From IMG/VR virus record IMGVR_UViG_3300025674_000024, positions 1-64,000 of that record: a stretch of 64,000 nt of DNA; one strand, given 5' to 3'. A model generated the notes under the pieces. That model saw nothing but the letters and a program-made list of their open reading frames with translations, made no database searches and had not been told where the DNA came from. The DNA is from a virus. Of this stretch, positions 1 to 64,000 are shown one piece after another (position 1 is the stretch's first letter; every line of letters begins with the position of its first letter). The position numbers and the translations under genes were made by a program.

Positions 1-338
1 TGAGGACAAACTTTTCCTCTATGGGCTAATCCAATTTTTCGTTTGTGCTCTTCACTCTTTCTCCTTCCTTTACCCTTTAGACCGCCCAGTCTTCCACCTA
101 GTTTTCCCCCTAACTCGGCATACGCTATGATTGAATACTTACTATCCGACCCATGCCAAATGTGAAGATGAAACCACGGAGAGCAAACGTAGAGATTGGA
201 AGGGTCATTAGTTCCTCCTTCGGACCTAGGAATGCGATGATGAACGTGCATCCCTTTCATTTGCTCATCAGTGAGGCCCCAGTGCTCTTGAGCGATAAGA
301 CGGTGGCGTCTTTTATCTACCAAAACTAACTGCCCCAT
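1..338 (-). CDS. HNH homing endonuclease (partial, 3' end outside window)
   Basis: An open frame runs from an ATG at 336-338 to the window edge. The translation starts MGQLVLVDKRRHRLIAQEHW and continues with an HNH core: MHVHHRIPRSEGGTNDPSN then LYVCSPWFH. This is the H-H...N...H pattern of phage HNH nucleases. It is a clear paralogue of the HNH gene at 31597-32253, which has nearly the same first 70 residues. The start lies inside the last codons of thyX (13-bp overlap), so it is probably translated by coupling. The lysine/glycine-rich stretch near the window edge (KLGGRLGGLKGKGRRKSEE) looks like a NUMOD-type DNA-binding tail. It is a free-standing, not intron-encoded, homing endonuclease as far as can be seen. 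Confidence 0.85.
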   Translation of the reverse strand, partial: MGQLVLVDKRRHRLIAQEHWGLTDEQMKGMHVHHRIPRSEGGTNDPSNLYVCSPWFHLHIWHGSDSKYSIIAYAELGGKLGGRLGGLKGKGRRKSEEHKRKIGLAHRGKVCP

Positions 339-1054
339 ATAGCCCCAGAAGTGATTGGACAAACTTGTTCAAACACTGACTTTACAGCTTTTGACAGTTC
401 CACATGTTCCCACTGTACTACCCCTTCTTCACCTCTCACTGTGCAATAATGAATAAAGGATCTAGCATTCCCAGAAAGATAGAGCCGTGTGAATACTCCT
501 TGAGGCAGGACGAACCGTGCGATCTCCTTAGCGATGCCTTTGTCTAGGAGAGCGTTGTAAGCGTTCAGAGCGGTGTGATAAGCGACCTCCATCTCCTGCC
601 ACATCGCGTCTGTGAGAGAGGCGTCCGTAGTGAAGATGCTGTTCTGACGATTCTTTGTGTCCTGCTCTCGAGCCTCCTCGGGAATGTAGAACATCCCGTG
701 AGAGACGGGCAGGCCCTCCGCCATCTCCGCCATGATCTTCTGATCTTGGTACCGACCGCTAAACTGCTGGAAGCAGAATGACCTGTGACGTAATGCTTGG
801 ATGGAGATAGCGAGAGGAGTGACGACCTCTACCGTCATATTCCCCTGCTCGAACACACTCCAGTGCCCGTGCTTCGCACAGTACTTCAAGAGGCCTTCGA
901 TGGACGGGTTCTCTTGGTTCTTACTCGAGACACGCGCGATGTAGGCGATCGTCTCGTCGAGGTTGGGAGTAGCGGACACCAACCGAGCCTTGGAAGATCC
1001 GTGAGTAACCCAAGGAGAGATGTTGGTGATGGAGTCTGCTGTGACTTTGAGCAT
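326..1054 (-). CDS. thyX: FAD-dependent thymidylate synthase ThyX
   Basis: ThyX converts dUMP to dTMP using FAD and methylene-tetrahydrofolate, supplying thymidylate for phage replication. The signature RHR-x7-S is present as RHRSFCFQQFS at residues 89-99, followed by GRYQ. Downstream are the helix-rich region and the conserved RFVLPQGVFTRLYLSGNARS segment. The start is placed at MLKVTADS (ATG 1052-1054), giving 242 residues, normal for the family. An in-frame upstream start would add 26 unconserved residues overlapping the preceding gene. It is followed by an overlapping HNH gene. Flavin-dependent thymidylate synthases are common in phages of cyanobacteria and other hosts. Confidence 0.95.
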   Translation of the reverse strand: MLKVTADSITNISPWVTHGSSKARLVSATPNLDETIAYIARVSSKNQENPSIEGLLKYCAKHGHWSVFEQGNMTVEVVTPLAISIQALRHRSFCFQQFSGRYQDQKIMAEMAEGLPVSHGMFYIPEEAREQDTKNRQNSIFTTDASLTDAMWQEMEVAYHTALNAYNALLDKGIAKEIARFVLPQGVFTRLYLSGNARSFIHYCTVRGEEGVVQWEHVELSKAVKSVFEQVCPITSGAIWGS

Positions 1055-1068
1055 GGTGCGTTGTGAGT

Positions 1069-1473
1069 TTAACTTATGACTTGAGTTAGGATGAGTTCTC
1101 CGTCCCGGAATGTAAGCTCGTACTCGGGCCAATCCGAGTGGTACAGCTTGTCCTTGATCTTAGACCTCCAGTCCGACGGGTAAATGTGGATGGTGCGTGT
1201 GAGGCTGTGAGGGAGGACCTTGCCGTGATTGCCGTTGGGAACTGGGCGGAATGGTGGTAACCACTCTCTGTTCTCACGAGCCTTAAGAACATCCTCGGCA
1301 CTTTCCTCGACGATGTCGTAAGTACCCGACTCATCTACTCTCCAGAGTTGACCATCGGGATCTACCCAGTATATGTCCATGCAGCAGTCCAAGTCCTTGC
1401 ATTGAAACACGTCTTGAGGCCCCACTCGATCATCAAGAGGCGCTGCGCACCTCACAAAGTCAAACATCCCCAT
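1069..1473 (-). CDS. Conserved phage protein of unknown function (MGMFD type)
   Basis: The 134-residue product starts MGMFDFVRCAAPLDD, a beginning I recognise from small unannotated phage proteins (a short aromatic N-terminus, then FQCKDLDC). The central part is acidic, and the C-terminal third has beta-rich alternation (YELTFRDGELILTQ). The start chosen, ATG 1471-1473, has GAGAGG about 7 nt upstream. A longer frame to 1542 would overlap the previous gene extensively. The first 14 bp overlap the preceding 66-aa gene. No catalytic motif is visible and no function is proposed. Confidence 0.75.
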   Translation of the reverse strand: MGMFDFVRCAAPLDDRVGPQDVFQCKDLDCCMDIYWVDPDGQLWRVDESGTYDIVEESAEDVLKARENREWLPPFRPVPNGNHGKVLPHSLTRTIHIYPSDWRSKIKDKLYHSDWPEYELTFRDGELILTQVIS

Positions 1474-1660
1474 CTTGGACCTCTCGCTTGGGGTACACAG
1501 GGAAGCGTCGCAGCGTTGCGAGCCACTCATAGGTCTCCTCACACACTTCGTGGAGTTCGCTGTTGCAGTTCCAGATGATAGCCTCCACGGTGCCGGGAGC
1601 CTTTCGGATCTCTTCCATCAGGATGCCAATAGCCTTGTCGCGTTTGTCTGCGTAGTTCAT
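1460..1660 (-). CDS. Small hypothetical protein, 66 aa
   Basis: The product is a compact, probably alpha-helical protein starting MNYADKRDKAIGILMEEIRK. It has no transmembrane segment and no recognisable motif; two cysteines occur (WNCNSELHEVCEE). It lies between the CxxC small gene upstream (6-bp gap) and the MGMFD gene downstream (14-bp overlap), consistent with one transcript. Its regular spacing and plausible amino-acid composition support it as a real gene. Confidence 0.65.
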   Translation of the reverse strand: MNYADKRDKAIGILMEEIRKAPGTVEAIIWNCNSELHEVCEETYEWLATLRRFPVYPKREVQDGDV

Positions 1661-1665
1661 GGTCG

Positions 1666-1833
1666 TTACTTACAGTCGATTTTCTTGACCCAGCCACACT
1701 TCTTGCAGCGGAGGAAGTAGCGAGTGCCAATCCCGTTGTCTCCGAAGTCGTTGGTCCACTCGAGGCGTTTCTTGTCGATGGTCTCCCACTCGTGGATGTG
1801 ACCGCGAAGGAGAAGTTCTAAGAGTCTTAACAT
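1666..1833 (-). CDS. Small CxxC-containing protein, 55 aa
   Basis: A short frame from ATG 1831-1833 to TAA 1666-1668 encodes a basic 55-residue protein ending FLRCKKCGWVKKIDCK. The CxxC plus a third cysteine and an upstream HIHEW could bind zinc, as in small phage zinc-ribbon-like proteins. This is inferred from the pattern only. It sits 9 bp downstream of the exonuclease stop and 5 bp upstream of the next start, matching the operon's tight packing. Confidence 0.6.
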   Translation of the reverse strand: MLRLLELLLRGHIHEWETIDKKRLEWTNDFGDNGIGTRYFLRCKKCGWVKKIDCK

Positions 1834-1842
1834 AATGTTATC

Positions 1843-2475
1843 TCAAAAATTGAGGTCGATGTCATTAAGATCAGGCTCTTCAGTGAAGTCGCCGATCATC
1901 TTCTTCATCAGCAGAAGAGTTGACATGCAATCGGTGAGAGCGTCGTGCGCTTGGCCGTGCGCGAGCTGCGGGAGCTTGTGCCACTTCCAGTCCTTCTTGC
2001 TGCTCTGCCAGTTACCGCACCACTTGGAGTAAGCCTCCATGGCGCAGGACGTGTCAAAGTCTGGGATGTCTTTGTCGTACTTACCGAAGAGGTGAGTGAT
2101 GAGGTGGATGTCAAACGCGGCGTTGTATGCCACGAGGTGATGTCCCTTGATGATCTGAGCAAGGAGAGGAGCGATCTCTGGGAAAGTCGGCGATAGCTCC
2201 ACCATCTCAGGAGTGATCCCGTGCTTTTCGTAGGCCTCCTTGCCCATCTTACTATTGGGCTTGACCAAAGCGGAAAACACGGAGCGGCCCGCTGTGTTAA
2301 TGATGGAAATCTGGCAGATCTCAGTCTCAGGGTCCTTGCTCAGGATCCCAGTCGTCTCCGTGTCCACGATGAGAGTGAAAGGATCGGCAAGCCTCTCTCG
2401 GCACCACTTCTCCGCGCTCTCTTTGGCCTCCTGAATCTCCTCCTCGGTCGGTCGTGTCGTCTTTAACTTCATCAT
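1843..2475 (-). CDS. DnaQ-like 3'-5' exonuclease (DEDD family)
   Basis: The protein has the three exonuclease motifs of the DnaQ/RNase T superfamily: Exo I VDTETTG (about residues 37-43), Exo II AYNAAFDIHL, and Exo III HGQAHDALTD with the H-x4-D of the DEDDh subgroup. At 210 residues it is a stand-alone exonuclease domain. It probably degrades or proofreads DNA ends during phage replication. The start is one of two adjacent ATGs (2475 or 2472) just after the preceding gene's conserved core. The upstream gene's frame stays open through the first 149 bp of this gene (see findings). Confidence 0.85.
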   Translation of the reverse strand: MMKLKTTRPTEEEIQEAKESAEKWCRERLADPFTLIVDTETTGILSKDPETEICQISIINTAGRSVFSALVKPNSKMGKEAYEKHGITPEMVELSPTFPEIAPLLAQIIKGHHLVAYNAAFDIHLITHLFGKYDKDIPDFDTSCAMEAYSKWCGNWQSSKKDWKWHKLPQLAHGQAHDALTDCMSTLLLMKKMIGDFTEEPDLNDIDLNF

Positions 2476-2908
2476 TTGAATAGCGTTGTTTGATCCCGGG
2501 TGTGAAGGTCTCGAGCTCGGTTTGTCCCATCGGGAGGATGGAGAAGTCGTGGAAGCCGTGGAGGCCTCTCTGCTTAGACTTTCCTCCAAGCCGGTAGTAG
2601 GCGTAGACAGACCCCCGGAAAGTGATCCTCCTGCCTCTCTTCGTTTCAATTCCCAGCCTGACGATGTGCTTAGTTAGCACCCATAGGTGGGGAAGTTTGA
2701 TACTGTGCCTCGGTTTGCCACGAGGAAGCGGGTGTACAATCAGATTGACAAGCAAAAGAGACTGGAGATCCGCACGCTCCGGGTGCTCCCGGACCTCCTT
2801 CACTCGTCCAGATACCTCTACGAGCTGTGCCTCGAATGGCAAAAGCTCCTTTCGGTAGTTCTTAGCGTAAACCCTCTCCTCCGGCGGCACGGGGGAATAG
2901 TGGCTCAT
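2327..2908 (-). CDS. Conserved phage protein, possibly OB-like, unknown function
   Basis: The 193-residue frame has an ordered, conserved-looking first 145 residues (segments VEVSGRVKEVRE, HLWVLTKHIVRL, and RGSVYAYYRLGGKSKQRGLH) that alternate strands and short helices like a small nucleic-acid-binding fold. That fold is inference only. The last ~48 residues, from the exonuclease start onward, are low-complexity (Gly/Arg/Glu) and overlap the exonuclease gene in another frame. They may be an unselected read-through tail or a real extension. It is the first leftward gene from the divergent control region at 2909-3111. Confidence 0.65.
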   Translation of the reverse strand: MSHYSPVPPEERVYAKNYRKELLPFEAQLVEVSGRVKEVREHPERADLQSLLLVNLIVHPLPRGKPRHSIKLPHLWVLTKHIVRLGIETKRGRRITFRGSVYAYYRLGGKSKQRGLHGFHDFSILPMGQTELETFTPGIKQRYSNDEVKDDTTDRGGDSGGQRERGEVVPREACRSFHSHRGHGDDWDPEQGP

Positions 2909-2995
2909 GGGCCCATGCGGTCCCTGCGTCTACGAAGTTATTGTAGAGGAGCCTGTCTCGAGTAAACTGCTCTGTGCTCAAAGCTCTAAGAGAGC

Positions 2996-3040
2996 AGAGA
3001 GAGGACACTGCAACGAGAGGAGAGAGGACACGGCTCTCTC
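2996..3040 (+). repeat. Duplicated GAGAGGACAC element (copy 1)
   Basis: This AG-rich block contains two direct copies of AGAGAGGACAC followed by GGCTCTCT. A close relative with the same order lies on the minus strand at 33123-33164. Each copy sits upstream of a GGGTAAAACTC promoter-like motif. The inverted GAGAG/CTCTC parts could also form a weak hairpin. It may bind a regulator, enhance a promoter or act in the RNA. The remainder of 2909-3111 shows only a doubtful 64-codon plus-strand frame that I do not call. Confidence 0.5.
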
Positions 3041-3079
3041 GTGCTCACTGCTCTTACTATGTCACAAATTGATAGTTTC

Positions 3080-3090
3080 GGGTAAAACTC
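3080..3090 (+). promoter_or_regulatory. Putative phage promoter element GGGTAAAACTC (plus strand)
   Basis: The motif GGGTAAAACTC ends 21 nt before the ATG of the first plus-strand gene. The same motif occurs on the minus strand upstream of many leftward genes. Its appearance here in plus orientation, for the only plus-strand genes, argues for a direction-specific promoter element. A second, weaker copy (TTGGTAAAACTC, 3140-3151) lies the same distance before an in-frame ATG at 3172. Confidence 0.55.
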
Positions 3091-3111
3091 GCTTGAGTTG
3101 ATCAATGAGTT

Positions 3112-3432
3112 ATGCCCAGATTCAATAACCGAGATCATTTTGGTAAAACTCTCCGTAGATTTGAGAAACCTATGACACAGGAGTTTAAGTTAAGAGAGTT
3201 CCATGTCCCAGTCCCAGAGCCCGGTCCGACCGTGTATGCTCTACGTCACGCGAATAAGAGACTCGTCAATAAGAGGACTGGGCAGGGGTACGACGTCCCG
3301 GGCGGTATGACTTGGACGGAGATATGTGAGACTGTGCTTAAGGATGGGACTAACCCAGGTCGCCTAGCGATGGTTGCAAGAGGACGGCTTAAGAGCACCA
3401 ACGGATGGGAGGTTACGATCCTAGACTCATGA
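3112..3432 (+). CDS. Hypothetical protein, plus-strand unit gene 1
   Basis: The product is a basic 106-residue protein with no recognised domain. The N-terminus could be ATG 3112 or the in-frame ATG 3172 (MTQEFKLREF, 86 residues); each is preceded at about 21 nt by a GGTAAAACTC motif. The C-terminal part (RLAMVARGRLKSTNGWEV) has a strand-turn-strand look. It is coupled to the following gene by an ATGA overlap. These two genes run opposite to everything else in the window. Confidence 0.7.
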   Translation: MPRFNNRDHFGKTLRRFEKPMTQEFKLREFHVPVPEPGPTVYALRHANKRLVNKRTGQGYDVPGGMTWTEICETVLKDGTNPGRLAMVARGRLKSTNGWEVTILDS

Positions 3433-4181
3433 CGGTAGGCAAAGACACGTTCGGACTCGGTAAGGGCGAGTTCGCGAAGAAGCTCTCACGCATCGTTGAC
3501 TCACACCGCGCGGGCTCCAAGCTCATAGGAGAACCTCGCAACTTCATCATCACCGCGGCACGCTTAGCGGAGCGGTTCTCCACAGTCGCTAACGAACCCG
3601 ACGTGGAACTCCGCGTGAAGATGTGGCCGTGCGGTCCTCGCAAGGTGAAGATGGCTGTGATAAAGAGAGGAGACGGCAAGGAGTACCCCATCCCAAAGAA
3701 CCAACTCGTTGACGCTCTCTATCCTCCCAGGCAGACTGTCCGCACACCCAACGTAGAGAGGAAGCACGTCACAGCCGTGCGTGCAGCTATGAGGCAGTTG
3801 GTGGATCACCAGCTCCGCTCCTATCGCAAGTCTCTCTCGTACCCGATTGAGTGTTATGTGACTGGGAAGCAGCTAAGGCCGGGAATGCGCGTGGACATCG
3901 ATCACCTCGGGAAGCCTTTCGTGCAGATAGCGGACGAATGGGTTGATTCCCTCGGGTTAACCTACTGTGATTTTGCCTTGTGTGGCCCTCCCAACTTGAA
4001 GCGGTTCAAGGAGGCGAAGTACAACGACGCGTGGGCGATGTTCCACGAGGAGAACGCCCGCCTCATTGCCGCATGCGCGGCGGCAAATAGATCAAAAGGG
4101 AGCGGTGATTACACCACTCCCTCGGAGATCGTCGGGTCGTTCGCTAAGAGGGACGAGGACGAGGTTGATCTAGACTTTTAA
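3429..4181 (+). CDS. DUF3223-like protein, plus-strand unit gene 2
   Basis: The start at ATG 3429 overlaps the previous stop (ATGA), giving about 250 residues; an in-frame ATG at 3405 is an alternative. The C-terminal region (ECYVTGKQLRPGMRVDIDHL, then GKPFVQIADEW and a following NLKRF/HEENARL helix) resembles DUF3223. I recall that as an HNH-like, DNA-linked domain with an invariant D-H pair, here DIDH. The N-terminal ~100 residues are basic and carry GPRKVKMAVIKRGDGKEYPI. A nucleic-acid role is plausible but not shown. The gene converges on the tailspike gene, and the two stop codons overlap by 4 bp (4178-4181). Confidence 0.7.
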   Translation: MTVGKDTFGLGKGEFAKKLSRIVDSHRAGSKLIGEPRNFIITAARLAERFSTVANEPDVELRVKMWPCGPRKVKMAVIKRGDGKEYPIPKNQLVDALYPPRQTVRTPNVERKHVTAVRAAMRQLVDHQLRSYRKSLSYPIECYVTGKQLRPGMRVDIDHLGKPFVQIADEWVDSLGLTYCDFALCGPPNLKRFKEAKYNDAWAMFHEENARLIAACAAANRSKGSGDYTTPSEIVGSFAKRDEDEVDLDF

Positions 4182-5905
4182 CTCTCTACCTGTAATAGAC
4201 ATTGAGAATCATCTTCGTCCGCTGCTAAGTACACCCATTCAAATGTGATCTTTGTTCCGGGATTTACAACTGTGGAGTATAAAGAGTATCTAGCGCTGCT
4301 AGTTGGACTGTTGAACTGGTAATTAGTTCCGTATATCCCTATGTTGGGTATAGAAACTCGGGAATTCACAGAGAGAGATGAGCTTGGAATACTAACGGAT
4401 CCCCCACCGTCTCTCACTAAAAAGATGTCTCCAACTCCTGTGGTGTCATTAAGGTAATAAAAGCCCTGAAGAATAACCCCCTTGGGGGGCTTAGGCCCCG
4501 GATTATGGGCAGTCCAACTATTTTGATAAGTAAAAGTATGAGATACTCTTTTCAATGAGGAATAGTCAAGATTCACTCCGTTAAACCCGTCTACAAACTT
4601 TCCTCCGCAAATGTTGCTAACAGCTATATTTGCTAGGGCACTGTCTGTTCTTAGATACAGCCCGTTAAATGAATAAGCGGGGAAATCAACATTTCCCCCG
4701 ACATTAACAAGGAGTTGTCCACTACCCTTTCCGTAAACAGAAAGATTTTCGAATTGAATTTCCGACCCCTGGCTGATGTAGATCAAAGAGTTAGCACTTC
4801 TGGGAAGATTTGCGTAATCTGCTGTGTTTCTTAACTCTACGTTCTTAAAGACCACGTTTTTACAGTAGGATTCTAAGAAAAGACCAGCACCTTGAAATCT
4901 TTCTCCTTGGATATTCTCAAAGAGAATGTTTTGACAGTTCCATGCTGTTATGACCCTGCCCTTAGACGCTTGACCCCCTTGTGCTTCTGATTCTGGGACT
5001 CTTATGTTTCTAACCACACAGTTGTTAGAGTAGGAGACTCGAACTGCAGCAGATCCAGGGTTTTTAGCTTCTACGCCCTCTACGAGGAAGTTTTTCGCAT
5101 AAAAGACTTGAATTGCTTGCTCAACGTTTCCAGAACTCCCCTGAATAATGCGGAAGTTTTTGATGAACCCTCCATTCACCCACTCCGCCTTTTGAACTCG
5201 TCTATTCCGCGTCTCTGTAGAGGCAACGTCCATAAGCTCGGGAGCTGGAAAGTTCACGGATAAGACGTTACCGACAACATTAGTAATGTTGGTGAAGTAA
5301 GTATATTTTGCTTCAAAGTCATCAGCGGAGTTATCGATAATCCTGACAAACACATCATCTCCCACACTAAACCCACTTGCGTCATCTACAGTGATAGACG
5401 TACTGTATTGAGAGATACTCGAGATAATTAGGGCATCAACAGAAAAACTTTCCGGTCCTGTCGATAGCGCAGAGCAGTTGTCATCTACGATTAAAGTGCT
5501 TCTGAGCCCGTCCAAAGAAACATTAGGAAGTAGTCTAATACTGGGGCCATTATCTAAAGGACTCTTTCTTTTGACGACGTATTGTGCGGTTGGAAAGTAT
5601 ACGACTCCGCCGCCAGCGGAATGACACGCATCAATAGCATTGTTGATTGCAACGGTGTCGTCAGTTGTTCCATTTCCAACTGCTCCGTAGTCCTTCACAC
5701 TGAAAAAGGCCTCTCGGAATTTTGTTTGAACAGAGCGCGTAGTCTCGGTACCAGTGGATCCAAACGGGGTGTAACTTACTAGATTAGAGCTAGTGCTGAC
5801 GCCTCCGCCTGAAATCTTGGTTAAGGAAACTGATCCGTCGATAAGGCGGTCGCCGTCGATGGAGTTGTCGTTCGCGCTGTCGGCGATGAGTCTGGGCTTT
5901 GTCAT
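4178..5905 (-). CDS. Tailspike protein with pectate-lyase-like beta-helix
   Basis: The 575-residue protein begins with a short virion-attachment-like segment (ANDNSIDGDRLIDGSVSLTK) and then FFSVKDYGAVGNGTTDDT. That is the classic entry to a right-handed parallel beta-helix (Pectate_lyase_3/tailspike family). Repeated short strands with Asn ladders follow (NCVVRNIRV, NILFENIQG, NVVFKNVELRN). The C-terminal ~130 residues look like a separate beta-sandwich that may trimerise or bind. It likely recognises or cleaves host surface polysaccharide. It overlaps the preceding tailspike gene by 4 bp. Confidence 0.85.
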   Translation of the reverse strand: MTKPRLIADSANDNSIDGDRLIDGSVSLTKISGGGVSTSSNLVSYTPFGSTGTETTRSVQTKFREAFFSVKDYGAVGNGTTDDTVAINNAIDACHSAGGGVVYFPTAQYVVKRKSPLDNGPSIRLLPNVSLDGLRSTLIVDDNCSALSTGPESFSVDALIISSISQYSTSITVDDASGFSVGDDVFVRIIDNSADDFEAKYTYFTNITNVVGNVLSVNFPAPELMDVASTETRNRRVQKAEWVNGGFIKNFRIIQGSSGNVEQAIQVFYAKNFLVEGVEAKNPGSAAVRVSYSNNCVVRNIRVPESEAQGGQASKGRVITAWNCQNILFENIQGERFQGAGLFLESYCKNVVFKNVELRNTADYANLPRSANSLIYISQGSEIQFENLSVYGKGSGQLLVNVGGNVDFPAYSFNGLYLRTDSALANIAVSNICGGKFVDGFNGVNLDYSSLKRVSHTFTYQNSWTAHNPGPKPPKGVILQGFYYLNDTTGVGDIFLVRDGGGSVSIPSSSLSVNSRVSIPNIGIYGTNYQFNSPTSSARYSLYSTVVNPGTKITFEWVYLAADEDDSQCLLQVES

Positions 5906-8900
5906 GATCCGAAGAGAGCGGGTTTGATAGAGAAGTTCCTTACTGACACGGAGCCGCTATCGCTCCAGATCCTAAACTCGAGGGGGTAGCCGTCCGTGCG
6001 AGGAGTAGCGGCCCTTGTGATCGACTCTATGCGGGTCCCGGAGTTGGACGTGAGTACCATCGTGAGTTCGTAGGATGTCTCGGTCACGAATATCTCCCCG
6101 GATACCATGACGACCTCCCCGTCCGTGGAGCTGATCGGGGCGGCTGACGTGCTATTTGCCCCGTCGAAGGCGGTGAAATAGTGGTTAGCGGCGCCGACCA
6201 TCACGAGTTTGCCCTCGAAGAGGATCTTATCCGCTCCGTACGTATACGCGGGCAGAGCGGGAAAGTTGCAGGTGCGCCACGTGTCGTTAACGACTGTGGA
6301 CGTCACGCTCTCCGCGGCGGTCACTCGGAAGCACTCGAACCACAGGTCTCCTTCACCGAACCGAGAGTTCCCCTTGAGGTTGATGCTCACGTTATCCGGA
6401 TCGACAAAGTAAGACGTGATGCAGTTGCTCAGGATGCCGTCTGGCACCTTGTTCTTACTACCGGAGCTTTTCTGACCGAGAATCACTCGGCCGTTAGCTC
6501 TCACATTGGTGATGGTGGCATTTGGCCAGTACTCCGATGGCATGTAAGCGGCAATCGCAGCGGTCGTGACGTTGGTGTCTCCTCTGCACGAGACGTTCTC
6601 TACGTAATAGTCCATCATCACGGCCTGGGGGCTAATAAGGCTGTTGACCTGTGCAAGCACGACATACCTCATCTCCTCCACGTCAAAGTGAAAGTTGGTG
6701 AAGCGGAAGTTACCAGAGGACTCTTCTTTAGTAGTTCTTAAGACAATGCCTTCATCGATCGACTTAGCTCTGATGTAGATGTTATCGAATGTGATATCTG
6801 CTTCGGTTGTAGCTTGTCCGCTTACCCCATTCGGAAACTCCGCTCCCGGGGCAAACACGGAGATGTTTCGGAAAGTAAGACCCTTGGACCCCTCTCCCCA
6901 GTCAATGATCGGCTCACTGGGCTGTTGCGGGATTCTAGTTCCTCTTTTCGGAGGAGGGATGCGCAAGAAAAACATATTCTCGAACACGCTGTCTACCGAC
7001 CCGGTCTTCCACTCCATAAACCCGTTCGCGCAGGCCAGAGTGCAGTTGCGCATCGAGAGCCGGTTAACCGCGTTGGAGTTCGTACGACCGGGAGACTCTA
7101 GGTAGCAGTTGTAAACCTCGATCTCGTAGCACCCGCTAAAGTTTATGGCCGTCGAATCGCTGTTGCTGATGATAGAAACGTCTCTTATCGAGGATTTCAT
7201 CACCCAGGTGTCAGCTGGACTGGATCCGTTTGTGTAATCGTTGGGCTTAGCAACCTCGACTCCGACGAAGGAGTAGTTAAGCGGATGCTCTAGGTAGAGC
7301 CTCCCTGTGGTCGAATCTACTTCCAAGACGTTAACAATCTCTGCAAAGTCCGGGTTATCACCACTCGGAGTATAACTCGATTGACTCTTTATGAGACGGA
7401 GGCCGGTGCCGATGTAAGAGGCGTCCGCGGGGTTTGTCATCGTGATGAAAAAGTCCCCACGATTTACGTCATTGGCGGCTTTATACACTCTCACCAGATA
7501 TCTTCCTCTACTTAACCCGGTCCCAAAACTGCCCGGAGTCCAAACGTTTGAAACGTTCACGATTTGAGAGCTCCTGCCAGTCCCAAAGTAGGACGTGTGG
7601 GAAACATACAGGGTTAAAGAAGAAATACCGTAAGTTCCCGCTGGGATAAACACCCCGGTCTTCTTCCCTTCGGTTTCGTACCTTTTTAAAGCGTAAGCGC
7701 CGGCGGCATTGATAGCGGGGGCGTTATCCGACCCGAAAGCAAACTTAACGTTTGTCTCAGAGTAAGTCGGTGTGCCTTGGAGTCGGACCTCGGTGGAGCT
7801 GTTAACCCCAGTGATGCGGCTGTTAAAGAAACCATAGTCGTCAACCCCCTGGATCACCACACTCTTTCCGGCATCCGCCGAAGAAAAGATCGGCTCTGAG
7901 CACCTTAAGATTTTTGATCCCCCGACCGTCTCTCCGTCGTAGCGAATCTGCGCGTCAGCGACCGCCCCAAAGTCGTCGATGCTGACATACTCCTCAAACT
8001 TATCATTAACAGAGACCGGTACCGAGCCCGGAGCCATGGTTCCAAACAACGGATAAGGGGCCACCGCGGCCGCGTCAGTGACAATGCCCGGATCGTACTC
8101 CAACTTGTTAGAATCTACCGCCGCTCCGGCGGGGATCTTAGAGTCCGTAACGGCTCCGTCTGCGAGCTTCGCGGTCGTTACGGCATCATCTGCGAGCTTC
8201 GCGGTCGTTACGGCATCATCTGCGAGCTTCGCGGTCGTTACGGCATCATCTGCGAGCTTCGCGGTCGTTACGGCATCATCTGCGAGCTTCGCAGTCGTTA
8301 CAGCCCCATCAGCAAGCTTTGCGGTCGTTATCGACCCGTCCGGGATGGCTGCGACGCTGAAGGGAGAATAGATAAGCACCACAATAACGTCCCCGGCGGT
8401 GAGAGCCGCTAGGCTGGAGAACGTTGTGCCGTTTGTCCCCGCATAGTCCGCCCCCCTTTCGAGAAGCACGCCGTTGAGATACAACTGCTCGAGTCCGGGC
8501 GTGTACGCGAGTTGCTGCCCCGAGTCGTCTGGGCCGGACAGGGACGTCTCTCCGCCAGTCGCCGTCTTCGTCCACCTCAGGAGGGAGACGTTGGAACCGC
8601 CGCCACTTCCGCTGCCGGCATCGATCCAGGAGGCCCCGTCGTAGATCTTGAGCACTGGCGGGGCGACCGACTTGTCGAGCCACATCTCCCCAACGGTGTT
8701 TCCAGTCAGCCCGGTAGCTGAGGCGTTGGGGGGAGAACCGTCCGCGGTGATCGCAGCGGGGCCTACTTTCACCAGAGAGCCGTCCGCGGCTTTGAAGAAG
8801 AGTCCAGGTTCCGTGGAGTTCAGGTTGAGAGCGGGCTGGCCCTCGAGAAGATTGTTCGGGAAGGGGCGCTCCTGGGCGTTCGTGGAGCGGAGGAGCTGGA

Positions 8901-8913
8901 TGCTGGATGCCAT
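5902..8913 (-). CDS. Large tailspike/fibre with docking module, repeats and beta-helix
   Basis: This 1003-residue protein has four parts. Residues 1-130 are the shared docking module (IQLLRSTNAQERPFP, NLNSTEPGLFFKAADG, GEMWLDKS). Next is a beta segment ending PFSVAAIPDGS. At about 190-275 there are tandem decapeptides DDAVTTAKLA, encoded by a 30-bp DNA repeat. Then EEYVSIDDFGAVADAQ opens a long beta-helix with Asn-rich rungs, and a C-terminal beta domain follows. By analogy with phage tailspikes it binds or degrades surface glycans. The decapeptide stalk probably sets its length. It is one of five proteins in the window with this docking module. Confidence 0.85.
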   Translation of the reverse strand: MASSIQLLRSTNAQERPFPNNLLEGQPALNLNSTEPGLFFKAADGSLVKVGPAAITADGSPPNASATGLTGNTVGEMWLDKSVAPPVLKIYDGASWIDAGSGSGGGSNVSLLRWTKTATGGETSLSGPDDSGQQLAYTPGLEQLYLNGVLLERGADYAGTNGTTFSSLAALTAGDVIVVLIYSPFSVAAIPDGSITTAKLADGAVTTAKLADDAVTTAKLADDAVTTAKLADDAVTTAKLADDAVTTAKLADGAVTDSKIPAGAAVDSNKLEYDPGIVTDAAAVAPYPLFGTMAPGSVPVSVNDKFEEYVSIDDFGAVADAQIRYDGETVGGSKILRCSEPIFSSADAGKSVVIQGVDDYGFFNSRITGVNSSTEVRLQGTPTYSETNVKFAFGSDNAPAINAAGAYALKRYETEGKKTGVFIPAGTYGISSLTLYVSHTSYFGTGRSSQIVNVSNVWTPGSFGTGLSRGRYLVRVYKAANDVNRGDFFITMTNPADASYIGTGLRLIKSQSSYTPSGDNPDFAEIVNVLEVDSTTGRLYLEHPLNYSFVGVEVAKPNDYTNGSSPADTWVMKSSIRDVSIISNSDSTAINFSGCYEIEVYNCYLESPGRTNSNAVNRLSMRNCTLACANGFMEWKTGSVDSVFENMFFLRIPPPKRGTRIPQQPSEPIIDWGEGSKGLTFRNISVFAPGAEFPNGVSGQATTEADITFDNIYIRAKSIDEGIVLRTTKEESSGNFRFTNFHFDVEEMRYVVLAQVNSLISPQAVMMDYYVENVSCRGDTNVTTAAIAAYMPSEYWPNATITNVRANGRVILGQKSSGSKNKVPDGILSNCITSYFVDPDNVSINLKGNSRFGEGDLWFECFRVTAAESVTSTVVNDTWRTCNFPALPAYTYGADKILFEGKLVMVGAANHYFTAFDGANSTSAAPISSTDGEVVMVSGEIFVTETSYELTMVLTSNSGTRIESITRAATPRTDGYPLEFRIWSDSGSVSVRNFSIKPALFGS
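8161..8340. repeat. 30-bp tandem repeat inside tailspike stalk
   Basis: Four consecutive 30-bp units (8161-8280) are identical, each beginning tgcgagcttcgcggtcgtta. Units at 8281 and 8311 are degenerate, as is one before 8161. On the minus strand each encodes a DDAVTTAKLA decapeptide. Exact DNA identity implies recent copy-number change by slippage or recombination. Confidence 0.9.
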
Positions 8914-8942
8914 GGCGTGTCTGAGTTCTTATTCTTCCGAGG

Positions 8943-10325
8943 TCATACCCCGATCACAGTCCAGTTGGAGCCGTTGTACCAACAGAGAGCGGCGGCGGCT
9001 CCCCCACCTGAGACTATTGAACCGATAGCTGGAGCACTAGCGTCGGTTACTCTCGCAATCTGCCCGACGGTGCCGGCTGGGAGTTGGTTCGCTCCGGCTC
9101 CCACCGTGTAAGCCTTCGCGGTCTGGAAGATCGCGGCAGCGTGCTCCGCGTAGTCACTGTCGTCGGATACTCGCGTCTCCAGGACCGCGACATTATCCTT
9201 GAGACCCGGGGACGTCGGAGCGTTGTCTCCTATCTGAACGAGACCGCCGCCCGTGGGCTCGAGAATGATGTTGTTGGCCGCACCGCCCGCGTAGATCGTC
9301 AGGGCGCCTACGGCGTAAAGATCGGTGAGGCCAGAGATAGACGTGATGTTGCTCAGCGAGGAGACGAAAGAGAGGTCCCCTGCGCCATCCGTCACCATGA
9401 CATTGCCGGAGGTCCCGTCCGCGGTCGGAAATCTTAGTGTGTAAGACCCGGCCGGCGGAATGTTTTGCACTCCAAGGGTCAGAGTTTCCCCAGCACCATC
9501 GTCTAGGATGACGGAAGTGAGAGTCGGAGTCGCGGAGGCGGAGATGGTGATAGACCCTCCCGCGTTAGCTATTCCGATGTTTACCCCGGCTGTGAGGGTC
9601 GTCTTAGTCCAACCGCCCCCGACGTTATTGCCTATGAGAAGTTCTCCGTCAAGTGGAGCAGCGGACACGCCCGTACCGCCCACCGTATAAGGTAGAGTTC
9701 CGCTTGTGATCTTTGACGCGTTGAGGTTTGGGATGCGGGATGCGGAGAATGTTCCCGTGGTGATTTTTGACGCGTCGAGGCTGGGGATACGGCCTGGGTC
9801 TAGAGCTCCGGTGACGATCTTGGAGGCGTCGATGCCGGGGATGTCGTTGGCGACGAGAGCACGGAACGTCGGTGTACCGTCGGAGAGGTCCGGGCTGGCG
9901 AATACTCTGTTCTTGATCTGATCTTGCAGGGTCGCAGATATGCTTCCGGAAGAAGTCACCGGGGCTCCACTTACATTGAAGACGGAGTCAAAGGTGAGAC
10001 CGACGGACGTGACTGTGCCACCAGGATCGTCGAAGCATGTGACCCACACACCGCCGTCGTAGATCTTCAAGATAGGGCTCGAGCCGGAAGTGTCTAGCCA
10101 GGCCTCTCCCTTGGAATTGCCGGGTTCCCCCTCTGGGTTCGTGTTGGGAACTTCATCTCCGATAGCCACGGGCCCAACTTTGAACAGAGTTCCGGTACGA
10201 TCTGAAAAGAAAAGTCCGGGCTCGCTTTCGTTGAGGTTGACCATCGGGACGCCGTTGGCCAATACGCCGGGATCGGGTCTTTGCCTCGCAATATCGGAGC
10301 GGAGAAGTTGTATCGTAGTCGCCAT
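8943..10325 (-). CDS. Tail fibre protein with shared docking module
   Basis: The 460-residue product starts MATTIQLLRSDIARQRPDPG and has the whole docking module (NLNESEPGLFFSDRTG, KVGPVAIG, GEAWLDTSGS, LKIYDGGVWV). The middle part has three repeats around DASKI(V/T)TGxLxxxRIPxL. The C-terminal half is Gly/Ala/Thr-rich fibre-like sequence ending in an ICA-like beta segment (AGTVGQIARVTDA). It shares one base with the downstream fibre gene (10325). The role is inferred from the module and neighbours: a fibre or its extension for host attachment. Confidence 0.8.
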   Translation of the reverse strand: MATTIQLLRSDIARQRPDPGVLANGVPMVNLNESEPGLFFSDRTGTLFKVGPVAIGDEVPNTNPEGEPGNSKGEAWLDTSGSSPILKIYDGGVWVTCFDDPGGTVTSVGLTFDSVFNVSGAPVTSSGSISATLQDQIKNRVFASPDLSDGTPTFRALVANDIPGIDASKIVTGALDPGRIPSLDASKITTGTFSASRIPNLNASKITSGTLPYTVGGTGVSAAPLDGELLIGNNVGGGWTKTTLTAGVNIGIANAGGSITISASATPTLTSVILDDGAGETLTLGVQNIPPAGSYTLRFPTADGTSGNVMVTDGAGDLSFVSSLSNITSISGLTDLYAVGALTIYAGGAANNIILEPTGGGLVQIGDNAPTSPGLKDNVAVLETRVSDDSDYAEHAAAIFQTAKAYTVGAGANQLPAGTVGQIARVTDASAPAIGSIVSGGGAAAALCWYNGSNWTVIGV

Positions 10326-10900
10326 CAGTCGATCGCCTCCATGACGATCTTGAACGACTTGCCAGTGCGGTTATTGCGAAGCTTGATGAAGTCGTCCTGC
10401 TCGATGACAGTCCAGTCACCGGCCTCGCTTTTGAGATTAAGGTCCCCGGTCGTGATTACTCTCGTGTATAGATTTGCCAAACGTCGAGAAGAAGAACCAA
10501 TATCGAATTGGTCATCATCCGTCGGGAAGAGGGAGTTATTGAGGGAGATTTTTGCGGCTGTGACCGCGCCGTTGGCGATCTTATCCGTGGTGATCGTTCC
10601 GTCAAGCACGTTGACCACGACCCAGCCGGCTTCCGTGTAGACCTTCATCGACGGGCTCACCGGGTCCGTAATATCCAGCCACATCTCCCCGACAGAACGC
10701 TCAGTCCAGTTGATTTGATGTGGCGCGTCAGTCCCAACGTGCACCGGACCAGCCTTCACAAGCTCACCGTTGTCCGTTCGGAAGTAGAGGCCGGTGGAGT
10801 CCGAATTGTAGTTTACCGCCAGCTGTCCGGGGGAAAGATCTAGAGGCTGTGGCCTCCTGGCGTACTCGCCGGATCTGATATGCTGTACGAGGAAGGTCAT
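10325..10900 (-). CDS. Short fibre-associated protein with docking and RNNKTG modules
   Basis: This 191-residue protein joins a diverged docking module (HIRSGEYARRPQPLDL, NYNSDSTGLYFRTDNG, GEMWLDITDP) to the stalk-type motif DGTITTDKIANGAVTAAKIS. It ends in a C-terminal module, GDWTVIEQDDFIKLRNNRTG then KSFKIVMEAID. The same C-terminal module occurs in the genes at 12398-12895 and 37347-37681, suggesting exchangeable virion parts. It follows a terminator plus GGGTAAAAC motif, so it may begin a transcript for the spikes and fibres downstream. Confidence 0.75.
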   Translation of the reverse strand: MTFLVQHIRSGEYARRPQPLDLSPGQLAVNYNSDSTGLYFRTDNGELVKAGPVHVGTDAPHQINWTERSVGEMWLDITDPVSPSMKVYTEAGWVVVNVLDGTITTDKIANGAVTAAKISLNNSLFPTDDDQFDIGSSSRRLANLYTRVITTGDLNLKSEAGDWTVIEQDDFIKLRNNRTGKSFKIVMEAID

Positions 10901-10946
10901 AGTCGCTCGTGGATGACTCTCTCGGAGTACAAGTTCTTCTGTGATG

Positions 10947-10954
10947 TTTTACCC
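10947..10954 (-). promoter_or_regulatory. Putative phage promoter element GGGTAAAA
   Basis: On the minus strand TTTCGGGGTAAAACATCAC lies directly downstream of a rho-independent terminator and 46 nt before the ATG of the fibre gene at 10900. The terminator-then-motif arrangement is seen again at 31531 and 50273. Confidence 0.5.
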
Positions 10955-10978
10955 CGAAACCATTCCGCGGTTTCCATG

Positions 10979-11003
10979 AAAAAGCCCCTCGCGGAGGAGG
11001 GGC
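10979..11003 (-). terminator. Rho-independent terminator
   Basis: On the minus strand GCCCCTC and GAGGGGC form a 7-bp perfect stem around a CTCCGC loop, followed by TTTTT. It ends the unit of the 86-aa gene at 11030-11290 and precedes a promoter-like motif. Confidence 0.85.
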
Positions 11004-11029
11004 GGGTGGGAGTTAGGTTCCCGGAACGA

Positions 11030-11290
11030 TCACTCGGCGTCGGAAGCGGGGGTGGGAATCGAGGCCTGGTAGGCGGCGATGACCTCGGGTGTCCAGAGGG
11101 CACCGGCGACCGCCTTCACCTCTTCGCACTCGTTGGTGAGGTCGTCTCCGGGGGCCACAACATGACGAAGGTAGCTACGACCGACCTCCTCACCGTCCTT
11201 TTTGACGATGGTGGCTTCGCGGCACTGGATGATGGAGTAAGGGGGAATGATCTCGAGTTTGTACTCGAAGCTTTCTGTGAAAGTTGCCAT
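11030..11290 (-). CDS. Small conserved protein between fibre genes, 86 aa
   Basis: The 86-residue protein (starting MATFTESFEYKLEIIPPYSI) alternates charged strands and ends in a helical, Ala-rich, acidic tail. Similar short proteins accompany tail fibres in phages of cyanobacteria as I remember them, but the function is not known. It could be a fibre chaperone or cap; this rests only on location. It is the last gene before the terminator at 10979-11003. Confidence 0.7.
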   Translation of the reverse strand: MATFTESFEYKLEIIPPYSIIQCREATIVKKDGEEVGRSYLRHVVAPGDDLTNECEEVKAVAGALWTPEVIAAYQASIPTPASDAE

Positions 11291-11366
11291 GATTAGGGAC
11301 TGCCGTCGGGCAGTGACAGGTTTACAGGGTCAGGGGTTTCGTAGTTGTGCCGGATTGCGCCGGGGA

Positions 11367-12278
11367 TCAGCCTGCAAAGTAACTGAAGGAAAAAAGAATC
11401 ACCGAAGTTGCGGTGACTTCCTGGGCGGAAGCATTAGTGTAAGATGTCCCTATTGCATGATGAACCCTTAGTTTATTAGTTCCAGCAAGTGTTCTTCCGA
11501 CAAATTCCCCAACATTTCCCGAGTTAACGTTATTAACGATTACCGAAATCCCTATGAAACTAGCGGCTTGTGACGTGTTACTTACAGTAAATGGTAGGTC
11601 TATCTCAAAATAGCCGACTGGGGACGAGATCGACGAGACCGACAAGGATCCCCCGACTGAAACTAAACCCCCGACCTTCACATAGTAGAGACGCTGATTG
11701 GCGGCGTTGAGGGTGATTGTCCCGGAGGTTCCGCATGTTACAGTGGAAATATGAGTGCCCTCCTCGTAGTCGTCCAGCGCGTTGGCGGCCGTGAAGGCAT
11801 CGCCGTTGAACACAATGCCGCCGGTGCTGGTCGGAAGTCCGATGTAGGAGCCGTCGGTTAAGTGTCTAGCGGTAAAGAGTTCCCTTTCCGCTGGCGCTAC
11901 ACCAAATCTCTGCCAGACGGTAAAGTTGGGCTCAATGGTGAAGTTCGAGCGGAAGTCCGCGCCGAACTTCACCCAGCCTTGTTCCGTGCCGAAGTCGCTG
12001 GAGCGGAGGCCGCAGGTGATGAGACTCTTCTTGTTAAGAGGGCCCGTCGCAACGTCGTAGTCCGTGAGTACCGCGAGGGTGTCGGTGCCCGTGGTGACGC
12101 TCGTGTACTCTGTGTTGCCGAAGATGCGAGTGCGGTCCTTCGTCATCAGCGCGATGTTCTCGGACTGCGCCGCGATACCGAGAGTGTTGGACGAGAAGCG
12201 GTAGAGTCCGAGATCCGTGTCCGATGAGAATGTGAAACTGGGGGTGGCGACTGCGCCGTTCCCTGTGAAGACTGCCAT
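11367..12278 (-). CDS. Tail fibre / receptor-binding candidate
   Basis: The 303-residue protein starts MAVFTGNGAVATPSFTFSSD and continues DLGLYRFSSNTLGIAA. This type of opening is common in cyanophage and environmental-phage fibre proteins, where each chain supplies a coiled intertwined segment. The middle has NGDAFTAANALDDYEEG, an opening I associate with C-terminal fibre-tip domains. The rest is Ser/Gly/Val-rich beta sequence typical of a receptor-binding tip. No enzymatic motif is seen. A 120-bp gap before the next gene contains a 7-bp hairpin (CACGACC/GGTCGTG, 12351-12367) and nothing else recognisable. Confidence 0.75.
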   Translation of the reverse strand: MAVFTGNGAVATPSFTFSSDTDLGLYRFSSNTLGIAAQSENIALMTKDRTRIFGNTEYTSVTTGTDTLAVLTDYDVATGPLNKKSLITCGLRSSDFGTEQGWVKFGADFRSNFTIEPNFTVWQRFGVAPAERELFTARHLTDGSYIGLPTSTGGIVFNGDAFTAANALDDYEEGTHISTVTCGTSGTITLNAANQRLYYVKVGGLVSVGGSLSVSSISSPVGYFEIDLPFTVSNTSQAASFIGISVIVNNVNSGNVGEFVGRTLAGTNKLRVHHAIGTSYTNASAQEVTATSVILFSFSYFAG

Positions 12279-12397
12279 GATGAGTGAAGAGTAATGTGCT
12301 GATGGCTGCGGCCCAGAAGATAAGACTTAAGGGCTATAATCTTTGGGTTTCACGACCTGCGGTCGTGCAGGTTGAGAATAGCGTGGAGGGAAAGGCG

Positions 12398-12895
12398 TCA
12401 GCCTTCCATTTCCTCCATGACGAGTCGGAAGACTCGTCCGGTCTTGTTGTTTCTGAGGGTGAGGAAGTCGCTCTCCTCGATCATCGTCCAGTCGCCCTTG
12501 TCGTTCTTCAGGTGAAGGTCACCGGTGTAGACGTCGTCGGCGTAGACGTTCCGCCAGCGGACGGAGTTGGTACCGAGGTCGTGAGTGCTGTCGGCGGAGG
12601 GGACTACATTACCGGCCGCGTTGATCGCGTCAACGTAGAGGTTGGCCCAGCGGAGAGCGGATGACCCGAGGTCGTGAGCGCTGTCCACGTCGGGGATGAT
12701 GTCTCCTTCAGCGGTGAACCCGTCAATCGCGTTGATGTACAGGGTGCCCCACTGGAGGGCCGCAGTTCCGAGATCTCGGCTACCGGAGGCGTCCGGGAGA
12801 AGATCGCCCGCAAAATCGTACTGGCCGGCGACGGAGAGGTCGATGGTGACGTTGGTCCCCTCGATGATGTCAGCGCGGATTGTTCCGTATGCCAT
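12398..12895 (-). CDS. Fibre-associated protein with repeated DLGSxxLRW motifs
   Basis: The 165-residue product has three tandem ~30-residue repeats (DASGSRDLGTAALQWGTLYI, SAHDLGSSALRWANLYVDAI, STHDLGTNSVRWRNVYADDV). I know this pattern from phage fibre shafts where each repeat makes one turn. It ends in the GDWTMIEESDFLTLRNNKTG module shared with the genes at 10325-10900 and 37347-37681. A structural role in the distal tail is inferred. Confidence 0.75.
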   Translation of the reverse strand: MAYGTIRADIIEGTNVTIDLSVAGQYDFAGDLLPDASGSRDLGTAALQWGTLYINAIDGFTAEGDIIPDVDSAHDLGSSALRWANLYVDAINAAGNVVPSADSTHDLGTNSVRWRNVYADDVYTGDLHLKNDKGDWTMIEESDFLTLRNNKTGRVFRLVMEEMEG

Positions 12896-12944
12896 GGTTC
12901 CTTAAGAATGGAATGCTTGGGTGAAAGATGAAAAGACTAATGGC

Positions 12945-14012
12945 TTAGGCCACGACGTAGCGGGAACCCACGGGCACCGTCACGGTCACGCCTGGGTTTA
13001 CGGCCACGGGGCCAACAGACAGGGCGTTATTTCCTAGCGTCACCGTGTAATTGGTCGCGATTGTCTGACTAAACTCCTGGATGGGGCCCTGGTCGGATGA
13101 CCAAGTCAAAGATCCGCTTCCGTTGGTCTGAAGGAATTGCCCAGGAGCGCCGTCGGCATTGGGCAGCGTCCAGGTGACGTTGGCCGCGATGGACGAGGGA
13201 GCGCGGAGAGCCACATAATTGGAACCGGCCACGGTGCCAGCGTGGAACCGCAGGGGCTGCTGGTTAATGTGGCGGGTGGCGGCGGCGAACGTCGTCTGGG
13301 AATTAACGGTGAGGAAATCGCTCGAGTCCGTGCCGACTGTTACGCCATTGGAAAACGTCGCGGCGGCGTTGACCTGCAGGGTGTCGATCGTGTCGTCGTT
13401 GCCCAGGGTGACGTTACCATCCACTCCCAGGGTCCCGTTGATCTGTGCGTTGCCGCTGACGTTGAGGTTCGTCAGGTTGCCGCTGGACAGGTCGGTCCAG
13501 GTTGTCCCGTCGTAACCGCGGAAGTAGTTGGTGGTGGTGTCAAATCGCACCATGCCCGCGGCTGGCGTGATGCTGGACTCATCAGCGGAGGGACCGTTAG
13601 GAACGCGGATGTAGGCGCTCGCCCCAGTGCCGTTGGCGATGAGGGTGGAGACCGTGAGGGTCTTCGACAGCGAGAAGTTCCCGTTGGCGTTGTCGACCTG
13701 AAAGCCGCTCGCCGGCACCCACTGGGTACCGTTGTAGACCTTCATCACCGCGTTGGCGAAGGAGGAGCGTCCGTCGAGCCACGTCTCTCCCTGGACGTTA
13801 CCGCTGGGGCCGGCCGCGGCGGAGTTCGGCGGAGAGCCACTGGATGTGATGGCGACCGGGCCCACCTTGAACAGGGTGCCGTCGGTTGCTTTGAAGAAGA
13901 GGCCAGGCTCAGCAACGTTTAGGTTTACCGCGGGCTGGCCTTCGAGAAGAGACGTAGGCGAAGGTCTCTTCTGTGAAACGCTGCTTCTTAGCAGCTGTAG
14001 ATTTGTCGTCAG
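12945..14012 (-). CDS. Tail fibre with docking module; apparent CTG start
   Basis: The docking module is complete only if translation begins upstream of the first ATG (13863-13865). The frame LTTNLQLLRSSVSQKRPSPT and then NLNVAEPGLFFKATDG is open back to 14012, where a CTG sits 7 nt after GAGGA. No ATG, GTG or TTG occurs in frame before the upstream stop. Comparison with the MATTIQLLRS and MASSIQLLRS starts of its paralogues puts the start exactly at this CTG. The product is then 355 residues. The C-terminal half has fibre repeats (NAQINGTLGVDGNVTLGNDD) and a beta tip. Confidence 0.7.
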   Translation of the reverse strand: MTTNLQLLRSSVSQKRPSPTSLLEGQPAVNLNVAEPGLFFKATDGTLFKVGPVAITSSGSPPNSAAAGPSGNVQGETWLDGRSSFANAVMKVYNGTQWVPASGFQVDNANGNFSLSKTLTVSTLIANGTGASAYIRVPNGPSADESSITPAAGMVRFDTTTNYFRGYDGTTWTDLSSGNLTNLNVSGNAQINGTLGVDGNVTLGNDDTIDTLQVNAAATFSNGVTVGTDSSDFLTVNSQTTFAAATRHINQQPLRFHAGTVAGSNYVALRAPSSIAANVTWTLPNADGAPGQFLQTNGSGSLTWSSDQGPIQEFSQTIATNYTVTLGNNALSVGPVAVNPGVTVTVPVGSRYVVA

Positions 14013-14092
14013 GGTTCTGTCCTCAAACTCGACAGTAAGTAGTGATCTCCTAATTCAAGGAGCTCTGTGAGATTAAGATCTCTGAGCTGAAT

Positions 14093-14710
14093 TTACCCAA
14101 GCCATTTTGGCCTTTTCTTACACCCTTCAATCCAGTGCTGTTCAGCCTTATCGGGGTGCACCATGTGGGCTTTATCCTCCAACGGATCGTAGTACCACCT
14201 ATATTCTTTTCTCTGCTCACTCATACGTTCAGCGTACCCTGGAGGTTTCTTAAACCCTCTTTGAGCTTTTCTCATCTTTTGACGAGTCTCTTCGGGCCTC
14301 TTTTTGCCTTTCCAAGCCTTGCTTACAGCCTCTTTTTGTTTTTGACTTGAAGGCTTACCCCACCTGTGGTTGTTTTGTCCTTTCTTCTGTTGGCTTAACA
14401 GTGCCTTAGTCTCTTTACTGTGGGTTCCCCAAGAAATCCCCAAGACGCTAAACCCACTTGGTGTAGCCTTACACCTATTTGCAAAGTGCTGACTCGTCGC
14501 CACGTCAAATACCTCGTGCAAAGAGGCCTCGGCATTCGCAGCCTCCTCGCGCGTCTCAAACTCCGACCAAACCCACTTCTCCACGGGAGAATACTCTGGG
14601 TCCTTATGCGAACCCATGTAGGGATCCTCAGCGGGATCGCACTCGCAGGACCTTACGCCGATGTAATATCTCCCACAATCTCCCTTGGTGACGTATACGT
14701 AATGTCTCAT
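14093..14710 (-). CDS. GIY-YIG homing endonuclease with NUMOD3-like motifs
   Basis: The N-terminus MRHYVYVTKGDCGRYYIGVR matches a GIY-YIG nuclease domain in its variant Y-V-Y...Y-I-G form. It is followed by the phage Seg-type YMGSHKD and a conserved FETREEAANAEA helix. From about residue 110 there are short basic repeats (HRWGKPSSQKQKEA, KRPEETRQKMRKAQRG) typical of NUMOD3 DNA-binding elements. The 205-residue protein is probably a free-standing mobile endonuclease inserted between fibre genes. Lower similarity in style to its neighbours and no role in the virion are expected. Confidence 0.85.
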   Translation of the reverse strand: MRHYVYVTKGDCGRYYIGVRSCECDPAEDPYMGSHKDPEYSPVEKWVWSEFETREEAANAEASLHEVFDVATSQHFANRCKATPSGFSVLGISWGTHSKETKALLSQQKKGQNNHRWGKPSSQKQKEAVSKAWKGKKRPEETRQKMRKAQRGFKKPPGYAERMSEQRKEYRWYYDPLEDKAHMVHPDKAEQHWIEGCKKRPKWLG

Positions 14711-14722
14711 ATTTGACAGAGT

Positions 14723-14745
14723 CCCAGATACTTATTGTACCTGGG
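14723..14745 (-). promoter_or_regulatory. Hairpin just upstream of the GIY-YIG start
   Basis: On the minus strand CCCAGGTAC pairs with GTATCTGGG (9 bp including one G-U) around AATAA, 12 nt upstream of the endonuclease ATG. There is no T-tract, so it is not a standard terminator. Hairpins in this position are known to limit early translation of T4 homing endonucleases; a similar role here is inference. Confidence 0.45.
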
Positions 14746-14794
14746 AACTCTTATCGTAAACCTACGCCGTCACGTCCTGCGGCGCGAAATACTC

Positions 14795-17700
14795 CTAAGT
14801 AACCTCCGTGCGGAGGAGGGTCGTGCCAGTACCGCCCGCGACCGTCTTACCGGTGATCAGGAACTCTCCGCGCTCGTCCTGTCCGGTCGCGTAGATCACT
14901 CCGCCCCACACTTCCATCGACATCGCGTCAAAGCGCTCTCGGAGAGAGAGCTGCGAGGTCTGATAACGCGGAAGACCCTTAGCGTAGGTGTAATATCCGG
15001 CCCATTCCCACGTATGATTACCGCAACGGATCGTGGATGGGCGGTTAAACTCCACGGGCCAAGTGCCGGTATAGTGAGCGTAACCGTTAGGACCCACATT
15101 CTCCATCGCCGTCACGGAGAGATTGCGTGAGGTCCATAGTTGCGGAACAAGCATCGCTTCCACCTGTTCATAGGAGAATCCGAGAAGTACAAGCAAACGA
15201 GTCATCGCCGCCTTCGTCGGGTGCCACCACGGATCGTAAATGGTCGCGTCCGCGAGTGACGATCCGCCGGAAATCAGTCCCAATGTGGTCGTACCGTCAT
15301 CATTATCGTACACGTTGTTGAACGTCGGGTTTGTTAGATCGTATTGAACTCCGCGCGGATAGCAGGAGAGCTGAGGGTAACTGTCGGTGGGATCCTGTGT
15401 GTTAGCCACACTGTCGGAACCGATCCAGGTGTCGGTGACGGGCTGACAGTACTCGTAGTTCTTGCTCCGAAGCCACGCGGATTTGTTCTCCACTGGGTCA
15501 GGCTTATACTCCTCTTGAGCCTCATCGTTAAAAGACGCGTAGAAAAGTCGTTCCTCATACGAAGCGTAAGCTCCTCGCGGATAGTTAAACTCGACATTAG
15601 TTGTATCGAATCCGTTATTTCCCTGTGGTAACCAAGGCTTAAATCCGTCTGCGGAAGAAAGAGTCACGTAATAATTCTGCGAGCCTTGAGTGGGGACGAT
15701 AAGCGGTTCGGACCCGTTGGGGTTGTTACCTTCGGACGATGTTCTCGTGTCGGTCACGCTGAAGAGGTGGTTCCAGCCGCCAGTCTGCCCCGGATCCAAC
15801 TGGGACCCGATTTTGAGCAAGTCAGCAACACCCGCTCCAGGCTTCTCGGCTAGTCTCAGGATGAAGCCGATCTCGGGCGGACGGTGGGACTGGGACGTAT
15901 TGTTCACCCACAGCGAATAGTTCCGATCGATAGGAGGACGTGGATCTACAAAGCGCCGGATGTACATCAGGCTCAAACGAGTTAATGGCACGCCGCTGTT
16001 CACCGCGGCGTAGATCTCGTTGCCGGCCGTCTCCGTTGTGAGTGTGAGACTGTCAGAGGAGAGAGGGTTGCCGACGGTAGACAATTGGGCTTTATACGTC
16101 GTGCCCGTGTCGTAGTCCTCGATCCACACGTAGCTTCCCTGACGGAAAGTGTAAGGAAGGATCGCGCGAGTGTCGAGCTCGGTGTCGAAACTGATTGTCG
16201 TATCGGTGATTGCGGAGATGCGAGCGTTGACGAAGATTCGCTTCGTATTGTTCGTGTCGAGCACCATCTGCTTGGTGATCGCCGCGGGACGACGAATGCC
16301 TTGGATTGTGAATCCTTTGTCAGGATCCTCCGAGCCACCAGAAGTACCGATGCCCGCGAATCCTTCTGCTCTCAGAGCGATGCCACCGAAGTTCGAGTTG
16401 GCGTTAGTCACCGAGATGGTTCCGCCATTTTTAGCCCAATAGTTCACCGACACGCCGATCGCGAAGGACGCGACGATCTGAGAGAAAGCGGAGTTGGTCG
16501 CCTTCACCGCGTAGTGGCGTGTGTCCGAGACATCGTCTGGGAGACCCGAGCTCTTGTCGTCGGGAGAGTCAAAGGCAGTGCGGTAGTAGAAGCGGATGTC
16601 ACTGACCTTCACCGTGGAGAGAAGGTAGTCGATGGCGTCCTCGGAAGTCACGTCTGCGACCGGGATACCTTTAGACGCAGCGTAGGCCGTTTTCAGAGAG
16701 ACCCAGGTCTTCTCCGTAGCGTTGTACACTTCGTAGACGTCTGGGTCGTTCTGCAGGGAGACTACAGTGTAATTGCAGAAGAGAGCCGACTTGAAGCCGT
16801 TGACTTTAGCACCGTCAACCAGACCGCCACACAGGCCATAGTCAGAACGCGTGGAGCAGTTGAAGATGTACGGAGACGCGTTCTTCACACGATCCACAGT
16901 GTCGTCTGGGACTGCGGGCAACTGAGCCACGATAGTCGTCTCTCCCGGAGCGACTTCGGCGTTATTGACCGTGCCAGCGAAGTCTTGCAGGGAGAAGGCG
17001 CGTTGGACCTTTGAGTAGAAGACGTTGAGGTCTTCCTCCGTCGCGAAGTCTAAGCAGGTGAGGCGGTGGTGTGTCGTAAGCGGATAAGTGAGGGTGAGGA
17101 AGTCAGGCGGAGAGGATCCGGGAACGCCAATCTCTGGGAGTTGATTGCGGAGGATCACCCCTCCCGTGTCAATGTCACGGAGGCGGAACGTGTAAGTCGT
17201 CAGAGGCTCCGCGTAGTAGTCGCCGGCGGAGACAGTGTGTACGCCGTCATACAGCTGCGGAACTCCGGCTGGGTATGAGAGCGTCACGCGGTCCGCAGCC
17301 GCGATCTCGTCAGAGGATGCTCCGGTGGTGACTAGAGTACGGAACCCGTGAGGACGCAGGGATGTAAGGATAGCGGGATCATCTCCGTCTGCTGCATCGA
17401 TCCCAGACACGCTCACACGGCTGACCTTGTCCTTGAAGCAGAAGGACGTGAAGTAAGAGTTGCCCGTCCAGCGTAAGATGGAGGAGCGAGGTTCAATAAG
17501 TGCTGAGTCTTCCTCGAAGAGAGTCCGAGACCAGAAGGGATAGTAGGTCGGACGGATGACGGTCTTACGAAGATCGAGAGCGATGATGGAAGTTCCGCGA
17601 GGAACCACGAGGCCGCCCTCCGAAGCGTTGAAGAGGCGGATGAGGTCCTGCGTGATGCTCTGATCCTGAGCGAATCCCGCGACTTGCTGCTCGAAGAAGC

Positions 17701-18226
17701 CGAGATCTACTCCGGGGTCATTACAGACAACGTTCTCACCGGGAAGCAGTACGATCGTGAAGCGACCGTTGAACACGTCATCATTACGCCCAGCAAGAAT
17801 CGAGCGGCGCGCCACCTCGATCATCGCTCGGTTCAGTGTAGCGAAAGGCCGTGCGATACCATCGTTCGAAAGATCATCGGATGCCTCGGGAAACTCAGAT
17901 CCGACAAAGATCGCCGTGTCAGCTCCACCAAATAGGGGAGACTGCATTGGCACCCACTGCCCGAGTGCGGGAACGTAGAGATTGAGAGTGCCGTTGCCGG
18001 TGTCGAGCCATTGTTCTCCCGGACCGTATCCCACTTCCGTCGTAGGCGGCTGGGATCCGATGTAGGCGGGGCCGACCTTTGCGATGTCTCCGGTATTCGT
18101 CTCGAAGAAAAGTCCCGGATCATTCTGATTTGTGTTAAGCGCGAGTTCACCGGGCTCGAGATATTGATCAGCGGGGCGGCGGCCTTGGACTGAAGACCTC
18201 TTTAATTGTATACGTTGAGCGCACAT
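14795..18226 (-). CDS. Large tail fibre / adhesin of cyanophage type, 1143 aa
   Basis: The protein opens with the docking module (RIQLKRSSVQGRRPADQYLE, NTNQNDPGLFFETNTG). It then has DDLSNDGIARPFATLNRAMI, continuing as EVARRSI. That segment recalls a conserved region of large fibre-like structural proteins in T4-like cyanophages, where a long beta-solenoid follows. The rest is beta-rich with few lysines, and the C-terminal region (YPRGVQYDLTNPTFNNVYDN) is distinct. I see no hydrolase motif. A host-contact or baseplate-fibre role is inferred. It is the longest of the five docking-module proteins. Confidence 0.75.
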   Translation of the reverse strand: MCAQRIQLKRSSVQGRRPADQYLEPGELALNTNQNDPGLFFETNTGDIAKVGPAYIGSQPPTTEVGYGPGEQWLDTGNGTLNLYVPALGQWVPMQSPLFGGADTAIFVGSEFPEASDDLSNDGIARPFATLNRAMIEVARRSILAGRNDDVFNGRFTIVLLPGENVVCNDPGVDLGFFEQQVAGFAQDQSITQDLIRLFNASEGGLVVPRGTSIIALDLRKTVIRPTYYPFWSRTLFEEDSALIEPRSSILRWTGNSYFTSFCFKDKVSRVSVSGIDAADGDDPAILTSLRPHGFRTLVTTGASSDEIAAADRVTLSYPAGVPQLYDGVHTVSAGDYYAEPLTTYTFRLRDIDTGGVILRNQLPEIGVPGSSPPDFLTLTYPLTTHHRLTCLDFATEEDLNVFYSKVQRAFSLQDFAGTVNNAEVAPGETTIVAQLPAVPDDTVDRVKNASPYIFNCSTRSDYGLCGGLVDGAKVNGFKSALFCNYTVVSLQNDPDVYEVYNATEKTWVSLKTAYAASKGIPVADVTSEDAIDYLLSTVKVSDIRFYYRTAFDSPDDKSSGLPDDVSDTRHYAVKATNSAFSQIVASFAIGVSVNYWAKNGGTISVTNANSNFGGIALRAEGFAGIGTSGGSEDPDKGFTIQGIRRPAAITKQMVLDTNNTKRIFVNARISAITDTTISFDTELDTRAILPYTFRQGSYVWIEDYDTGTTYKAQLSTVGNPLSSDSLTLTTETAGNEIYAAVNSGVPLTRLSLMYIRRFVDPRPPIDRNYSLWVNNTSQSHRPPEIGFILRLAEKPGAGVADLLKIGSQLDPGQTGGWNHLFSVTDTRTSSEGNNPNGSEPLIVPTQGSQNYYVTLSSADGFKPWLPQGNNGFDTTNVEFNYPRGAYASYEERLFYASFNDEAQEEYKPDPVENKSAWLRSKNYEYCQPVTDTWIGSDSVANTQDPTDSYPQLSCYPRGVQYDLTNPTFNNVYDNDDGTTTLGLISGGSSLADATIYDPWWHPTKAAMTRLLVLLGFSYEQVEAMLVPQLWTSRNLSVTAMENVGPNGYAHYTGTWPVEFNRPSTIRCGNHTWEWAGYYTYAKGLPRYQTSQLSLRERFDAMSMEVWGGVIYATGQDERGEFLITGKTVAGGTGTTLLRTEVT

Positions 18227-18266
18227 AATGGATTTGCTGAAGAGCTTAGGATAAGTGTGGGACTTA

Positions 18267-18851
18267 TCAGAATTGTTTTCTTCTCGATTGTTTGAATTCT
18301 AGAGAAGAGCGATCCTTTCTTTTTAGAGCCGGAGGAGTTAATCCAGTTGTATCATCACCGGGGTACACTCTGACTCTTTTACCGCTGGCATCCTTCCAAA
18401 CGGAATAGCCGAAGTTTGTTTCTCTAATTGAGGGATTGCCAAGTTTCCATCCTTCAGGCGGCTGTTGACCTGCTAAGATTCTACGTGTTTCTAACGTCTC
18501 CGGATGATAGTAAAACTTGCTCCCTTTGTTTATCCTACCCTTAGTATTTCCTTTGGCTTTAGTCGCTATCTTAGCCCGAGCCTCTAGAGACTTCTTAGCT
18601 CGACTTGGCGGGGCATTTCCAAGTTGGGAGTTAGGTGATAAGTTTAAGCAGAGAGGAGTATCCCAATAGAAGTCTAGGTAAAACTGTTCTTCTGTTCTAT
18701 TCGGGTCATCGTGTTCGAGACCTATTAGCCAAAACGTATCAGCACTTATTCTTTGTGTCTTTTCGTGAGTCGCTAGTCTTCTGGAAAGATCTTTTGTTGA
18801 ACCGATGTAAAACTTTTTTGTTCTGAGATCGACTCCGCAGTATTCTTGCAT
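18267..18851 (-). CDS. GIY-YIG homing endonuclease
   Basis: The N-terminus MQEYCGVDLRTKKFYIGSTK then DLSRRLATHEK is a GIY-YIG core in which the first tripeptide is replaced by YCG, while YIGS, the following Arg and the His are kept. Residues 80-194 are basic, with repeats of the K-x-R-x-N/G type and an HPETLETRRI segment. The gene overlaps the small upstream gene by 79 bp, unusual here, and may have landed on that gene's 3' end. It is probably a mobile nuclease. Activity is uncertain because the GIY triplet is altered. Confidence 0.75.
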   Translation of the reverse strand: MQEYCGVDLRTKKFYIGSTKDLSRRLATHEKTQRISADTFWLIGLEHDDPNRTEEQFYLDFYWDTPLCLNLSPNSQLGNAPPSRAKKSLEARAKIATKAKGNTKGRINKGSKFYYHPETLETRRILAGQQPPEGWKLGNPSIRETNFGYSVWKDASGKRVRVYPGDDTTGLTPPALKRKDRSSLEFKQSRRKQF

Positions 18852-18955
18852 GGTGCTTCTCCGCTATCAGCAAACTCCCAGCCTATGTCTTCCCCGACCT
18901 CATAACGAGAGTCATTCTTCCACTCCTCGAAGGCTTCCTGGAACGACTTGGGCAC
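18773..18955 (-). CDS. Small acidic protein, 60 aa, GTG start
   Basis: The frame starts at a GTG preceded by AGGAGG at 8 nt and encodes MPKSFQEAFEEWKNDSRYEV, then a stretch of acidic residues. The second half runs inside the GIY-YIG gene in another frame and looks less protein-like. The original gene may therefore have been truncated by that insertion. The Shine-Dalgarno lies in a hairpin (18962-18978). The function is unknown. Confidence 0.5.
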   Translation of the reverse strand: MPKSFQEAFEEWKNDSRYEVGEDIGWEFADSGEAPCKNTAESISEQKSFTSVQQKIFPED

Positions 18956-18961
18956 GGTGAG

Positions 18962-18978
18962 ACCTCCTACAAAAGGAG
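18962..18978 (-). promoter_or_regulatory. Hairpin sequestering a strong Shine-Dalgarno
   Basis: On the minus strand CCTCC pairs with GGAGG around TTTTGTA, burying the AGGAGG that serves the GTG at 18955. A second small hairpin (GATGG/CCATC) lies just before it. A GCGGTAAAATC motif (19020-19027) lies upstream. This may be a translational switch, or simply a weak terminator. Confidence 0.4.
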
Positions 18979-19046
18979 GGAGGATGGCGTGTTACCATCT
19001 CTCCCCGGGTGTGGTTAGATTTTACCGCAGATGATGAATGAGCGAA

Positions 19047-20060
19047 TCACTTCTTAGCTTTCTTCCAGAGGTCCGAGTCCGCTTTGCGAGCTTTCCCGGC
19101 GCCCGTGATGAAAGAGTTCACTCTGGCATGAGCCCATTGCTGCGGAGAGACTCCCGGCCGGTGTCCAGTCCTCCAAGCAGCCATGCCTCTCTCGAAGACT
19201 TGCTTAAGGATGCCGTAAGAGATGCCAGACTTCTTAGCCTTCTCTCTCAGAGACTTTTCGGAACCACCCTCCTTCATATCCTCAGAGTCGTTACCGTACA
19301 TCTTCTCGTACGCTTCGGTGGCTTTGGACTTAGGCATGGACTCGCCCTTTCTTTTCTTCCGGGCTTTGTACTTCTTGTCCGACTCCCAGTCCTCGTACAC
19401 CTCCTTAGCTGACGACCCAGGCTTCTTAGCCTTAGCCATCGTCTCCTTGATCTCTCGCTTAGCGATCTTTTGCTCTTCCTGAGTCAGCCCCTTCTTATAC
19501 TCGCGGGGCAGAGGCTTTTTTGACTCGGCGTACTCTCCCCCCTCGTCCTCAATCTCAACCTCAATACCGTCTCCGTAGAGAGCGTTATCTGCTACGGCGG
19601 AAAGATAGTCTGCGGCCATGGTGATCTTATCGACCATCCATTGCTCCATCTCGACTTCCCCGCCCGACATCATCGCCAACTCGATGGCTTTCTCGATGTC
19701 GGAGAGGCGGCCGTGCATCACTCGGAGGCGCGTGCGGACCATGTCTATGACCTCCGCCTCGCTGAATGTAGGAGTGGGGTACCCGATGGCCATGGCACGA
19801 CGGCGACATGACCTGCATCCGCACCCGGGACCGCAGCCACAACCATCACCAAAGTCTGCCTTGCTCTTAAGCGCAGTCATCAGATCATTGGCTGCTTCCT
19901 CGTAGGATTTGTCCTTAGGCTGCCCACACATGGAGAGAGCGATGGCTATAGCCTGCTTTTGGTTCTTGACGACTTTGCCGTCTTCACCCGAGTGGAGCTT
20001 TCCGGCCTTCCACTCTCTCATCACATCCCGGACGCACCCGGGACCCTTTCGTACCGGCAT
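19047..20060 (-). CDS. DUF6496/DUF5824-type multi-domain phage protein
   Basis: The 337-residue protein has an N-terminal segment (CVRDVMREWKAGKLHSG, then GKVVKNQKQAIAIALS) of the DUF6496 kind. A cysteine cluster CGCGPGCGCRSC follows near residue 80. A helical middle and a Lys/Glu linker lead to a C-terminal DUF5824-like domain (KAKKSGISYGILKQVFERGM, AAWRTGHRPGVSPQQW, ARVNSFITGAGKA). I know these domains as frequent companions of phage structural and packaging proteins, but their biochemical role is not established. The C-rich cluster could bind metal. One base overlaps the upstream gene. Confidence 0.75.
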   Translation of the reverse strand: MPVRKGPGCVRDVMREWKAGKLHSGEDGKVVKNQKQAIAIALSMCGQPKDKSYEEAANDLMTALKSKADFGDGCGCGPGCGCRSCRRRAMAIGYPTPTFSEAEVIDMVRTRLRVMHGRLSDIEKAIELAMMSGGEVEMEQWMVDKITMAADYLSAVADNALYGDGIEVEIEDEGGEYAESKKPLPREYKKGLTQEEQKIAKREIKETMAKAKKPGSSAKEVYEDWESDKKYKARKKRKGESMPKSKATEAYEKMYGNDSEDMKEGGSEKSLREKAKKSGISYGILKQVFERGMAAWRTGHRPGVSPQQWAHARVNSFITGAGKARKADSDLWKKAKK

Positions 20061-20377
20061 TAGCTGCGCTCCTTATTGTACATAAGCATGTTTTTGATGG
20101 AGTCCACCTGCTCTACGAGGTAGTCCATCTTCTTAGCTCCGTCACTCATGCGAGCGACAAACTCCTCCCGGAGAACAAACTCCTTCGGGAGATTGACCTC
20201 GAGGGCTTTCAAGTCCCTTTCAACCTTTTCAATGTCTTTCTCGTTCTTATCAACCATCTCAGCGATCTGGTTGAAGCGACGGTCGATAAGCTTCCCATTA
20301 CGTTCGGAGGCCCAACCGGCCGCACCAAAGATGGCGAAGACGATTGGGACAACGATACCGCTGATCATCTCGATCAC
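20060..20377 (-). CDS. Membrane-anchored coiled-coil protein (spanin/holin-like?)
   Basis: With the GTG start at 20377 the 105-residue protein has one N-terminal transmembrane helix (ISGIVVPIVFAIFGAAGWAS). A long heptad-patterned helix follows (NQIAEMVDKNEKDIEKVERD). This signal-anchor plus coiled-coil layout is shared by inner-membrane spanins and some XhlA-like proteins, so a lysis accessory role is possible but unproved. An ATG at 20368 is an alternative start. It follows another membrane protein by 10 bp. Confidence 0.6.
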   Translation of the reverse strand: MIEMISGIVVPIVFAIFGAAGWASERNGKLIDRRFNQIAEMVDKNEKDIEKVERDLKALEVNLPKEFVLREEFVARMSDGAKKMDYLVEQVDSIKNMLMYNKERS

Positions 20378-20387
20378 GGCTACCCCA

Positions 20388-20849
20388 TCAGAAGAACTTG
20401 AAGCCGCTGGAAAGGATGAGAGGAGCAGAGGCCTTAGCGATGTCAATCACCTTGTCCTTGCTCACGCCCTCTTCCATCTTCAGCACGAGCTCAGCGATTT
20501 CCAGTGATTTGCGGCCTTCGGGTGTGTTAGCGTCAAGCTTCTTCGACTTGGCGACGTCTGGGAGGAACTTCTCTTTGGCCATCTGCACAGCGGCCTGCAC
20601 CTCTTCGTTTGTCAGAGCGCCGTCACCCACCGAGTCAAAGGCGAGTTCGAGCACGGTGTCGATGGTGCTTCCGTCCCAACCGGAGTAGTACTTATCCAGG
20701 AGAGGGTCAACAACGTCGTACACCTTACCCAGGAGGGGAGCGTACTTACGAGCGTTGACTTTCTCCAAGAGGACTTTGGCGCCCATGGTGGCAACGCCGA
20801 TGATAACCCCTGCAATCGCGGGGTAAAGTGCTTCGATAAATGTTGGCAT
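20388..20849 (-). CDS. Membrane protein with EF-hand-like region
   Basis: The start ATG (20849) has GGAGG 6 nt upstream. The 153-residue protein begins with a hydrophobic helix (ALYPAIAGVIIGVATMGAKV). Then come a soluble helical region with GDGALTNEEVQAA, resembling half of an EF-hand, and a further amphipathic C-terminus. One N-terminal transmembrane segment next to a second membrane protein suggests a lysis or membrane-remodelling pair. No lysin gene is visible nearby. The function is not identified. Confidence 0.6.
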   Translation of the reverse strand: MPTFIEALYPAIAGVIIGVATMGAKVLLEKVNARKYAPLLGKVYDVVDPLLDKYYSGWDGSTIDTVLELAFDSVGDGALTNEEVQAAVQMAKEKFLPDVAKSKKLDANTPEGRKSLEIAELVLKMEEGVSKDKVIDIAKASAPLILSSGFKFF

Positions 20850-20863
20850 TGTGACCTCCAAGA

Positions 20864-21349
20864 TCACTCGGGTAGACCGGACTTGCCGGCTTTAAGACGA
20901 TCGCGAACGCTCTTGGGAAGCCCTCTCTCCCAACCAAACTTCTTCGCGATCGAAATAATCTTGCGCATCACGGTGTCCGGATTTTTCGCTCTACCAACGG
21001 ATGACCAAGCCGCGGAGACGTCTCCGGGAGATGCAATCGGGAATGACATATCCGGACCGGCAAAACCTCCTTTCATCTCACCTTCCGACAGCGACTTTCG
21101 CATATCGGACGACCACTCACGATGAGAGACACCGTATGTATCCTCCTGATAGGAGATTTTGTTTTGTCGCGCCATGTCCATTCTTTGGCGACGACGGCCC
21201 ATGATTTCCTTCATGATATCATCACCGACGAGATACTCATTACGATCTCGCGGGATAAGGGCTTCAACTTTAGCCCGACGACGCTTATTCGCCTCGAGCT
21301 TACTCATGGCGACATTGTCGCCGATCAATGTGTCACGCAGATTCATCAT
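20864..21349 (-). CDS. DUF6582-domain protein
   Basis: Starting at the first of two ATGs (21349) with AGGAGG at 9 nt, the 161-residue protein has a basic helical N-terminus. Its C-terminus has FAGPDMSFPIASPGDVSAAW, then RAKNPDTVMRKIISIAKKFG and W. I recognise this as the DUF6582 pattern (F-AGPD-SFP...AW...IA...GW), often fused to phage head proteins. The first 17 bp overlap the acidic gene upstream. It may interact with capsid or scaffold; that is inferred from associations of the family only. Confidence 0.75.
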   Translation of the reverse strand: MMNLRDTLIGDNVAMSKLEANKRRRAKVEALIPRDRNEYLVGDDIMKEIMGRRRQRMDMARQNKISYQEDTYGVSHREWSSDMRKSLSEGEMKGGFAGPDMSFPIASPGDVSAAWSSVGRAKNPDTVMRKIISIAKKFGWERGLPKSVRDRLKAGKSGLPE

Positions 21350-22043
21350 CGGAGTCAACCTCCTCCTCTTCTTCAATTGGGTCTTCTTCGGAGTCGGTTT
21401 CCTCGACGGCCTCAGTTGGTTCCTCTTCTTCGTCCTCTGCTTCCGCTTCCTCCTCATCTCCCTCGAGAGTCAGGTTAGCGGACAGAGAGGCGAGTTCTTC
21501 CTTGAGAGCTGCGATCTTCTCCGCCACGGAGATGGCATCATCACCCTTTTCCTCATCACCCTCTTCCTCCTCATCGTCAGACTCTTCCTCGTCCTCACTC
21601 TCCTCATCTTCCTCGGACTCCGTTAGGATCTCGTCAAGAAGAGCATCGAGCTCCTCGTCTGTAAGATCACCGATTTTGTCCTCCTCCTCATCCTCTCCTT
21701 CCTCCTCAACCATCTGAGCGGCGAGAGCTAGGAGCTCCTCGTCGGAAAGGTCGGAGAGGTCGATGTCTTCCTCGATCTCATCCTCGTTCTCAGAACGGAG
21801 AGCGGAGAGAAGGTCTTCCTGACTCTGCTTGGTGTCCATGTAGTCTCCCTTTCCGTCGGGATACTTCCACAGACCCGTCTTGTCGAGCCAGTCCGCTTTG
21901 AAGGGTGCGGTCTCCAACCCGAGTGTGTCACTACCGATCTTAACACCGGCGGTTTCCACATCCTCAGCTTGGGAGAGTTGGTTAGAGTAGGCTTCCCTCA
22001 GTTGGTCGTAGGCCTCCTGAGAGAATTGACCGAAGCCTGACAT
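21333..22043 (-). CDS. Highly acidic Glu/Asp-rich protein
   Basis: The 236-residue product has a normal N-terminal ~75 residues (FSQEAYDQLREAYSNQLSQA, WLDKTGLWKYPDGKGDYMD). An extremely acidic remainder of long Glu/Asp runs follows, with helical islands (DLSDLSDEELLALAAQMVEE and AEKIAALKEELASLSANLT). Such proteins may mimic DNA, act as scaffold or fill the capsid; none of these is demonstrated. It has a GGGTAAAAC motif 26 nt upstream and immediately precedes (in transcription) the DUF6582 gene. Confidence 0.75.
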   Translation of the reverse strand: MSGFGQFSQEAYDQLREAYSNQLSQAEDVETAGVKIGSDTLGLETAPFKADWLDKTGLWKYPDGKGDYMDTKQSQEDLLSALRSENEDEIEEDIDLSDLSDEELLALAAQMVEEEGEDEEEDKIGDLTDEELDALLDEILTESEEDEESEDEEESDDEEEEGDEEKGDDAISVAEKIAALKEELASLSANLTLEGDEEEAEAEDEEEEPTEAVEETDSEEDPIEEEEEVDSDDESA

Positions 22044-22069
22044 GTCGTTGTCCTAGACGTACCTGAGTG

Positions 22070-22077
22070 TTTTACCC
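22070..22077 (-). promoter_or_regulatory. Putative phage promoter element GGGTAAAA
   Basis: On the minus strand GGCTGGGTAAAACACTC lies 26 nt before the ATG of the acidic protein gene, in the short gap after the 53-aa gene. Confidence 0.5.
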
Positions 22078-22101
22078 AGCCAGTTTGGACATTGTCATTC
22101 C

Positions 22102-22263
22102 TTAGAGGTAGGCTGCGGCGAGAGCTTCTTCTTTCGTGACCTGCCCGCGGCGCTGCATCTCCTCGGCGAGGTCCAAGAGACGCTCGGCCTCTTCGTTCTT
22201 GCCTTGGAAGATGAGTTCCTTACGCTTAGCAATAAGGTCGAAGTACTTTGATTTGGATGCCAT
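22102..22263 (-). CDS. Small helical protein, 53 aa
   Basis: A short frame from ATG 22261-22263 encodes MASKSKYFDLIAKRKELIFQ and then GKNEEAERLLDLAEEMQRRG, an amphipathic helix-turn-helix hairpin ending AAAYL. It begins 2 bp after the kinase stop and has no rival frame, so I consider it real. The function is unknown. Confidence 0.65.
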   Translation of the reverse strand: MASKSKYFDLIAKRKELIFQGKNEEAERLLDLAEEMQRRGQVTKEEALAAAYL

Positions 22264-22265
22264 GA

Positions 22266-23981
22266 TTAGATCCCGTCGTAAAGTTCGTTGATGTACCGTT
22301 CTGCGTCTTGGTCAGTCATCCTACCAAAGATCCTGTTAATTCCGTCCATGGAAGTGCGGATCTCCGCATTGACTCTGACTCCGAAGTCTTCCTCCATCTT
22401 GTCTCTCACTTTCTGAGAGTTGGACACGAAGCGTTGGACAGAGCGAGTGTTGTAGTCCTTAACCCGCATACGGTCCGCTTGCCAGTCACGGCCATTGGTC
22501 GTTCCGAGAGCCTCAATGAGAGCTGCTTTAGGACTAGTCTGAGCGAGACCGAAGTCCACGAGCCCGCCCTTGCCAGTGCTCTTATCGTAGAAGAAGTTCC
22601 CGCCGTGCATGTCGTTGTGAGCGACGCCGCGAGTGTGGATCGCTTTGCGTACGCGGAGATACTCGTCAGTCGCCGCTTCTTTCTCCTTAGAAGTCATCTG
22701 CCAGCGTTGGTCACCGTACGGCTCTCCCGCCATGCGAGACATACCAAGGTAGCCCGAGGCTTCCTTTACGTGACCACCTAAACCCCCCATCACTATCTTA
22801 GCCTTCCCAGAGACCGTGGCTCCGTGTAGAGTTGGCGTCACACCGCTTCCCTCAAGCTTTTTGATTGCAGCGGCTTCAAACTCTCCAATCTTCCCTTGCT
22901 TCGTGACTCCCGGAGGAGGACCCTCGGTCAGCTTCACTCGACCCATAGCGCCTTGGCCGATGAGCTGTCCTGGACCAGACATGTCTTTCTTCGGGTCATA
23001 ACCTTTAATTCCTTGCGGGATGTCAAAGCTTGTCTTCTCACCCACAGCTTTACCTCTTTTCGCTCTCCCTCCAGCACCCTTGGGAAAAGCACTGCTAGAC
23101 ACGCCTCTTTTACGAAGCTCACCTTCCACTCTCTTTCGCTGGTAAGCGTTAAGCTTCTCCTCCTTAAGGATTCGCATAAGCTCGGGAGTACGAGCGCCCT
23201 GGAGAAGCTTCTTGTTAACAACCATCGCTTTCTTAGGCGGGAGTGTTGAAAGTTTAGCAGCGGCTTTAGCGGCTTTAGCTTTGGTAACATCACCTGCTCG
23301 AGCTATCTTTTTAAGATCCTGCTGCATCGCTCTTTCAATGGAGCCGTAGAGTTTCTTCGCTACAGGATCCTTGGCTTCTTCCTTGGCCTTGCGAACTCGA
23401 GCCAAGCCCTTTTGCATTTCTTGAATCTTATTCTCTATGGCCAGTGTCCCTTCACCCTTAGGCTTAGGGGGAGTAGGGGGCGCCTCTCCCAGCACTCTCC
23501 TCACCATCTCTCGGCGAGCGGCGAGACCGCGAGACCCGGCCGCGAGCTGTTCACGCTCGAGAGACCGCTTTCCAAGCTCTTCCAGCGGACGGTCCTTGGG
23601 CTTTTGCTGTTGATCCTCGTCCTTAGGCTTTAACCTCTCTCCGAGGCGACGAGCGGCGGACTTAAGCGGAGCACCTTTCTTAACGATCTTGGCACCGTAC
23701 TTCTCACGGACCGCATCCGCTACGGACTTCACATCTGCTTGCTTCAGGCCTCTTTCCTTGGCCTTCTTCGCGATTGCGGGCATGCCCTCTCCGGGCTTCA
23801 CAGAGATAGGAGTTCCTTTGCGGCATTGTCCCTGAGTGCCGTACACGCTTCCATCGCGACGTTGGCACAGTTGCGCAAACTCGAAAGAGTCGTACTCTCC
23901 CTCGCTGAATTCTTCTACGAGAGAGTCTTTAACATACGAAAGAAGTTCTTCGTCGAACTCCCCGTGTTGCGAAAGCTTCAT
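22266..23981 (-). CDS. Tagged protein kinase, putative injected effector
   Basis: The 571-residue protein has the shared two-cysteine tag at residues 39-56 (CQRRDGSVYGTQGQCRKG). It then has a helical module shared with the 26116-27885 protein (PGEGMP...VREKYGAK). After a long basic linker comes a protein-kinase-like domain: Gly-rich loop GQGAMGRV (342-349), catalytic HNDMHGGN (455-462) and DFG (476-478). The catalytic Asp, Asn and DFG are intact. The ATP-binding lysine is not obvious. It probably phosphorylates host targets. The shared tag suggests packaging in the virion, as with other phage-delivered modifiers, but this is inference. It follows the duplicated tag protein by 3 bp. Confidence 0.75.
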   Translation of the reverse strand: MKLSQHGEFDEELLSYVKDSLVEEFSEGEYDSFEFAQLCQRRDGSVYGTQGQCRKGTPISVKPGEGMPAIAKKAKERGLKQADVKSVADAVREKYGAKIVKKGAPLKSAARRLGERLKPKDEDQQQKPKDRPLEELGKRSLEREQLAAGSRGLAARREMVRRVLGEAPPTPPKPKGEGTLAIENKIQEMQKGLARVRKAKEEAKDPVAKKLYGSIERAMQQDLKKIARAGDVTKAKAAKAAAKLSTLPPKKAMVVNKKLLQGARTPELMRILKEEKLNAYQRKRVEGELRKRGVSSSAFPKGAGGRAKRGKAVGEKTSFDIPQGIKGYDPKKDMSGPGQLIGQGAMGRVKLTEGPPPGVTKQGKIGEFEAAAIKKLEGSGVTPTLHGATVSGKAKIVMGGLGGHVKEASGYLGMSRMAGEPYGDQRWQMTSKEKEAATDEYLRVRKAIHTRGVAHNDMHGGNFFYDKSTGKGGLVDFGLAQTSPKAALIEALGTTNGRDWQADRMRVKDYNTRSVQRFVSNSQKVRDKMEEDFGVRVNAEIRTSMDGINRIFGRMTDQDAERYINELYDGI

Positions 23982-23984
23982 GAG

Positions 23985-25841
23985 CTACCTACTGCTTACT
24001 CCAAAGATGATCTGGAACCAAACTTCCTCATCTTTTTCAAGACTTTCGGCGAAGTCTAACCCCTCAATTTTACCGTTCTTAATCACCCCGGTCAGCAAGT
24101 TATTTCCCTGATGCTTAAACCCAAGTTTTTCGTACGCTTTTCTACGAACGTCGCCTCCACCATCCTCATCAAAAGCGAACGCTCTTACTTTCGTCCCGCT
24201 AGGAAGTCCGCCAAGAGCTTCATCAAACTGTCTCTTCGCTGTAAGAGCAATTCTTACCTGCTGACGACGGTCTGTGACTCCACCTTTGGTGTAGGAATCG
24301 TTGACCTTATAGCCAATCTCATAAGATCCGTCCGTCTTTGGAGTGACGAGAGTCTTAACTTCGTTACTCCCAACCTTATCAGTGATGTACACTCCCTCAG
24401 AGTCACTAGAGACTTTGTCTTTGCTTTCTCCCTTCTTCAGTCTCTCTTCTACTTTCTTAATTTTCTCTCCTCTCTTCTTGGCCTCTGGGCTTCCCTTTTC
24501 TTCTTGCGCCTTAATCTTTGCGGCGACGCTCATCGCTTCCCTGTTAAGTCTCAGGGCCGCGTCCATATCACCCTTAGCCATAGCCTCCTGAGCTCTCTTT
24601 GCTAAGCCAGAGTACTGAGTCTGAAGGTCGGGTTCTGCTTTCTTTTTAGTTTTAGGCTTAGTTGCTGTCGGCTTCCCTGAGAGTTCTTTCTTTGCTTGTT
24701 CCTTTGTCTTCTTTCCCTCTGCCACATCGAGAGCGGCTTTCGCTCTCTTGTTTCCAGAGGCCGCGGCTTTCTTCAGGGCCTTCATCTCTTTGGGACCCAC
24801 GGGAGTACCTTTCCGACAGGTTCCCGAAGTCCCATAGAAGGTCCCGTCCGCACGCTGACAACGAGCAAACTCAAGTGAATCCGCTTCGTTAAAGTCGTTT
24901 TTCTTATCGGGAGCTCCAAAAATAGCGATGTACCACAGAGCTGTGTCTTTGTCCTTGCCCTCTGCAAACATCAGGAGAGTGCTGCCTAAACCTTGCTCGG
25001 CCCTGTCGGAGGCACTTACTTTTCCACCTTTTCCAATGCGCCCATACTGTGTCCCAGGATTTGCATCGGTTCCAGAAGTCGGATCTGAAAAACCCATTCG
25101 TTTATAGGCTCTAATTCGAGACGCGCCTCGCCCGTCCTCTCCCCAAGCTGTAGCTTGAACTACATAACCTTCAGGCAAGTTTTGTCTATGAGCGTTCCAG
25201 ACACGCTGAACTTGGCGAGCAATAGCCATTTGCTCTTTCCGGTCTGTGATTTGACCAGCGTCATACTTGCCGTTGACTTGAAAGTTAAAATCGCCTTGAC
25301 CAAATGATGTGGTAACTACTGTTCCTCCAGGAGTTGTGAAAGTAGTTCCAAGAAATCCATTAGACTTAAATTCAACTTTGGTTCCTTTTGGAACGTCTTT
25401 CGTGACTCCTTCCACAACTTTTTCTGAGTTGGTGATGGGCTTGAGAGACTTTTCAGCTCGCTCTTTCATGAACCCTGCAAATTCATCTTCAGGGTCTTTT
25501 TTCAAATACTCGTTTGCTTTCTTTATTTGGTCTTCATAAATCTTTTTGTCTTTTTCAGCCTTAGCAATAGGACCGAGGGTACCCTTTAGGGTGCCACCTC
25601 TTTCGTAGTCAGTAGGCTTTTTAGGAGTTGTCTTTCCTTCAACAACTTTCAAAGCTGCTTCAGCTTTTTTATTGCCGCTTTTAGCCGCTTTCTTCAGAGC
25701 ATCGACTTGCTTTTCACTAACTTGCTTTCCTTTGCGGCAAGTTCCAGCAGTGCCGTAAAATGTCCCATCGGGACGTTGGCAACGAGCGTAGTCAAGGACT
25801 GTGTAAGCGCTCTCTGAGAATGTGGAGTACGTACGTTTCAT
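23985..25841 (-). CDS. Tandem-duplicated tagged protein with acetyltransferase-like halves
   Basis: The 618-residue protein is two copies of the same design fused head to tail. Copy 1 has the tag at 21-38 (CQRPDGTFYGTAGTCRKG) and a C-terminal fold with TDRKEQMAIARQVQRVW and RIRAYKRMGFS, ending ALWYIAIFG. Copy 2 has the tag at about 328-345 and the same features (TDRRQQVRIALTAKRQF, RRKAYEKLGFK, VWFQIIFG). The x-A-Y-x-x-x-GF signature resembles the end of a GNAT acetyltransferase, but no acetyl-CoA loop is obvious. It overlaps its upstream neighbour by 4 bp (25838-25841). It is likely an effector or virion protein; its activity is unproved. Confidence 0.7.
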   Translation of the reverse strand: MKRTYSTFSESAYTVLDYARCQRPDGTFYGTAGTCRKGKQVSEKQVDALKKAAKSGNKKAEAALKVVEGKTTPKKPTDYERGGTLKGTLGPIAKAEKDKKIYEDQIKKANEYLKKDPEDEFAGFMKERAEKSLKPITNSEKVVEGVTKDVPKGTKVEFKSNGFLGTTFTTPGGTVVTTSFGQGDFNFQVNGKYDAGQITDRKEQMAIARQVQRVWNAHRQNLPEGYVVQATAWGEDGRGASRIRAYKRMGFSDPTSGTDANPGTQYGRIGKGGKVSASDRAEQGLGSTLLMFAEGKDKDTALWYIAIFGAPDKKNDFNEADSLEFARCQRADGTFYGTSGTCRKGTPVGPKEMKALKKAAASGNKRAKAALDVAEGKKTKEQAKKELSGKPTATKPKTKKKAEPDLQTQYSGLAKRAQEAMAKGDMDAALRLNREAMSVAAKIKAQEEKGSPEAKKRGEKIKKVEERLKKGESKDKVSSDSEGVYITDKVGSNEVKTLVTPKTDGSYEIGYKVNDSYTKGGVTDRRQQVRIALTAKRQFDEALGGLPSGTKVRAFAFDEDGGGDVRRKAYEKLGFKHQGNNLLTGVIKNGKIEGLDFAESLEKDEEVWFQIIFGVSSR

Positions 25842-26119
25842 CCGCTGAAGAATCCTTTGCTGTAGAGAGACTCGCCGTAAAGGATGGCTGCAGCTGTGGA
25901 ATTGGCAACATCCTCCAGGTCAGGTACATCATCGCCACGCTCGGCCATGCGAGTGAAGAAGGAGATGAGAGCGAAAGCACCATCTAAGTCTGTGAACTCG
26001 TCTCCGATGAAGTCTCCGCGACGAATGCCGTAGGGACTTCCATCTTTCGCGAGAGCGATGATGATGAAGTTGGAGCCGGGGATGGAGATGGGCTCGGGAA
26101 GGTAGAAGAGTTGGTTCAT
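25838..26119 (-). CDS. Hypothetical protein in tagged-effector array, 93 aa
   Basis: The 93-residue protein (MNQLFYLPEPISIPGSNFII) lacks the two-cysteine tag and is bracketed by 4-bp overlaps on both sides, so it is co-translated with the tagged genes. It is acidic in the middle with a hydrophobic first strand. It could be a partner, immunity-like or chaperone protein for a neighbour. No motif supports a specific call. Confidence 0.65.
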   Translation of the reverse strand: MNQLFYLPEPISIPGSNFIIIALAKDGSPYGIRRGDFIGDEFTDLDGAFALISFFTRMAERGDDVPDLEDVANSTAAAILYGESLYSKGFFSG

Positions 26120-27885
26120 TTGTAGTAGCGAGAGATGGCCTCGATGTCCCGGTAGTTCGGGTCAGTGCGCTCGATCTTGAGATCGTTCATCTGAGGAGGA
26201 AGTTCCACGATCCTCACTCCCTGCTTCTCGAGCGCTCTGCGGGTAGCGGTGGGGATGTCGTGTCCTCTGTAGTATCTTACCTCTTTGATATCCGAAGTGC
26301 GTAAGCCGCCGTGGATCTGAGCTTCGACGTAGGCGGTCGGGAGGCGCATCCCGCCGTCCATTGACGTCGTCATATTCATACGCTGACCGATCGTCCCGCC
26401 ATTGTACTGGATGTCCTGCACCTGCGTGCGAGGGCTGCTCGGGTTAGCCGGGTCACGGACAGGACTGGCCATGATGCCCCTCGGCCGAGCTGCGTCCAGA
26501 GAGTCCCCAACAGTAAAGGTCGAGCGGTCCTTAACGCTGTTGTTAAAGACGACTTGCACTCCTCCGTACTGCGCCATCTGGTTCGGACCACCCTGCAGGG
26601 AACGAGCTCGGTCCGGGTGCTCCAGCGCTGCGTACACCGGGCGCTTTTCCGGAGCTTCCAACTTCGAGATCCCCATCACAGCCTCCTCTCCGCTCCTTCT
26701 TCCTTCGAGGTACCCGCTCTTGCCTCGCTTGATACCGCCCGTTCCAGCTTGGAACCCGTTCTTCGCCTCTCCCTCTTTGACGAACTTTGCGAAGCCTTTG
26801 GGGTTGAAGGCCATGACGGGTTCTGCACCGTCGAGAAAGTCCTTGAGGTCCTTGTCAGCACCCCCTCTGGGGACTCGAGTCGGCACGGACGCTGCGACTG
26901 TCCCTCCACCGTCAGAAGGAGCTTTGGTGAGCTTTATTGGTTCCCCAAAGTACGCCGCGTTGACTCCGTCGCGTGGCAGGTCGTTAGCTTTGATCCTTAG
27001 GTCGGTAGCCCTGGCTTCGAGAGCTTTTGACGGGTGGTCCTTCGGCGTGTTGTACGCATTGAATCCGTCTTTCTCGGCCAGCTCTCTAGCCTTCCGATTC
27101 AGCCGATCAGACTCGTCTGTCAGCTTCTTACGCTCTCCCGTGGCCTTGATGAACTCATCGCGGTCCTGCGCGTGGTAGGCTTGACGCATGAGGAGAGCGG
27201 CTTCGTGAGCCTTCCCGATCTTTGCGGAAAGGGCCTTGACCTCCGGATCTTTCCAGTCCTTCCCCTGCTTCGACAGCTCCGCTGCTTGCTCCTTGAGTTT
27301 AGCTTCTCGGTCGAGAGCTCGGTTGAACACCTCCTTGACTTTTTCGTCGGAGATCTTCGTCGGGCGCTTGCCCGAGTCTTGTGCCGGAGCGGAAACTTCC
27401 TCTTTCTTCTTCTCCGCTTTTGGAGTAGTAGCCTTGGGTGCCGGTGCAGGTTCTTCCTTCTTAGGCTTAGGCTCGGGTTTGACCGAGGCGGGCTTAGGCG
27501 CGGGTGTGGGAGTGAAGTCGGGCTTTACCTCCTCTCCCAACCTCTTCTTAATCTCTTTGAAAGCCGCTACGAGCTCCGGCCCCTTCTTAATCTGCTTGAC
27601 GCCGAACTTCTCTCTCACTTGGTCCGCGATGGCTTTCACTTCGGCGCCCTTGAGACCCGCGGCCACGGCTTTCTTATAGAGCACGGGCATACCCTCACCC
27701 GGCTCGAGAGTGATCGGCTTTCCTTTGCGACACTGCCCACTCGTTCCGTAGACGGAGCCGTCTGGGCGCTGACACGCTTGGCCAAACTCGAGAGAGTCGC
27801 TGAGTTCGGAGTAGCGGAGAGTGAGCACTTCACGTGCTTTAGCTTCTAAGGAGGAGTCCCAGCCTCCGTGTTGTGAAAGTCTCAT
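26116..27885 (-). CDS. Tagged protein with DUF3626-like C-terminal domain
   Basis: The 589-residue protein has the tag at 38-55 (CQRPDGSVYGTSGQCRKG) and the PGEGMP...VREKFGVK module also found in the kinase protein. A Pro/Lys/Ala linker and a coiled-coil region follow. The C-terminal ~200 residues contain RPVYAALEHPDRA, YGGVQVVFNNSVKDRSTFT with GDS following, and AYVEAQIHGGLRTSDIKEV. These are landmarks I associate with DUF3626, a domain found in toxin-like and phage polyvalent proteins. The catalytic mechanism is not known to me. The position and tag suggest a delivered effector. Confidence 0.65.
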   Translation of the reverse strand: MRLSQHGGWDSSLEAKAREVLTLRYSELSDSLEFGQACQRPDGSVYGTSGQCRKGKPITLEPGEGMPVLYKKAVAAGLKGAEVKAIADQVREKFGVKQIKKGPELVAAFKEIKKRLGEEVKPDFTPTPAPKPASVKPEPKPKKEEPAPAPKATTPKAEKKKEEVSAPAQDSGKRPTKISDEKVKEVFNRALDREAKLKEQAAELSKQGKDWKDPEVKALSAKIGKAHEAALLMRQAYHAQDRDEFIKATGERKKLTDESDRLNRKARELAEKDGFNAYNTPKDHPSKALEARATDLRIKANDLPRDGVNAAYFGEPIKLTKAPSDGGGTVAASVPTRVPRGGADKDLKDFLDGAEPVMAFNPKGFAKFVKEGEAKNGFQAGTGGIKRGKSGYLEGRRSGEEAVMGISKLEAPEKRPVYAALEHPDRARSLQGGPNQMAQYGGVQVVFNNSVKDRSTFTVGDSLDAARPRGIMASPVRDPANPSSPRTQVQDIQYNGGTIGQRMNMTTSMDGGMRLPTAYVEAQIHGGLRTSDIKEVRYYRGHDIPTATRRALEKQGVRIVELPPQMNDLKIERTDPNYRDIEAISRYYK

Positions 27886-28079
27886 TCTTTCTCCACGCTT
27901 CGCTTTCTCAACTCCGCCTCTATTGCCTTTCGCCCGCGCTGTGCGAGTTTATCTTTCGTCTTATTTTCTTTCTCTAGAGAATCCGCTTGACTAGGAAGTC
28001 CAAAAATGTATGGATCACCAGCCTCACTTCGACCCATCCTCTCCCGCACTTCTTGAGGTCTTTTAGGTTGAATTTTCAT
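27882..28079 (-). CDS. Small basic protein, 65 aa
   Basis: This lysine/arginine/glutamate-rich 65-residue protein (MKIQPKRPQEVRERMGRSEA) overlaps the DUF3626-like gene by 4 bp and starts 2 bp after the ADP-ribosyltransferase stop. It has no tag and no motif. Highly charged small proteins between effector genes could be DNA-binding or packaging adaptors, but nothing in the sequence shows this. Confidence 0.6.
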   Translation of the reverse strand: MKIQPKRPQEVRERMGRSEAGDPYIFGLPSQADSLEKENKTKDKLAQRGRKAIEAELRKRSVEKE

Positions 28080-28081
28080 GA

Positions 28082-29713
28082 TTAGACTTCCTCCACGGTG
28101 AAGATGTGCATCGGCTCGCCCTCAAATGTTTCAACGCGGTGGTTCGTGTATCTATATTTTGTGCCGCCAGGAGTTAGTATCTCTTTCTCGCCGCTCTGAC
28201 CAAAGTTTTCAACTGAAGCTCCGGTTCTATTACGCGTTTCAAAGATAACTCTCGCGCGATCTTGCACGACCTTACCGGTATATCCCGCTGAGATAAGGGC
28301 ACTAGTAGACCACGAAGCCGGTGCGGGATCACTAAAAGTACTCTTAGATTGCGCTGCTGAAATCATCTGATCTAGCGCTGAACTCGGAATGTTAATTCCA
28401 CGGTACTTTTCTACGTCAGGATGGTCCATTCGCGAAAGCATTTGATCGATTCTCTGCGCTTGTTTAGCCCGTATTGAATCGGACCCTGGCTGTTCAACTG
28501 CCCGTCTAATCGCTCGATAGTCATTTCGTGTGAAGTCGACGATGGAGTCAATACCTTTTTGAACTTCACGCTCGTCTCCACCGTATGCCTTAATAAGAGC
28601 TTTTGCCTGTTTAGACGTACCTAATTCACCCCATTCTCCAAAAATCGCTGTAGAGTTCTTATGCGCCCCATTTTGAGAAGGATTAGAGTCAGAATCCAGT
28701 AGTTTGATCATACTCCGCGACATTTCATATTTACTAAACCGCTCATTGGGGTCTAATTTCGCATATTCAATCCGGCGGTCTGCCTCTTCCACCCTGTCTT
28801 TAATCGGTTTCAAAAGCGCCTGTCTTTCTGTCCAAGAAGCCCCACTTTCTAAAAGTTTCATATCGTTCTCTTTCGCGACTTTTAACTCTTTTTTTGCTTG
28901 TGTTCGGTCACGAATTGCCACAGCCATTTCTTTCAGATCTTTCGCATCTCTTAAGTTTATGAGATTGTAATAGCGTTCTTGATTCTCATCAGAATCACCG
29001 GTAGCTTTTTTGCGAAGTTCGCGAAGACTGCTTATTTGATTGTTTATGCGAATTTGTTGGGCTTCTGTGAGTTGTTTAGGCGTAGGTCTTGAGAAGATAC
29101 CTCCCTCAATTGCTTTTCTATCATCAGCGATTCTTTGGAGTTGGTCTCGGATAGTGTACATCCGATCGTCAGCTTCGTCACTTCCCGTCTTTTCAAACTC
29201 TTCCTTAGCTGCTTTCATTGCAGCTTTAAGTCGAGTTTCTGTGGAATTGATTAGCTGAAGAGCCTCTTTTTTCTTCGTCTCAGCGTCAGAACCATCCGTC
29301 TCCTCTTTTACCTTTTGTTCCTCTCTATTTAAGTTCCTACGTGCTTTTTTACTCTTTTCACCAAGCTCTCCGTCTTTCTTCTCATCCTCAGCCCTACCTT
29401 GCTCAGGCTTCTTTTGGCTTTTTACGGGCTTTGGAGCGGGCTTGATCGCGCTAGAGGCCTCTTGAGTTGCTGACGGTTTGAGCCCAGGTTTTTCTGGGTC
29501 CTCCGTCCTAGAAAGTTTCTCAAGTGCTTTCTTTGCCCCGGAGTCTCCAGCTTTTGCTTTAGCCTGCAACTCTTTAATCTCTCTGGGGCCGACCTCCTTG
29601 CCTTTACGGCATTGTCCAGAGGTTCCGTAAAAGCTCCCGTCTGAGCGCTGACATCTTGCAAAGTCAAGGACTTCTAAAGCTTGCTCTGAAAATGTTGAAT
29701 AAAGTCTTTTCAT
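28082..29713 (-). CDS. Tagged ADP-ribosyltransferase, putative injected effector
   Basis: From ATG 29713 (ATGA overlap with the upstream gene) the 543-residue protein carries the tag at 21-38 (CQRSDGSFYGTSGQCRKG) and a long charged helical linker. Its C-terminal domain has the R-S-E signature of arginine-type mono-ADP-ribosyltransferases: YRGINIP with Arg about 438, SWSTSA about 467-472, and EKEILTPGGTKY with E-x-E about 509-511. The spacing and order fit the exoenzyme family. T4 Alt, an ADP-ribosyltransferase packaged and injected with the DNA, is the functional precedent. Modification of host RNA polymerase or translation is a reasonable guess. Confidence 0.75.
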   Translation of the reverse strand: MKRLYSTFSEQALEVLDFARCQRSDGSFYGTSGQCRKGKEVGPREIKELQAKAKAGDSGAKKALEKLSRTEDPEKPGLKPSATQEASSAIKPAPKPVKSQKKPEQGRAEDEKKDGELGEKSKKARRNLNREEQKVKEETDGSDAETKKKEALQLINSTETRLKAAMKAAKEEFEKTGSDEADDRMYTIRDQLQRIADDRKAIEGGIFSRPTPKQLTEAQQIRINNQISSLRELRKKATGDSDENQERYYNLINLRDAKDLKEMAVAIRDRTQAKKELKVAKENDMKLLESGASWTERQALLKPIKDRVEEADRRIEYAKLDPNERFSKYEMSRSMIKLLDSDSNPSQNGAHKNSTAIFGEWGELGTSKQAKALIKAYGGDEREVQKGIDSIVDFTRNDYRAIRRAVEQPGSDSIRAKQAQRIDQMLSRMDHPDVEKYRGINIPSSALDQMISAAQSKSTFSDPAPASWSTSALISAGYTGKVVQDRARVIFETRNRTGASVENFGQSGEKEILTPGGTKYRYTNHRVETFEGEPMHIFTVEEV

Positions 29714-30126
29714 TGTTCGTCGGCTCTGTTCATCTGTCCCTTGATCTTCTCTGCCCAGGCTTTGCCGGCATCGCCTCCCCATAACTCCCAAGAAACTTTT
29801 GAAGCGGAGGGTGGGTTGGTAGTGTGGTTCTTCTTGTAGGCGGAGTGACGAGCGAAGAAGCTGACCATGCGACCAATCGTCCCGGGAGAGAGTTTCTGAC
29901 GGTTCTTCAGCGAGGCGGCTCGAGCCACTCCGCTTCCGATCCCGGCTTTCCCGGCCTCCTTAGTCGACAGTCCACCGCGTCCCACTTGTTTGCGCAGAGC
30001 GAGACCGCGAGCGGCGGCATCAGCCACGGACTGGGGAGGGCGGAAGTCTATGTTAGCATACTTCTCCGCCCACTCCGGATTCTCGGCCCACTCGAGAGCC
30101 TCTTCGCTGAAATGTCCGCCAATCAT
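29710..30126 (-). CDS. Conserved phage domain protein (SFFARH...WGGDAG type)
   Basis: The 138-residue protein ends with TIGRMVSFFARHSAYKKNHT and KVSWELWGGDAGKAWAEKI. This pair of motifs recurs in many phage head-region proteins, alone or fused to other domains. Their role is not established, although a structural or scaffold-linked role is usually assumed. It lacks the two-cysteine tag, overlaps both neighbours by 4 bp and so travels with the effector array. It may help load or assemble the tagged proteins. Confidence 0.7.
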   Translation of the reverse strand: MIGGHFSEEALEWAENPEWAEKYANIDFRPPQSVADAAARGLALRKQVGRGGLSTKEAGKAGIGSGVARAASLKNRQKLSPGTIGRMVSFFARHSAYKKNHTTNPPSASKVSWELWGGDAGKAWAEKIKGQMNRADEQ

Positions 30127-30728
30127 CGCGCTCTCACGACTTTGTTTTTGATCCCTCTCTTAATGGCTTCCTCAGTCATCGCTCTGCGGCGTTGCTCAGG
30201 AGTCATATTAGCGAGTTCAGCCTCGCGCTTAGCACCTTGGCCGCTCCGCATCTCCACCTTAAGGCGGTCCCCCATGGCCTTTTTGATGATCTTGAGTGTC
30301 CCCTCCTTGGCGTCAATATCTCCTTCATCCACGGCCTTCATCACAGCTTTGTGGATCTTTCCGAGGTGAGCTGTGGTCTCCGCTTTAGCGTACACCTTGT
30401 CAAAGAGTTTGTCGTGTGTGTCTCCCCACGAGTAAGCTTCCGACTTAGCGGCTTCTTTGACCTCGGCCAATGCGGAGGAACTCATAGGCCCTGCGCCACC
30501 CTTGGGAGGCTTCACACCGAGATCCTCAGGGCTCACCTCTTTGCCCTTGCGACACTGGCCTCCAGTGCCGTACTTGGAGCCGTCAGGGCGTTCGCAGGTG
30601 GTGAAGTCGTACGCTTCGGAGAAGCTCTGGGCGCTCTCGTCGTAACTGTCTGAAGCACCGTGCTTTTCAGCGTAAGCCGCATAGAGCTGCTCGATGGATT
30701 CGGGTTTAAAGGTGCCTTGGGGTTTCAC
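30123..30728 (-). CDS. Tagged protein, unknown C-terminal domain, 201 aa
   Basis: The protein has a 45-residue leader and then the tag variant CERPDGSKYGTGGQCRKG. A helical, charged C-terminal ~120 residues follows (KIHKAVMKAVDEGDIDAKEG, TPEQRRRAMTEEAIKRGIKN). The start codon is GTG 30728. No catalytic motif is visible. Membership in the array and the shared tag are the only functional clues. The 103 bp before it (30729-30831) hold no clear gene, only a short unframed stretch encoding a helix-like tail. Confidence 0.65.
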   Translation of the reverse strand: MKPQGTFKPESIEQLYAAYAEKHGASDSYDESAQSFSEAYDFTTCERPDGSKYGTGGQCRKGKEVSPEDLGVKPPKGGAGPMSSSALAEVKEAAKSEAYSWGDTHDKLFDKVYAKAETTAHLGKIHKAVMKAVDEGDIDAKEGTLKIIKKAMGDRLKVEMRSGQGAKREAELANMTPEQRRRAMTEEAIKRGIKNKVVRAR

Positions 30729-30831
30729 GGGTCTGAGGTAATTAAGCCTATTTTAAACCATCTAAGCGGGTTACCCACGCTCCTTGATGATCTTGTCGAT
30801 GCGACGAACTTCAACTTTTTGAGCGGCTCAT

Positions 30832-31494
30832 CTACATGCGCTCCATCTTCTTCGCACGAGCGAAGTCGGCTTTTGCCTGAGAGTTACTAGTATAAGCTAG
30901 TGCTCGCATCCATCCCACTAACTCTTTTCTGTCGTAACTATCAAGGATTCCGCCTTGATCTCTACGCTTTTTCAAGAGCTTTTTGATGTTGTCAGCATTG
31001 ATCTTAGCCTGACCCCCCTGCTCTTCTGCTCTCGCAATGGAGCTTTTCACGGCCGGCATAAGCTTTCCTTCGCCACCACTCCCTCTTTCGACGACTCTGA
31101 GGATTGTGCGAGAGTCTTTAGACGCTTCTTTTTTGATAGCCTCGAGCTCACTTAGCGTCTTCTCGTCGCCAGCACGGCGCTGAGCTGCTCGCTCGAACAT
31201 CCCCTTGGTCTTAGCGGCAGCGGTGGCCTTGTCCTTTTCGCGGCGCATGACGGCTGGGTTGCTGGCCGCGCCCTGCTTGAGCTTCTCGGTGGGGGTCATC
31301 TCTTTCGCCCCAGCCTCCTTGCCCTTGCGGCACTGACCGCCAGTTCCGTAGAAGCTACCGTCGGGGCGCTGACAGCGGGCGAAGTCGTAGGCCTCGGCGT
31401 AGGCCAGTTGGTCCTCGGGATTCTCCGAGTACTTGAGTTCGGCGAGGGCTTTGGCGGCGGCCAACGCTTCGTCTGTGAAACGGTCTTTCCGCAT
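30832..31494 (-). CDS. Tagged protein, unknown C-terminal domain, 220 aa (first of array)
   Basis: This is the first gene of the array downstream of a terminator and a GGGTAAAAC motif. It has the tag CQRPDGSFYGTGGQCRKG at about residues 40-57 after an acidic leader (ENPEDQLAYAEAYDFAR). A largely helical remainder follows with SSIARAEEQGGQAKINADNI and a basic KKLLKKRR stretch. No enzyme motif is seen. If the tag is a virion-sorting signal, this could be an internal head protein rather than an enzyme. Confidence 0.7.
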   Translation of the reverse strand: MRKDRFTDEALAAAKALAELKYSENPEDQLAYAEAYDFARCQRPDGSFYGTGGQCRKGKEAGAKEMTPTEKLKQGAASNPAVMRREKDKATAAAKTKGMFERAAQRRAGDEKTLSELEAIKKEASKDSRTILRVVERGSGGEGKLMPAVKSSIARAEEQGGQAKINADNIKKLLKKRRDQGGILDSYDRKELVGWMRALAYTSNSQAKADFARAKKMERM

Positions 31495-31530
31495 GAGTCT
31501 GCTTTAATAGGAATGGGTTCCTCTTTTGGG

Positions 31531-31538
31531 TTTTACCC
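31531..31538 (-). promoter_or_regulatory. Putative promoter for the tagged-effector array
   Basis: On the minus strand a terminator (31555-31577) is followed by GTGTATAATTGAAATGGGTA then AAAC, 36 nt before the first tagged gene. TATAAT lies 8-13 nt upstream of GGGTAAAA, so either a host-type -10 or the phage-specific element, or both, could act here. Confidence 0.5.
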
Positions 31539-31554
31539 ATTTCAATTATACACT

Positions 31555-31577
31555 AAAAAGCCCGGGCCTCCCTGGGC
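31555..31577 (-). terminator. Rho-independent terminator
   Basis: On the minus strand GCCCAGG and CCCGGGC form a 7-bp stem with one mismatch around GAGG, followed by TTTTTAG. It lies 20 bp after the HNH gene stop and separates it from the effector array. Confidence 0.75.
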
Positions 31578-31596
31578 CAAACTACTATGAGGAGTT

Positions 31597-32253
31597 TCAA
31601 TCGTCGTATCTAGCTAAGACGTGAAAGACTGAGGAGTTCTTAAGTCTTATGGACTCAGCAACGTACAAGTCTGGATCAACAATTTGCTCGAACGAGTACC
31701 CCAAAGACAAAAGCTTAACCATGTTCCCGTACGTTTTCCATTTCTTCTTTCCTAGAGCTTTAGCTATGCGATATCCCGTGGAATGCCCGCTAAGATACTC
31801 TCCCCATGCCGCCTCATACTCCCCCTCGGTCCAATGCTTCCTCTTTGAAGCCGCGGCTCTTTGAGCCTTTATCGCCTGAGAATCAGAATACTCTGGCGTC
31901 CCCCTGTGCTTATCGTGCATTTTCCTCGCTCGTTCTTGAGCTGGTTTCCACATCAAGCCTTTACTTTTTGCCTCCTTGATCTTTTCCATTAAGGCTAAAC
32001 TTCCTCTTTCTCCGCCCTTCATTGCTGCTTCCACTAAGGGAAGATAGGAGTCTTTGCCATGCCAAACATGAGCGTGAAAACTTGGAGAGCAAACGTACAG
32101 ATTGCTTGGGTCATTAGTTCCACCTTGACTTTGAGGGATGCGATGGTGAACGTGCATCCCTTTCATCTGCTGATCCGTAAGACCCCAGTTCTCTTGAGCT
32201 ATAGCCCTATAGTGTCTACGATCAACTTTGACTAGGCTAGACTCCTTCTTCAT
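31597..32253 (-). CDS. HNH homing endonuclease
   Basis: The 218-residue protein has an HNH core near the N-terminus (GMHVHHRIPQSQGGTNDPSN, then LYVCSPSFHAHVWH). A basic middle with NUMOD-like segments and a C-terminal helix-turn-helix-like part (EYLSGHSTGYRIAKALGKKK) follow. It is a paralogue of the partial HNH gene at 1-338. Its ATG shares one base with the phoH stop (TAATG). It is a free-standing mobile endonuclease next to a conserved core gene, a typical location for such elements. Confidence 0.85.
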   Translation of the reverse strand: MKKESSLVKVDRRHYRAIAQENWGLTDQQMKGMHVHHRIPQSQGGTNDPSNLYVCSPSFHAHVWHGKDSYLPLVEAAMKGGERGSLALMEKIKEAKSKGLMWKPAQERARKMHDKHRGTPEYSDSQAIKAQRAAASKRKHWTEGEYEAAWGEYLSGHSTGYRIAKALGKKKWKTYGNMVKLLSLGYSFEQIVDPDLYVAESIRLKNSSVFHVLARYDD

Positions 32254-33068
32254 TAGTCTTCGTACCTGCTAAGGATTTTGCCGATCACGGAGTTTCTCAC
32301 TACATCTTCTCGTGTAAACCTCACTCGAGCCACTTCATCAATGTTTGCCAACCGGTGATAAGCGTCTAAGAGGCCGTTGTCTGAGTTGAAAACCTCAAGA
32401 TCAACCTGCTTAGTATCACCAGTGACTACAACTCTAGAGTTTTCAGAAACTCGAGTCAAAACAGTCTTGACATTATGGATAGTACTGTTTTGAGCCTCAT
32501 CAAAGATGATTAGACTATCCGCAAAGCTTCGTCCTCGAATGTCCTCCAGCAGGATTGGCTCAATGAGTTTCTTGTTCATTAGGTACTCAGCTGCACCCTG
32601 AGAGCGCATGATCACTGAGAGATTATCAAACACCGGACCTACTAACGGGGCCATCTTTTCTTCCATAGTTCCAGGAAGAGCACCACGGCCTCTTTGGTGC
32701 ATAACTCCAACGTCAGAACGAAGGTAGAACACCTTATTGATCAAGTTTTTCCTGAGTGCCTCAAGTCCCCAGTGAAGAGCGACAAGAGTTTTACCAACTC
32801 CACTTGGACCAACGGCTATGGTCACAGTATGGTGGTTGATTGCTTCCCACAGATCATCTTGACGGTCAGTCAGAGGATTGAACGGGAGCAGATCCATCGT
32901 GTTGCGGTGGACGTCGCTCAACATCGCAGCTTCTCGGGCCCGACGTTCTTTACGACGCTCTTTGCAGGCTGGCATTATGTTAACGGAATTGAAGGTTTGG
33001 GTGTCGACTCGGACAACTCTTAGGCGATCATGCGAATCACCTCCATTCCCGCTTGATGTAGTATCCAT
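32253..33068 (-). CDS. phoH: PhoH-like P-loop ATPase
   Basis: The 271-residue protein has Walker A GPSGVGKT (87-94) and Walker B LIIFDEAQN (about 186-194). The rest of the PhoH pattern is present: RSDVGVMHQRGRGALPGTME, ARVRFTREDVVRN. PhoH proteins are ATPases with RNA-related roles; the exact phage function is unsettled, although they are a common marker in marine and cyanobacterial phages. A GGGTAAAACTC motif lies 25 nt upstream and a GAGAGGACAC element before that. The N-terminal ~40 residues are variable. Confidence 0.92.
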   Translation of the reverse strand: MDTTSSGNGGDSHDRLRVVRVDTQTFNSVNIMPACKERRKERRAREAAMLSDVHRNTMDLLPFNPLTDRQDDLWEAINHHTVTIAVGPSGVGKTLVALHWGLEALRKNLINKVFYLRSDVGVMHQRGRGALPGTMEEKMAPLVGPVFDNLSVIMRSQGAAEYLMNKKLIEPILLEDIRGRSFADSLIIFDEAQNSTIHNVKTVLTRVSENSRVVVTGDTKQVDLEVFNSDNGLLDAYHRLANIDEVARVRFTREDVVRNSVIGKILSRYED

Positions 33069-33093
33069 GGCTCGAGAGCTTTGGACTCGAGAG

Positions 33094-33101
33094 TTTTACC
33101 C
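33094..33101 (-). promoter_or_regulatory. Putative phage promoter element GGGTAAAA before phoH
   Basis: On the minus strand CTCTCCGGGTAAAACTCTCG lies 25 nt before the phoH ATG, in the 94-bp gap after terL. The core GGGTAAAACTC is identical to that of the plus-strand unit at 3080-3090. Confidence 0.6.
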
Positions 33102-33122
33102 GGAGAGTCCGTGAGGAGAGTA

Positions 33123-33164
33123 AGAGAGCCGTAAGTGTCCTCTCCTCACAGTGTCCTCTCTCCT
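33123..33164 (-). repeat. Duplicated GAGAGGACAC element (copy 2)
   Basis: On the minus strand GAGAGAGGACACTG, then AGAGGACAC and GGCTCTCT appear in the same order as at 2996-3040 (plus). It begins at the terL stop and is followed by the phoH promoter-like motif. Both copies are therefore oriented toward the gene they precede. Confidence 0.5.
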
Positions 33165-34851
33165 AGTCAATGCCTACATCGTAACGTATATCCTGTCTCC
33201 CTCCTCTCCCCTTACCGAAGAATAGGCTGCTCTCCGCAGGTGTGAGCAACTCTCTCCTCCTCCCAGTCTTCATCTCTCCGAACTCTTTCATCAGATCTTT
33301 ACGACCCGAGCTCCTGCCTAAGCTACTCCTCAGAGCGTCGTTAAGCTCCGCTCCTCCCCCGTCAAGATGGAACATGTAGTAGGTACACGCCCAGACGACG
33401 GAGTCTGTACGGTCATCATGAGGGACGTGAGGGAACGCTGTGAGTTCCTTGATGAAGTCCTGAACCCACGCCCCATCTACGAACTTCACTCGTTTGGCTT
33501 CAAAGAGCGGGCATATCGTCTGGAGTCGGATCGTCTTGGACTTCAGAGGCTTAAACGGATGGACTTGGATCTTGCTCTCGCGTTCCAGCACCTGAATGAG
33601 TGATTGCCCAGAAGCGGCTTGCTCGATCGTCATGAAGCGTGCGCCATAATACTTCTGAGTCTGCTCCACCATGGCCATGAGGTCTGGGAATCCCCATCTC
33701 CCGTGCACAAGCTCTCGGATGTAGATGTTGTCAGGATCTTTGCGACTAAATCCCGCTACGCATATCACACTCTCGTCAGCCTGTTGCCTCTCGGAGAACG
33801 CCGTGTCGAGTGATAGGTAGGTGATGTCAAACTCCGGACACTCGTCTGGGTCTATGACTTGGACCCACCCGGCCTTGACAATAGAGCCTTCCTGAGCCGT
33901 CGGAGTCCCTTGGTACAACGCGGCGAACTTACTGCTTCCCATCGCGCGCTTTTGCGACAAGAGCATGTCCGTCGTGAAGACGGGGTTTGATGGCCAGTGA
34001 GACTCTCCGTTCTTACGGCCTAGAGGGTCTGTAGACTCGTTCTCGCAGATCCCGGGGATGTTGATCCAACGCCAGCCCGTCGGATTCTCCACCTCATCAT
34101 ACATCCCGTCGCCGTCCATGAGAATCCCGTGAAGGTCTCTTTCATGGAAGCGCGTGCCGATGAGTATTTGCGCCCAGCGGTTGGTGCGGCGTGTGGAAGC
34201 TTGTTCACCCCAGAAAGTCTCAAGACCTTCTAAAGCGGCTCTAGAATCAGACCCCTTCAGTGGGTCATCAATAACGAGGGCCCCAACTCCGGGACTGTCC
34301 ATCGCAGGTGTACCCGCCGTGAAGCCTGTAAGAACTCCTCCCACTGAAGTAGCTAGGATGTATCCCCCTCCTCTTATCCCATACTTTTCATCTGGGATAA
34401 AGCCCTGCCACTCTGGGAATACTTTCGTAAAATATTTATGCCTTAAGTACCCAAAGATCCCTCTATGAAACTTGTTGGAGAGCTGCTGCCCGTACGAAGC
34501 AATGATGTGCTGGGTCTGTTGATCTCTCCCAAGTAGCCATGCTACAAAGAGTTGAGAGAGCATAGACTTCCCAGAACGAGGCGGGCAAGAAACGATAAAG
34601 CGTTGATAGCGCCATTCCGCCACATCTTCAAACCCAGAAGCTATGATTTCATGAAATGGCTCCACCACTAACTTCCCATCAAGCATAAGATCAGAGAAGG
34701 CTAAAAAGCAACTTCTTGCTGCTCTATACTTATAGTCTAAGATGATACTTTTCGGGGCCTCCATGACCGTGAGTTCTTGGAGCCCTCTCTTATAGACTCT
34801 CCAGGAAGAAAACTCTTCTAGTTGAGAGACATGGCTAATGATAGGCCTCAT
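33163..34851 (-). CDS. terL: Terminase large subunit
   Basis: TerL is the ATP-driven DNA packaging motor and nuclease. The 562-residue protein has Walker A CPPRSGKS (89-96), Walker B ALVIDDPLKG, and a motif III-type region after it. The C-terminal RNase H-like nuclease acids are in YLSLDTAFSE and FMTIEQAASG. The length is normal, with no intein or intron visible. A GIY-YIG gene sits 2 bp upstream, separating it from the likely small subunit. Confidence 0.93.
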   Translation of the reverse strand: MRPIISHVSQLEEFSSWRVYKRGLQELTVMEAPKSIILDYKYRAARSCFLAFSDLMLDGKLVVEPFHEIIASGFEDVAEWRYQRFIVSCPPRSGKSMLSQLFVAWLLGRDQQTQHIIASYGQQLSNKFHRGIFGYLRHKYFTKVFPEWQGFIPDEKYGIRGGGYILATSVGGVLTGFTAGTPAMDSPGVGALVIDDPLKGSDSRAALEGLETFWGEQASTRRTNRWAQILIGTRFHERDLHGILMDGDGMYDEVENPTGWRWINIPGICENESTDPLGRKNGESHWPSNPVFTTDMLLSQKRAMGSSKFAALYQGTPTAQEGSIVKAGWVQVIDPDECPEFDITYLSLDTAFSERQQADESVICVAGFSRKDPDNIYIRELVHGRWGFPDLMAMVEQTQKYYGARFMTIEQAASGQSLIQVLERESKIQVHPFKPLKSKTIRLQTICPLFEAKRVKFVDGAWVQDFIKELTAFPHVPHDDRTDSVVWACTYYMFHLDGGGAELNDALRSSLGRSSGRKDLMKEFGEMKTGRRRELLTPAESSLFFGKGRGGRQDIRYDVGID

Positions 34852-34853
34852 CT

Positions 34854-35456
34854 TTATCTTGGGTTCGTGTACCCACCTCTTTGAACTCCGTAATGGAGAT
34901 GATATTCTTTAAAAGTCTCCGAAAGGCTGTCCGCTGGGATCCTCTCCCCGTCTATCAATACGCCGTATCTTGTCAGTCTTCCCTTCCTACGGAAGTACTC
35001 CCAATCTCCGTAGATTTGAAGCTTTTTCTCTTTTTGTATCTTACGGCTTTTATCCGCATTTCTTCTGCATGCTTCTCTCTTCCTTTCCGTCCACACTTTA
35101 CCAGAGGCCTTAGCAGCTTTTGTCATATGACCGGGAATAGAAGCTGTCTTAAGCCCTCCCTTTCTCCCAGCTTCTCTAATGACTGCAAGAGAATAGAAGC
35201 CTCCGCAATTCTCGTTCAAGCACAGAGGATTGTTCAAATGAGGCTTTATCAGCTCTGTCTCAGCTTTTCTTGCATCTTCCCAAGATGAAAAGACTTTTAG
35301 AATCTCTTTTTGTGGGACATATTCATCCCACTTTGCCCTATGAGTTATAGGACTGCCCCAATACTCTTCATCAAAGAATTTCTCTTTATGAACACCGAAG
35401 TAAAAGTAGTCTGAGCCAACAAATGTGATTTTGTACGTGTAGATTCTAGGCTCCAT
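34854..35456 (-). CDS. GIY-YIG homing endonuclease (Seg-like)
   Basis: The 200-residue protein begins MEPRIYTYKITFVGSDYFYF and continues GVHK...YWGSPITHRAKW. This is a GIY-YIG domain of the phage Seg type in which YIG is replaced by YFG. A SSWEDARKAETELI helix and basic repeats follow (GGLKTASIPGHMTKAAKASG, KREACRRNADKSRKIQKEKK) of the NUMOD3 kind. It is inserted between the small-terminase candidate (1-bp overlap) and terL (2-bp gap), so it is translationally linked to packaging genes. Confidence 0.85.
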   Translation of the reverse strand: MEPRIYTYKITFVGSDYFYFGVHKEKFFDEEYWGSPITHRAKWDEYVPQKEILKVFSSWEDARKAETELIKPHLNNPLCLNENCGGFYSLAVIREAGRKGGLKTASIPGHMTKAAKASGKVWTERKREACRRNADKSRKIQKEKKLQIYGDWEYFRRKGRLTRYGVLIDGERIPADSLSETFKEYHLHYGVQRGGYTNPR

Positions 35457-35752
35457 CAGTCTTCTTTGGCGTTACCTTGGGAAAGTTTCTTAATAAGTTC
35501 ATCGACACGTCCACTATATTCTTTAGCGAGCTCTTTTTCCTGCTTAGACTCTGTCTCTTGAATAGAGATTATATCACTAAGGAGATCTCGATGAGCTTTG
35601 AGACTTGAGTTAAATACTTGCACGAGGTCCCTTAACGGAGCCTCACCCATCGTAGCTTCGATGTCTCCGAGAGCTTGCTCCGCGACCTTGAGGACTTTTT
35701 CGGCCAGCTTGGACTTTTGAGCGATGATCCGCTCGTTACGATCTTCAGCCAT
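35456..35752 (-). CDS. Small terminase subunit candidate
   Basis: The 98-residue protein is almost entirely helical and charged (SKLAEKVLKVAEQALGDIEA, FNSSLKAHRDLLSDIISIQE). The position before terL (apart from a mobile GIY-YIG gene) and the helical oligomerisation-like character fit a terminase small subunit or a packaging regulator. No helix-turn-helix is clear. Identity rests mainly on context. Confidence 0.5.
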   Translation of the reverse strand: MAEDRNERIIAQKSKLAEKVLKVAEQALGDIEATMGEAPLRDLVQVFNSSLKAHRDLLSDIISIQETESKQEKELAKEYSGRVDELIKKLSQGNAKED

Positions 35753-35753
35753 G

Positions 35754-35930
35754 TTAGAAACTTCTCCTGCAGCGGGAGCACCCGCGGCCTCTCGTGTTAG
35801 CGTTGTTTCGCACCGTAGTGGGTGGGCTGTGGATCTGCTTCAAGAGCGCCTGCGCTTTCTGCCTGTCACCGTTGTGAAGCGCTCTGTAGTACTCCTTCCA
35901 AAGAAGATCACGCCTAGACGGGTCAATCAT
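35754..35930 (-). CDS. Small zinc-ribbon-tailed protein, 58 aa
   Basis: With the start at MIDPSRRDLLWKEYYRALHN (ATG 35930, 8-bp overlap with the preceding gene) the product is 58 residues. It has a tetratricopeptide-like helix pair (GDRQKAQALLKQI) and ends GRGCSRCRRSF with a CxxC. The longer frame to 36005 would overlap upstream coding sequence. The function is unknown. Confidence 0.6.
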   Translation of the reverse strand: MIDPSRRDLLWKEYYRALHNGDRQKAQALLKQIHSPPTTVRNNANTRGRGCSRCRRSF

Positions 35931-36141
35931 AGCTCTCCTCCTCTTGGTCCATGGTCCCGTAGATCGCGTCAAGCAGTTCGGACAAGGCAGTCTCCTCGTC
36001 CTCAAACTTATCGAGGAAGGATTCTGGGACTTGCTGTGACAGAAGTCGTATGTGCGTCTTCTTAAGCCGCCTGTACTTTTCAGCGTCGATCTGGGAACTG
36101 AAGTCGGAGAGATCCACTCCCGCCCCTGCTACTATGCGCAT
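35923..36141 (-). CDS. Small helical acidic protein, 72 aa
   Basis: The 72-residue protein (MRIVAGAGVDLSDFSSQIDA) is helical with an acidic C-terminus (DAIYGTMDQEEESYD). A GGGGTAAAAG stretch overlaps the stop of the previous gene only 7 nt upstream, probably fortuitous as a promoter here. It lies with two other small genes in front of terL and could be a packaging accessory. No motif supports that. Confidence 0.6.
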   Translation of the reverse strand: MRIVAGAGVDLSDFSSQIDAEKYRRLKKTHIRLLSQQVPESFLDKFEDEETALSELLDAIYGTMDQEEESYD

Positions 36142-36150
36142 GGTGGACTT

Positions 36151-37347
36151 TTACCCCTCTCCGGTGCCGTACTCCTCGAGAGTCTCTTCCTCGGAGATTC
36201 CTGGTAGGTACTGGTCCGGGCGGAAGAACTGGAACTCGCTGGCCTTGATCCAAGCTCTCCCCAGAGGGGTGTTACCTACTCTTATGTAGGTCTCTCCTTC
36301 TATTGTCAGCTTTACTCCTGCGGAAGCTGGGAAGATGGCTCCGTACTTCACGCGAGCGGTAGCGGTGTCCGGGTCGGAGGGGTCGGTGTACAGCAGAGCC
36401 TGCTGAGTGATCACCTGGCCGTAAGCTGTGACTGGGAGGCTCGAAGCTGAGAACTCCTCGGTGTTTCCGGGAGTCTCTGGAACGTAACTCTCTCCCAAGA
36501 TGCGAATCAGACCGTTAGTCAACTGCAGCAAGCGGTTACCCGTGTCCACGCCGAAGTAAGAGCGGATGGAGTTCCCATCTGAGTCCTTAATGCTGATGAC
36601 CTCGAAGCGTCCACTCGTATCGAGAGTCCCAGTCGGAACCTTCACGTACTTCGCGTCGATTTCCGCTTTGGTCATAAAGACCTGAGAAGGATCCCACTTG
36701 TAGACCAAGTCTCCGTCGTCGTTGAAAAGCACACCGCTGTAGGACGGATCGTAGTCGATTGTATCGTTGGGGGGAGGTAGCACCGGGTCGAGGATGATGC
36801 TGTCTCGTACAGCTTGCCCGGGTTGCAGAGTGGCAAGAACGTTCTGCGGGAAGAGCTTAGAGCAGTCCCCCCGAGCGACGCATGGGTCGATGGCGATACC
36901 GCGGTAGTAGTCCTGCACTACGATCTGCCACACTTGCGTGTAGGTGTAGTGCGAGGAGTCTGTGAGTCCGGTGAAACTTTCTCTTACAAGGTGAAAGGGT
37001 TCGACGATTTCTACGCCCGTGTTACAGGGGACTGTGTTAACCAGAGTCTCGTGACTGGCCGCGAGCAATTGCACGGCAAAGTCGTGCCCTGACTGAGAGA
37101 GATACGATTGGGAAGCGATATTGACCTCGAATGTCATCGTGCGCTCCATGGTCAGAGGAGCCTGACGAATCGTCTGCACGGAGGAACCCGTATAGCGCAC
37201 CACCATCGAGTTCACCATTTGGAGGATGCCCTCCTCGTCAGAGACGTCCGCGAGTCTTACCACATTGACACCGAGGGGAACGAGAGTGGAGGACAAGAGC
37301 GCGTTGGACATGTAGCGCTCGATCTTCGTAATGCTGTCTAATCGCAT
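36151..37347 (-). CDS. Gp37/DUF1834-like tail completion protein with C-terminal extension
   Basis: The first ~140 residues (TKIERYMSNALLSSTLVPLG; VVRYTGSSV; ERTMTFEVNIASQSY; YTQVWQIVVQDYY) match the pattern of the Mu gp37/DUF1834 family. That family acts at the head-tail joining end of the tail. About 250 additional residues contain the fibre-like MTKAEIDAKYVKVPTGTLDT and beta-rich segments, so the protein (398 aa) is a fusion or long version. It starts by TAATG overlap with the frameshifted gene. Confidence 0.6.
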   Translation of the reverse strand: MRLDSITKIERYMSNALLSSTLVPLGVNVVRLADVSDEEGILQMVNSMVVRYTGSSVQTIRQAPLTMERTMTFEVNIASQSYLSQSGHDFAVQLLAASHETLVNTVPCNTGVEIVEPFHLVRESFTGLTDSSHYTYTQVWQIVVQDYYRGIAIDPCVARGDCSKLFPQNVLATLQPGQAVRDSIILDPVLPPPNDTIDYDPSYSGVLFNDDGDLVYKWDPSQVFMTKAEIDAKYVKVPTGTLDTSGRFEVISIKDSDGNSIRSYFGVDTGNRLLQLTNGLIRILGESYVPETPGNTEEFSASSLPVTAYGQVITQQALLYTDPSDPDTATARVKYGAIFPASAGVKLTIEGETYIRVGNTPLGRAWIKASEFQFFRPDQYLPGISEEETLEEYGTGEG

Positions 37348-37681
37348 TAGACTTTGCGCTCCATCATCATGGTGTTGTACACCCTGCCCGTCTTGTTGTT
37401 GCGAATGGTGAGAGCGTCCTCTTCCTCGACCAGGGCATAGTCCCTGCGGTCATTCTTATGTAGCTCAGGTTGATATAGTCATGTGCAGGGATCTCCAGGC
37501 CGGTAAGCGTGGGGATCGGGTTGCCGCTATCGTTTTTAATTTCAACGCCATCAGCAGTCACGCTTAGCGTCGCGCTGCCGATATTTACCGGAAGGGGATC
37601 TGCGGTCGAGGCGATCTTAGCGTCCCCGCTCCCGTCGACGAAGCTGATAAGACGGTTTGATACGAATCTGGGCTCTGACAT
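37347..37681 (-). CDS. Virion protein with RNNKTG module; apparent frameshift
   Basis: The frame from 37681 encodes MSEPRFVSNRLISFVDGSGD and continues to IPAHDYINLSY. There it runs into an unrelated tail (IRMTAGTMPWSRKRTL) ending at 37367. In another frame the overlapping DNA encodes ELHKNDRRDYALVEEEDALT followed by IRNNKTGRVYNTMMMERKV, ending at TAA 37347-37349. This is clearly the C-terminal module of the 10325 and 12398 genes. The joined product would be about 111 aa. The shift lies near 37462-37470 and may be a mutation, a sequencing error or programmed. Confidence 0.65.
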
Positions 37682-38079
37682 TAGACTACAGCACGGATGG
37701 ATGAGATGGCGGAACCGGAAACTTTGTAAAGTCCCCCTGTAGGAACGCCACCGGCTATCGCAGCGGCCTGATCAGCATATTCGGTAAGTTCGCTGACGAG
37801 AGCGTCCACGACAGCGTCGGAATCAAGAGAGGAAGCGACAGGAGGGACAGTAGCCGTGACCCACGCTCCCTGATAATAGACGTAGAGTTCTCCGGTGTCG
37901 GAATCCCACCACAAGTATCCGGCTTGAGGAGCTGTAGGAGGGAGAGAGTTGATGTAGACCGGAGGAGAGACTTCCGCGGAAGCTACCGCCTCCCAGGAAG
38001 TTCCGTTCCACTTCCAGGACTGGTCTCCGACCGTGTAGATCTGGTTGAGAGTGGGGGATGTGGGGAAAGAGAGTGCCAT
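37681..38079 (-). CDS. Small virion-associated protein, 132 aa
   Basis: The product starts MALSFPTSPTLNQIYTVGDQ and has SWKWNGTSWEAV and YLWWDSDTGELYVYYQGAWV. These WNGTSW/DTGELYVYY patterns are frequent in phage fibre and neck proteins that form small beta units. The C-terminus is helical and then variable. It overlaps neighbours by 1 bp (37681) and lies 2 bp after the gp36-like gene. A structural role is inferred. Confidence 0.65.
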   Translation of the reverse strand: MALSFPTSPTLNQIYTVGDQSWKWNGTSWEAVASAEVSPPVYINSLPPTAPQAGYLWWDSDTGELYVYYQGAWVTATVPPVASSLDSDAVVDALVSELTEYADQAAAIAGGVPTGGLYKVSGSAISSIRAVV

Positions 38080-38081
38080 TG

Positions 38082-39122
38082 TCAGGAGCTAGAGGAGTTG
38101 CCAGATGTGATAATAGCGCCGTCGTCCGCGGGTTGCTGAGGGAGGTAGGCCTCGTCCCCGAAATCACCCCAGTTCGGCTCATCGTTGTTGTTCTCAGCGT
38201 TGAAGAAGTCCCAACGGTAGTCCGGCACGCGATCGCCGCCGGTGTCGCTCCACCAGCCGCTGAGTCCCTTGCCGCTGACGCCGTTGTAGTATTGTGGGGT
38301 GCGCCAAGAACGGAGGAGTCCCGCTCTAGAATTGATCGCCATCTCCCCGTCCGGACGGACGGCGGGGTTGTAAGTGGTGGCGGCCTCGAGCTCCTTGATC
38401 GCTCTCTCGTAGTCCTTTAAGATGTCCTCCCGGCGTCTCACCGTGTCGAGGTAGTACCTCGCGATGATCAGAGAGGTTCGGCGACGGTTGGAGCTGACGA
38501 GCAGCTTCCCCGCTTTGGTGGACTGGTTGATGTAAGAGTCGATCAGCGCGCAAGCGTCCTGGATCGCCATCTCCAGACGTACGACGTTCGGTTGAGCGGC
38601 GTCCGCATCGTCAATGTTTGTGATCTGGATCGCTTCCTTCAGTCCGTAGGCCATGATGAAGTCGTCCGAAGTTGCCGATCTTGGGTCCGCGGAACGATCT
38701 CGCCGAGAGTAAGCTTCTCCGCTCGCGTAAGCACCGAGGTTGGACATCTCATTCCAACCTAGTTGCTCCTCAGCCGGCTTCTGAAGATTCTTTGCTTGGA
38801 CCTTAAAGAACGCGCGAACCGCATTACGACGGATCGTAGCGACGGAGGCACCAGACCTGACTGGGGCTCTGAGAGCTCGGTTAATGTCCGTAGGAGGAGT
38901 GTAGTTGACGAAGACCTTGTCACCCAGCTTAACGTTCTTCCCGAACGTGAGAGTGATCTCGTTCGTCTCAGAGTAGGCTCGGTCGGTTACTGGGATCTTC
39001 CCGTAGTTGATCGTGAAAGACGTGACTGGCACATCAATCGTATCGTCCAGAGTCTGATCAAAGACGAGAACGCCCTTGGACTGCTCCTTTATGGTAAACT
39101 CGAGTAGCTGCGGTGCCGCCAT
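38082..39122 (-). CDS. gp36/DUF1320-like head-tail connector with extra domains
   Basis: The 346-residue protein has an N-terminal beta domain (KEQSKGVLVFDQTLDDTIDV...). A middle helical domain (YGLKEAIQITNIDDADAAQP, VRLEMAIQDACALIDSYINQ, IARYYLDTVRRREDILKDYE) matches the gp36/DUF1320 adaptor that joins portal and neck. A C-terminal Gly/Asn/Asp-rich tail follows. The usual family length is ~140 residues, so both ends are additions. Its position near DUF1834 and tail genes agrees with a connector role. Confidence 0.7.
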   Translation of the reverse strand: MAAPQLLEFTIKEQSKGVLVFDQTLDDTIDVPVTSFTINYGKIPVTDRAYSETNEITLTFGKNVKLGDKVFVNYTPPTDINRALRAPVRSGASVATIRRNAVRAFFKVQAKNLQKPAEEQLGWNEMSNLGAYASGEAYSRRDRSADPRSATSDDFIMAYGLKEAIQITNIDDADAAQPNVVRLEMAIQDACALIDSYINQSTKAGKLLVSSNRRRTSLIIARYYLDTVRRREDILKDYERAIKELEAATTYNPAVRPDGEMAINSRAGLLRSWRTPQYYNGVSGKGLSGWWSDTGGDRVPDYRWDFFNAENNNDEPNWGDFGDEAYLPQQPADDGAIITSGNSSSS

Positions 39123-39125
39123 GTC

Positions 39126-39707
39126 TTACAGGTGGATGTGCAGGTAGGGATCTCCCTTGTAGTCGGGATTGAAGCCCAGGGAGGTCCAGAAAGCGTGAGG
39201 AGGATCTAGGACTCTGATTTCCGTGATGTCTCCCGGAACCTGCCCAAGGAGAGTCTTCACACCCATGAGGATTGGAGCGTCGTCTCCCCAGTTGAGGTGT
39301 TCCCAGTTGGTGATCGTAAGGACACCGTTGAAGGTTTCGTAAGAGACAGAGCCTAGGAGGACACCAGGAGGAACGTCATCGTTCTGAGTGGTGATCCGAG
39401 TGAGTTCAATGAAGTCCTCGTCAGGGTCCGTGACGGCATCAGACGTGGCTGGGTCAGTCCCGAGGAGGCCGATAGGCTGGAGGATAGAGCTGAGTATCCC
39501 CGGAAAAGATTCCAGAGAGTCGTACACGAGAACGGTAACGAATTTTCTCTCCAGAGTCTCGGTTCCGACGGTCTCAAATAGGGTGTCCTCGGACAGGGCG
39601 TAGGTCCAAGACTTGGGATTGTACGGCTTAGGACCCTCATCACCGATCTCTTCCCACCAAGAAACCTTTCGGGTAGTCGTATCGTCGGGATCGTAAGTCA
39701 ACATCAA
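39126..39707 (-). CDS. Hypothetical protein, acetyltransferase-like C-terminus
   Basis: The 193-residue protein has mixed alpha/beta sequence and ends TEIRVLDPPHAFWTSLGFNP. It recalls the final strand-helix of GNAT acetyltransferases (FWxSLGF), but the acetyl-CoA loop is not evident. An alternative is a tail or baseplate part. It overlaps the next upstream gene by 4 bp. The call is weak. Confidence 0.6.
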   Translation of the reverse strand: MMLTYDPDDTTTRKVSWWEEIGDEGPKPYNPKSWTYALSEDTLFETVGTETLERKFVTVLVYDSLESFPGILSSILQPIGLLGTDPATSDAVTDPDEDFIELTRITTQNDDVPPGVLLGSVSYETFNGVLTITNWEHLNWGDDAPILMGVKTLLGQVPGDITEIRVLDPPHAFWTSLGFNPDYKGDPYLHIHL

Positions 39708-39937
39708 AATGTCCCCAACTCAACCGTGTATCTCGTGGTGAGAAGAAGATCCTGAGTTTCTTCTTGCACTTCCGGATTGTAGTATTCAGTGAATACTTGA
39801 GCCGGATCGGGCGGCTTTACGAGAAAAGTTGGGTAGGTCTTACGAATCTCCGCCAAAAGCCCATTCACAAGATCAGCGTTTCCCAGGCTTCTCGCCCGAA
39901 AGTACTGAAATGTCAGAGCTTGGACGGAAATTCCCAT
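39704..39937 (-). CDS. Small tail-region protein, 77 aa
   Basis: The start at ATG 39937 follows AAGGAAGGA and a GGGTAAAAC motif 23 nt upstream; a longer frame to 40069 would overlap the neighbour and the promoter. The product (MGISVQALTFQYFRARSLGN) is short, helical at first and aromatic-rich. No motif is recognised. It sits between baseplate-spike and connector genes. Confidence 0.65.
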   Translation of the reverse strand: MGISVQALTFQYFRARSLGNADLVNGLLAEIRKTYPTFLVKPPDPAQVFTEYYNPEVQEETQDLLLTTRYTVELGTF

Positions 39938-39960
39938 GTTGACTATCCTTCCTTTGTGTG

Positions 39961-39968
39961 TTTTACCC
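39961..39968 (-). promoter_or_regulatory. Putative phage promoter element GGGTAAAA
   Basis: On the minus strand TACTGAGGGTAAAACACAC overlaps the stop region of the 89-aa gene and lies 23 nt before the 39937 start, which has a good Shine-Dalgarno in between. Confidence 0.55.
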
Positions 39969-40238
39969 TCAGTAAACCGCAAGAACGAGATGGGGTCCAG
40001 AAATTGTTTGTATGACTGTTGGAACAAAAGTTTGTCCCCCAACACCAATGGCGGCGGGAATGATCTCACATGAAGTTTTTACTGTGAGAGATCCATTGAT
40101 GGTTACGTCTTTACAAAAAATTGTCGATCTAGCTTGTTCTTTTACTGTTGGAGCGCCAGGCACCGAACTTCCGCATCCTAATTCATCATTAGTGTTAAAT
40201 TGCGGCGTATTGAACTTGTTTCCATTAATTGAAGACAT
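39969..40238 (-). CDS. Small virion protein candidate, 89 aa
   Basis: The 89-residue protein (MSSINGNKFNTPQFNTNDEL) is polar, with three cysteines and a segment CKDVTINGSLTVKTSCEIIP. The beta-repeat TINGSLTV resembles fibre or spike repeats. It follows the baseplate-spike gene by 2 bp, so a distal spike or tip role is possible. Confidence 0.6.
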   Translation of the reverse strand: MSSINGNKFNTPQFNTNDELGCGSSVPGAPTVKEQARSTIFCKDVTINGSLTVKTSCEIIPAAIGVGGQTFVPTVIQTISGPHLVLAVY

Positions 40239-40240
40239 AG

Positions 40241-40978
40241 TTAGGCTCCTCCAAACCAGTCTGAGTCAAGTGGGTTATAGCTTTGATATGAGTAGGCTTC
40301 ATCAGTTGTAGGAGCAACTTTATCCCAAATCGTTCCTTCATCCACGGGTTGCTCTCCGTCTCCGTCTGAGTCGGGTGGCTGTCGCCCGTCGTCTTGATCC
40401 TGATGAATGTGGTTAAGATCAATGTGTCTCACCCAAAAGTAAGTCCCCCTTCTTTTAAGACAAACACACAACCAATCGCTGCCGCATGGTCCTCCCTCCT
40501 CAATACACATGCACCCGATATTCTCCTCCGTTGGAGGCGGAAGTTCTCCGGAGGGATACACCGACAAACGAGTCATAGCCGAGTTCATGGGCTGCTCGGC
40601 TTTCTCGAACTCGTTAGGGTCGAAGATTGGGTCGCCAAAGTTAAGGCGGTTGGGATCTCCGTTGCGAGGGACAATAGGAACCCGTGCCTTCTTGTCTACG
40701 AGAGCTTGAGGCTGCTTTCCTTTGAGAGGAACGATCGGATAGATCCAGTCCGTCTCGGTCGGTTCTCCCGCTTGATCGAAGTCTTTCCCTTGGAGAAACT
40801 CAGGATTGACTTCATCGAGGATGAGCCTCACACGCCCGAGTTCTTCGGGATCTTCCACGTCAATGACTGTCCCGTAGGTGTTCATCATCTGACCGCTAAG
40901 ATTAGCGGCCTGCTGAGCACCACGGAACGATCTGAGGAGGACTCCGGCGAGTTGGTCTACGTTGTGATTTGTTGACAT
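40241..40978 (-). CDS. Baseplate spike/hub protein with gpV/gp5-like OB domain
   Basis: The N-terminal half has MNTYGTVIDVEDPEELGRVR, then LILDEVNPE and a following strand-rich part (TDWIYPIVPLKGKQ...ARVPIVP, NFGDPIFDP). This is the pattern of the gpV/gp5 OB-fold that caps contractile tail spikes. The C-terminal half has cysteines (GCMCIEEGGPCGSDWLCVCL) and a histidine cluster (HIDLNHIHQDQDD) that may bind metal, as at spike tips. The protein has 245 residues. It is the membrane-piercing centre of the baseplate by inference. Confidence 0.7.
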   Translation of the reverse strand: MSTNHNVDQLAGVLLRSFRGAQQAANLSGQMMNTYGTVIDVEDPEELGRVRLILDEVNPEFLQGKDFDQAGEPTETDWIYPIVPLKGKQPQALVDKKARVPIVPRNGDPNRLNFGDPIFDPNEFEKAEQPMNSAMTRLSVYPSGELPPPTEENIGCMCIEEGGPCGSDWLCVCLKRRGTYFWVRHIDLNHIHQDQDDGRQPPDSDGDGEQPVDEGTIWDKVAPTTDEAYSYQSYNPLDSDWFGGA

Positions 40979-40999
40979 GTTCCCTCTAGTTATGTCCTA

Positions 41000-41236
41000 T
41001 CAGCGATGCTTCTTCGCGCGTAGCGGGCGCTGAGAGATCTCGTACTTAGAGACGGGAGCAGCAGAAGCCTTTGGCGCGACGGCGGGTTCCGGGGCGGGCG
41101 CGGGAACTTCCGCTACAAACTCCTCTAAGTCCTCGCTCGCGGGCTCCTCCATCATCTCGTGGGTGATAAGATCCTCGGCGGGTTCTTCCTTGACGTAAGA
41201 CCCAAAGCCGAAGCCACTTCCGTATGATTCTGTCAT
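41000..41236 (-). CDS. Small acidic Ala/Pro/Glu-rich protein, 78 aa
   Basis: The product (MTESYGSGFGFGSYVKEEPA) has a Gly/Phe opening and a long Glu/Pro/Ala-rich middle, then a basic end (SQRPLRAKKHR). It looks disordered. A GGTAAAATC motif lies 23 nt upstream. It may be an adaptor between baseplate parts; no function is recognised. Confidence 0.6.
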   Translation of the reverse strand: MTESYGSGFGFGSYVKEEPAEDLITHEMMEEPASEDLEEFVAEVPAPAPEPAVAPKASAAPVSKYEISQRPLRAKKHR

Positions 41237-41259
41237 GGTGCTTGTGATGTGTAGCTAGA

Positions 41260-41267
41260 TTTTACCT
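41260..41267 (-). promoter_or_regulatory. Putative phage promoter element AGGTAAAA
   Basis: On the minus strand CCTAAGGTAAAATCTAGC begins in the stop of the 1259-aa gene and lies 23 nt before the 41236 start. It is slightly diverged from GGGTAAAA. Confidence 0.4.
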
Positions 41268-44200
41268 TAGGCTTGTCCGTACAGCACTGGCCCCTTGCAT
41301 AAGGGAATTTCGTCGCTATGGAATAGATAACGAGACCTCGTGATGAACGGGACCTCTACGAGCTTGGCGGGAGACGGCGTGACAATTCCTTCGAAGTCTT
41401 GTGTCAAGATCTCAAAGCCGCCCTCCGTGGTGATAGACTCATTAGAGATCTCAGGCTTGCAAATGACCTTCTCGCGGTGACAGAAGAATTTCGCCGGGTC
41501 GAACACCGGGTCGTCCGCCGCCGAAAGATCGGCGACAAAGTAAGCGTAGGAGACTGTGTAGTTTGTGAACGAGGCTTCGTCCGGATCGTCTGGAAATTCG
41601 ATATTCGGGATGATTAGAGACGGAGCATCATTGACTTGGGGTTCCGTAGAGTCGTTAGGACGGAGTCGGAACGTCTCAACGTCAGTGTCGAGGAAGCCGG
41701 TGAGTCTCTCTCCGCGGTCACTGAACTTAAAGTAAGAGCCTGGGCGAGTGCCGTCGGGATTGAGCTTTCTCTCCTGGTACCCGTCGTAATCCAGCACAGC
41801 CGACAGAGTGAGTGGGGAAGAAGAATCAGGAGCCTCAAATGAGAGCACTGCATCCTCGAACCCATCCTGTAGGAATGTATCGGACTTTTCCGTCGTGGAG
41901 ATAAGGAAGTCCTCCACGTAGAAAGTCGCATAGTCGTCAAAGTCTTGCGGAGGCTCGTCGTACACCTCGTCGTAGAGGAGTGGGAGGACGTCCGTGACTG
42001 GCAGATTGGTATAAGAAGGCGGAAGCAAGCGCGAGAAGTAGGCTTGGTTAGCCATGACACTCTCGGCGCGGTTCCAGAACTTCCCGTTCCGCTGGTAGTC
42101 CACCGGCAGACGAACGTGCTGGCGATACGATGCCACATCGTCTGGGCCGGTGTTCTCGTCCGCGATGAGCGGATTGACAAAAGCATTATCCAGCCCGGGA
42201 TCGGAGACGTTGAGCACTCGGTTCTTCCAGATCCTGAGCGGATGCAGAGAGTGAGTCACCGACGGGCGCATGCGCCAAGCCGGAGCGGAGAAGATGAGCT
42301 GGTCGAGACGAACTCTGATCGGCTCCACCGGGCACGGAAAGACTTCCGGATTGCCTGGGTCAAAGCATGGTTCGCAGAAGGGATCTATTTCCTTATCGTA
42401 ATAGCCACTGTCCTTGTCTTCGGTGGGGAGCGGTGTGGTTTCGATGCGGCCATTGTCGAGAGTGCAAGCAACCTCGATGGGATCCGGGCTGTCGCCAGAG
42501 ACACACGGGATGCAGTTTAGTGGCTCTGTGATCGGAATGAGAATGGCTGGGTCTACCGCAATGCTATCATCACCCTCAGTCGTTATCTCTAGCAAAGACT
42601 CCGTAGTAAGCTCAATGAGCACTGTGACTGCACCCGTGGAGAAAAACCCGTCATCAATTGGGGGTTCTGAGTAGGGAGTGCTAGATATAAAGGTGCTATT
42701 GTCTTGGACAACACAGTCAATTGGGGGAAGAGATCCTCCGGCAAAAGACCCGTTGTTGTAAGCGATGCAAATAAGGCCTGGAGGTTGGACTAAGTCGTAC
42801 TCTGAATTGTCATAAAGAGTGCAAGTGTCAATTATGCCTCCATAGATAAGGACGGCGTCTTTTCCTGGGTCTGCGCCGTACACGTATTCCCCACCGTCAA
42901 GAGTTCCGCACTCCGCTCCGCACTCCGTATTGCTCAGGGGCGGTCGGAGAGGATTGATGCCGGGTTGGTACAATCCTCCATCAACAAATTCACAGTTAGG
43001 CGGGATGCTGCTCTCGTAATCGCAGTTGGGTACTACAATCTCGTCAAACACCCCGTCATCAAACGAGAGGAAACCGTCGATCACCCCTCCGCTAACACAG
43101 TCGAGATCGGTCTGTCCTACGAAAGCGCGAGATCCTACTAACCTATCGTACTCTCCGTCGTCCGTACCCATCCAGGCGGCTTCAGCGGGGATCGGGAAGT
43201 AGGTGGAATTGTCGAGTGATGGGTCAAAGATCCACTCTACGCACGGGAAACGAGTCTCGCCGTAAGTCGTCTTAGCTTCGTACTCAAAGGACAGTTCTGA
43301 TAGCTCGAGTCCGTCAAAAGCGATAGTATCCCCGTCATACCCGTCAGCATCAGTCCCTGACGCCGCGATGAGGATCTCGTTCCCAACTCCCGCGTCCGTG
43401 TACAGAGTCGCTCCCGCTTCTCCCGCTACGTCTACGACGAGATCATCGAAGTCAATGGTCCTCTCGTAATCCTCAGGGAGGCCATCACAGACGGAGAAAG
43501 GATCTCGATCGTACAGACCGTCTCCTACCGAGTTGGTGAAGATGATTGGGAAGTCGTAGTCTCCACCGTCTAGGTAGAACTGCCCAAGGATCGAAGGGTA
43601 CTCGCCGTTGTCGATGAAGCAGGTCGGTGGGAATAGAAATTGAACGCCGTTGCACCCGATCGGGATACTCGTCTCTGGTCCCGGATCGGTCGCTATCTCG
43701 TTCGGTTCGGAATCAAAGTACTGCCTCAGAGTGAGGACATAGTTCGGTGTCTCGCATACTCCGAACTCTGCGTCGGGCGGCTCGTAACACTCGCTGAGGT
43801 CCATCGAGCGGTCATCGATGGTAATCGCATCATCCCTCTCAGTAAAGAGCTCGGCTCTGCCCTGGTTGAATATCCCGACGTCCTCGATCGTTGATGTAGC
43901 CGTGCTCGGGTAGTCTCCGTTGTCTAGGAAGTCTACGGGAGGGTTGGTGATCAGCGCCTCGAAAGTTCCGTTGTCCGTGATCGTCGTAGACTCTTCGGGC
44001 CCGTCAGTCTCGAGTCCAAGGCCTACAAAGACTTCCGTGGTGCACGGACCGTCATCGATGGACAGCTCCTGCCCGTTCTCTAAGAGAAGCTGCTCAAGAT
44101 TCTGAGTCTCCAGGCGAATGATCTTCGTTTCCAGAGAGACTGTGGGTTGGTACAGCTCGTCACAGTCCTCTACCTTAAAGTTGTAGTGATCGGTAAGATA

Positions 44201-45046
44201 AGCAGTGGCCGGTCCGGGTTTCAGACCGACCATGTTTAGGAGGTCGACGATCGTCAGCTGAGAGAGAATGTCGTCAAGGCTGAGACCTTCTTCCTCGCTG
44301 AAGCCGTGAACGTCAAGAGCATCAAGAAGGAAGTGTGCGGAGATATGATTACCTTTGTTGCCCCAGACTCCGAAGAACTGTGACAGGAGCTGCTGGGAAG
44401 TCCAGTCGGAGATGTCACTCCACTCCTCGACAAAGAAGAGGAACGGCTTAGCGTCTGAGCCGTCCAAGAAGATTTGGATGCCAGACGGAGCCGCGTCGAG
44501 TAGGCGGACCGAAGTGATCCCCTGAGCGAGGTCCTGAGTGACAAACAGGGAAGAGTCAGTCTCGTTCGTAGTCCTCGCGTCCACGAGGCCGTCAAAGATG
44601 TACTCTCCTCCGGAGATCAACACCGGGGTCTCGGAGTATAGCAGTTCCTCGGGCTGGCCTAGCGGTACTAAGCCGACTCTCCCATCCTTCTCGAAGACGT
44701 GGAAGAGAAAGTCAGCCGAGGCTCTTACCTCGTCCCGACGGAACGGTGCTGGCCTATCTTCGTACGGCTTATCTTTGTCATATACACCAAACGTACCGAC
44801 TTGGACCGCTCTCTTCTCAGACACCGTCTGAGGCAGTCCTTTCCACTTATATGAACCGTCCGTCGTCTGGATGCGCTTGCCCCAGTATCCGTCTCCGTTG
44901 AAGCCGAGGAGTTGGGCATTCCAATCCAACTGCCCGTTGACTCGGGAGAGAACTTTGTTGAGAGTTTCCTTCTGCTTATCTGTAAAGACCTCTGGCAGAT
45001 GGCCTCTCAGCTCATACTGCTCCTTGTCAAATATAGGACGTGGCAT
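41267..45046 (-). CDS. Giant virion protein with Cys/DNGxY repeats
   Basis: The 1259-residue protein is Asp/Gly/Cys-rich with few lysines. The N-terminal ~130 residues are soluble and mixed (QLDWNAQLLGFNGDGYWGKR). From about 270 to 950 runs a loose repeat with the pattern C-x(2-4)-(D/N)(N/G)(G/S)-x-(Y/F): CFIDNGEY, CEFVDGGLY, CGTLDGGEY, CTLYDNSEY, CIAYNNGSF. The C-terminal ~300 residues differ. The neighbouring genes end in DNGRY and NNGTY. Its place among baseplate genes suggests a large tail or baseplate fibre. No enzymatic motif is seen. Confidence 0.65.
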   Translation of the reverse strand: MPRPIFDKEQYELRGHLPEVFTDKQKETLNKVLSRVNGQLDWNAQLLGFNGDGYWGKRIQTTDGSYKWKGLPQTVSEKRAVQVGTFGVYDKDKPYEDRPAPFRRDEVRASADFLFHVFEKDGRVGLVPLGQPEELLYSETPVLISGGEYIFDGLVDARTTNETDSSLFVTQDLAQGITSVRLLDAAPSGIQIFLDGSDAKPFLFFVEEWSDISDWTSQQLLSQFFGVWGNKGNHISAHFLLDALDVHGFSEEEGLSLDDILSQLTIVDLLNMVGLKPGPATAYLTDHYNFKVEDCDELYQPTVSLETKIIRLETQNLEQLLLENGQELSIDDGPCTTEVFVGLGLETDGPEESTTITDNGTFEALITNPPVDFLDNGDYPSTATSTIEDVGIFNQGRAELFTERDDAITIDDRSMDLSECYEPPDAEFGVCETPNYVLTLRQYFDSEPNEIATDPGPETSIPIGCNGVQFLFPPTCFIDNGEYPSILGQFYLDGGDYDFPIIFTNSVGDGLYDRDPFSVCDGLPEDYERTIDFDDLVVDVAGEAGATLYTDAGVGNEILIAASGTDADGYDGDTIAFDGLELSELSFEYEAKTTYGETRFPCVEWIFDPSLDNSTYFPIPAEAAWMGTDDGEYDRLVGSRAFVGQTDLDCVSGGVIDGFLSFDDGVFDEIVVPNCDYESSIPPNCEFVDGGLYQPGINPLRPPLSNTECGAECGTLDGGEYVYGADPGKDAVLIYGGIIDTCTLYDNSEYDLVQPPGLICIAYNNGSFAGGSLPPIDCVVQDNSTFISSTPYSEPPIDDGFFSTGAVTVLIELTTESLLEITTEGDDSIAVDPAILIPITEPLNCIPCVSGDSPDPIEVACTLDNGRIETTPLPTEDKDSGYYDKEIDPFCEPCFDPGNPEVFPCPVEPIRVRLDQLIFSAPAWRMRPSVTHSLHPLRIWKNRVLNVSDPGLDNAFVNPLIADENTGPDDVASYRQHVRLPVDYQRNGKFWNRAESVMANQAYFSRLLPPSYTNLPVTDVLPLLYDEVYDEPPQDFDDYATFYVEDFLISTTEKSDTFLQDGFEDAVLSFEAPDSSSPLTLSAVLDYDGYQERKLNPDGTRPGSYFKFSDRGERLTGFLDTDVETFRLRPNDSTEPQVNDAPSLIIPNIEFPDDPDEASFTNYTVSYAYFVADLSAADDPVFDPAKFFCHREKVICKPEISNESITTEGGFEILTQDFEGIVTPSPAKLVEVPFITRSRYLFHSDEIPLCKGPVLYGQA

Positions 45047-45051
45047 AACTC

Positions 45052-45255
45052 TCAGTAAGTGCCGTTGTTAGCAAGAGCGGGAAGCGCGGATTCTATCAAC
45101 TGCCTCTGATAGTCCACGTAGGCTTTAGTAGCTCCGTCATCATCCGCGTTGGGATAGACGTTGACATCAGGCTCGAGCCCGGTGATGCGATTCCCTCTCA
45201 TATCGAGAGTGCCGGTGATCTGTACTTGGGCTCCTGAGACTCTAGTATCTGCCAT
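45052..45255 (-). CDS. Small fibre/baseplate protein, 67 aa
   Basis: Starting at ATG 45255, the product (MADTRVSGAQVQITGTLDMR) contains NRITGLE and DDDGATKAYVDYQRQLIES. This is the common 'ATKAYVD' end-of-repeat motif of phage fibres. It ends ANNGTY, echoing the DNGxY repeats of the next gene. It overlaps the previous gene by 14 bp. Confidence 0.65.
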   Translation of the reverse strand: MADTRVSGAQVQITGTLDMRGNRITGLEPDVNVYPNADDDGATKAYVDYQRQLIESALPALANNGTY

Positions 45256-46738
45256 TGTCAAGTGATGGGATCAGCTTAAAGTCCACGTAAAACTTCGTGG
45301 CAAGGTCTTCGTCCTCCGCGGGCTCGGAGAGGAAGATAATCTCTGACGGCTTAACCGAAGAGTTGGAGCGGTAGAAAGTTACGGCGTCTGCGAAGATGTC
45401 TACTCCGCCCGGGTCGGACCTGACCGTACGAGCGAGAGGGTCATCTTGAAGTTCGGCGTCTAAGATGACTTCCCAGCCGGGCTCAAGCTCGACGTAATCT
45501 GGGAAGATGATCTCTGCTCTCTGGATCTCCGACTCAAGCAGAAAGGTCTCCGAAGAGAGCTCGAGATACATATCTTCCGCCGCCGTTGGCGGAGCCATGT
45601 ATTTAGTTGCGTACTCCGCTATATCAGTAACGAGAGAACGAAGGCTTGTATCTTGAAAGTCCGTAAGCCACTTCGCTACGGGTTCGTATTTCGTAGAGGT
45701 CTGACGGCGGAGGTCGTTGACTGTGACTACCTGTTGATCTTTTACCTCAATCTGAGCGAGGAGGATATAAGGACGGTTTATCTCGGCAAATTGATCATCC
45801 TCCAGAAAGGGTTCCACGGATGACACAGGGCCGCTAGGGCGCTGGTTGGGATAGAGCGCCTCGCCGGTGTAGCGAATGTCGGTGACATCCGCGATCCCAT
45901 CCCAGAAGAAGAATCTCCAATAACGAGCCGGAGTATCACGTGAAACGTTAAATCTCCAGCTTCCGTCAAAGTATCTCTGATCGTCGAGAGTCCAGACAAT
46001 CGCGTCGTTAGACGAGTATAGAGCGCATCGCCCTGTCGAGATTGAAGATCCGTTGAGAAAGAACTCTTCAGCCGTGACAGGGAGAGTGAAATCCACAGTG
46101 ATGGAAGATCCCGTGAAGTAATTTCCCGTCGCTCCGTCCGGGTCGGGTCTCCAGCTACCGTCATCAACTTCCGAGAATGCGTACTCTACCGGAAAGTAGT
46201 TGGCTTCCGTAGATGCTTCATATAGGGATGGAGTGTTGCTAAGAGAGTAGTTTTCTACGCGGTAAAGGGCGTAGGAAGGATTTTCAGGTTGAGTGTAATT
46301 TAAGTAGTACCCTACCTGATAAACACCATCTTGGGCTCCGCCATCTACAATGGAGCGGAGATCGATAGCTAAGCCCGTGGTTAGGATTTGCCCGTAGGAC
46401 CAAGTGATGGTGCCGCTTTGAATGACAAGTAAGGATCCATCATCCGGCAATCGACCTACTTCCAAAGATCCGGGACCGGAAAGCTTTCCGAATTGCGGAT
46501 CGATGTAAACTAAGCCAGTCTTAGCATCGCCGAAGTAGTCTAGACGATATTCTTCAGAAACTCCAGGAAGACGGTCGTAAATTGGTCGACCGCTTGAATA
46601 TCCCCAGACCGTAGGTTCTGGCTGTAATCTCTTAACTTCTCGAGACTCATCGGAAATGATGTCAAATCGGGATAGTCCCGTAGACGCAGGAGCTACTTGT
46701 ATCGGACCCAGCAAAGATTCAGGGAAAACTTCCGTCAT
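45242..46738 (-). CDS. Baseplate/tail protein with discoidin-like region, 498 aa
   Basis: The middle of the 498-residue protein (VDFTLPVTAEEFFLNGSSIS, CALYSSNDAIVWTLDDQRYF, RYWRFFFWD) has a beta-sandwich pattern like F5/8-type (discoidin) binding domains. A helical part (LTDFQDTSLRSLVTDIAEYA) and a C-terminus with DEDLATKFYVDFKLIPSLDN, ending GRY, follow. That gives it the fibre ATKxYVD motif. It overlaps the J-like baseplate gene by 4 bp. It is probably a baseplate component that contacts fibres. Confidence 0.6.
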   Translation of the reverse strand: MTEVFPESLLGPIQVAPASTGLSRFDIISDESREVKRLQPEPTVWGYSSGRPIYDRLPGVSEEYRLDYFGDAKTGLVYIDPQFGKLSGPGSLEVGRLPDDGSLLVIQSGTITWSYGQILTTGLAIDLRSIVDGGAQDGVYQVGYYLNYTQPENPSYALYRVENYSLSNTPSLYEASTEANYFPVEYAFSEVDDGSWRPDPDGATGNYFTGSSITVDFTLPVTAEEFFLNGSSISTGRCALYSSNDAIVWTLDDQRYFDGSWRFNVSRDTPARYWRFFFWDGIADVTDIRYTGEALYPNQRPSGPVSSVEPFLEDDQFAEINRPYILLAQIEVKDQQVVTVNDLRRQTSTKYEPVAKWLTDFQDTSLRSLVTDIAEYATKYMAPPTAAEDMYLELSSETFLLESEIQRAEIIFPDYVELEPGWEVILDAELQDDPLARTVRSDPGGVDIFADAVTFYRSNSSVKPSEIIFLSEPAEDEDLATKFYVDFKLIPSLDNGRY

Positions 46739-49700
46739 AAGGCAAGTGTACCTTCACCATAGTTCACAGGCTTAAACTGAGTCTTATCCGGAGAGTAAGA
46801 CAGCTCCAGAGGAGACGTAGAAGTAAGTGTGCTTTCCCAGACGTAGTTATAACTTGCTTTCTCGTTAGCTTTCGAGATGACACGTAGGCTAGTGATTCCT
46901 AACTTGGACGTAGAGATGGATGGCCCTAAGCGCGAGATTATCCTCTCAGCTCCCTCGGCTTTCACGGTGAACTTCAGGAGATTACCGAAGACCTCTTGAA
47001 CTCGCGGAGAGTTTGGTTGGACTCCGGCCCATGAAGTGGTTGTGTCGGGAGGAGTGAAAGATCTTGTGACACGATAGAACTTCTGTGAGTAAGTCGTCGT
47101 GTCAAGGATGACATCCTCGTAGCGGTACGATGGATCGTAGTATCGGACGTTCTCTGCTCTGTCAGACCTCACGAAGACGCCGTTGTCAAAGTAGGTCTCG
47201 AGGTTCATAAGCGGAGTTACGTGCTCGGTAGCCTCGTACACGCGAACCGAAGAGCCGTTGCGGAAAGCCGCTGCGTCTCCCGGAGCGAAGCGGAACATCT
47301 CTCTGAAAGTCGGGATCCCGCCTCTTTCCTCGACCCACCTCTGGGAATTCCAGAAGTAAGTGCCGTAGTCCTCTCCGGCGGGTCCTAAGACTCTCAGAGT
47401 CTCTCCCGTGATAAGATCTCCTTTCGTCTCTATTTGTTCCTCGTCGATGAGGATTGATGTCAGAAGATCTGCGTTGATGATACGAATGGAGGAACCAGCA
47501 TAGATCGTATAGTCGTAGCGGAACACGCTAGGCTCGACTTCCACGATGAGTCCTTGCTCAACCATCTCATTCACGTCCGTTGTGATCGGAGTGAAATCTA
47601 CCAGAGCTTGGAAGTACCGAGGCAGTGGAAGGTTGCTCTCCAGAAGTCTCTTACAGCTTGGCGTAACATTGTCACACTCAGAAGCCTGGAGGAAGCAATC
47701 CTCAAGAGTGGAGGAATCAAACCCGCCGCGAGAACGGAAGCGGACATACTCTCCGAGAGCAAACCTAGACTTATACCTAAACTGCTTATTGGCAAACAAG
47801 GGACGAGCTGCGCAGTCCAAGTACTCGACGACTTGGATCACCTTCACTAGACCCGCCTCTACGAGGAGATCCACAGCTTCTTTGAAAGTCTGCTCTTCCT
47901 TCTTAGCGAAAGTGAAGTCTGTCAGTACTTCCAAGTAGACCTTTCTGAACCCTGTGAGACGATCGGCGTAACATACGTCTTCGGAGACAATCCCAGTCAG
48001 GATCTGCTCTGGGTCGGGAGTGGAGAGGAAGTCCCCGGAAGAGTAGGATTCTCCCTGAGTGAGAAGCTCGATTTGGATCCTACGTGTCCCAATGTACCCC
48101 TCGTTCTGAGCGGTCCCTAAGTTAGTCAAGTCTGAGAGAGGAGTGAAGTTTCTTTTAGCCACCCAGACGGGATAGCCGGGACGACGATTAAGAGGGACAG
48201 CGGTGGGAGTGCGAGGCTCAAACACTTCGGTATTAAGATCCTCTCTTTCGAAAGCGATGATCTGAGGATCGTATGCTCCGGCGCCATTAAGCGCTGTGAT
48301 CCCCTCTCCGACGACATAATCTGAGAACGTCTTAGCCTCAGACAGCAGACCGTCTAGGATGAGCGTGCTGGGAGTTCTTCTTCCGCTGAAGGTGAAGTCA
48401 ACTAGGACGACGTGAAGAGTCGTGTCCTGATCGTTGAGGTTAGCGACGACATCGCCGGCTCTGTACTCTCCAACTTGAAGGTCTCGGATGATGCGGAAGT
48501 CCAAGTCTCCAATGTTGGAGTGGTAGGACTTAGTACCAGTGACGGGCGTGAAGTCCTGCTCGACGTTATAGTAGACCGGAAGAGTACCCGTGGAGTTCAC
48601 CACGAGGTCTCCTGCCTTCAGGACCGTGCCAGTCTCAAAAGGCTGCGGTTCTGTGACCTCAAACTCTGACACGGCGATCGTACGTGGAGAGTGGTACGCC
48701 GTGAGAGAGGCGATGTCTGGGTCGATGTACCGCGAGGTAGTACCCAGAGTCAGAGAGAAAGCAGTTGCTAAAGCGCCTTCAACATCTGAGACGTTCGGTT
48801 CGTAACTGACCGGAAAGACTGCGTTGGGTGTGAGAATACCAAAGAGATCGTCCCGGACCGTACGAGTAAACTCCCTGAGATCCGCGGCGTAAGGCTTATT
48901 CGGGTCGTAATCGAGTGTCAGGGAGATGTCGACATCGTCCACTTCCATGGAGTAGACGGTACCTGTGAACTCTGTGGGGAGAGAGAAACGCAGAAGGTTC
49001 TGAAGTGCTCTGCGCTGACCGCTAGTGAGTGGAGTGCCGTCTGGGTTAAGGAGGAAGAAAGCAACGGAGGGCGTTCCACTTACGAAGTCTTCCGTGTAGC
49101 GGAAAGCGTCTTTTTCGGAACGACGTGGGAGCACGTTCACCGAGGCTCCGGCTCCGAGTGCATCTGAGAAGAAGTCGACCCAGTCCTCAGCGGACACGGG
49201 GTTGCGACGGCGGATGAGCGTGAAGAATCTCTCTTTGACTTCCGAGAGAAGCTCGACGTTCTGTCCGCCTACCGCCGCTTCCTCGTTTGTGACACCGAGG
49301 ACTCCGGCCAGGGAAGTGACAGGCCGTATGATGGAATTCTTAGGGACATTTCCTCTTACGCCCTTGAGGACGGCTACGGCTTGGACTTTACCCGTCGTCT
49401 CGTTGGGTGGGATGCGTAGCAATTCCGTAGTGACAAAAGAGATGGATTCACCTCCTGTCAGGTTGGGATCTGTGGCAACTTCAAATCCCGCAAAGATTAC
49501 GAAATCTTGACTACGAGGAGCGATCTCAAATGTGAGATCAACTACACTTCCGGCACCCGTGCGTCGTTGAGCACCAAGAAATGGACCGATCCACTCGACG
49601 AGAACGGATTCCGGGAAGGAATTAGCGAATGAGAGAAGCTCGGCTTGAGCGAAAGCCTGACCCTCCAATAGGGCCATGATCGGGGATCCGCTCGAGAAGT

Positions 49701-49812
49701 CGTTGATAGTCGCCCCGGATGTTTCATACACACGTTGGGCAGCGGCTGCGACTAGCTCGGACTCGTTCCTCGGGTCGAGCTCAATAGGAGGAAGAGGAGC
49801 GTAGTTCGGCAT
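46735..49812 (-). CDS. Baseplate J-like protein
   Basis: The 1025-residue protein starts YAPLPPIELDPRNESELVAA. It has the J-like order: GSPIMALLEGQAFAQAELLS (helix-rich), RRTGAGSVVDLTFEI, AVLKGVRGNVPKNSI and ERFFTLIRRRNPVSAEDWVD, followed by GAGASVNVLPRR. Family members (gpJ or T4 gp6 class) build the inner baseplate wedge. The C-terminal ~550 residues are additional beta-rich domains with xxFTPxxD repeats (DFTPITTDVNEM, VTPLMNLETYFDNG, RSFTPPDTTTSWAG). It overlaps both neighbours. Confidence 0.8.
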   Translation of the reverse strand: MPNYAPLPPIELDPRNESELVAAAAQRVYETSGATINDFSSGSPIMALLEGQAFAQAELLSFANSFPESVLVEWIGPFLGAQRRTGAGSVVDLTFEIAPRSQDFVIFAGFEVATDPNLTGGESISFVTTELLRIPPNETTGKVQAVAVLKGVRGNVPKNSIIRPVTSLAGVLGVTNEEAAVGGQNVELLSEVKERFFTLIRRRNPVSAEDWVDFFSDALGAGASVNVLPRRSEKDAFRYTEDFVSGTPSVAFFLLNPDGTPLTSGQRRALQNLLRFSLPTEFTGTVYSMEVDDVDISLTLDYDPNKPYAADLREFTRTVRDDLFGILTPNAVFPVSYEPNVSDVEGALATAFSLTLGTTSRYIDPDIASLTAYHSPRTIAVSEFEVTEPQPFETGTVLKAGDLVVNSTGTLPVYYNVEQDFTPVTGTKSYHSNIGDLDFRIIRDLQVGEYRAGDVVANLNDQDTTLHVVLVDFTFSGRRTPSTLILDGLLSEAKTFSDYVVGEGITALNGAGAYDPQIIAFEREDLNTEVFEPRTPTAVPLNRRPGYPVWVAKRNFTPLSDLTNLGTAQNEGYIGTRRIQIELLTQGESYSSGDFLSTPDPEQILTGIVSEDVCYADRLTGFRKVYLEVLTDFTFAKKEEQTFKEAVDLLVEAGLVKVIQVVEYLDCAARPLFANKQFRYKSRFALGEYVRFRSRGGFDSSTLEDCFLQASECDNVTPSCKRLLESNLPLPRYFQALVDFTPITTDVNEMVEQGLIVEVEPSVFRYDYTIYAGSSIRIINADLLTSILIDEEQIETKGDLITGETLRVLGPAGEDYGTYFWNSQRWVEERGGIPTFREMFRFAPGDAAAFRNGSSVRVYEATEHVTPLMNLETYFDNGVFVRSDRAENVRYYDPSYRYEDVILDTTTYSQKFYRVTRSFTPPDTTTSWAGVQPNSPRVQEVFGNLLKFTVKAEGAERIISRLGPSISTSKLGITSLRVISKANEKASYNYVWESTLTSTSPLELSYSPDKTQFKPVNYGEGTLAL

Positions 49813-50243
49813 TAGAAGAAGCCTTCGTCGACGACCGGAAAGTTATTGATTCTTTCGTTGAGAATTTGTTTTGTGATTGTGTCTTGTTGGTCTAACTGAG
49901 CGTACTTCACAAGAAAGCTCTGACCCGAACCTCCCTGACTGTACTTAGCGTTAGTACTCCAGAAGAGAGGAGCGCTCGCCGGGTTAGTGTTGACTTGGTC
50001 CCCGAACTGCACGAGGCCCATAAAGCTCTTACGTCCGGTGATCGGAGTAGACCCGTAGCTTTGGTCAGTCTCGAGAGTCATGAAGACTCTATCTAAGCCC
50101 GTGTCTCCACCGCGCTGAATGTCGTTCGCGTTAATCGGGGAGAAGTGCCAATCCGTATCGGCGCCATCGAATTTTAGTTCCCGGGCCCCATTTAGCCACT
50201 GAGACGTGACAATTACTCCCGGCCCAAACAGGGTTTTACTCAC
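49812..50243 (-). CDS. Small tail/baseplate fibre-like protein, 143 aa, GTG start
   Basis: The product (MSKTLFGPGVIVTSQWLNGA) begins with a virion-fibre-like segment (GVIVTSQWLNGARELKF). Beta-rich sequence follows, then a helical C-terminus (AQLDQQDTITKQILNERINN). A terminator and a GGGTAAAAT motif lie 29 nt upstream, so it begins the baseplate transcript. The start is GTG at 50241-50243. One base overlaps the J-like gene. Confidence 0.7.
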   Translation of the reverse strand: MSKTLFGPGVIVTSQWLNGARELKFDGADTDWHFSPINANDIQRGGDTGLDRVFMTLETDQSYGSTPITGRKSFMGLVQFGDQVNTNPASAPLFWSTNAKYSQGGSGQSFLVKYAQLDQQDTITKQILNERINNFPVVDEGFF

Positions 50244-50272
50244 AGTTTACTTCTGATGGGGTTCTCTACGAA

Positions 50273-50280
50273 TTTTACCC
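50273..50280 (-). promoter_or_regulatory. Putative phage promoter element GGGTAAAA
   Basis: On the minus strand TTTTTAGTGTGAGGGTAAAA follows a terminator directly and precedes the baseplate unit. The TTTTTAGTGT shared with the 31531 site suggests a common terminator-promoter cassette. Confidence 0.55.
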
Positions 50281-50286
50281 TCACAC

Positions 50287-50310
50287 TAAAAAGCCCCGCC
50301 GAAGCGAGGC
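50287..50310 (-). terminator. Rho-independent terminator
   Basis: On the minus strand GCCTCG and CGGGGC form a 6-bp stem (one G-U) around CTTCGG, followed by TTTTT. It ends the transcript of the tail tube gene. Confidence 0.85.
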
Positions 50311-50353
50311 CGAAGGGATAAGTTTAAGCGGACCAACTATGGGGCTAAGTACC

Positions 50354-50776
50354 TCACGAATATGTCCAGTCATTGACTGTGAACACCAGTTCGATGGTGC
50401 CCACGTCGCCGGACTCCCGGTCCATCTCAGCCACGGTCAGCTGTTGAAGCTGGCAGCCGCTGAGAACGTAGGGGGTGCTGTTGCTATTATCGCCGTTACA
50501 TGTCGTCGGTTGGACCGTGATGGTGATGAACTCGCAGTTGTAATCTGCCCAAACCTGCTCGATCGCGTGAGCGAGAGCGGGATCGTAAGGTGCGGTGAGG
50601 GTGACGTCGTCCACGGAGCGAGGACCCACAACTTTGTAGATGCGGTTACCGGTGCCGTTGGCATACTGTCCGCTCTCCGCCGTATCCACGATCCCAGAGA
50701 ACTGAGTCCAGATCGTCTCCAGTCCGGAGATGGTGACGATGAACGCTGACTTTGGAATTGGAATGATGACTGGCAT
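50354..50776 (-). CDS. Tail tube protein
   Basis: The 140-residue protein (MPVIIPIPKSAFIVTISGLE) has the tail-tube layout: early strand pair, a loop with PRSVDDVTLTAPYDPALAHA, and a central YNCEFITITVQPT strand. An ending strand with GCQLQQLTVAEMDRESGD and TIELVFTVNDW follows. It sits directly after the major capsid gene and before the terminator. Assignment as tube rather than a neck protein is based on this pattern and size; the sheath is elsewhere (58825). Confidence 0.75.
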   Translation of the reverse strand: MPVIIPIPKSAFIVTISGLETIWTQFSGIVDTAESGQYANGTGNRIYKVVGPRSVDDVTLTAPYDPALAHAIEQVWADYNCEFITITVQPTTCNGDNSNSTPYVLSGCQLQQLTVAEMDRESGDVGTIELVFTVNDWTYS

Positions 50777-50814
50777 TGGAGATTCTCCTTATGAGTATGA
50801 ATGTAAAGGAGAGA

Positions 50815-53090
50815 TCAAGCGAACACGTCGTTGATATAGAAGCCAGAACCGAAACCGCCAGTGGAGCCCATGCCAGTGATGTTCACGGCACGCTCTACGG
50901 TGATCTCAGCACGGACCACGCGACGCTCACGGATGTAGTACTCAGGACGAACGGCGGGAGTGCCGGTCAGCTGGTAGGTGTAAGCGAATGCGGGAGTCGC
51001 GGCGTTGGCACCACCTGCGGGCATCACGGAATCGGAAGCGCTTAGCGGGCTGTAGAACAGCAGCACGGCGTTTTCGGGGAACACCGGAGTCAGAGTGCCG
51101 TCATCGGCGAGACGACGACCTTCAGCCACGCGGATACCGCGCTCGAGACCGAAGTAACGTGCGAGCACGTCCACGTCTATCGAGTCGGCGGTCGTGAACT
51201 GAATGCGATCCAGAATCGCGGCGTTGGTCAGCAGGCTGTCGAACACAGCGGTGCCGATTACGGCGCCATTGGGACGAATACCGATCTGATTGGATACGGC
51301 ACGCTTCCAGTTGAGAACGTCGGAGATGGGGTTGTTGCCAGCTGCACCCCAGCTAGCACCACCGGAGGAGATGCCGATCGTGGTGGCGTTAGCATCGTAG
51401 GTGGTCCAGTTAGCGTAACCGAGTCCCAGGGTACCACCGGCGACAATGTTGCCGGCTTCGTAGTTACCTGTGGTGCTCACCGCATTGGACACGGTCACCT
51501 CGTAGCTGTTCATGAGGCGGGACATCGCGTTGCGTGTCTCAATGGCGCGCAGGTCGACTTGAGCAGGGCCCTCACCGGCGTTCTCGATCACTTCCTCGGG
51601 AAGTTCCCAAGCGATCACTTCTTGCTCGAGAGCGTAAGCGTCGGTGTCGAAGCGGCTTTGAACGGCGGGGATGTTGGTGCCGTAGGCGCGACGGTAGTCG
51701 GAGATAGCGAAGGCTTCCTTGCCGAAGCGCAGGATTTTACCGGCGCGGGTGGGGGTGTCCACCACAGGGGCAATGAAGTTTGCGATGCTGGTCTCGGGCA
51801 GCATGAAGCCCTGAGCCAGGGTTGTGAGAATAGGCAGTATGTTATCGTAAAAGAGTTTAGCTTTTACTTCTTACGGTTTTCATTCCCGTAAGTTCAGACT
51901 ATATCATCATCCCTTGAATACGCCTTTAATCCATCCATCTCCAGGACATTCTTTACTCCTGGTTCTCTCTACGATACCGTCTTCTGCAATTCGGTACCAG
52001 CGAGTTTTTCCTTTAGACATCTTGCCACCTTTAGCGGCAAAATATTTTCCTTGGGGCCCTCTACCTCTTTCCCAGCCGTCACCCGGACAGGAATGAGATC
52101 TTGTAACTTGATCCTCTTTATGCCACCATAGCATTTTGCCAGTAGCTAGTCCGCCCTTTCGAGAGTTTTCTCGGGCGGTCGGATCATTCTCCATCAGAGC
52201 CTTCATAAACTTAGAATTAAGTTTCTTATGCTCTTCAGAAATAGTTTTGTTCTTGTGGGCTTTCCCTATGTTTTTTCTCCATTCTTCAGAGAAATTTCTC
52301 CCTAAGTTTGTTTTTAGACCGTCTAAACATTTTGTTCGTAGGTCTAAGTATTCTTGAGGAGAAAGTTCTCGTCCGTCTAGATGAGACATAAACCAGTAGG
52401 CTTGCTTAAGTTTGACTTCTTCTGGGAAAGCGTCTATAAGCAGCTTATGCGCTTGTAGGTGCTCTATTGGAGTAAGCCAAACTAAGTTTGAAGTATCGTC
52501 AGAACCGCCAAGACATCTTGAAATGATGTGATGAAGTTCGTGATACCCCTCTGGTTTTTCTTTGCGATAAAGGAAAGATGAAATGAATTCTGTGTACTCA
52601 GGGGAGCTGGGCGCTCGTGGGAAGGTTATTGTTGGGTCACTCACTTCCTAGTCGTTGAACCTTTTTATCTCAATCTATTTTACAAATAGACACCCGAGAT
52701 AAACTTGGCTGCTGATTCCCATTTCAGGGTTCCAGCAATTCACCCAGTTCTCGCATCCTTCTTACGAAAGAGCGGGACCGTTTTCACAATCGACACCACC
52801 GTAGGTGTCACGAAGCAAATGTGTTATCGTAAGAGAGTTTAGCTCTTACTTCTTACGGTTACTGTTCCCGTAAGTTCAGACTATATCATCATCCCGATCG
52901 TCTTTGCAGTTGATCGGGAGCCGGGCGCTCTTGGGTGGAGTTATTGTTGGGACTCATCCACCTAGTCGTTGAACGTTCCACAGAACCTAAGCCCTCTGTG
53001 GCTTCGCTGCTGATTCTCCTTTCAGAGTTCCAGCAATTCACCCGGTGTTCGACGCGGATCACTCCACGAAGGAACCTATCGATTCATCAT
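50815..53090 (-). CDS. Major capsid protein, split by two group I introns
   Basis: The gene is predicted as three exons: 53082-53090, 52767-52827 and 50815-51845, joining to 1101 nt (366 aa). Exon 1 is ATGATGAAT after an AAGGAG. Exon 2 gives ITHLLRDTYGGVDCENGPAL and the first base of a Tyr codon. Exon 3 resumes NILPILTTLAQGFMLPETS. The unspliced exon 3 frame alone starts 14 codons late at MLPETS. The product has an MCP-like core (RRAYGTNIP, LPEEVIENA, SYEVTVSNA, KRAVSNQIGIRPNGAVIGTA, RPEYYIRERRVVRAEI). The genes either side encode decoration and tail tube proteins. Splicing is predicted from sequence, not shown. Confidence 0.75.
51846..52766 (-). ncRNA. Group I intron 2 in the capsid gene (ORF-containing)
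   Basis: On the minus strand the 921-nt intron starts CGTAAGAAGG after exon ...CTCTTT. A P1 helix pairs TCTTT with GAAGGA, placing the required U-G at the splice site. Core elements follow: GGGTGAATTGCTGGAA and AATCAGCAGC (P4-P6), GTTCAACGACTAGG (P7 5' side), ATATAGTCTGAAC (P7 3' side). It ends in hairpins CTTACGG/CCGTAAG and a final ...TTTTACG. The HNH ORF lies inside it. Confidence 0.8.
51907..52644 (-). CDS. HNH homing endonuclease encoded in intron 2
   Basis: The 245-residue protein has the HNH centre YHELHHIISRCLGGSDDTSN and then LVWLTPIEHLQAHKLL, followed by NUMOD3-type segments (NIGKAHKNKTISEEHKKLNS; GGLATGKMLWWHKE). It starts at a GTG within the intron core, just after GACTAG. The frame ends before the P7 3' strand, so the intron could still fold with the ORF looped out. 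It probably spreads the intron to intronless capsid genes. Confidence 0.88.
   Translation of the reverse strand: MSDPTITFPRAPSSPEYTEFISSFLYRKEKPEGYHELHHIISRCLGGSDDTSNLVWLTPIEHLQAHKLLIDAFPEEVKLKQAYWFMSHLDGRELSPQEYLDLRTKCLDGLKTNLGRNFSEEWRKNIGKAHKNKTISEEHKKLNSKFMKALMENDPTARENSRKGGLATGKMLWWHKEDQVTRSHSCPGDGWERGRGPQGKYFAAKGGKMSKGKTRWYRIAEDGIVERTRSKECPGDGWIKGVFKG
52828..53081 (-). ncRNA. Group I intron 1 in the capsid gene (ORF-less)
   Basis: On the minus strand this 254-nt intron starts CGATAGGTTCC after exon ATGATGAAT, where P1 can form AUGAAU with GUUCCU including a terminal U-G. The core is nearly the same as intron 2: GGGTGAATTGCTGGAA, AATCAGCAGC, GTTCAACGACTAGG, ATATAGTCTGAAC, and the 3' hairpins ending in ...CTCTTACG. 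It has no endonuclease ORF. Confidence 0.78.
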
Positions 53091-53172
53091 TGACTTTAAG
53101 TCTCCTTCTGCAGAAGATATAGTTTGTCCCTGGACTTACACCAACCCCAAGAGGTTAGATGCCAGGGTGAAA

Positions 53173-53619
53173 TTAGCTGAAGCTGACGAGCACGTAATCC
53201 TCACCGCCTTGGGTGAGAACTTCGCGGATGATCGGGGTTGTGCCGTTGACAGTCACAGCGGCGCCGGCAGCGTTAGTCACTGCCTGACCGTTGGCGTTCA
53301 CCTCGAGAGCGGTACCGATGTCAGCGGCCACGGGCACGTTAGCACCGGCCTCGGCGGAAATTAGCAGCAGACCGGAGGTAGCCACGGTCAGCATGCGAGT
53401 CTCGTCGGTTGCGAAACCGGTCGCGGGAACGTTGTCGTTCATCGTGAACTGTGCCACGCCCACGGATTCGCCGCCGTTGGACTGTTGAACGAGCAGGGGT
53501 ACGGTGCCGGGAGCCGCGGTCAGTTCGACCACACGGAATTCATTAACGGCGGTGCCTTGAGCGACCTGGAAACTTTCTGCAAATCTTACATACTGACGCC
53601 CATAAACAGGTGCAGCCAT
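53173..53619 (-). CDS. Capsid decoration protein (DUF2190-like)
   Basis: The 148-residue protein (MAAPVYGRQYVRFAESFQVA) has a Gly/Ala/Val-rich beta layout with VVELTAAPGTVPLLVQQSNG, ESVGVAQFTMNDNVPATGFA and VATSGLLLISAEAGANVPVA. This resembles the DUF2190/head-decoration pattern encoded next to capsid genes. A GGGTAAAAC motif and a CCGTCT/AGACGG hairpin lie in a 67-nt leader. The gap to the capsid exon 1 is 82 bp. Confidence 0.75.
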   Translation of the reverse strand: MAAPVYGRQYVRFAESFQVAQGTAVNEFRVVELTAAPGTVPLLVQQSNGGESVGVAQFTMNDNVPATGFATDETRMLTVATSGLLLISAEAGANVPVAADIGTALEVNANGQAVTNAAGAAVTVNGTTPIIREVLTQGGEDYVLVSFS

Positions 53620-53686
53620 GTGTTTTCTCCTAAGATGAAAAGGATATCAATTGCCGTCTTTTCTTAGACGGGTCTTCACAGTGTTG

Positions 53687-53694
53687 TTTTACCC
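53687..53694 (-). promoter_or_regulatory. Putative promoter upstream of the decoration and capsid genes
   Basis: On the minus strand GGGGTGGGTAAAACAACAC lies 67 nt before the decoration start. The leader contains a 6-bp hairpin at about 53653-53670, then an AGGAG Shine-Dalgarno. Confidence 0.5.
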
Positions 53695-53722
53695 ACCCCT
53701 AACATGGGACAGGTTTCAATAG

Positions 53723-54643
53723 CTACCTATACTTGATCACACACCGGCAGCGGTCATGGCACCTACACCCCACTCCTGGCATAGGGAGAGATCCGATTGG
53801 CACCCAGCCGAGAGAGTCGTAGTATTTGCAGTCCTCACACACTCTCCTATCGTGCTTTGAGCTGCGCCGCATCTCTTTGAATCCCTCGGTTCTCTTCTTG
53901 GAAGACTCCCCTGTGACGAACCATCTCCAGAGAGGAGTGACTAAGAATCTCTTAAGACGAGCGCCGAGTCCATTCCAGGTAGCGGGGCCTCTCTGCCTTT
54001 GCCTCGGTTTGGATTCCTTTTGAGCTTTCTCAGCCTGAGTGTCGGTCTCAGCGGTAGGACTAATCTTACGGCCTTTGCCCTCTTTCTGAGTGTCTTTAAC
54101 TGTAGTCTTAGCCGCTCGAATTGCCGCTTTGGTAGCTCGAGCCCCTGTGAGGGGGATGACAAGAGATGTGGGAGCAGAGACTACCGGAGCTTCGAGATTT
54201 CTTTCATCTTGGGACACAGTGAGGGGTTGGTCTTCTCCCGGGACAGGATAGTACCAATCATCATCCTCCTCCTCCTGGTAATTCTCCTCATCTGAGAGAC
54301 GGTCATTATCCAGGGAAAGCTTGATGTCGTCAAAGAAGTTCCAGAGGTACTTCATCTGACCCATCGTCTCGGAGTAGAGAGTCTGTGGGATCTTTGTCTC
54401 TCCCAGTCCTAGCATCACAGCTGCAACTGATGAGATAAGAGTATCCTCTGCAGAAGCCCTCTGGAACTCTGAGAAAGTGATCTTATTGGCTTTGAGCTTT
54501 CTTGTGAGGGCCTCAGCTCGGCCTTCCATCTCCGCCTCTAGGCCCTCAAGAGAGGTGAAGGATTCAGCTAAGCGCTGGGCACGGTCGATGTAACTCTCCC
54601 GGCGCTTAGCCGCCTGACCAATAAAGGACAGAAGCTCCATCAC
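53723..54643 (-). CDS. MuF-like minor head protein
   Basis: The 306-residue protein is helical at first (SLEGLEAEMEGRAEALTRKL), then has an acidic/basic linker. It ends in a Cys/His cluster VCEDCKYYDSLGWVPIGSLP then GVGCRCHDRCRCVI. That ending is characteristic of SPP1 gp7/MuF-type head morphogenesis proteins, which sit at the portal and may be ejected. The order portal, scaffold/protease, MuF-like, decoration is Mu-like. It overlaps the protease gene by 4 bp. Confidence 0.7.
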   Translation of the reverse strand: MMELLSFIGQAAKRRESYIDRAQRLAESFTSLEGLEAEMEGRAEALTRKLKANKITFSEFQRASAEDTLISSVAAVMLGLGETKIPQTLYSETMGQMKYLWNFFDDIKLSLDNDRLSDEENYQEEEDDDWYYPVPGEDQPLTVSQDERNLEAPVVSAPTSLVIPLTGARATKAAIRAAKTTVKDTQKEGKGRKISPTAETDTQAEKAQKESKPRQRQRGPATWNGLGARLKRFLVTPLWRWFVTGESSKKRTEGFKEMRRSSKHDRRVCEDCKYYDSLGWVPIGSLPMPGVGCRCHDRCRCVIKYR

Positions 54644-56703
54644 TCAGCGGTGAAAAGAACGCGCTTAAGAGCCTCCGTGTAATCGATCTCTTCTTCGCGG
54701 GAGATCTTCAGCGCTTTTTCGTGGGGATCAAGATCCTCCTCTCTCACCACAGACTCGCCACCTGCAACTTCCTCGAAGCAAACCTGGGAAGGAAGGTTTT
54801 CTAGGATACGCATCAAAGGGGTAGCGGCGGTCTCGCCTTCCGAAAACTCGAGAGTACCAAGCTCCAAACCCTCCATGTAGTCTACAAGGTCCTCAGCAGC
54901 CACTACAGCCTCGGTCAGCCTACCCGTCTCGTAGAGACCTTCGGCAAACTGCTCGAGTTGCATGCGGTGAGCCTTACGCTCAGAAAACTCCGCTTCAGAT
55001 TTGAGCTTAGCGTTAGCGGCTTCGAGTTCCTCGAGGCGTGCCATCATCTCCTCAATCTTGGAAACGGGAGCTTCCTCGGAGTGGTTCACGTACATCACGC
55101 GAACACCCTTGCCTTTTGCTTGCTTGCCTGTGCCGCCGCCATTAGCGAGATCTAAGTACTTATCAGGGTAGCCCTTCATCTCAGGGGCTTTGCCGGTCTT
55201 CTTACGGTCTTTCTCCATCTTAGAGGACTTACCGGTCTCGCCGTCGTAACCGTCGACTTCCTCGTCGGTTCCCTTCTCGTCGCCTTCGAAGCCCTTGATC
55301 TCGGGAGCAGTTCCCTTCTTACCGCGGCCAGTTTCGCCTTCGGGACCAGCTTTTCCAACTTCGCCGCGACCGCTCTGATCGTTGTTGGGATCGAGGGCCT
55401 TGCGACCCTTCATACCGTCCTTGCCACGCTTAGGCTCAGAAGTCTTGTCGACGTACTTGTTGTCGTCGGTCTCAGCATAGCCGAGATTGATACCCTTGGA
55501 CGGAGACTTAGTGCGCACAAGACCACCGGGGCCATCCTCTTCGGGAGTCACGCCAGTGTCAGACGAAGCCACGCTGTCCATGCCACGCTTCTTCTTGCTA
55601 GGCTCAAAGGTGGGGTCCATGTACATCTCTTCATCCTCTTCCTCCATAGCCTCGCCATTTTTAGGCTGCTTTTTCACCTTGGAGGCGACGGGACCCTCTC
55701 CGTCAGCTTCTTCAGACTCCATGCCGGACATACCCTTGGGAGCGGGAGCCTTGAGGCCCTTTACCTTGCCGTCATGCTCAGCGGTGGCTTCACCGTGCTC
55801 CTCAGAATCAGACTCCTCGTAGGACATGCCCTTCTTCTTGGAGCCGCATGAACCGTAGTCCATGTCCTTCTCTTTCATAGCCTCGTCCATGGACTTACCA
55901 CTGGCCTCAGCTTTCTTTTTGGCGGCTTGCTTCTTAAGAGCGTCGGGTAGATCTTTACCTTCCATCTCCTTGGACATCACGGAGTCATCGTCCTCCTTTT
56001 CTTCGGAGTCGCCCTCCTCGCCCATCTTTTCGCCCTTGACTTTCTTGGGCTTTTTCATACCCATCATCTCACCTTCGGCGAATTCGCCTTCGATGGTTTC
56101 TTCTTTAACTTCGGCGGGAGCTTCGAGTTGCTGCTCCATCACCTCTTCCTGAGTGTTCATCTCAGCGCGAGCCTCATTGAGTTTTTCTTTAAGGAGTTCA
56201 AGAGGTCCCATGTCCTTCTTGAGTGTAGGTCCGAGTTCCGGATCGAACACGGCGTCTGGAGTAAGAGTTGTGGCGAAATCTACGATCCCGTCATCACTCT
56301 CCTCGTAAGCGAAGCCTTTAAGCCCTTTCACAGCCGGAGGTTGGGCCCCCAGCAGAGCGACGTGGCGCAGTGACCACTTACCCGGCTCTGGGTTGATCTT
56401 GGACTCGGGAGAATAGAAGGATGCGCTCACCTTCTTATAGAGTCCGTTCTGAATGTAATCCTTAGCTAAGGGAGAGAAGTCAATCTCAGCAAAGAGTTTG
56501 TCACCCTTAACTTTGACGTCCCGAACCCATCCCCATGAGGGAACTTTGTCATTGTCCTCGTGGCCAATCCGAATCGGAGCCTCGTGAACACTAGGATTAT
56601 AGGAGGAAGCGATCTCAGAGAGGTCTTTCTTTGTAAACTCTCTTGTCACCCCTTGCGCCGAGGTCTGGGTCCCGGCTTTAAAGATGTGTACTTCTTTGAT
56701 CAT
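54640..56703 (-). CDS. Head maturation protease / scaffold (Mu I-type)
   Basis: The N-terminal ~150 residues have the I-protease-like pattern (EVHIFKAGTQTSAQGVTREF, PIRIGHEDNDKVPSWGWVRD, KKVSASFYSPESKINPEPGK, then HVALLGAQPPAVKGLK). A very long Lys/Glu/Gly-rich low-complexity linker follows (about 200-530). A coiled coil (IEEMMARLEELEAANAKLKS) and a helical C-terminus that would serve as scaffold complete it. The total of 687 residues is long for the family. It should cleave capsid-interior proteins during maturation, potentially including the tagged effectors. A GGGTAAAAC lies 30 nt upstream. Confidence 0.75.
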   Translation of the reverse strand: MIKEVHIFKAGTQTSAQGVTREFTKKDLSEIASSYNPSVHEAPIRIGHEDNDKVPSWGWVRDVKVKGDKLFAEIDFSPLAKDYIQNGLYKKVSASFYSPESKINPEPGKWSLRHVALLGAQPPAVKGLKGFAYEESDDGIVDFATTLTPDAVFDPELGPTLKKDMGPLELLKEKLNEARAEMNTQEEVMEQQLEAPAEVKEETIEGEFAEGEMMGMKKPKKVKGEKMGEEGDSEEKEDDDSVMSKEMEGKDLPDALKKQAAKKKAEASGKSMDEAMKEKDMDYGSCGSKKKGMSYEESDSEEHGEATAEHDGKVKGLKAPAPKGMSGMESEEADGEGPVASKVKKQPKNGEAMEEEDEEMYMDPTFEPSKKKRGMDSVASSDTGVTPEEDGPGGLVRTKSPSKGINLGYAETDDNKYVDKTSEPKRGKDGMKGRKALDPNNDQSGRGEVGKAGPEGETGRGKKGTAPEIKGFEGDEKGTDEEVDGYDGETGKSSKMEKDRKKTGKAPEMKGYPDKYLDLANGGGTGKQAKGKGVRVMYVNHSEEAPVSKIEEMMARLEELEAANAKLKSEAEFSERKAHRMQLEQFAEGLYETGRLTEAVVAAEDLVDYMEGLELGTLEFSEGETAATPLMRILENLPSQVCFEEVAGGESVVREEDLDPHEKALKISREEEIDYTEALKRVLFTAE

Positions 56704-56733
56704 ATTAGTAAGACTGGGACAGCCTCAAGGTGG

Positions 56734-56741
56734 TTTTACCC
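56734..56741 (-). promoter_or_regulatory. Putative phage promoter element GGGTAAAA
   Basis: On the minus strand AATGACGGGTAAAACCACC overlaps the portal stop region and lies 30 nt before the ATG of the protease/scaffold gene at 56703. Confidence 0.55.
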
Positions 56742-56742
56742 G

Positions 56743-58152
56743 TCATTCTCCTAGTATCTCGTCGATCAGGGCATTGAGCGCATCATCATCGAGATCCTCA
56801 TCTTCCTCTTCTTTCTTAGTGGGAGCGGGAGTTGGAGTCTCATCTCCCACTCTCTCCTTCTCGTTCTCCTCAGTCTCTTCCTCCTCGGGAGGAACTTCTG
56901 GGAGGGGACCCTTAGCTTGGGTGTCTTCAGGTTCCTCGAGTTCCACTTTGAAGTTGGCTTCGATCCAGTCTCGAGTGGGACGGAACCCGACTTTCTCGAT
57001 CATCACGCCGACGTCAGTCATCGTCAGAGAGGACTTGTCCTCGGTCACAAAGTGGCGACGGATCTTCGGTGCCACAACGTTAGTACCGAAGTTGAGATCT
57101 ACGATCCAGCGAACGAGGCTCTCGTTGAGAGTAGCGCACAGGAGTTCGGAAAGCTCCTGAGCTCGGACCTCTCTCACGGTCTGAGCGACCTCCGAAGAAG
57201 CTCTCGAGCCAGCCTCAGCGCTCCCTGCTTCGTCCTCTCCCGCGATGAGAAGGTTGATCTCTCTGATCAGAGAGTCTCGCAGCTGGGAGAAAGTCTCTGG
57301 AGAACCCTGCGGATTGATGAACTCGAGTTGGTAGCCCTCCGGGAGGATCAGCGCGGTCTCTTGGGAGAGGTTGGTGAGGTGATCGTAGAGAGTGTCAATT
57401 TCAGAAGTCGTAGCGGACAGAGGAGCGGTAGCTACAGCTGTCGGGTTCGCGAAGCGGTCGCTGTAAAGAAGTTGAGACTCGAGAGCTCGCCGCTTGAACT
57501 TGACGATAGGATAGAGGATCCGGCCCAGACCGCAGCCGTACGGATCTCCGTTGGCCTGAGCCCAGTAACGAAACACCATGAACTTGCGAGCGGGGAGATC
57601 TTCCCCCTCGAAAGTGTTGGCGCGAGTTACGAGCTTCATTGTGAAGCCCATGTCAGCATCCTTGTTTTCTTGAAAGAGGAAGCGGCGCACGTCCCTGGGT
57701 CGCACGTCGTAGGCCTTCACTCCGCTCTTCGTGCGACGCCACATGATCTCGCCGACGGAGAACCCGACAACGTAAGCCTCGAGCATCGCCTTGAAGATCT
57801 CGTCCATCGGGAGATCGTAGATCTGACCCTCGACAAACTCTTTCACGGCTTGGTCCCCGGGAGAATCCGAGGCCGGTTCTACAATGAGGTCTCTCGCTGT
57901 GATCTCTTGGACCACCTTCTCCCAGGCTGCTTGGACGTTAGAGTCAAAGAGCAGTCTCTGATAGATGATGAGAGCAGCGATACCGCCCTTCTGAAGGAGA
58001 AGCTCATCGTTGGGACGGACGATGACGTCGCCAGTCCCGGTGTGCATAACACCTGGGAAGTATCCGTAAACCGTCTGCCTATTGTAGGGGTTGGCTGAAT
58101 ACTGGGCTACCTCCCCTTTGGGGATAGCTGGGATTTCAAAGCGCTTTGCCAA
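56743..58152 (-). CDS. Portal protein (DUF935/Mu gp29-like)
   Basis: The 469-residue protein has the DUF935 portal pattern: VVQEITARDLIVEPASDSPG, AMLEAYVVGFSVGEIMWRRT, VRPRDVRRFLF, ARKFMVFRYWAQANGDPYGC, and INLLIAGEDEAGSAEAGSRA. RDWIEANFKVE follows near the end. The C-terminal ~60 residues are acidic and low-complexity. The portal forms the dodecameric DNA channel at the capsid vertex. It precedes the protease and MuF-like genes, as in Mu. Confidence 0.85.
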   Translation of the reverse strand: MAKRFEIPAIPKGEVAQYSANPYNRQTVYGYFPGVMHTGTGDVIVRPNDELLLQKGGIAALIIYQRLLFDSNVQAAWEKVVQEITARDLIVEPASDSPGDQAVKEFVEGQIYDLPMDEIFKAMLEAYVVGFSVGEIMWRRTKSGVKAYDVRPRDVRRFLFQENKDADMGFTMKLVTRANTFEGEDLPARKFMVFRYWAQANGDPYGCGLGRILYPIVKFKRRALESQLLYSDRFANPTAVATAPLSATTSEIDTLYDHLTNLSQETALILPEGYQLEFINPQGSPETFSQLRDSLIREINLLIAGEDEAGSAEAGSRASSEVAQTVREVRAQELSELLCATLNESLVRWIVDLNFGTNVVAPKIRRHFVTEDKSSLTMTDVGVMIEKVGFRPTRDWIEANFKVELEEPEDTQAKGPLPEVPPEEEETEENEKERVGDETPTPAPTKKEEEDEDLDDDALNALIDEILGE

Positions 58153-58153
58153 T

Positions 58154-58507
58154 TCAGATCACCAGTGAAAGAGACAGAGGAGGTTGAAGATCTCCCGAGA
58201 CACTGTAAGTGATCGTCACAGAGTAAATACCCGTCTCTCCGTTAGTCCAGTTTCCACTTACAGATAAGTCTTGCACGGCTCCTACTTGCTCCGCGATCGC
58301 ATTGGAGATCTTCGCGTCGATCGCAGCGGGCTGCATGGTCTCAAAAGTATCGTCAGGAAGGCCGTAGTCCGCTCTCATGATCCTCTCGAAAGGCCGTGTC
58401 TCCAGCACAGAGATGATCCTCTCTTCCACCAACTGGGCATCAGTGGACAAGCTCAAGCCACCACCAGAGACTTGCAGAGGGTATGTGAGACCGCGGATGT
58501 TTGTCAT
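58154..58507 (-). CDS. gp25/gpW-like baseplate wedge protein
   Basis: The 117-residue protein (MTNIRGLTYPLQVSGGGLSL) matches the gp25 pattern: Gly-rich start, VEERIISVLETRPFERIMRA then DYGLPDDTFE, helix AAIDAKISNAIAEQVGAVQD and a final strand pair. gp25-like proteins join sheath to baseplate in contractile systems. The position next to the sheath gene supports this. It overlaps the ribbon-helix-helix gene by 4 bp. Confidence 0.85.
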   Translation of the reverse strand: MTNIRGLTYPLQVSGGGLSLSTDAQLVEERIISVLETRPFERIMRADYGLPDDTFETMQPAAIDAKISNAIAEQVGAVQDLSVSGNWTNGETGIYSVTITYSVSGDLQPPLSLSLVI

Positions 58508-58803
58508 GAGATCCTATATCGTCTGACGATCTCGGCATTGATCTTTCTTACGTAAGTATCCCATCCTTTGGGCTGCTCTTTGCCGAGACTGAGCGCCTCC
58601 TTTCGCAACTCGTCGAGTGCGATGTTGGAATACATTGAAGGGTCTATCGGACCTTTCTTTTTAACCTCAACGTCGTTCTCCATCCCGACGACAAGAAGGG
58701 AAGAGCACAGAGTCCCGAGTGAGACCTTGTGCTCCGCCGCTCTCGCCTTTAGTTCGGAATGGAGAGACTCTTCGACGTCGAACGTCAGGCGTTTCTTTGC
58801 CAC
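58504..58803 (-). CDS. Ribbon-helix-helix DNA-binding protein
   Basis: The 99-residue protein begins AKKRLTFDVEESLHSELKAR then AAEHKVSLGTLCSSLLVVGM. This is the strand-helix-helix pattern of Arc/MetJ-type repressors (basic first strand LTF, then Leu-rich helices). The remaining ~50 residues are an added basic domain. Placed between sheath and gp25 genes, it may regulate late transcription, possibly through the GGGTAAAA promoters (inference). Confidence 0.7.
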   Translation of the reverse strand: MAKKRLTFDVEESLHSELKARAAEHKVSLGTLCSSLLVVGMENDVEVKKKGPIDPSMYSNIALDELRKEALSLGKEQPKGWDTYVRKINAEIVRRYRIS

Positions 58804-58824
58804 TGTAGTCTCTCCTTGTGTTTA

Positions 58825-61800
58825 TCAGTTCAGGCCTTGCTGAGAAAGAGTGTCGGGAATGCCGCCAATACCGACGCGGACAAGATCCACTTCGATACGC
58901 TCCAGTGTGGGTGCGGGAACCACAAACAACTTTACGTTGACGAAGCCGTTCTCCAGGTTGCCGCCGGGGTTGTTCCGCTCGTCGCAGACCACCTCGAAGG
59001 CCTCCGCGGGAGTGGAACCGAACAGAGCACCTGGAATGTAGAAGTTTTCGTACAGAGTGTTGTGAGCGATCGCGCGGATCTGGTTGAACGTAACGGCCCG
59101 TCCGTCGATGATGTTGAAGATTTGACCGTCGAAGGCGGAAAGCATGCTTCCGTAAATGACGTTCAGAACCACACGGGTGTTGACAAAGGAGTAGAGAGCC
59201 TGCGTCGCATTTCCGCGGTTCACGCGAGTGCGGGAACCCCAGACGAACACAGGACCGAACACCTCCCCGGTGTCGGCATCCACGGTGCTGTAGCCAGGCA
59301 GCTGACGCAGAGCGTTGAGACCCTGTGGGTTGCTGACTTCCTGCTGCGCGGTAGAGATCTGGATCTCCACGCCGCGAGCACCGGCCAGGCTGTACTTCGC
59401 TCCTGCGGGAGGCAGTCGGAAACCGGAAGCCTCGTCGCGGTAGCGGCGAAGTGCGAGTCCTGTGACGTAGGAAGTGGGTTGGATGAACACACCCACGTCG
59501 TTCTTGACGTAGGGAGCGTAGTAGGCGAGGAAGCCTTGCGTGGTCGAGTAGGACAGAGCCTCCTCAAACAGACGGTTGTGGCTGTCCATGCCCTTCTCGA
59601 TGACGGCCATCTGGGGAACGCCGCCGTTGTTGACTCCGCGGAGCGCCTCGCTAACGAGATCACCAGCGGTAACGGCGAGGAAGTTCCACAGGTTGTTGGG
59701 AACGTCAGCCTCGGGCTCGAGCAGCTCAGCGGTCACGTAGGCACCGTAGAGGGTGTCGTAACTCTGACCAGTCTGCAGCACGTAGTGGATGAAGATGTCA
59801 TCGAACGACGTGTTGGCCTGCTCACCTGTGCTTAGGGGCACGCAGACGAAGTTGTTCTCGCCGGCGAAGTCCTGAGCGGGGTTCAGGGGGACGGCAAGAT
59901 CGTCTTCTGTGTACTGGAAGGTGTAGGGGTTGGAGGTCGAGGTCACCAGGAATTCCACACCACCGGCATTATCCACACCGGCATTGGTGATGGTGACGGC
60001 GGTACCGGCCACAGCATCAGCGGCGGACTCAGCGAAAGAGATGGTGTTCGCATCGACCTTGATCACAAAGTAGGTCGCGTCGTCGGTCAGGCCACTGGCG
60101 AGAGTAGCCCCCGTAGCGGTGTTCACCGTCACTTGGTCTCCGGTCAGGTAACCGTGGGATGTGATGGTAACTTCGTCAGCGGCGAAGGTCACGTTGGCCG
60201 CAGCTACCTCGTACACCGGCACACCCTCGGGAGTGCGGCTGTAAGAGAAGCGAACGTCGGTGCTGATATCAGCGGCGTAAGCAACGCCGTAGGGGTCGTT
60301 CACGCCGGTCTGAATTGCCACATTGGCCTCGTCGCGAACACCGGCCACGGCGAGAGTCACGTCGAGTTGGTACTTGCGACCGCGGATGTAACGCAGGACT
60401 CCGGCATCGCTGAACTCACCACCATCCAGACCCACGGCCATCTTCTTGTAGAAGCGGACGGGAGTGGAGGTCGTGATAGCGGAGGTCGGGTAGTCCGCGA
60501 AGGCCTCGGAAGCAAGATCAGAAGCGGAGCGAGCGAGACGGAATAGGTTCCGGTCGATCTGCTCAGCGAAGTACACGTCGGAGGACGTAGCCGTGGTGCC
60601 TTCGAAGATGGTCTCCGTGGCGGTGGCGATATCTCCGTCGAAGTACAGCTTGTCAGCAGTCTTCACAGGGTGGTTAGCCGAGAAGATGAGGGCGTCACGG
60701 CCGCTCATGATCACGGATTGAGTAGCGGCTCCGGCAGGGTTCAGAACCGTGGTGGAATCGGTACCCGCGGTAGTCAGAGTGATCTGAGTGCCGGCGACTG
60801 CGTTGGCGAGCGAAGTGGCGAGCCGGATGGTGTTGTCATCCACCTTGATCACAAAGTACTCTGTGCCAGTGCTGAGACCCGTGGGGGAAGCAGAACCGTC
60901 GGAGGGCAGCAGGTAGTAGTTGATTGCATCGCCGGTCGAGTAACCGTGAGCGACCACGGTGATCTCGTCAGTGACGGTGTCTACATCAGCGGCGTTGAAG
61001 TAGAACAGCGTCAGACCGCCGCTGAAGACAGCGGAGGAGGGATCGGTCACCTGACGAACGAGACCCTTGAAGTCGTGCTGAGCAGTGGGCTTCTGGAGAG
61101 TACCAGGCAGGTGTAGAGTGTTGAACGACACATCGTCAGCACCGCCGTTGGCTTCGACCAAGCTGGAGGTCTTGCCCTTGATCTCTACGGTGAATTCCCA
61201 TGCGGGATCAGCGTAGGTGAACACGAGCATGCCGCCACCATGGGGAGTACCACCGGTCGTCAGATCGATCGGCTGGTCAGCGGAAGCGCGGGCCTTAGAT
61301 GTGGCGAGCTTGATCTGTGTGCTCGACAGCGTGTTGTCGATGTCGCTGGCGATGACGTAGAACGAACCTTCCAGAGGCTGGCTGGTGACACCAGTGGGAG
61401 TGTCAGAGTACAGCGGAGCGGTAGGCAGAGGCGTGTTCTCGAAGATTGCGACGGACACCAGAGTACCTGAAGGCAGAGCATCCACGTCCCACTCTTCGGC
61501 GAGAGTGATAACGTCGGTCGCGGGAGTTACGGCAACGTCAGCGCGGACCTTCTGGTCATCCTTCATCGCGTAACGGATACCGTCGGCGATGGCGGAGTTG
61601 GCGCTGAGGATTCCGCTAGCGGGATCGTAGTTGGCCTGGGTGAAGTTGAGTGGGCTGGTGTCAGTCCACTCGTAGATCACGTTGTCCACGAGGTAGAGAC
61701 CGCCGGTCTCGAAACCGTTGGAGGGATTGTGATCCTCGAAGTTCTTGTAGGTCTGGATGTTGGTCACGAAGTACGGACCGCAGTCCACCAGAGCCATCCA

Positions 61801-62721
61801 CTTGTGGTCAGCGTCAGAGCAGACTTCCTCCATCGTCTGACCCAGGTTCACCCGGTCGGACTTACCGAACTTACGGAAAGCCGGAGGAGCGATCATGTAG
61901 CCCTGAGGCAGGTTGGTACCGTCAAACGCGGTACGAGCGGTCTGCACGTAGTCAGCGATCGTCTCTTCGCTCTCCTCCACGTTGCTGATGCCGTAGCCGG
62001 CAGCGGCGAGGATGTACTGAGCACCGGTGATGGCGTTGGAGTTCACCACTTCTACGACGGAGTTGAACACTCTGCCAGTGATGTGGAAAGCCGCTTGGTC
62101 TCCGCTTTCCGCGGTCTTACGGAGGTAAGCACCGGCGGAGATGTCGCGGTTAGCGTCGATGGCGTCCACGACGGCGTCGCGCATCGCCTTGGAGATCAGC
62201 AGGTTGTTGGAATCATTTCCAGCAACGTAATCTACAGGTGCGGTCACCTTCACGCCAAGCCAAGCACCAGCGGAGTTCACGTCACCCAGTTGGATGCCGT
62301 TGATCTCGAGCTTGATGTAGAACTCGTCGCCTTTGGAGACCTTCTTAGGAGCGGCAACACCGTTGTCGATGTTAGCGCTAGGATCGAAGGAAACACCGAC
62401 GATGATGGAGGGGATGCCCACGCGAGTCACGCGAAGGTCGCCCACGCCGCACTGCTGGAAGAAGGCCTTCACAGCGTAGTACGAATCGAGCTCAGCGCCA
62501 CTGGTCGGCAGTTCGCCGATCAGGTTCTCGTACTCGTTCAGGCTCGACACGAAGATCGGGCGGTTGTACGGGAAGGTTGCCACAGATGCGGTCTGAGGAG
62601 CCTCAACCATCATGTAGACGGTGCTGAAGCTAGCAACCGAAGCACGAGAAGCTACAGCCGATTCGTAGATAAAAGTACCCGGAGCACCGCCACGGGCGCC
62701 CCCAAGGGAAATTGTTGCCAT
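58825..62721 (-). CDS. Tail sheath protein with large insertions
   Basis: The N-terminal ~170 residues (PGTFIYESAVASRASVASFS, PIFVSSLNEYENLIGELPTS) and C-terminal ~330 residues are sheath-like. The C-terminal region contains QPTSYVTGLALRRYRDEA, GRAVTFNQIRAIAHNTLYEN and LENGFVNVKLFVVPAPTLER. The total of 1298 residues is roughly double the usual size. The middle contains two related ~85-residue beta units around HGYSTGDAINYYL (about 580-670) and HGYLTGDQVTVNT (about 845-930), each followed by YFVIKVDxNTIxxA. These probably decorate the outside of the sheath. The sheath contracts to drive the tube into the host. Confidence 0.85.
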   Translation of the reverse strand: MATISLGGARGGAPGTFIYESAVASRASVASFSTVYMMVEAPQTASVATFPYNRPIFVSSLNEYENLIGELPTSGAELDSYYAVKAFFQQCGVGDLRVTRVGIPSIIVGVSFDPSANIDNGVAAPKKVSKGDEFYIKLEINGIQLGDVNSAGAWLGVKVTAPVDYVAGNDSNNLLISKAMRDAVVDAIDANRDISAGAYLRKTAESGDQAAFHITGRVFNSVVEVVNSNAITGAQYILAAAGYGISNVEESEETIADYVQTARTAFDGTNLPQGYMIAPPAFRKFGKSDRVNLGQTMEEVCSDADHKWMALVDCGPYFVTNIQTYKNFEDHNPSNGFETGGLYLVDNVIYEWTDTSPLNFTQANYDPASGILSANSAIADGIRYAMKDDQKVRADVAVTPATDVITLAEEWDVDALPSGTLVSVAIFENTPLPTAPLYSDTPTGVTSQPLEGSFYVIASDIDNTLSSTQIKLATSKARASADQPIDLTTGGTPHGGGMLVFTYADPAWEFTVEIKGKTSSLVEANGGADDVSFNTLHLPGTLQKPTAQHDFKGLVRQVTDPSSAVFSGGLTLFYFNAADVDTVTDEITVVAHGYSTGDAINYYLLPSDGSASPTGLSTGTEYFVIKVDDNTIRLATSLANAVAGTQITLTTAGTDSTTVLNPAGAATQSVIMSGRDALIFSANHPVKTADKLYFDGDIATATETIFEGTTATSSDVYFAEQIDRNLFRLARSASDLASEAFADYPTSAITTSTPVRFYKKMAVGLDGGEFSDAGVLRYIRGRKYQLDVTLAVAGVRDEANVAIQTGVNDPYGVAYAADISTDVRFSYSRTPEGVPVYEVAAANVTFAADEVTITSHGYLTGDQVTVNTATGATLASGLTDDATYFVIKVDANTISFAESAADAVAGTAVTITNAGVDNAGGVEFLVTSTSNPYTFQYTEDDLAVPLNPAQDFAGENNFVCVPLSTGEQANTSFDDIFIHYVLQTGQSYDTLYGAYVTAELLEPEADVPNNLWNFLAVTAGDLVSEALRGVNNGGVPQMAVIEKGMDSHNRLFEEALSYSTTQGFLAYYAPYVKNDVGVFIQPTSYVTGLALRRYRDEASGFRLPPAGAKYSLAGARGVEIQISTAQQEVSNPQGLNALRQLPGYSTVDADTGEVFGPVFVWGSRTRVNRGNATQALYSFVNTRVVLNVIYGSMLSAFDGQIFNIIDGRAVTFNQIRAIAHNTLYENFYIPGALFGSTPAEAFEVVCDERNNPGGNLENGFVNVKLFVVPAPTLERIEVDLVRVGIGGIPDTLSQQGLN

Positions 62722-62799
62722 TAGAGTTTAACTCCTTCTTTGATGTTGAGAGAGCTGAGGGCTTCGGACAGTCCCACCGTGGTCCCACGTAGGGGTCTC

Positions 62800-63231
62800 T
62801 CAACCACTTTGAGTATCGGAGGATGCCTGAGGCGAGTCCAAACCGTACCCGTTGATTCTGTCCCGCTTGAGAGTGGCAAAAGCCGTGTACTCTGACAACC
62901 TCTCTGTGAAGTTGTTTAGAGTATCCCAAGGGAAGATGGCACTTGCGATGTCCACTTTTTCTGGGTTTGCGGTGTCAGGCGAAAAGTTGATCGCCGTGTC
63001 TAGTTGATTAAGAGTTCCCGGAGATCCAGCCGCAGTGCTCGAAGTGTTTTTACCCGTTTCGCCGTTGGGTCCTGTGACGAACACAGGCACTCCGATGGCT
63101 GGTTTGTTGCGGATGTCGAAGCTTTCGTTGTATTCTAGGATCTCTCGGAAGTTCCGAGAATCACCCGTGTAAGCGTAAGCTAGCTTATTCCAGGAGTCAC
63201 CCTGACTCCAAGTTCTTGTCTGTCCTGGCAT
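62800..63231 (-). CDS. LysM/gpX-like tail protein
   Basis: The 143-residue protein starts MPGQTRTWSQGDSWNKLAYA and has GDSRNFREILEYNESFDIRN then IGVPVFV. This is a LysM-like fold as in tail protein X and baseplate hub factors. The C-terminal half is a linker with a helix (FPWDTLNNFTERLSEYTAFA). It overlaps the gpG-like gene by 1 bp. The role is tail or baseplate assembly. Confidence 0.75.
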   Translation of the reverse strand: MPGQTRTWSQGDSWNKLAYAYTGDSRNFREILEYNESFDIRNKPAIGVPVFVTGPNGETGKNTSSTAAGSPGTLNQLDTAINFSPDTANPEKVDIASAIFPWDTLNNFTERLSEYTAFATLKRDRINGYGLDSPQASSDTQSG

Positions 63232-63653
63232 TAGAACCTCCGATTACGACCTCTTAGGATGGCTTTGGCGACAGCCGCCTCAACTCTCGGCATTGACATC
63301 ACGGGGATCCCGAGCCAAGGACGTGCTGGCATCTTGGATGTCCCAGTCATGTGATAGATACCGTAGTCCGCTCCCATACGAGCCGAGAAGATGCCTCGAG
63401 CAGCCTCTGGGCGGATACGAGTGCGATCTTGCATACGCCCGGTAAGGCGTAAGATAGGCTGACCTGGATAGGCCTGGCTTTTCCAATCTCGGTACTTAGC
63501 GGAGAGAGGAGCCCACTTCTTACCTTCCTGTGGGTCTTTTTCCTCTCCCCATGCCGCTCGGTTGTCTTCTTGAAGTATCCTCGCGATCTCGTTACGAGAA
63601 GATTCCCACCAGTTCTCGTTGAGAGTCGGGACACTCAGCTTAAAGCTGATCAC
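63231..63653 (-). CDS. Tail completion protein (Mu gpG/virion morphogenesis-like)
   Basis: The 140-residue protein has KWAPLSAKYRDWKSQAYPGQ, ILRLTGRMQDRTRI and GADYGIYHMTGTSKMPARPW then LGIP. This is the 'phage virion morphogenesis' pattern, in which the conserved LRxTGxM and H-x3-G...PARPxxG segments are diagnostic. Such proteins complete the tail end for head joining. It overlaps the upstream gene by 4 bp. Confidence 0.85.
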   Translation of the reverse strand: MISFKLSVPTLNENWWESSRNEIARILQEDNRAAWGEEKDPQEGKKWAPLSAKYRDWKSQAYPGQPILRLTGRMQDRTRIRPEAARGIFSARMGADYGIYHMTGTSKMPARPWLGIPVMSMPRVEAAVAKAILRGRNRRF

Positions 63654-64000
63654 TTCTTCCTCCGTGCCGCCCGCTTAGTCTCCTCGTTCTGCTTCTCGAC
63701 GAACTCCGATTGGATCCTCGCCATGAGAAGAACTTTGGACACAGGCTGATCTTCCAACCACTCGACCGACGAGTCCCATCTCTGCTTACACAAGTGAAAG
63801 GCGAGCTCCAACCACTTGTCTACGTGCATCACACGATCGTTGAGAAGCTCGGGTCCCATCCAGTCGGAGAGAGGCTTCACGTACGAAGCGGGAATCACGG
63901 AAAGATCATCCTCAGTCAGTCCTCCTAGTCTCATTATGAGAAGAAGAGAGAGGTGAGGCTGAGTGATGTCGGGATAGTCGTTGTTTATGAGGCTGAAGAA
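63650..64000 (-). CDS. Hypothetical protein, probably extends past window edge
   Basis: The frame includes MRLGGLTEDDLSVIPASYVK from an ATG at 63934, but there is no Shine-Dalgarno before it. The same frame continues upstream through 64000 with protein-like sequence (NDYPDITQPHLSLLLIMRLG). I therefore annotate it as 5'-partial; a 94-aa version from 63934 is the alternative. The rest is helical with HVDKWLELAFHLCKQRWDSS and a Lys/Arg-rich end. It could be a tail-assembly factor by location. Confidence 0.6.
   Translation of the reverse strand, partial: FFSLINNDYPDITQPHLSLLLIMRLGGLTEDDLSVIPASYVKPLSDWMGPELLNDRVMHVDKWLELAFHLCKQRWDSSVEWLEDQPVSKVLLMARIQSEFVEKQNEETKRAARRKK

What the first reader, a model, noticed from the sequence alone, without database searches (positions are those of the whole stretch)
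22266..31494. Array of proteins sharing an N-terminal CX13C module fused to different effector domains
Six genes within 9.2 kb (at 22266, 23985, 26116, 28082, 30123 and 30832) carry a near-invariant module CQRxDGSxYGTxGQCRKG, one of them twice, always near the N-terminus. They are joined to unlike C-terminal domains: kinase, acetyltransferase-like, DUF3626-like, ADP-ribosyltransferase and two unknown. The layout (constant head, variable payload) resembles polymorphic toxin or polyvalent-protein logic and T4 internal proteins such as Alt that carry a packaging signal. I infer a capsid-sorting or injection tag on a set of host-takeover effectors. I know of no named family for the motif.
Basis: partly seen in the sequence, partly recalled or inferred. 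Interest (0 to 1): 0.88.

Follow-up and report, generated by a model that had tools for sequence, protein, structure and literature searches.

The report
Shared-head cargo proteins of cyanophages
A group of viruses that infect cyanobacteria encodes many different enzymes that all carry the same short front end, which looks like a delivery tag for loading them into the virus shell; one such protein has been reported in purified virus particles, but the tag itself has not been tested.

Summary
In detail: seven copies of CxRxDGxxYGTxGxCRKG lie in six head-region genes and nowhere else in the 85.7 kb virus record. The module is virus-specific: 157 distinct proteins in the loci fetched, almost all viral, against 2 hits in 257 Gb of bacterial and archaeal genomes. 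13 of 23 carrier contigs have psbA/psbD, so they are cyanophages. Recognised payloads are mostly of the host-takeover type: kinases, ADP-ribosyltransferases, NMNAT-like nucleotidyltransferases. The 'acetyltransferase' is unproven. New here: the head has parts. A leader helix is followed by a [FY]-[SA]-E tripeptide (62-fold enriched over payload interiors), then the Cys module. The same tripeptide is nine-fold enriched in the scaffold part of the phage's Mu-like maturation protease, which suggests a prohead cleavage site as in T4 internal proteins. Two papers state that an NMNAT of phage S-CBWM1 was found in virions; that phage's only NMNAT-like gene (gp39) carries the module. Best reading: a lineage-specific family of virion-packaged, probably injected effectors with a processed N-terminal head. 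Cleavage, injection and the role of the Cys module are inferred.

The parts
22266..23981 (-). module protein 1: leader + FSE + module + helical region + kinase payload (571 aa)
   Evidence: phrog_18305 kinase
23985..25841 (-). module protein 2 (618 aa): two [module + payload] units in one polypeptide; payload of unknown fold, GNAT-like only by motif
26116..27885 (-). module protein 3: DUF3626/phrog_8314-like payload (589 aa)
28082..29713 (-). module protein 4: ADP-ribosyltransferase payload with YRG / STS / EKE (543 aa)
   Evidence: profile-profile E 1.2e-8 with the ART alignment A5
30123..30728 (-). module protein 5 (201 aa), payload unknown, homologues with module in other phages
30832..31494 (-). 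module protein 6 (220 aa), payload unknown
31322..31374 (-). CX13C module copy 1
30544..30596 (-). CX13C module copy 2
29601..29653 (-). CX13C module copy 3
27722..27774 (-). CX13C module copy 4
25729..25781 (-). CX13C module copy 5
24808..24860 (-). CX13C module copy 6 (internal, residue 328)
23815..23867 (-). CX13C module copy 7
31393..31401 (-). predicted prohead-protease site YAE, 6 residues before Cys1
   Evidence: motif enrichment; cleavage itself inferred
30615..30623 (-). predicted site FSE
29684..29692 (-). predicted site FSE, 10 residues before Cys1
27805..27813 (-). predicted site YSE
25812..25820 (-). predicted site FSE
24885..24893 (-). FNE, 8 residues before the internal module: predicted cut between the two cargo units
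   Evidence: inferred
23901..23909 (-). predicted site FSE
29710..30126 (-). module-less neighbour (138 aa) with the same leader (MIGGHFSEEALEW); phrog_2859
21333..22043 (-). acidic neighbour; relatives elsewhere have a leader-like N-terminus (GDYSHEALEAFRAAYA)
54640..56703 (-). Mu-like maturation protease fused to a scaffold region with repeated [FY][SA]E sites; proposed processing enzyme
   Evidence: PF10123, phrog_976
33163..34851 (-). terminase large subunit, anchors the cargo locus in relatives
50815..51804 (-). major capsid protein (3' part)
   Evidence: phrog_1005
56743..58152 (-). portal protein
   Evidence: phrog_113

Best explanation
These are cargo proteins of a cyanophage head. Each is made late as leader helix + [FY]-x-E + CX13C beta module + flexible linker + enzyme. 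The leader docks the protein in the scaffold core of the prohead. The Mu-like protease cuts after the E, as it does in its own scaffold, and leaves a mature cargo that begins a few residues before the CX13C module. DNA packaging locks the cargo inside, and it enters the host with the DNA, where kinases, ADP-ribosyltransferases, NMNAT and other enzymes reprogram host proteins or NAD. Genes with two modules would be cut into two cargos. Shown here: the shared anatomy, virus specificity, motif enrichment in leaders and scaffold, payload classes, locus. From literature: an NMNAT of S-CBWM1 detected in virions; that it is gp39 follows from my search finding only one NMNAT-like domain there. Inferred: the cut, docking by the leader, injection, and the module's role.
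For: (1) Virus-specific: 66 stretches in viral contigs and 2 in 257 Gb of genomes with the same pattern; 157 distinct proteins, 110 of 143 complete ones with the module in the first 50 residues. (2) 14 of 21 contigs holding both have a module within about 11 kb downstream of TerL on the same strand. (3) [FY][SA]E: 27.3 per 1000 residues in the 40 aa before the module, 0 in the module, 0.44 in payload interiors; 27 of 56 leader clusters against 3.8 expected by shuffling (max 12 in 1000 shuffles); E-to-Cys spacing peaks at 6, 8 and 10. (4) Same tripeptide in the scaffold part of the protease fusion: 88 against 9.3 expected; one column has it in 13 of 13 proteins and one at the protease-scaffold junction in 9 of 13. 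(5) Tandem genes (window 23985, L033) repeat F-x-E before the internal module at spacings 8 and 10. (6) Payloads: Pkinase 9, ADPrib_exo_Tox 7, CTP_transf_like 4 of 97; the ART profile matches the Vis toxin at 7e-13 with R-S-ExE invariant. (7) S-CBWM1 NMNAT reported in virions (PMC9602691; PMC10665884); gp39 is the only PF01467 match there and carries the module.
Against: No direct N-terminal sequence or cleavage data. 21 of 68 strict copies lack the tripeptide (in a loose form) within 25 residues, gp39 itself included (some have mis-called starts, others short leaders). The MCP has no such site. Another S-CBWM1 kinase of the kind reported in virions (RIO type, gp113) carries neither leader nor module, so the head is not required for packaging. 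In S-CBWM1 and in the larger contigs some module genes lie far from TerL. The original proteomics paper (Xu 2018) was not readable here, and the citing authors allow that such proteins might be co-purified rather than packaged.
Confidence: 0.62

Rival explanations
1. Virion-packaged cargo, but the sorting tag is the Cys module itself and [FY]SE is only part of the helix that precedes it (an N-cap in fixed register), not a cleavage site.
For: The module is far more conserved than the leader. Fixed E-to-Cys spacings. Two S-CBWM1 kinases annotated ChoK- and APH-like, the types reported in virions, have a different N-terminal Cys module (CxKGKSCGSAC) and no leader. The AlphaFold model puts helices before a three-strand module.
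Against: Does not explain why the same tripeptide is about nine-fold enriched in the scaffold of the protease fusion and not in payloads, nor why the leader occurs on module-less neighbours.
Confidence: 0.22
2. Late assembly or DNA-condensing factors of the head that are in the virion or prohead but are not injected effectors; the enzymatic payloads act during late infection.
For: Location in the late head cluster; basic RKG motif; several payloads unknown.
Against: Recognised payloads are enzymes of the classes Iyer et al. list for injected polyvalent proteins (ART, kinase; PMC5512222). Cargo content varies between relatives, unlike assembly factors.
Confidence: 0.1
3. A general protein-protein interaction or metal/disulfide module acting on host targets, with no link to packaging.
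For: Two invariant cysteines and a predicted beta fold without known relatives; one cyanobacterial MAG protein with a signal-peptide-like start carries it.
Against: Virus-specific distribution and head-locus position; the cyanobacterial case is not conserved (2 weak, stop-containing hits in 150 other genomes); NMNAT of S-CBWM1 reported in virions.
Confidence: 0.06

Closest known systems
T4 internal proteins (IPI-III, Alt) with the capsid targeting sequence
   Same: Set of diverse early-acting proteins united by a short N-terminal signal, encoded with head genes, proposed to be removed by the prohead protease after a glutamate (T4, phiKZ, 201phi2-1 and SPN3US proteases all cut C-terminal to E; PMC5694885). 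The CTS is the only conserved part of T-even internal proteins (PMC3012670).
   Different: Protease is Mu-like (PF10123), not shown to be gp21-like; proposed motif [FY][SA]E; an extra conserved CX13C module remains on the cargo; up to eight module genes in one array; tandem cargos in one gene.
Polyvalent proteins (Iyer et al. 2017, PMC5512222)
   Same: Payload classes (ART, kinase, nucleotidyltransferase); predicted to be in the virion and injected.
   Different: Mostly single-payload proteins with a constant head in arrays, instead of 2-15 domains in one chain; nucleotidyltransferase is of the CTP_transf/NMNAT type, not Pol-beta. L151 and L022 (1051 and 1004 aa), which also carry the module, look more like true polyvalent proteins.
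Virion-associated kinases and NMNAT of cyanophages (S-CBWM1, S-SCSM1, S-CREM2)
   Same: Same enzyme types; gp39 of S-CBWM1 is a member of the present family.
   Different: No shared head linking them was mentioned in the passages read of two citing papers; the original S-CBWM1 paper was not available.
Polymorphic toxins
   Same: Constant N-terminus with exchangeable C-terminal enzymes.
   Different: No immunity partner identified, no secretion domain seen; phage head locus.

Membership tests
T4-type internal proteins with CTS | Short N-terminal signal shared by otherwise unlike proteins | tested here: met
T4-type internal proteins with CTS | Signal ends in a prohead-protease site with E at P1 | tested here: inconclusive
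   Motif enrichment strong; cleavage not observed
T4-type internal proteins with CTS | Processing by a gp21-type protease | tested here: not met
   The only protease candidate matches PF10123 Mu-like_Pro and phrog_976
T4-type internal proteins with CTS | Present in mature virions | tested here: inconclusive
   NMNAT of S-CBWM1 reported in virions by two citing papers; only one NMNAT-like gene there
T4-type internal proteins with CTS | Injected into the host | not testable with these tools
   needs infection experiments
Polyvalent proteins | 2-15 domains in one polypeptide including effector enzymes | tested here: not met
   Window proteins have one module and one payload (two units in 23985); L151/L022 are possible exceptions
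Polyvalent proteins | ART, kinase, GNAT or nucleotidyltransferase domains | tested here: met
   GNAT not confirmed
ADP-ribosyltransferases (Vis/VIP2 class) | R - S(T)S - ExE catalytic residues in the ART domain | tested here: met
   (R245, S277, E321/E323 invariant); window 28082
Polymorphic toxins | Cognate immunity gene and export domain | not tested
   Neighbours were read and none named as immunity, but no dedicated search was made

The most novel reading that the evidence does not exclude
A whole lineage of cyanophages uses a plug-and-play cargo system: a two-part N-terminal head (removable leader plus retained CX13C ejection or DNA-lodging module) loads an exchangeable set of early effectors into the capsid, including polyproteins cut inside the prohead into several effectors, with a parallel four-cysteine module (CxKGKSCGSAC) doing the same job for other kinases.
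Probability: 0.35. Interest if true: 0.86.

Novelty: new variant of a known kind. Interest (0 to 1): 0.68.

Why it matters
If right, a 20-residue sequence mark lets one list virion-packaged effectors of cyanophages straight from genomes; over 150 candidates are already visible. It would explain in one mechanism why kinases and NMNAT keep turning up in cyanophage virion proteomes, extend T4-style protein delivery to a Mu-like capsid system in phages of abundant marine and freshwater cyanobacteria, and offer a testable cargo tag.

Tried and rejected
Acetyltransferase payload: no Pfam, PHROG or PDB sequence match, and an AlphaFold model (pLDDT 73, strand-helix order compatible with GNAT) has no Foldseek match below E 0.2 and none listed to a GNAT; left as unknown. 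Fold of the module: AlphaFold gives helix-helix-three strands (pLDDT 72.5, pTM 0.37), no PDB relative, only another module protein of S-CBWM1 among viral models. Host gene family for the module: only one cyanobacterial MAG protein and one end-of-contig Gemmobacter hit. C-terminal F[SA]E tails: 8 against 3 interior (p 4e-5), but four belong to one payload family, so treated as suggestive only. MCP as protease substrate: no site found. Iterative profiles for counting payloads drifted through linkers, so only Pfam counts are used. Scans with whole window proteins returned only the near-identical contig. DUF3626 function: nothing useful in the papers held.

Full report
Observation. The record is an 85,659-base viral contig, the strict pattern counts seven in the whole record and a profile of the module finds no further copy in the window or the adjoining 20 kb. 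The genes lie at the end of a late, one-strand structural cluster: tail sheath, portal, Mu-like protease fused to scaffold, a small conserved protein, major capsid protein, baseplate, terminase, PhoH, HNH, then the module genes.

Distribution. A strict DNA pattern for the module hit 66 stretches in viral contigs and two in 257 Gb of bacterial and archaeal genomes. One of the two is at the very end of a low-coverage MAG contig; the other is a small protein with a signal-peptide-like start in a Prochlorococcaceae MAG, not conserved in 150 relatives. A relaxed pattern and a profile gave 157 distinct module proteins. 40 records were examined: 21 hold a TerL match, 54-80% identical to the window's apart from one near-identical contig, and 16 hold the conserved end of the protease-scaffold fusion (the query was the C-terminal 265 residues). 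13 of 23 carry psbA or psbD, and the one named isolate is Synechococcus phage S-CBWM1. The window's own record has no psbA/D match, so its host is inferred from relatives.

Anatomy. Upstream of the module lies a leader, in its long form MxGxFSxEALxxYxxL..., then [FY][SA]E, then YDFTR and the first cysteine. The tripeptide occurs at 27.3 per 1000 residues in the 40 residues before the module, at 0 in the module, at 0.44 in payload interiors (odds ratio 64) and at 1.0 in other window ORFs. After reducing the leaders to 56 dissimilar clusters, 27 carry it, against 3.8 expected by shuffling. The distance from E to the first cysteine clusters at 6, 8 and 10. In the protease fusion the tripeptide is rarer in the first 130 residues and nine-fold over shuffled expectation in the rest (88 against 9.3), although much of that region is unconserved; one position holds it in 13 of 13 relatives and another, just after the protease domain, in 9 of 13. 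T4, phiKZ, 201phi2-1 and SPN3US proteases all cut after E (PMC5694885). I therefore read [FY][SA]E as the cleavage motif of this Mu-like protease. That is an inference; the rival that it is a helix start in fixed register is kept.

Leader and module are separable. The leader is found on neighbours without the module, for example window 29710-30126 and a 163-aa protein of L061 (MIGSFSQDSLNAFNKLVSQENEANFAEEG). A second, four-cysteine module (CxKGKSCGSAC) stands at or near the N-terminus of other proteins of the same loci, including the ChoK- and APH-like kinases gp161 and gp162 of S-CBWM1, and in L049 it too follows an FAE. AlphaFold on 68 module regions gives two leader helices and a three-strand module at moderate confidence, without structural relatives.

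Tandem cargos. The window gene 23985 holds two units, and L033 holds one unit of the same payload followed by another payload that exists alone in L036. Internal modules are preceded by FNE or FFE at spacings of 8 and 10. This fits a polyprotein cut inside the head; it is a prediction.

Payloads. Of 97 module proteins, Pfam recognises protein kinases in 9, ADP-ribosyltransferase exoenzymes in 7, APH in 5, CTP_transf_like in 4 and DUF3626 in 2 (families overlap). A profile of six ART payloads matches the Vis toxin at 7e-13 and HopU1, C3-like and VIP2 enzymes more weakly, with the R, S and ExE residues invariant; the window's 28082 product aligns to it at E 1e-8. The kinase at 22266 has HNDMHGGN...VDFG. 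The payload of 23985 remains unidentified.

Virion evidence. The S-SCSM1 paper says that an NMNAT was detected in the S-CBWM1 virion proteome, and the S-CREM2 paper says that APH, ChoK and Rio2 kinases and an NMNAT-like protein were (PMC9602691; PMC10665884; the latter citing Xu et al. 2018, which I could not read). My search finds one PF01467 match in S-CBWM1, in gp39, and gp39 carries the module. So by a short inference one module protein has been seen in purified particles. The same authors caution that such proteins could be co-purified. The RIO kinase gp113 has neither module nor leader, so the head is not the only way in.

Conclusion. The set works like the T4 internal proteins but is not filed as a member of that family, because the protease candidate is of another type; it overlaps in payloads with polyvalent proteins without their many-domain architecture. 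Ranking: packaged cargo with processed leader 0.62; packaged cargo without cleavage, tag in the Cys module, 0.22; others below.

Noticed in passing
window 51804-53170: The major capsid gene appears interrupted by two group I introns (51870-52804, containing an HNH ORF at 51907-52644, 48.5 bits, just under the 50-bit gathering score; and 52852-53108, 60.3 bits). MCP also appears split in L079, L080 and L082.
   Followed up: partly
L040 (contig IMGVR_UViG_3300014050_000004), 2127-11451: An even larger array: eight module genes with nine copies (one degenerate) in under 10 kb, with kinase, NMNAT-like and ART payloads among them.
   Followed up: partly
L069 14869-16734 and 29366-30997; L163 30780-32342; also L009, L021, L022, L023, L045, L049, L057, L087: A second N-terminal module CxKGKSCGSAC[IV]...C in neighbours of CX13C genes and in S-CBWM1 kinases.
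   Followed up: partly
L068 264-668: A Prochlorococcaceae MAG protein with a signal-peptide-like start carries one full and one degenerate module; unexplained.
   Followed up: partly
L151, L022, L105, L135: Proteins of a seemingly different phage type carry the module without leader or [FY]SE; by eye they include ParB-like, RelA/SpoT-like and JAB-like segments (no significant Pfam match for L135 and L151).
   Followed up: partly
window 19047-20060: DUF6496 + DUF5824 protein with a TFSE; its C-terminal domain also matches the end of the phage 'cytidyltransferase' family phrog_3041, possibly another cargo domain.
   Followed up: partly
C-termini of 23985-type payloads and NMNATs (window 23985, L013, L027, L033, L047, L061, L062, L066): F[SA]E followed by a short W..IFG-like or charged tail at the C-terminus; could be a C-terminal propeptide.
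   Followed up: partly
G013 (40,250 bases; L014, L024, L096): The contig holds its module genes and TerL twice in inverted order, possibly an assembly duplication.
   Followed up: no
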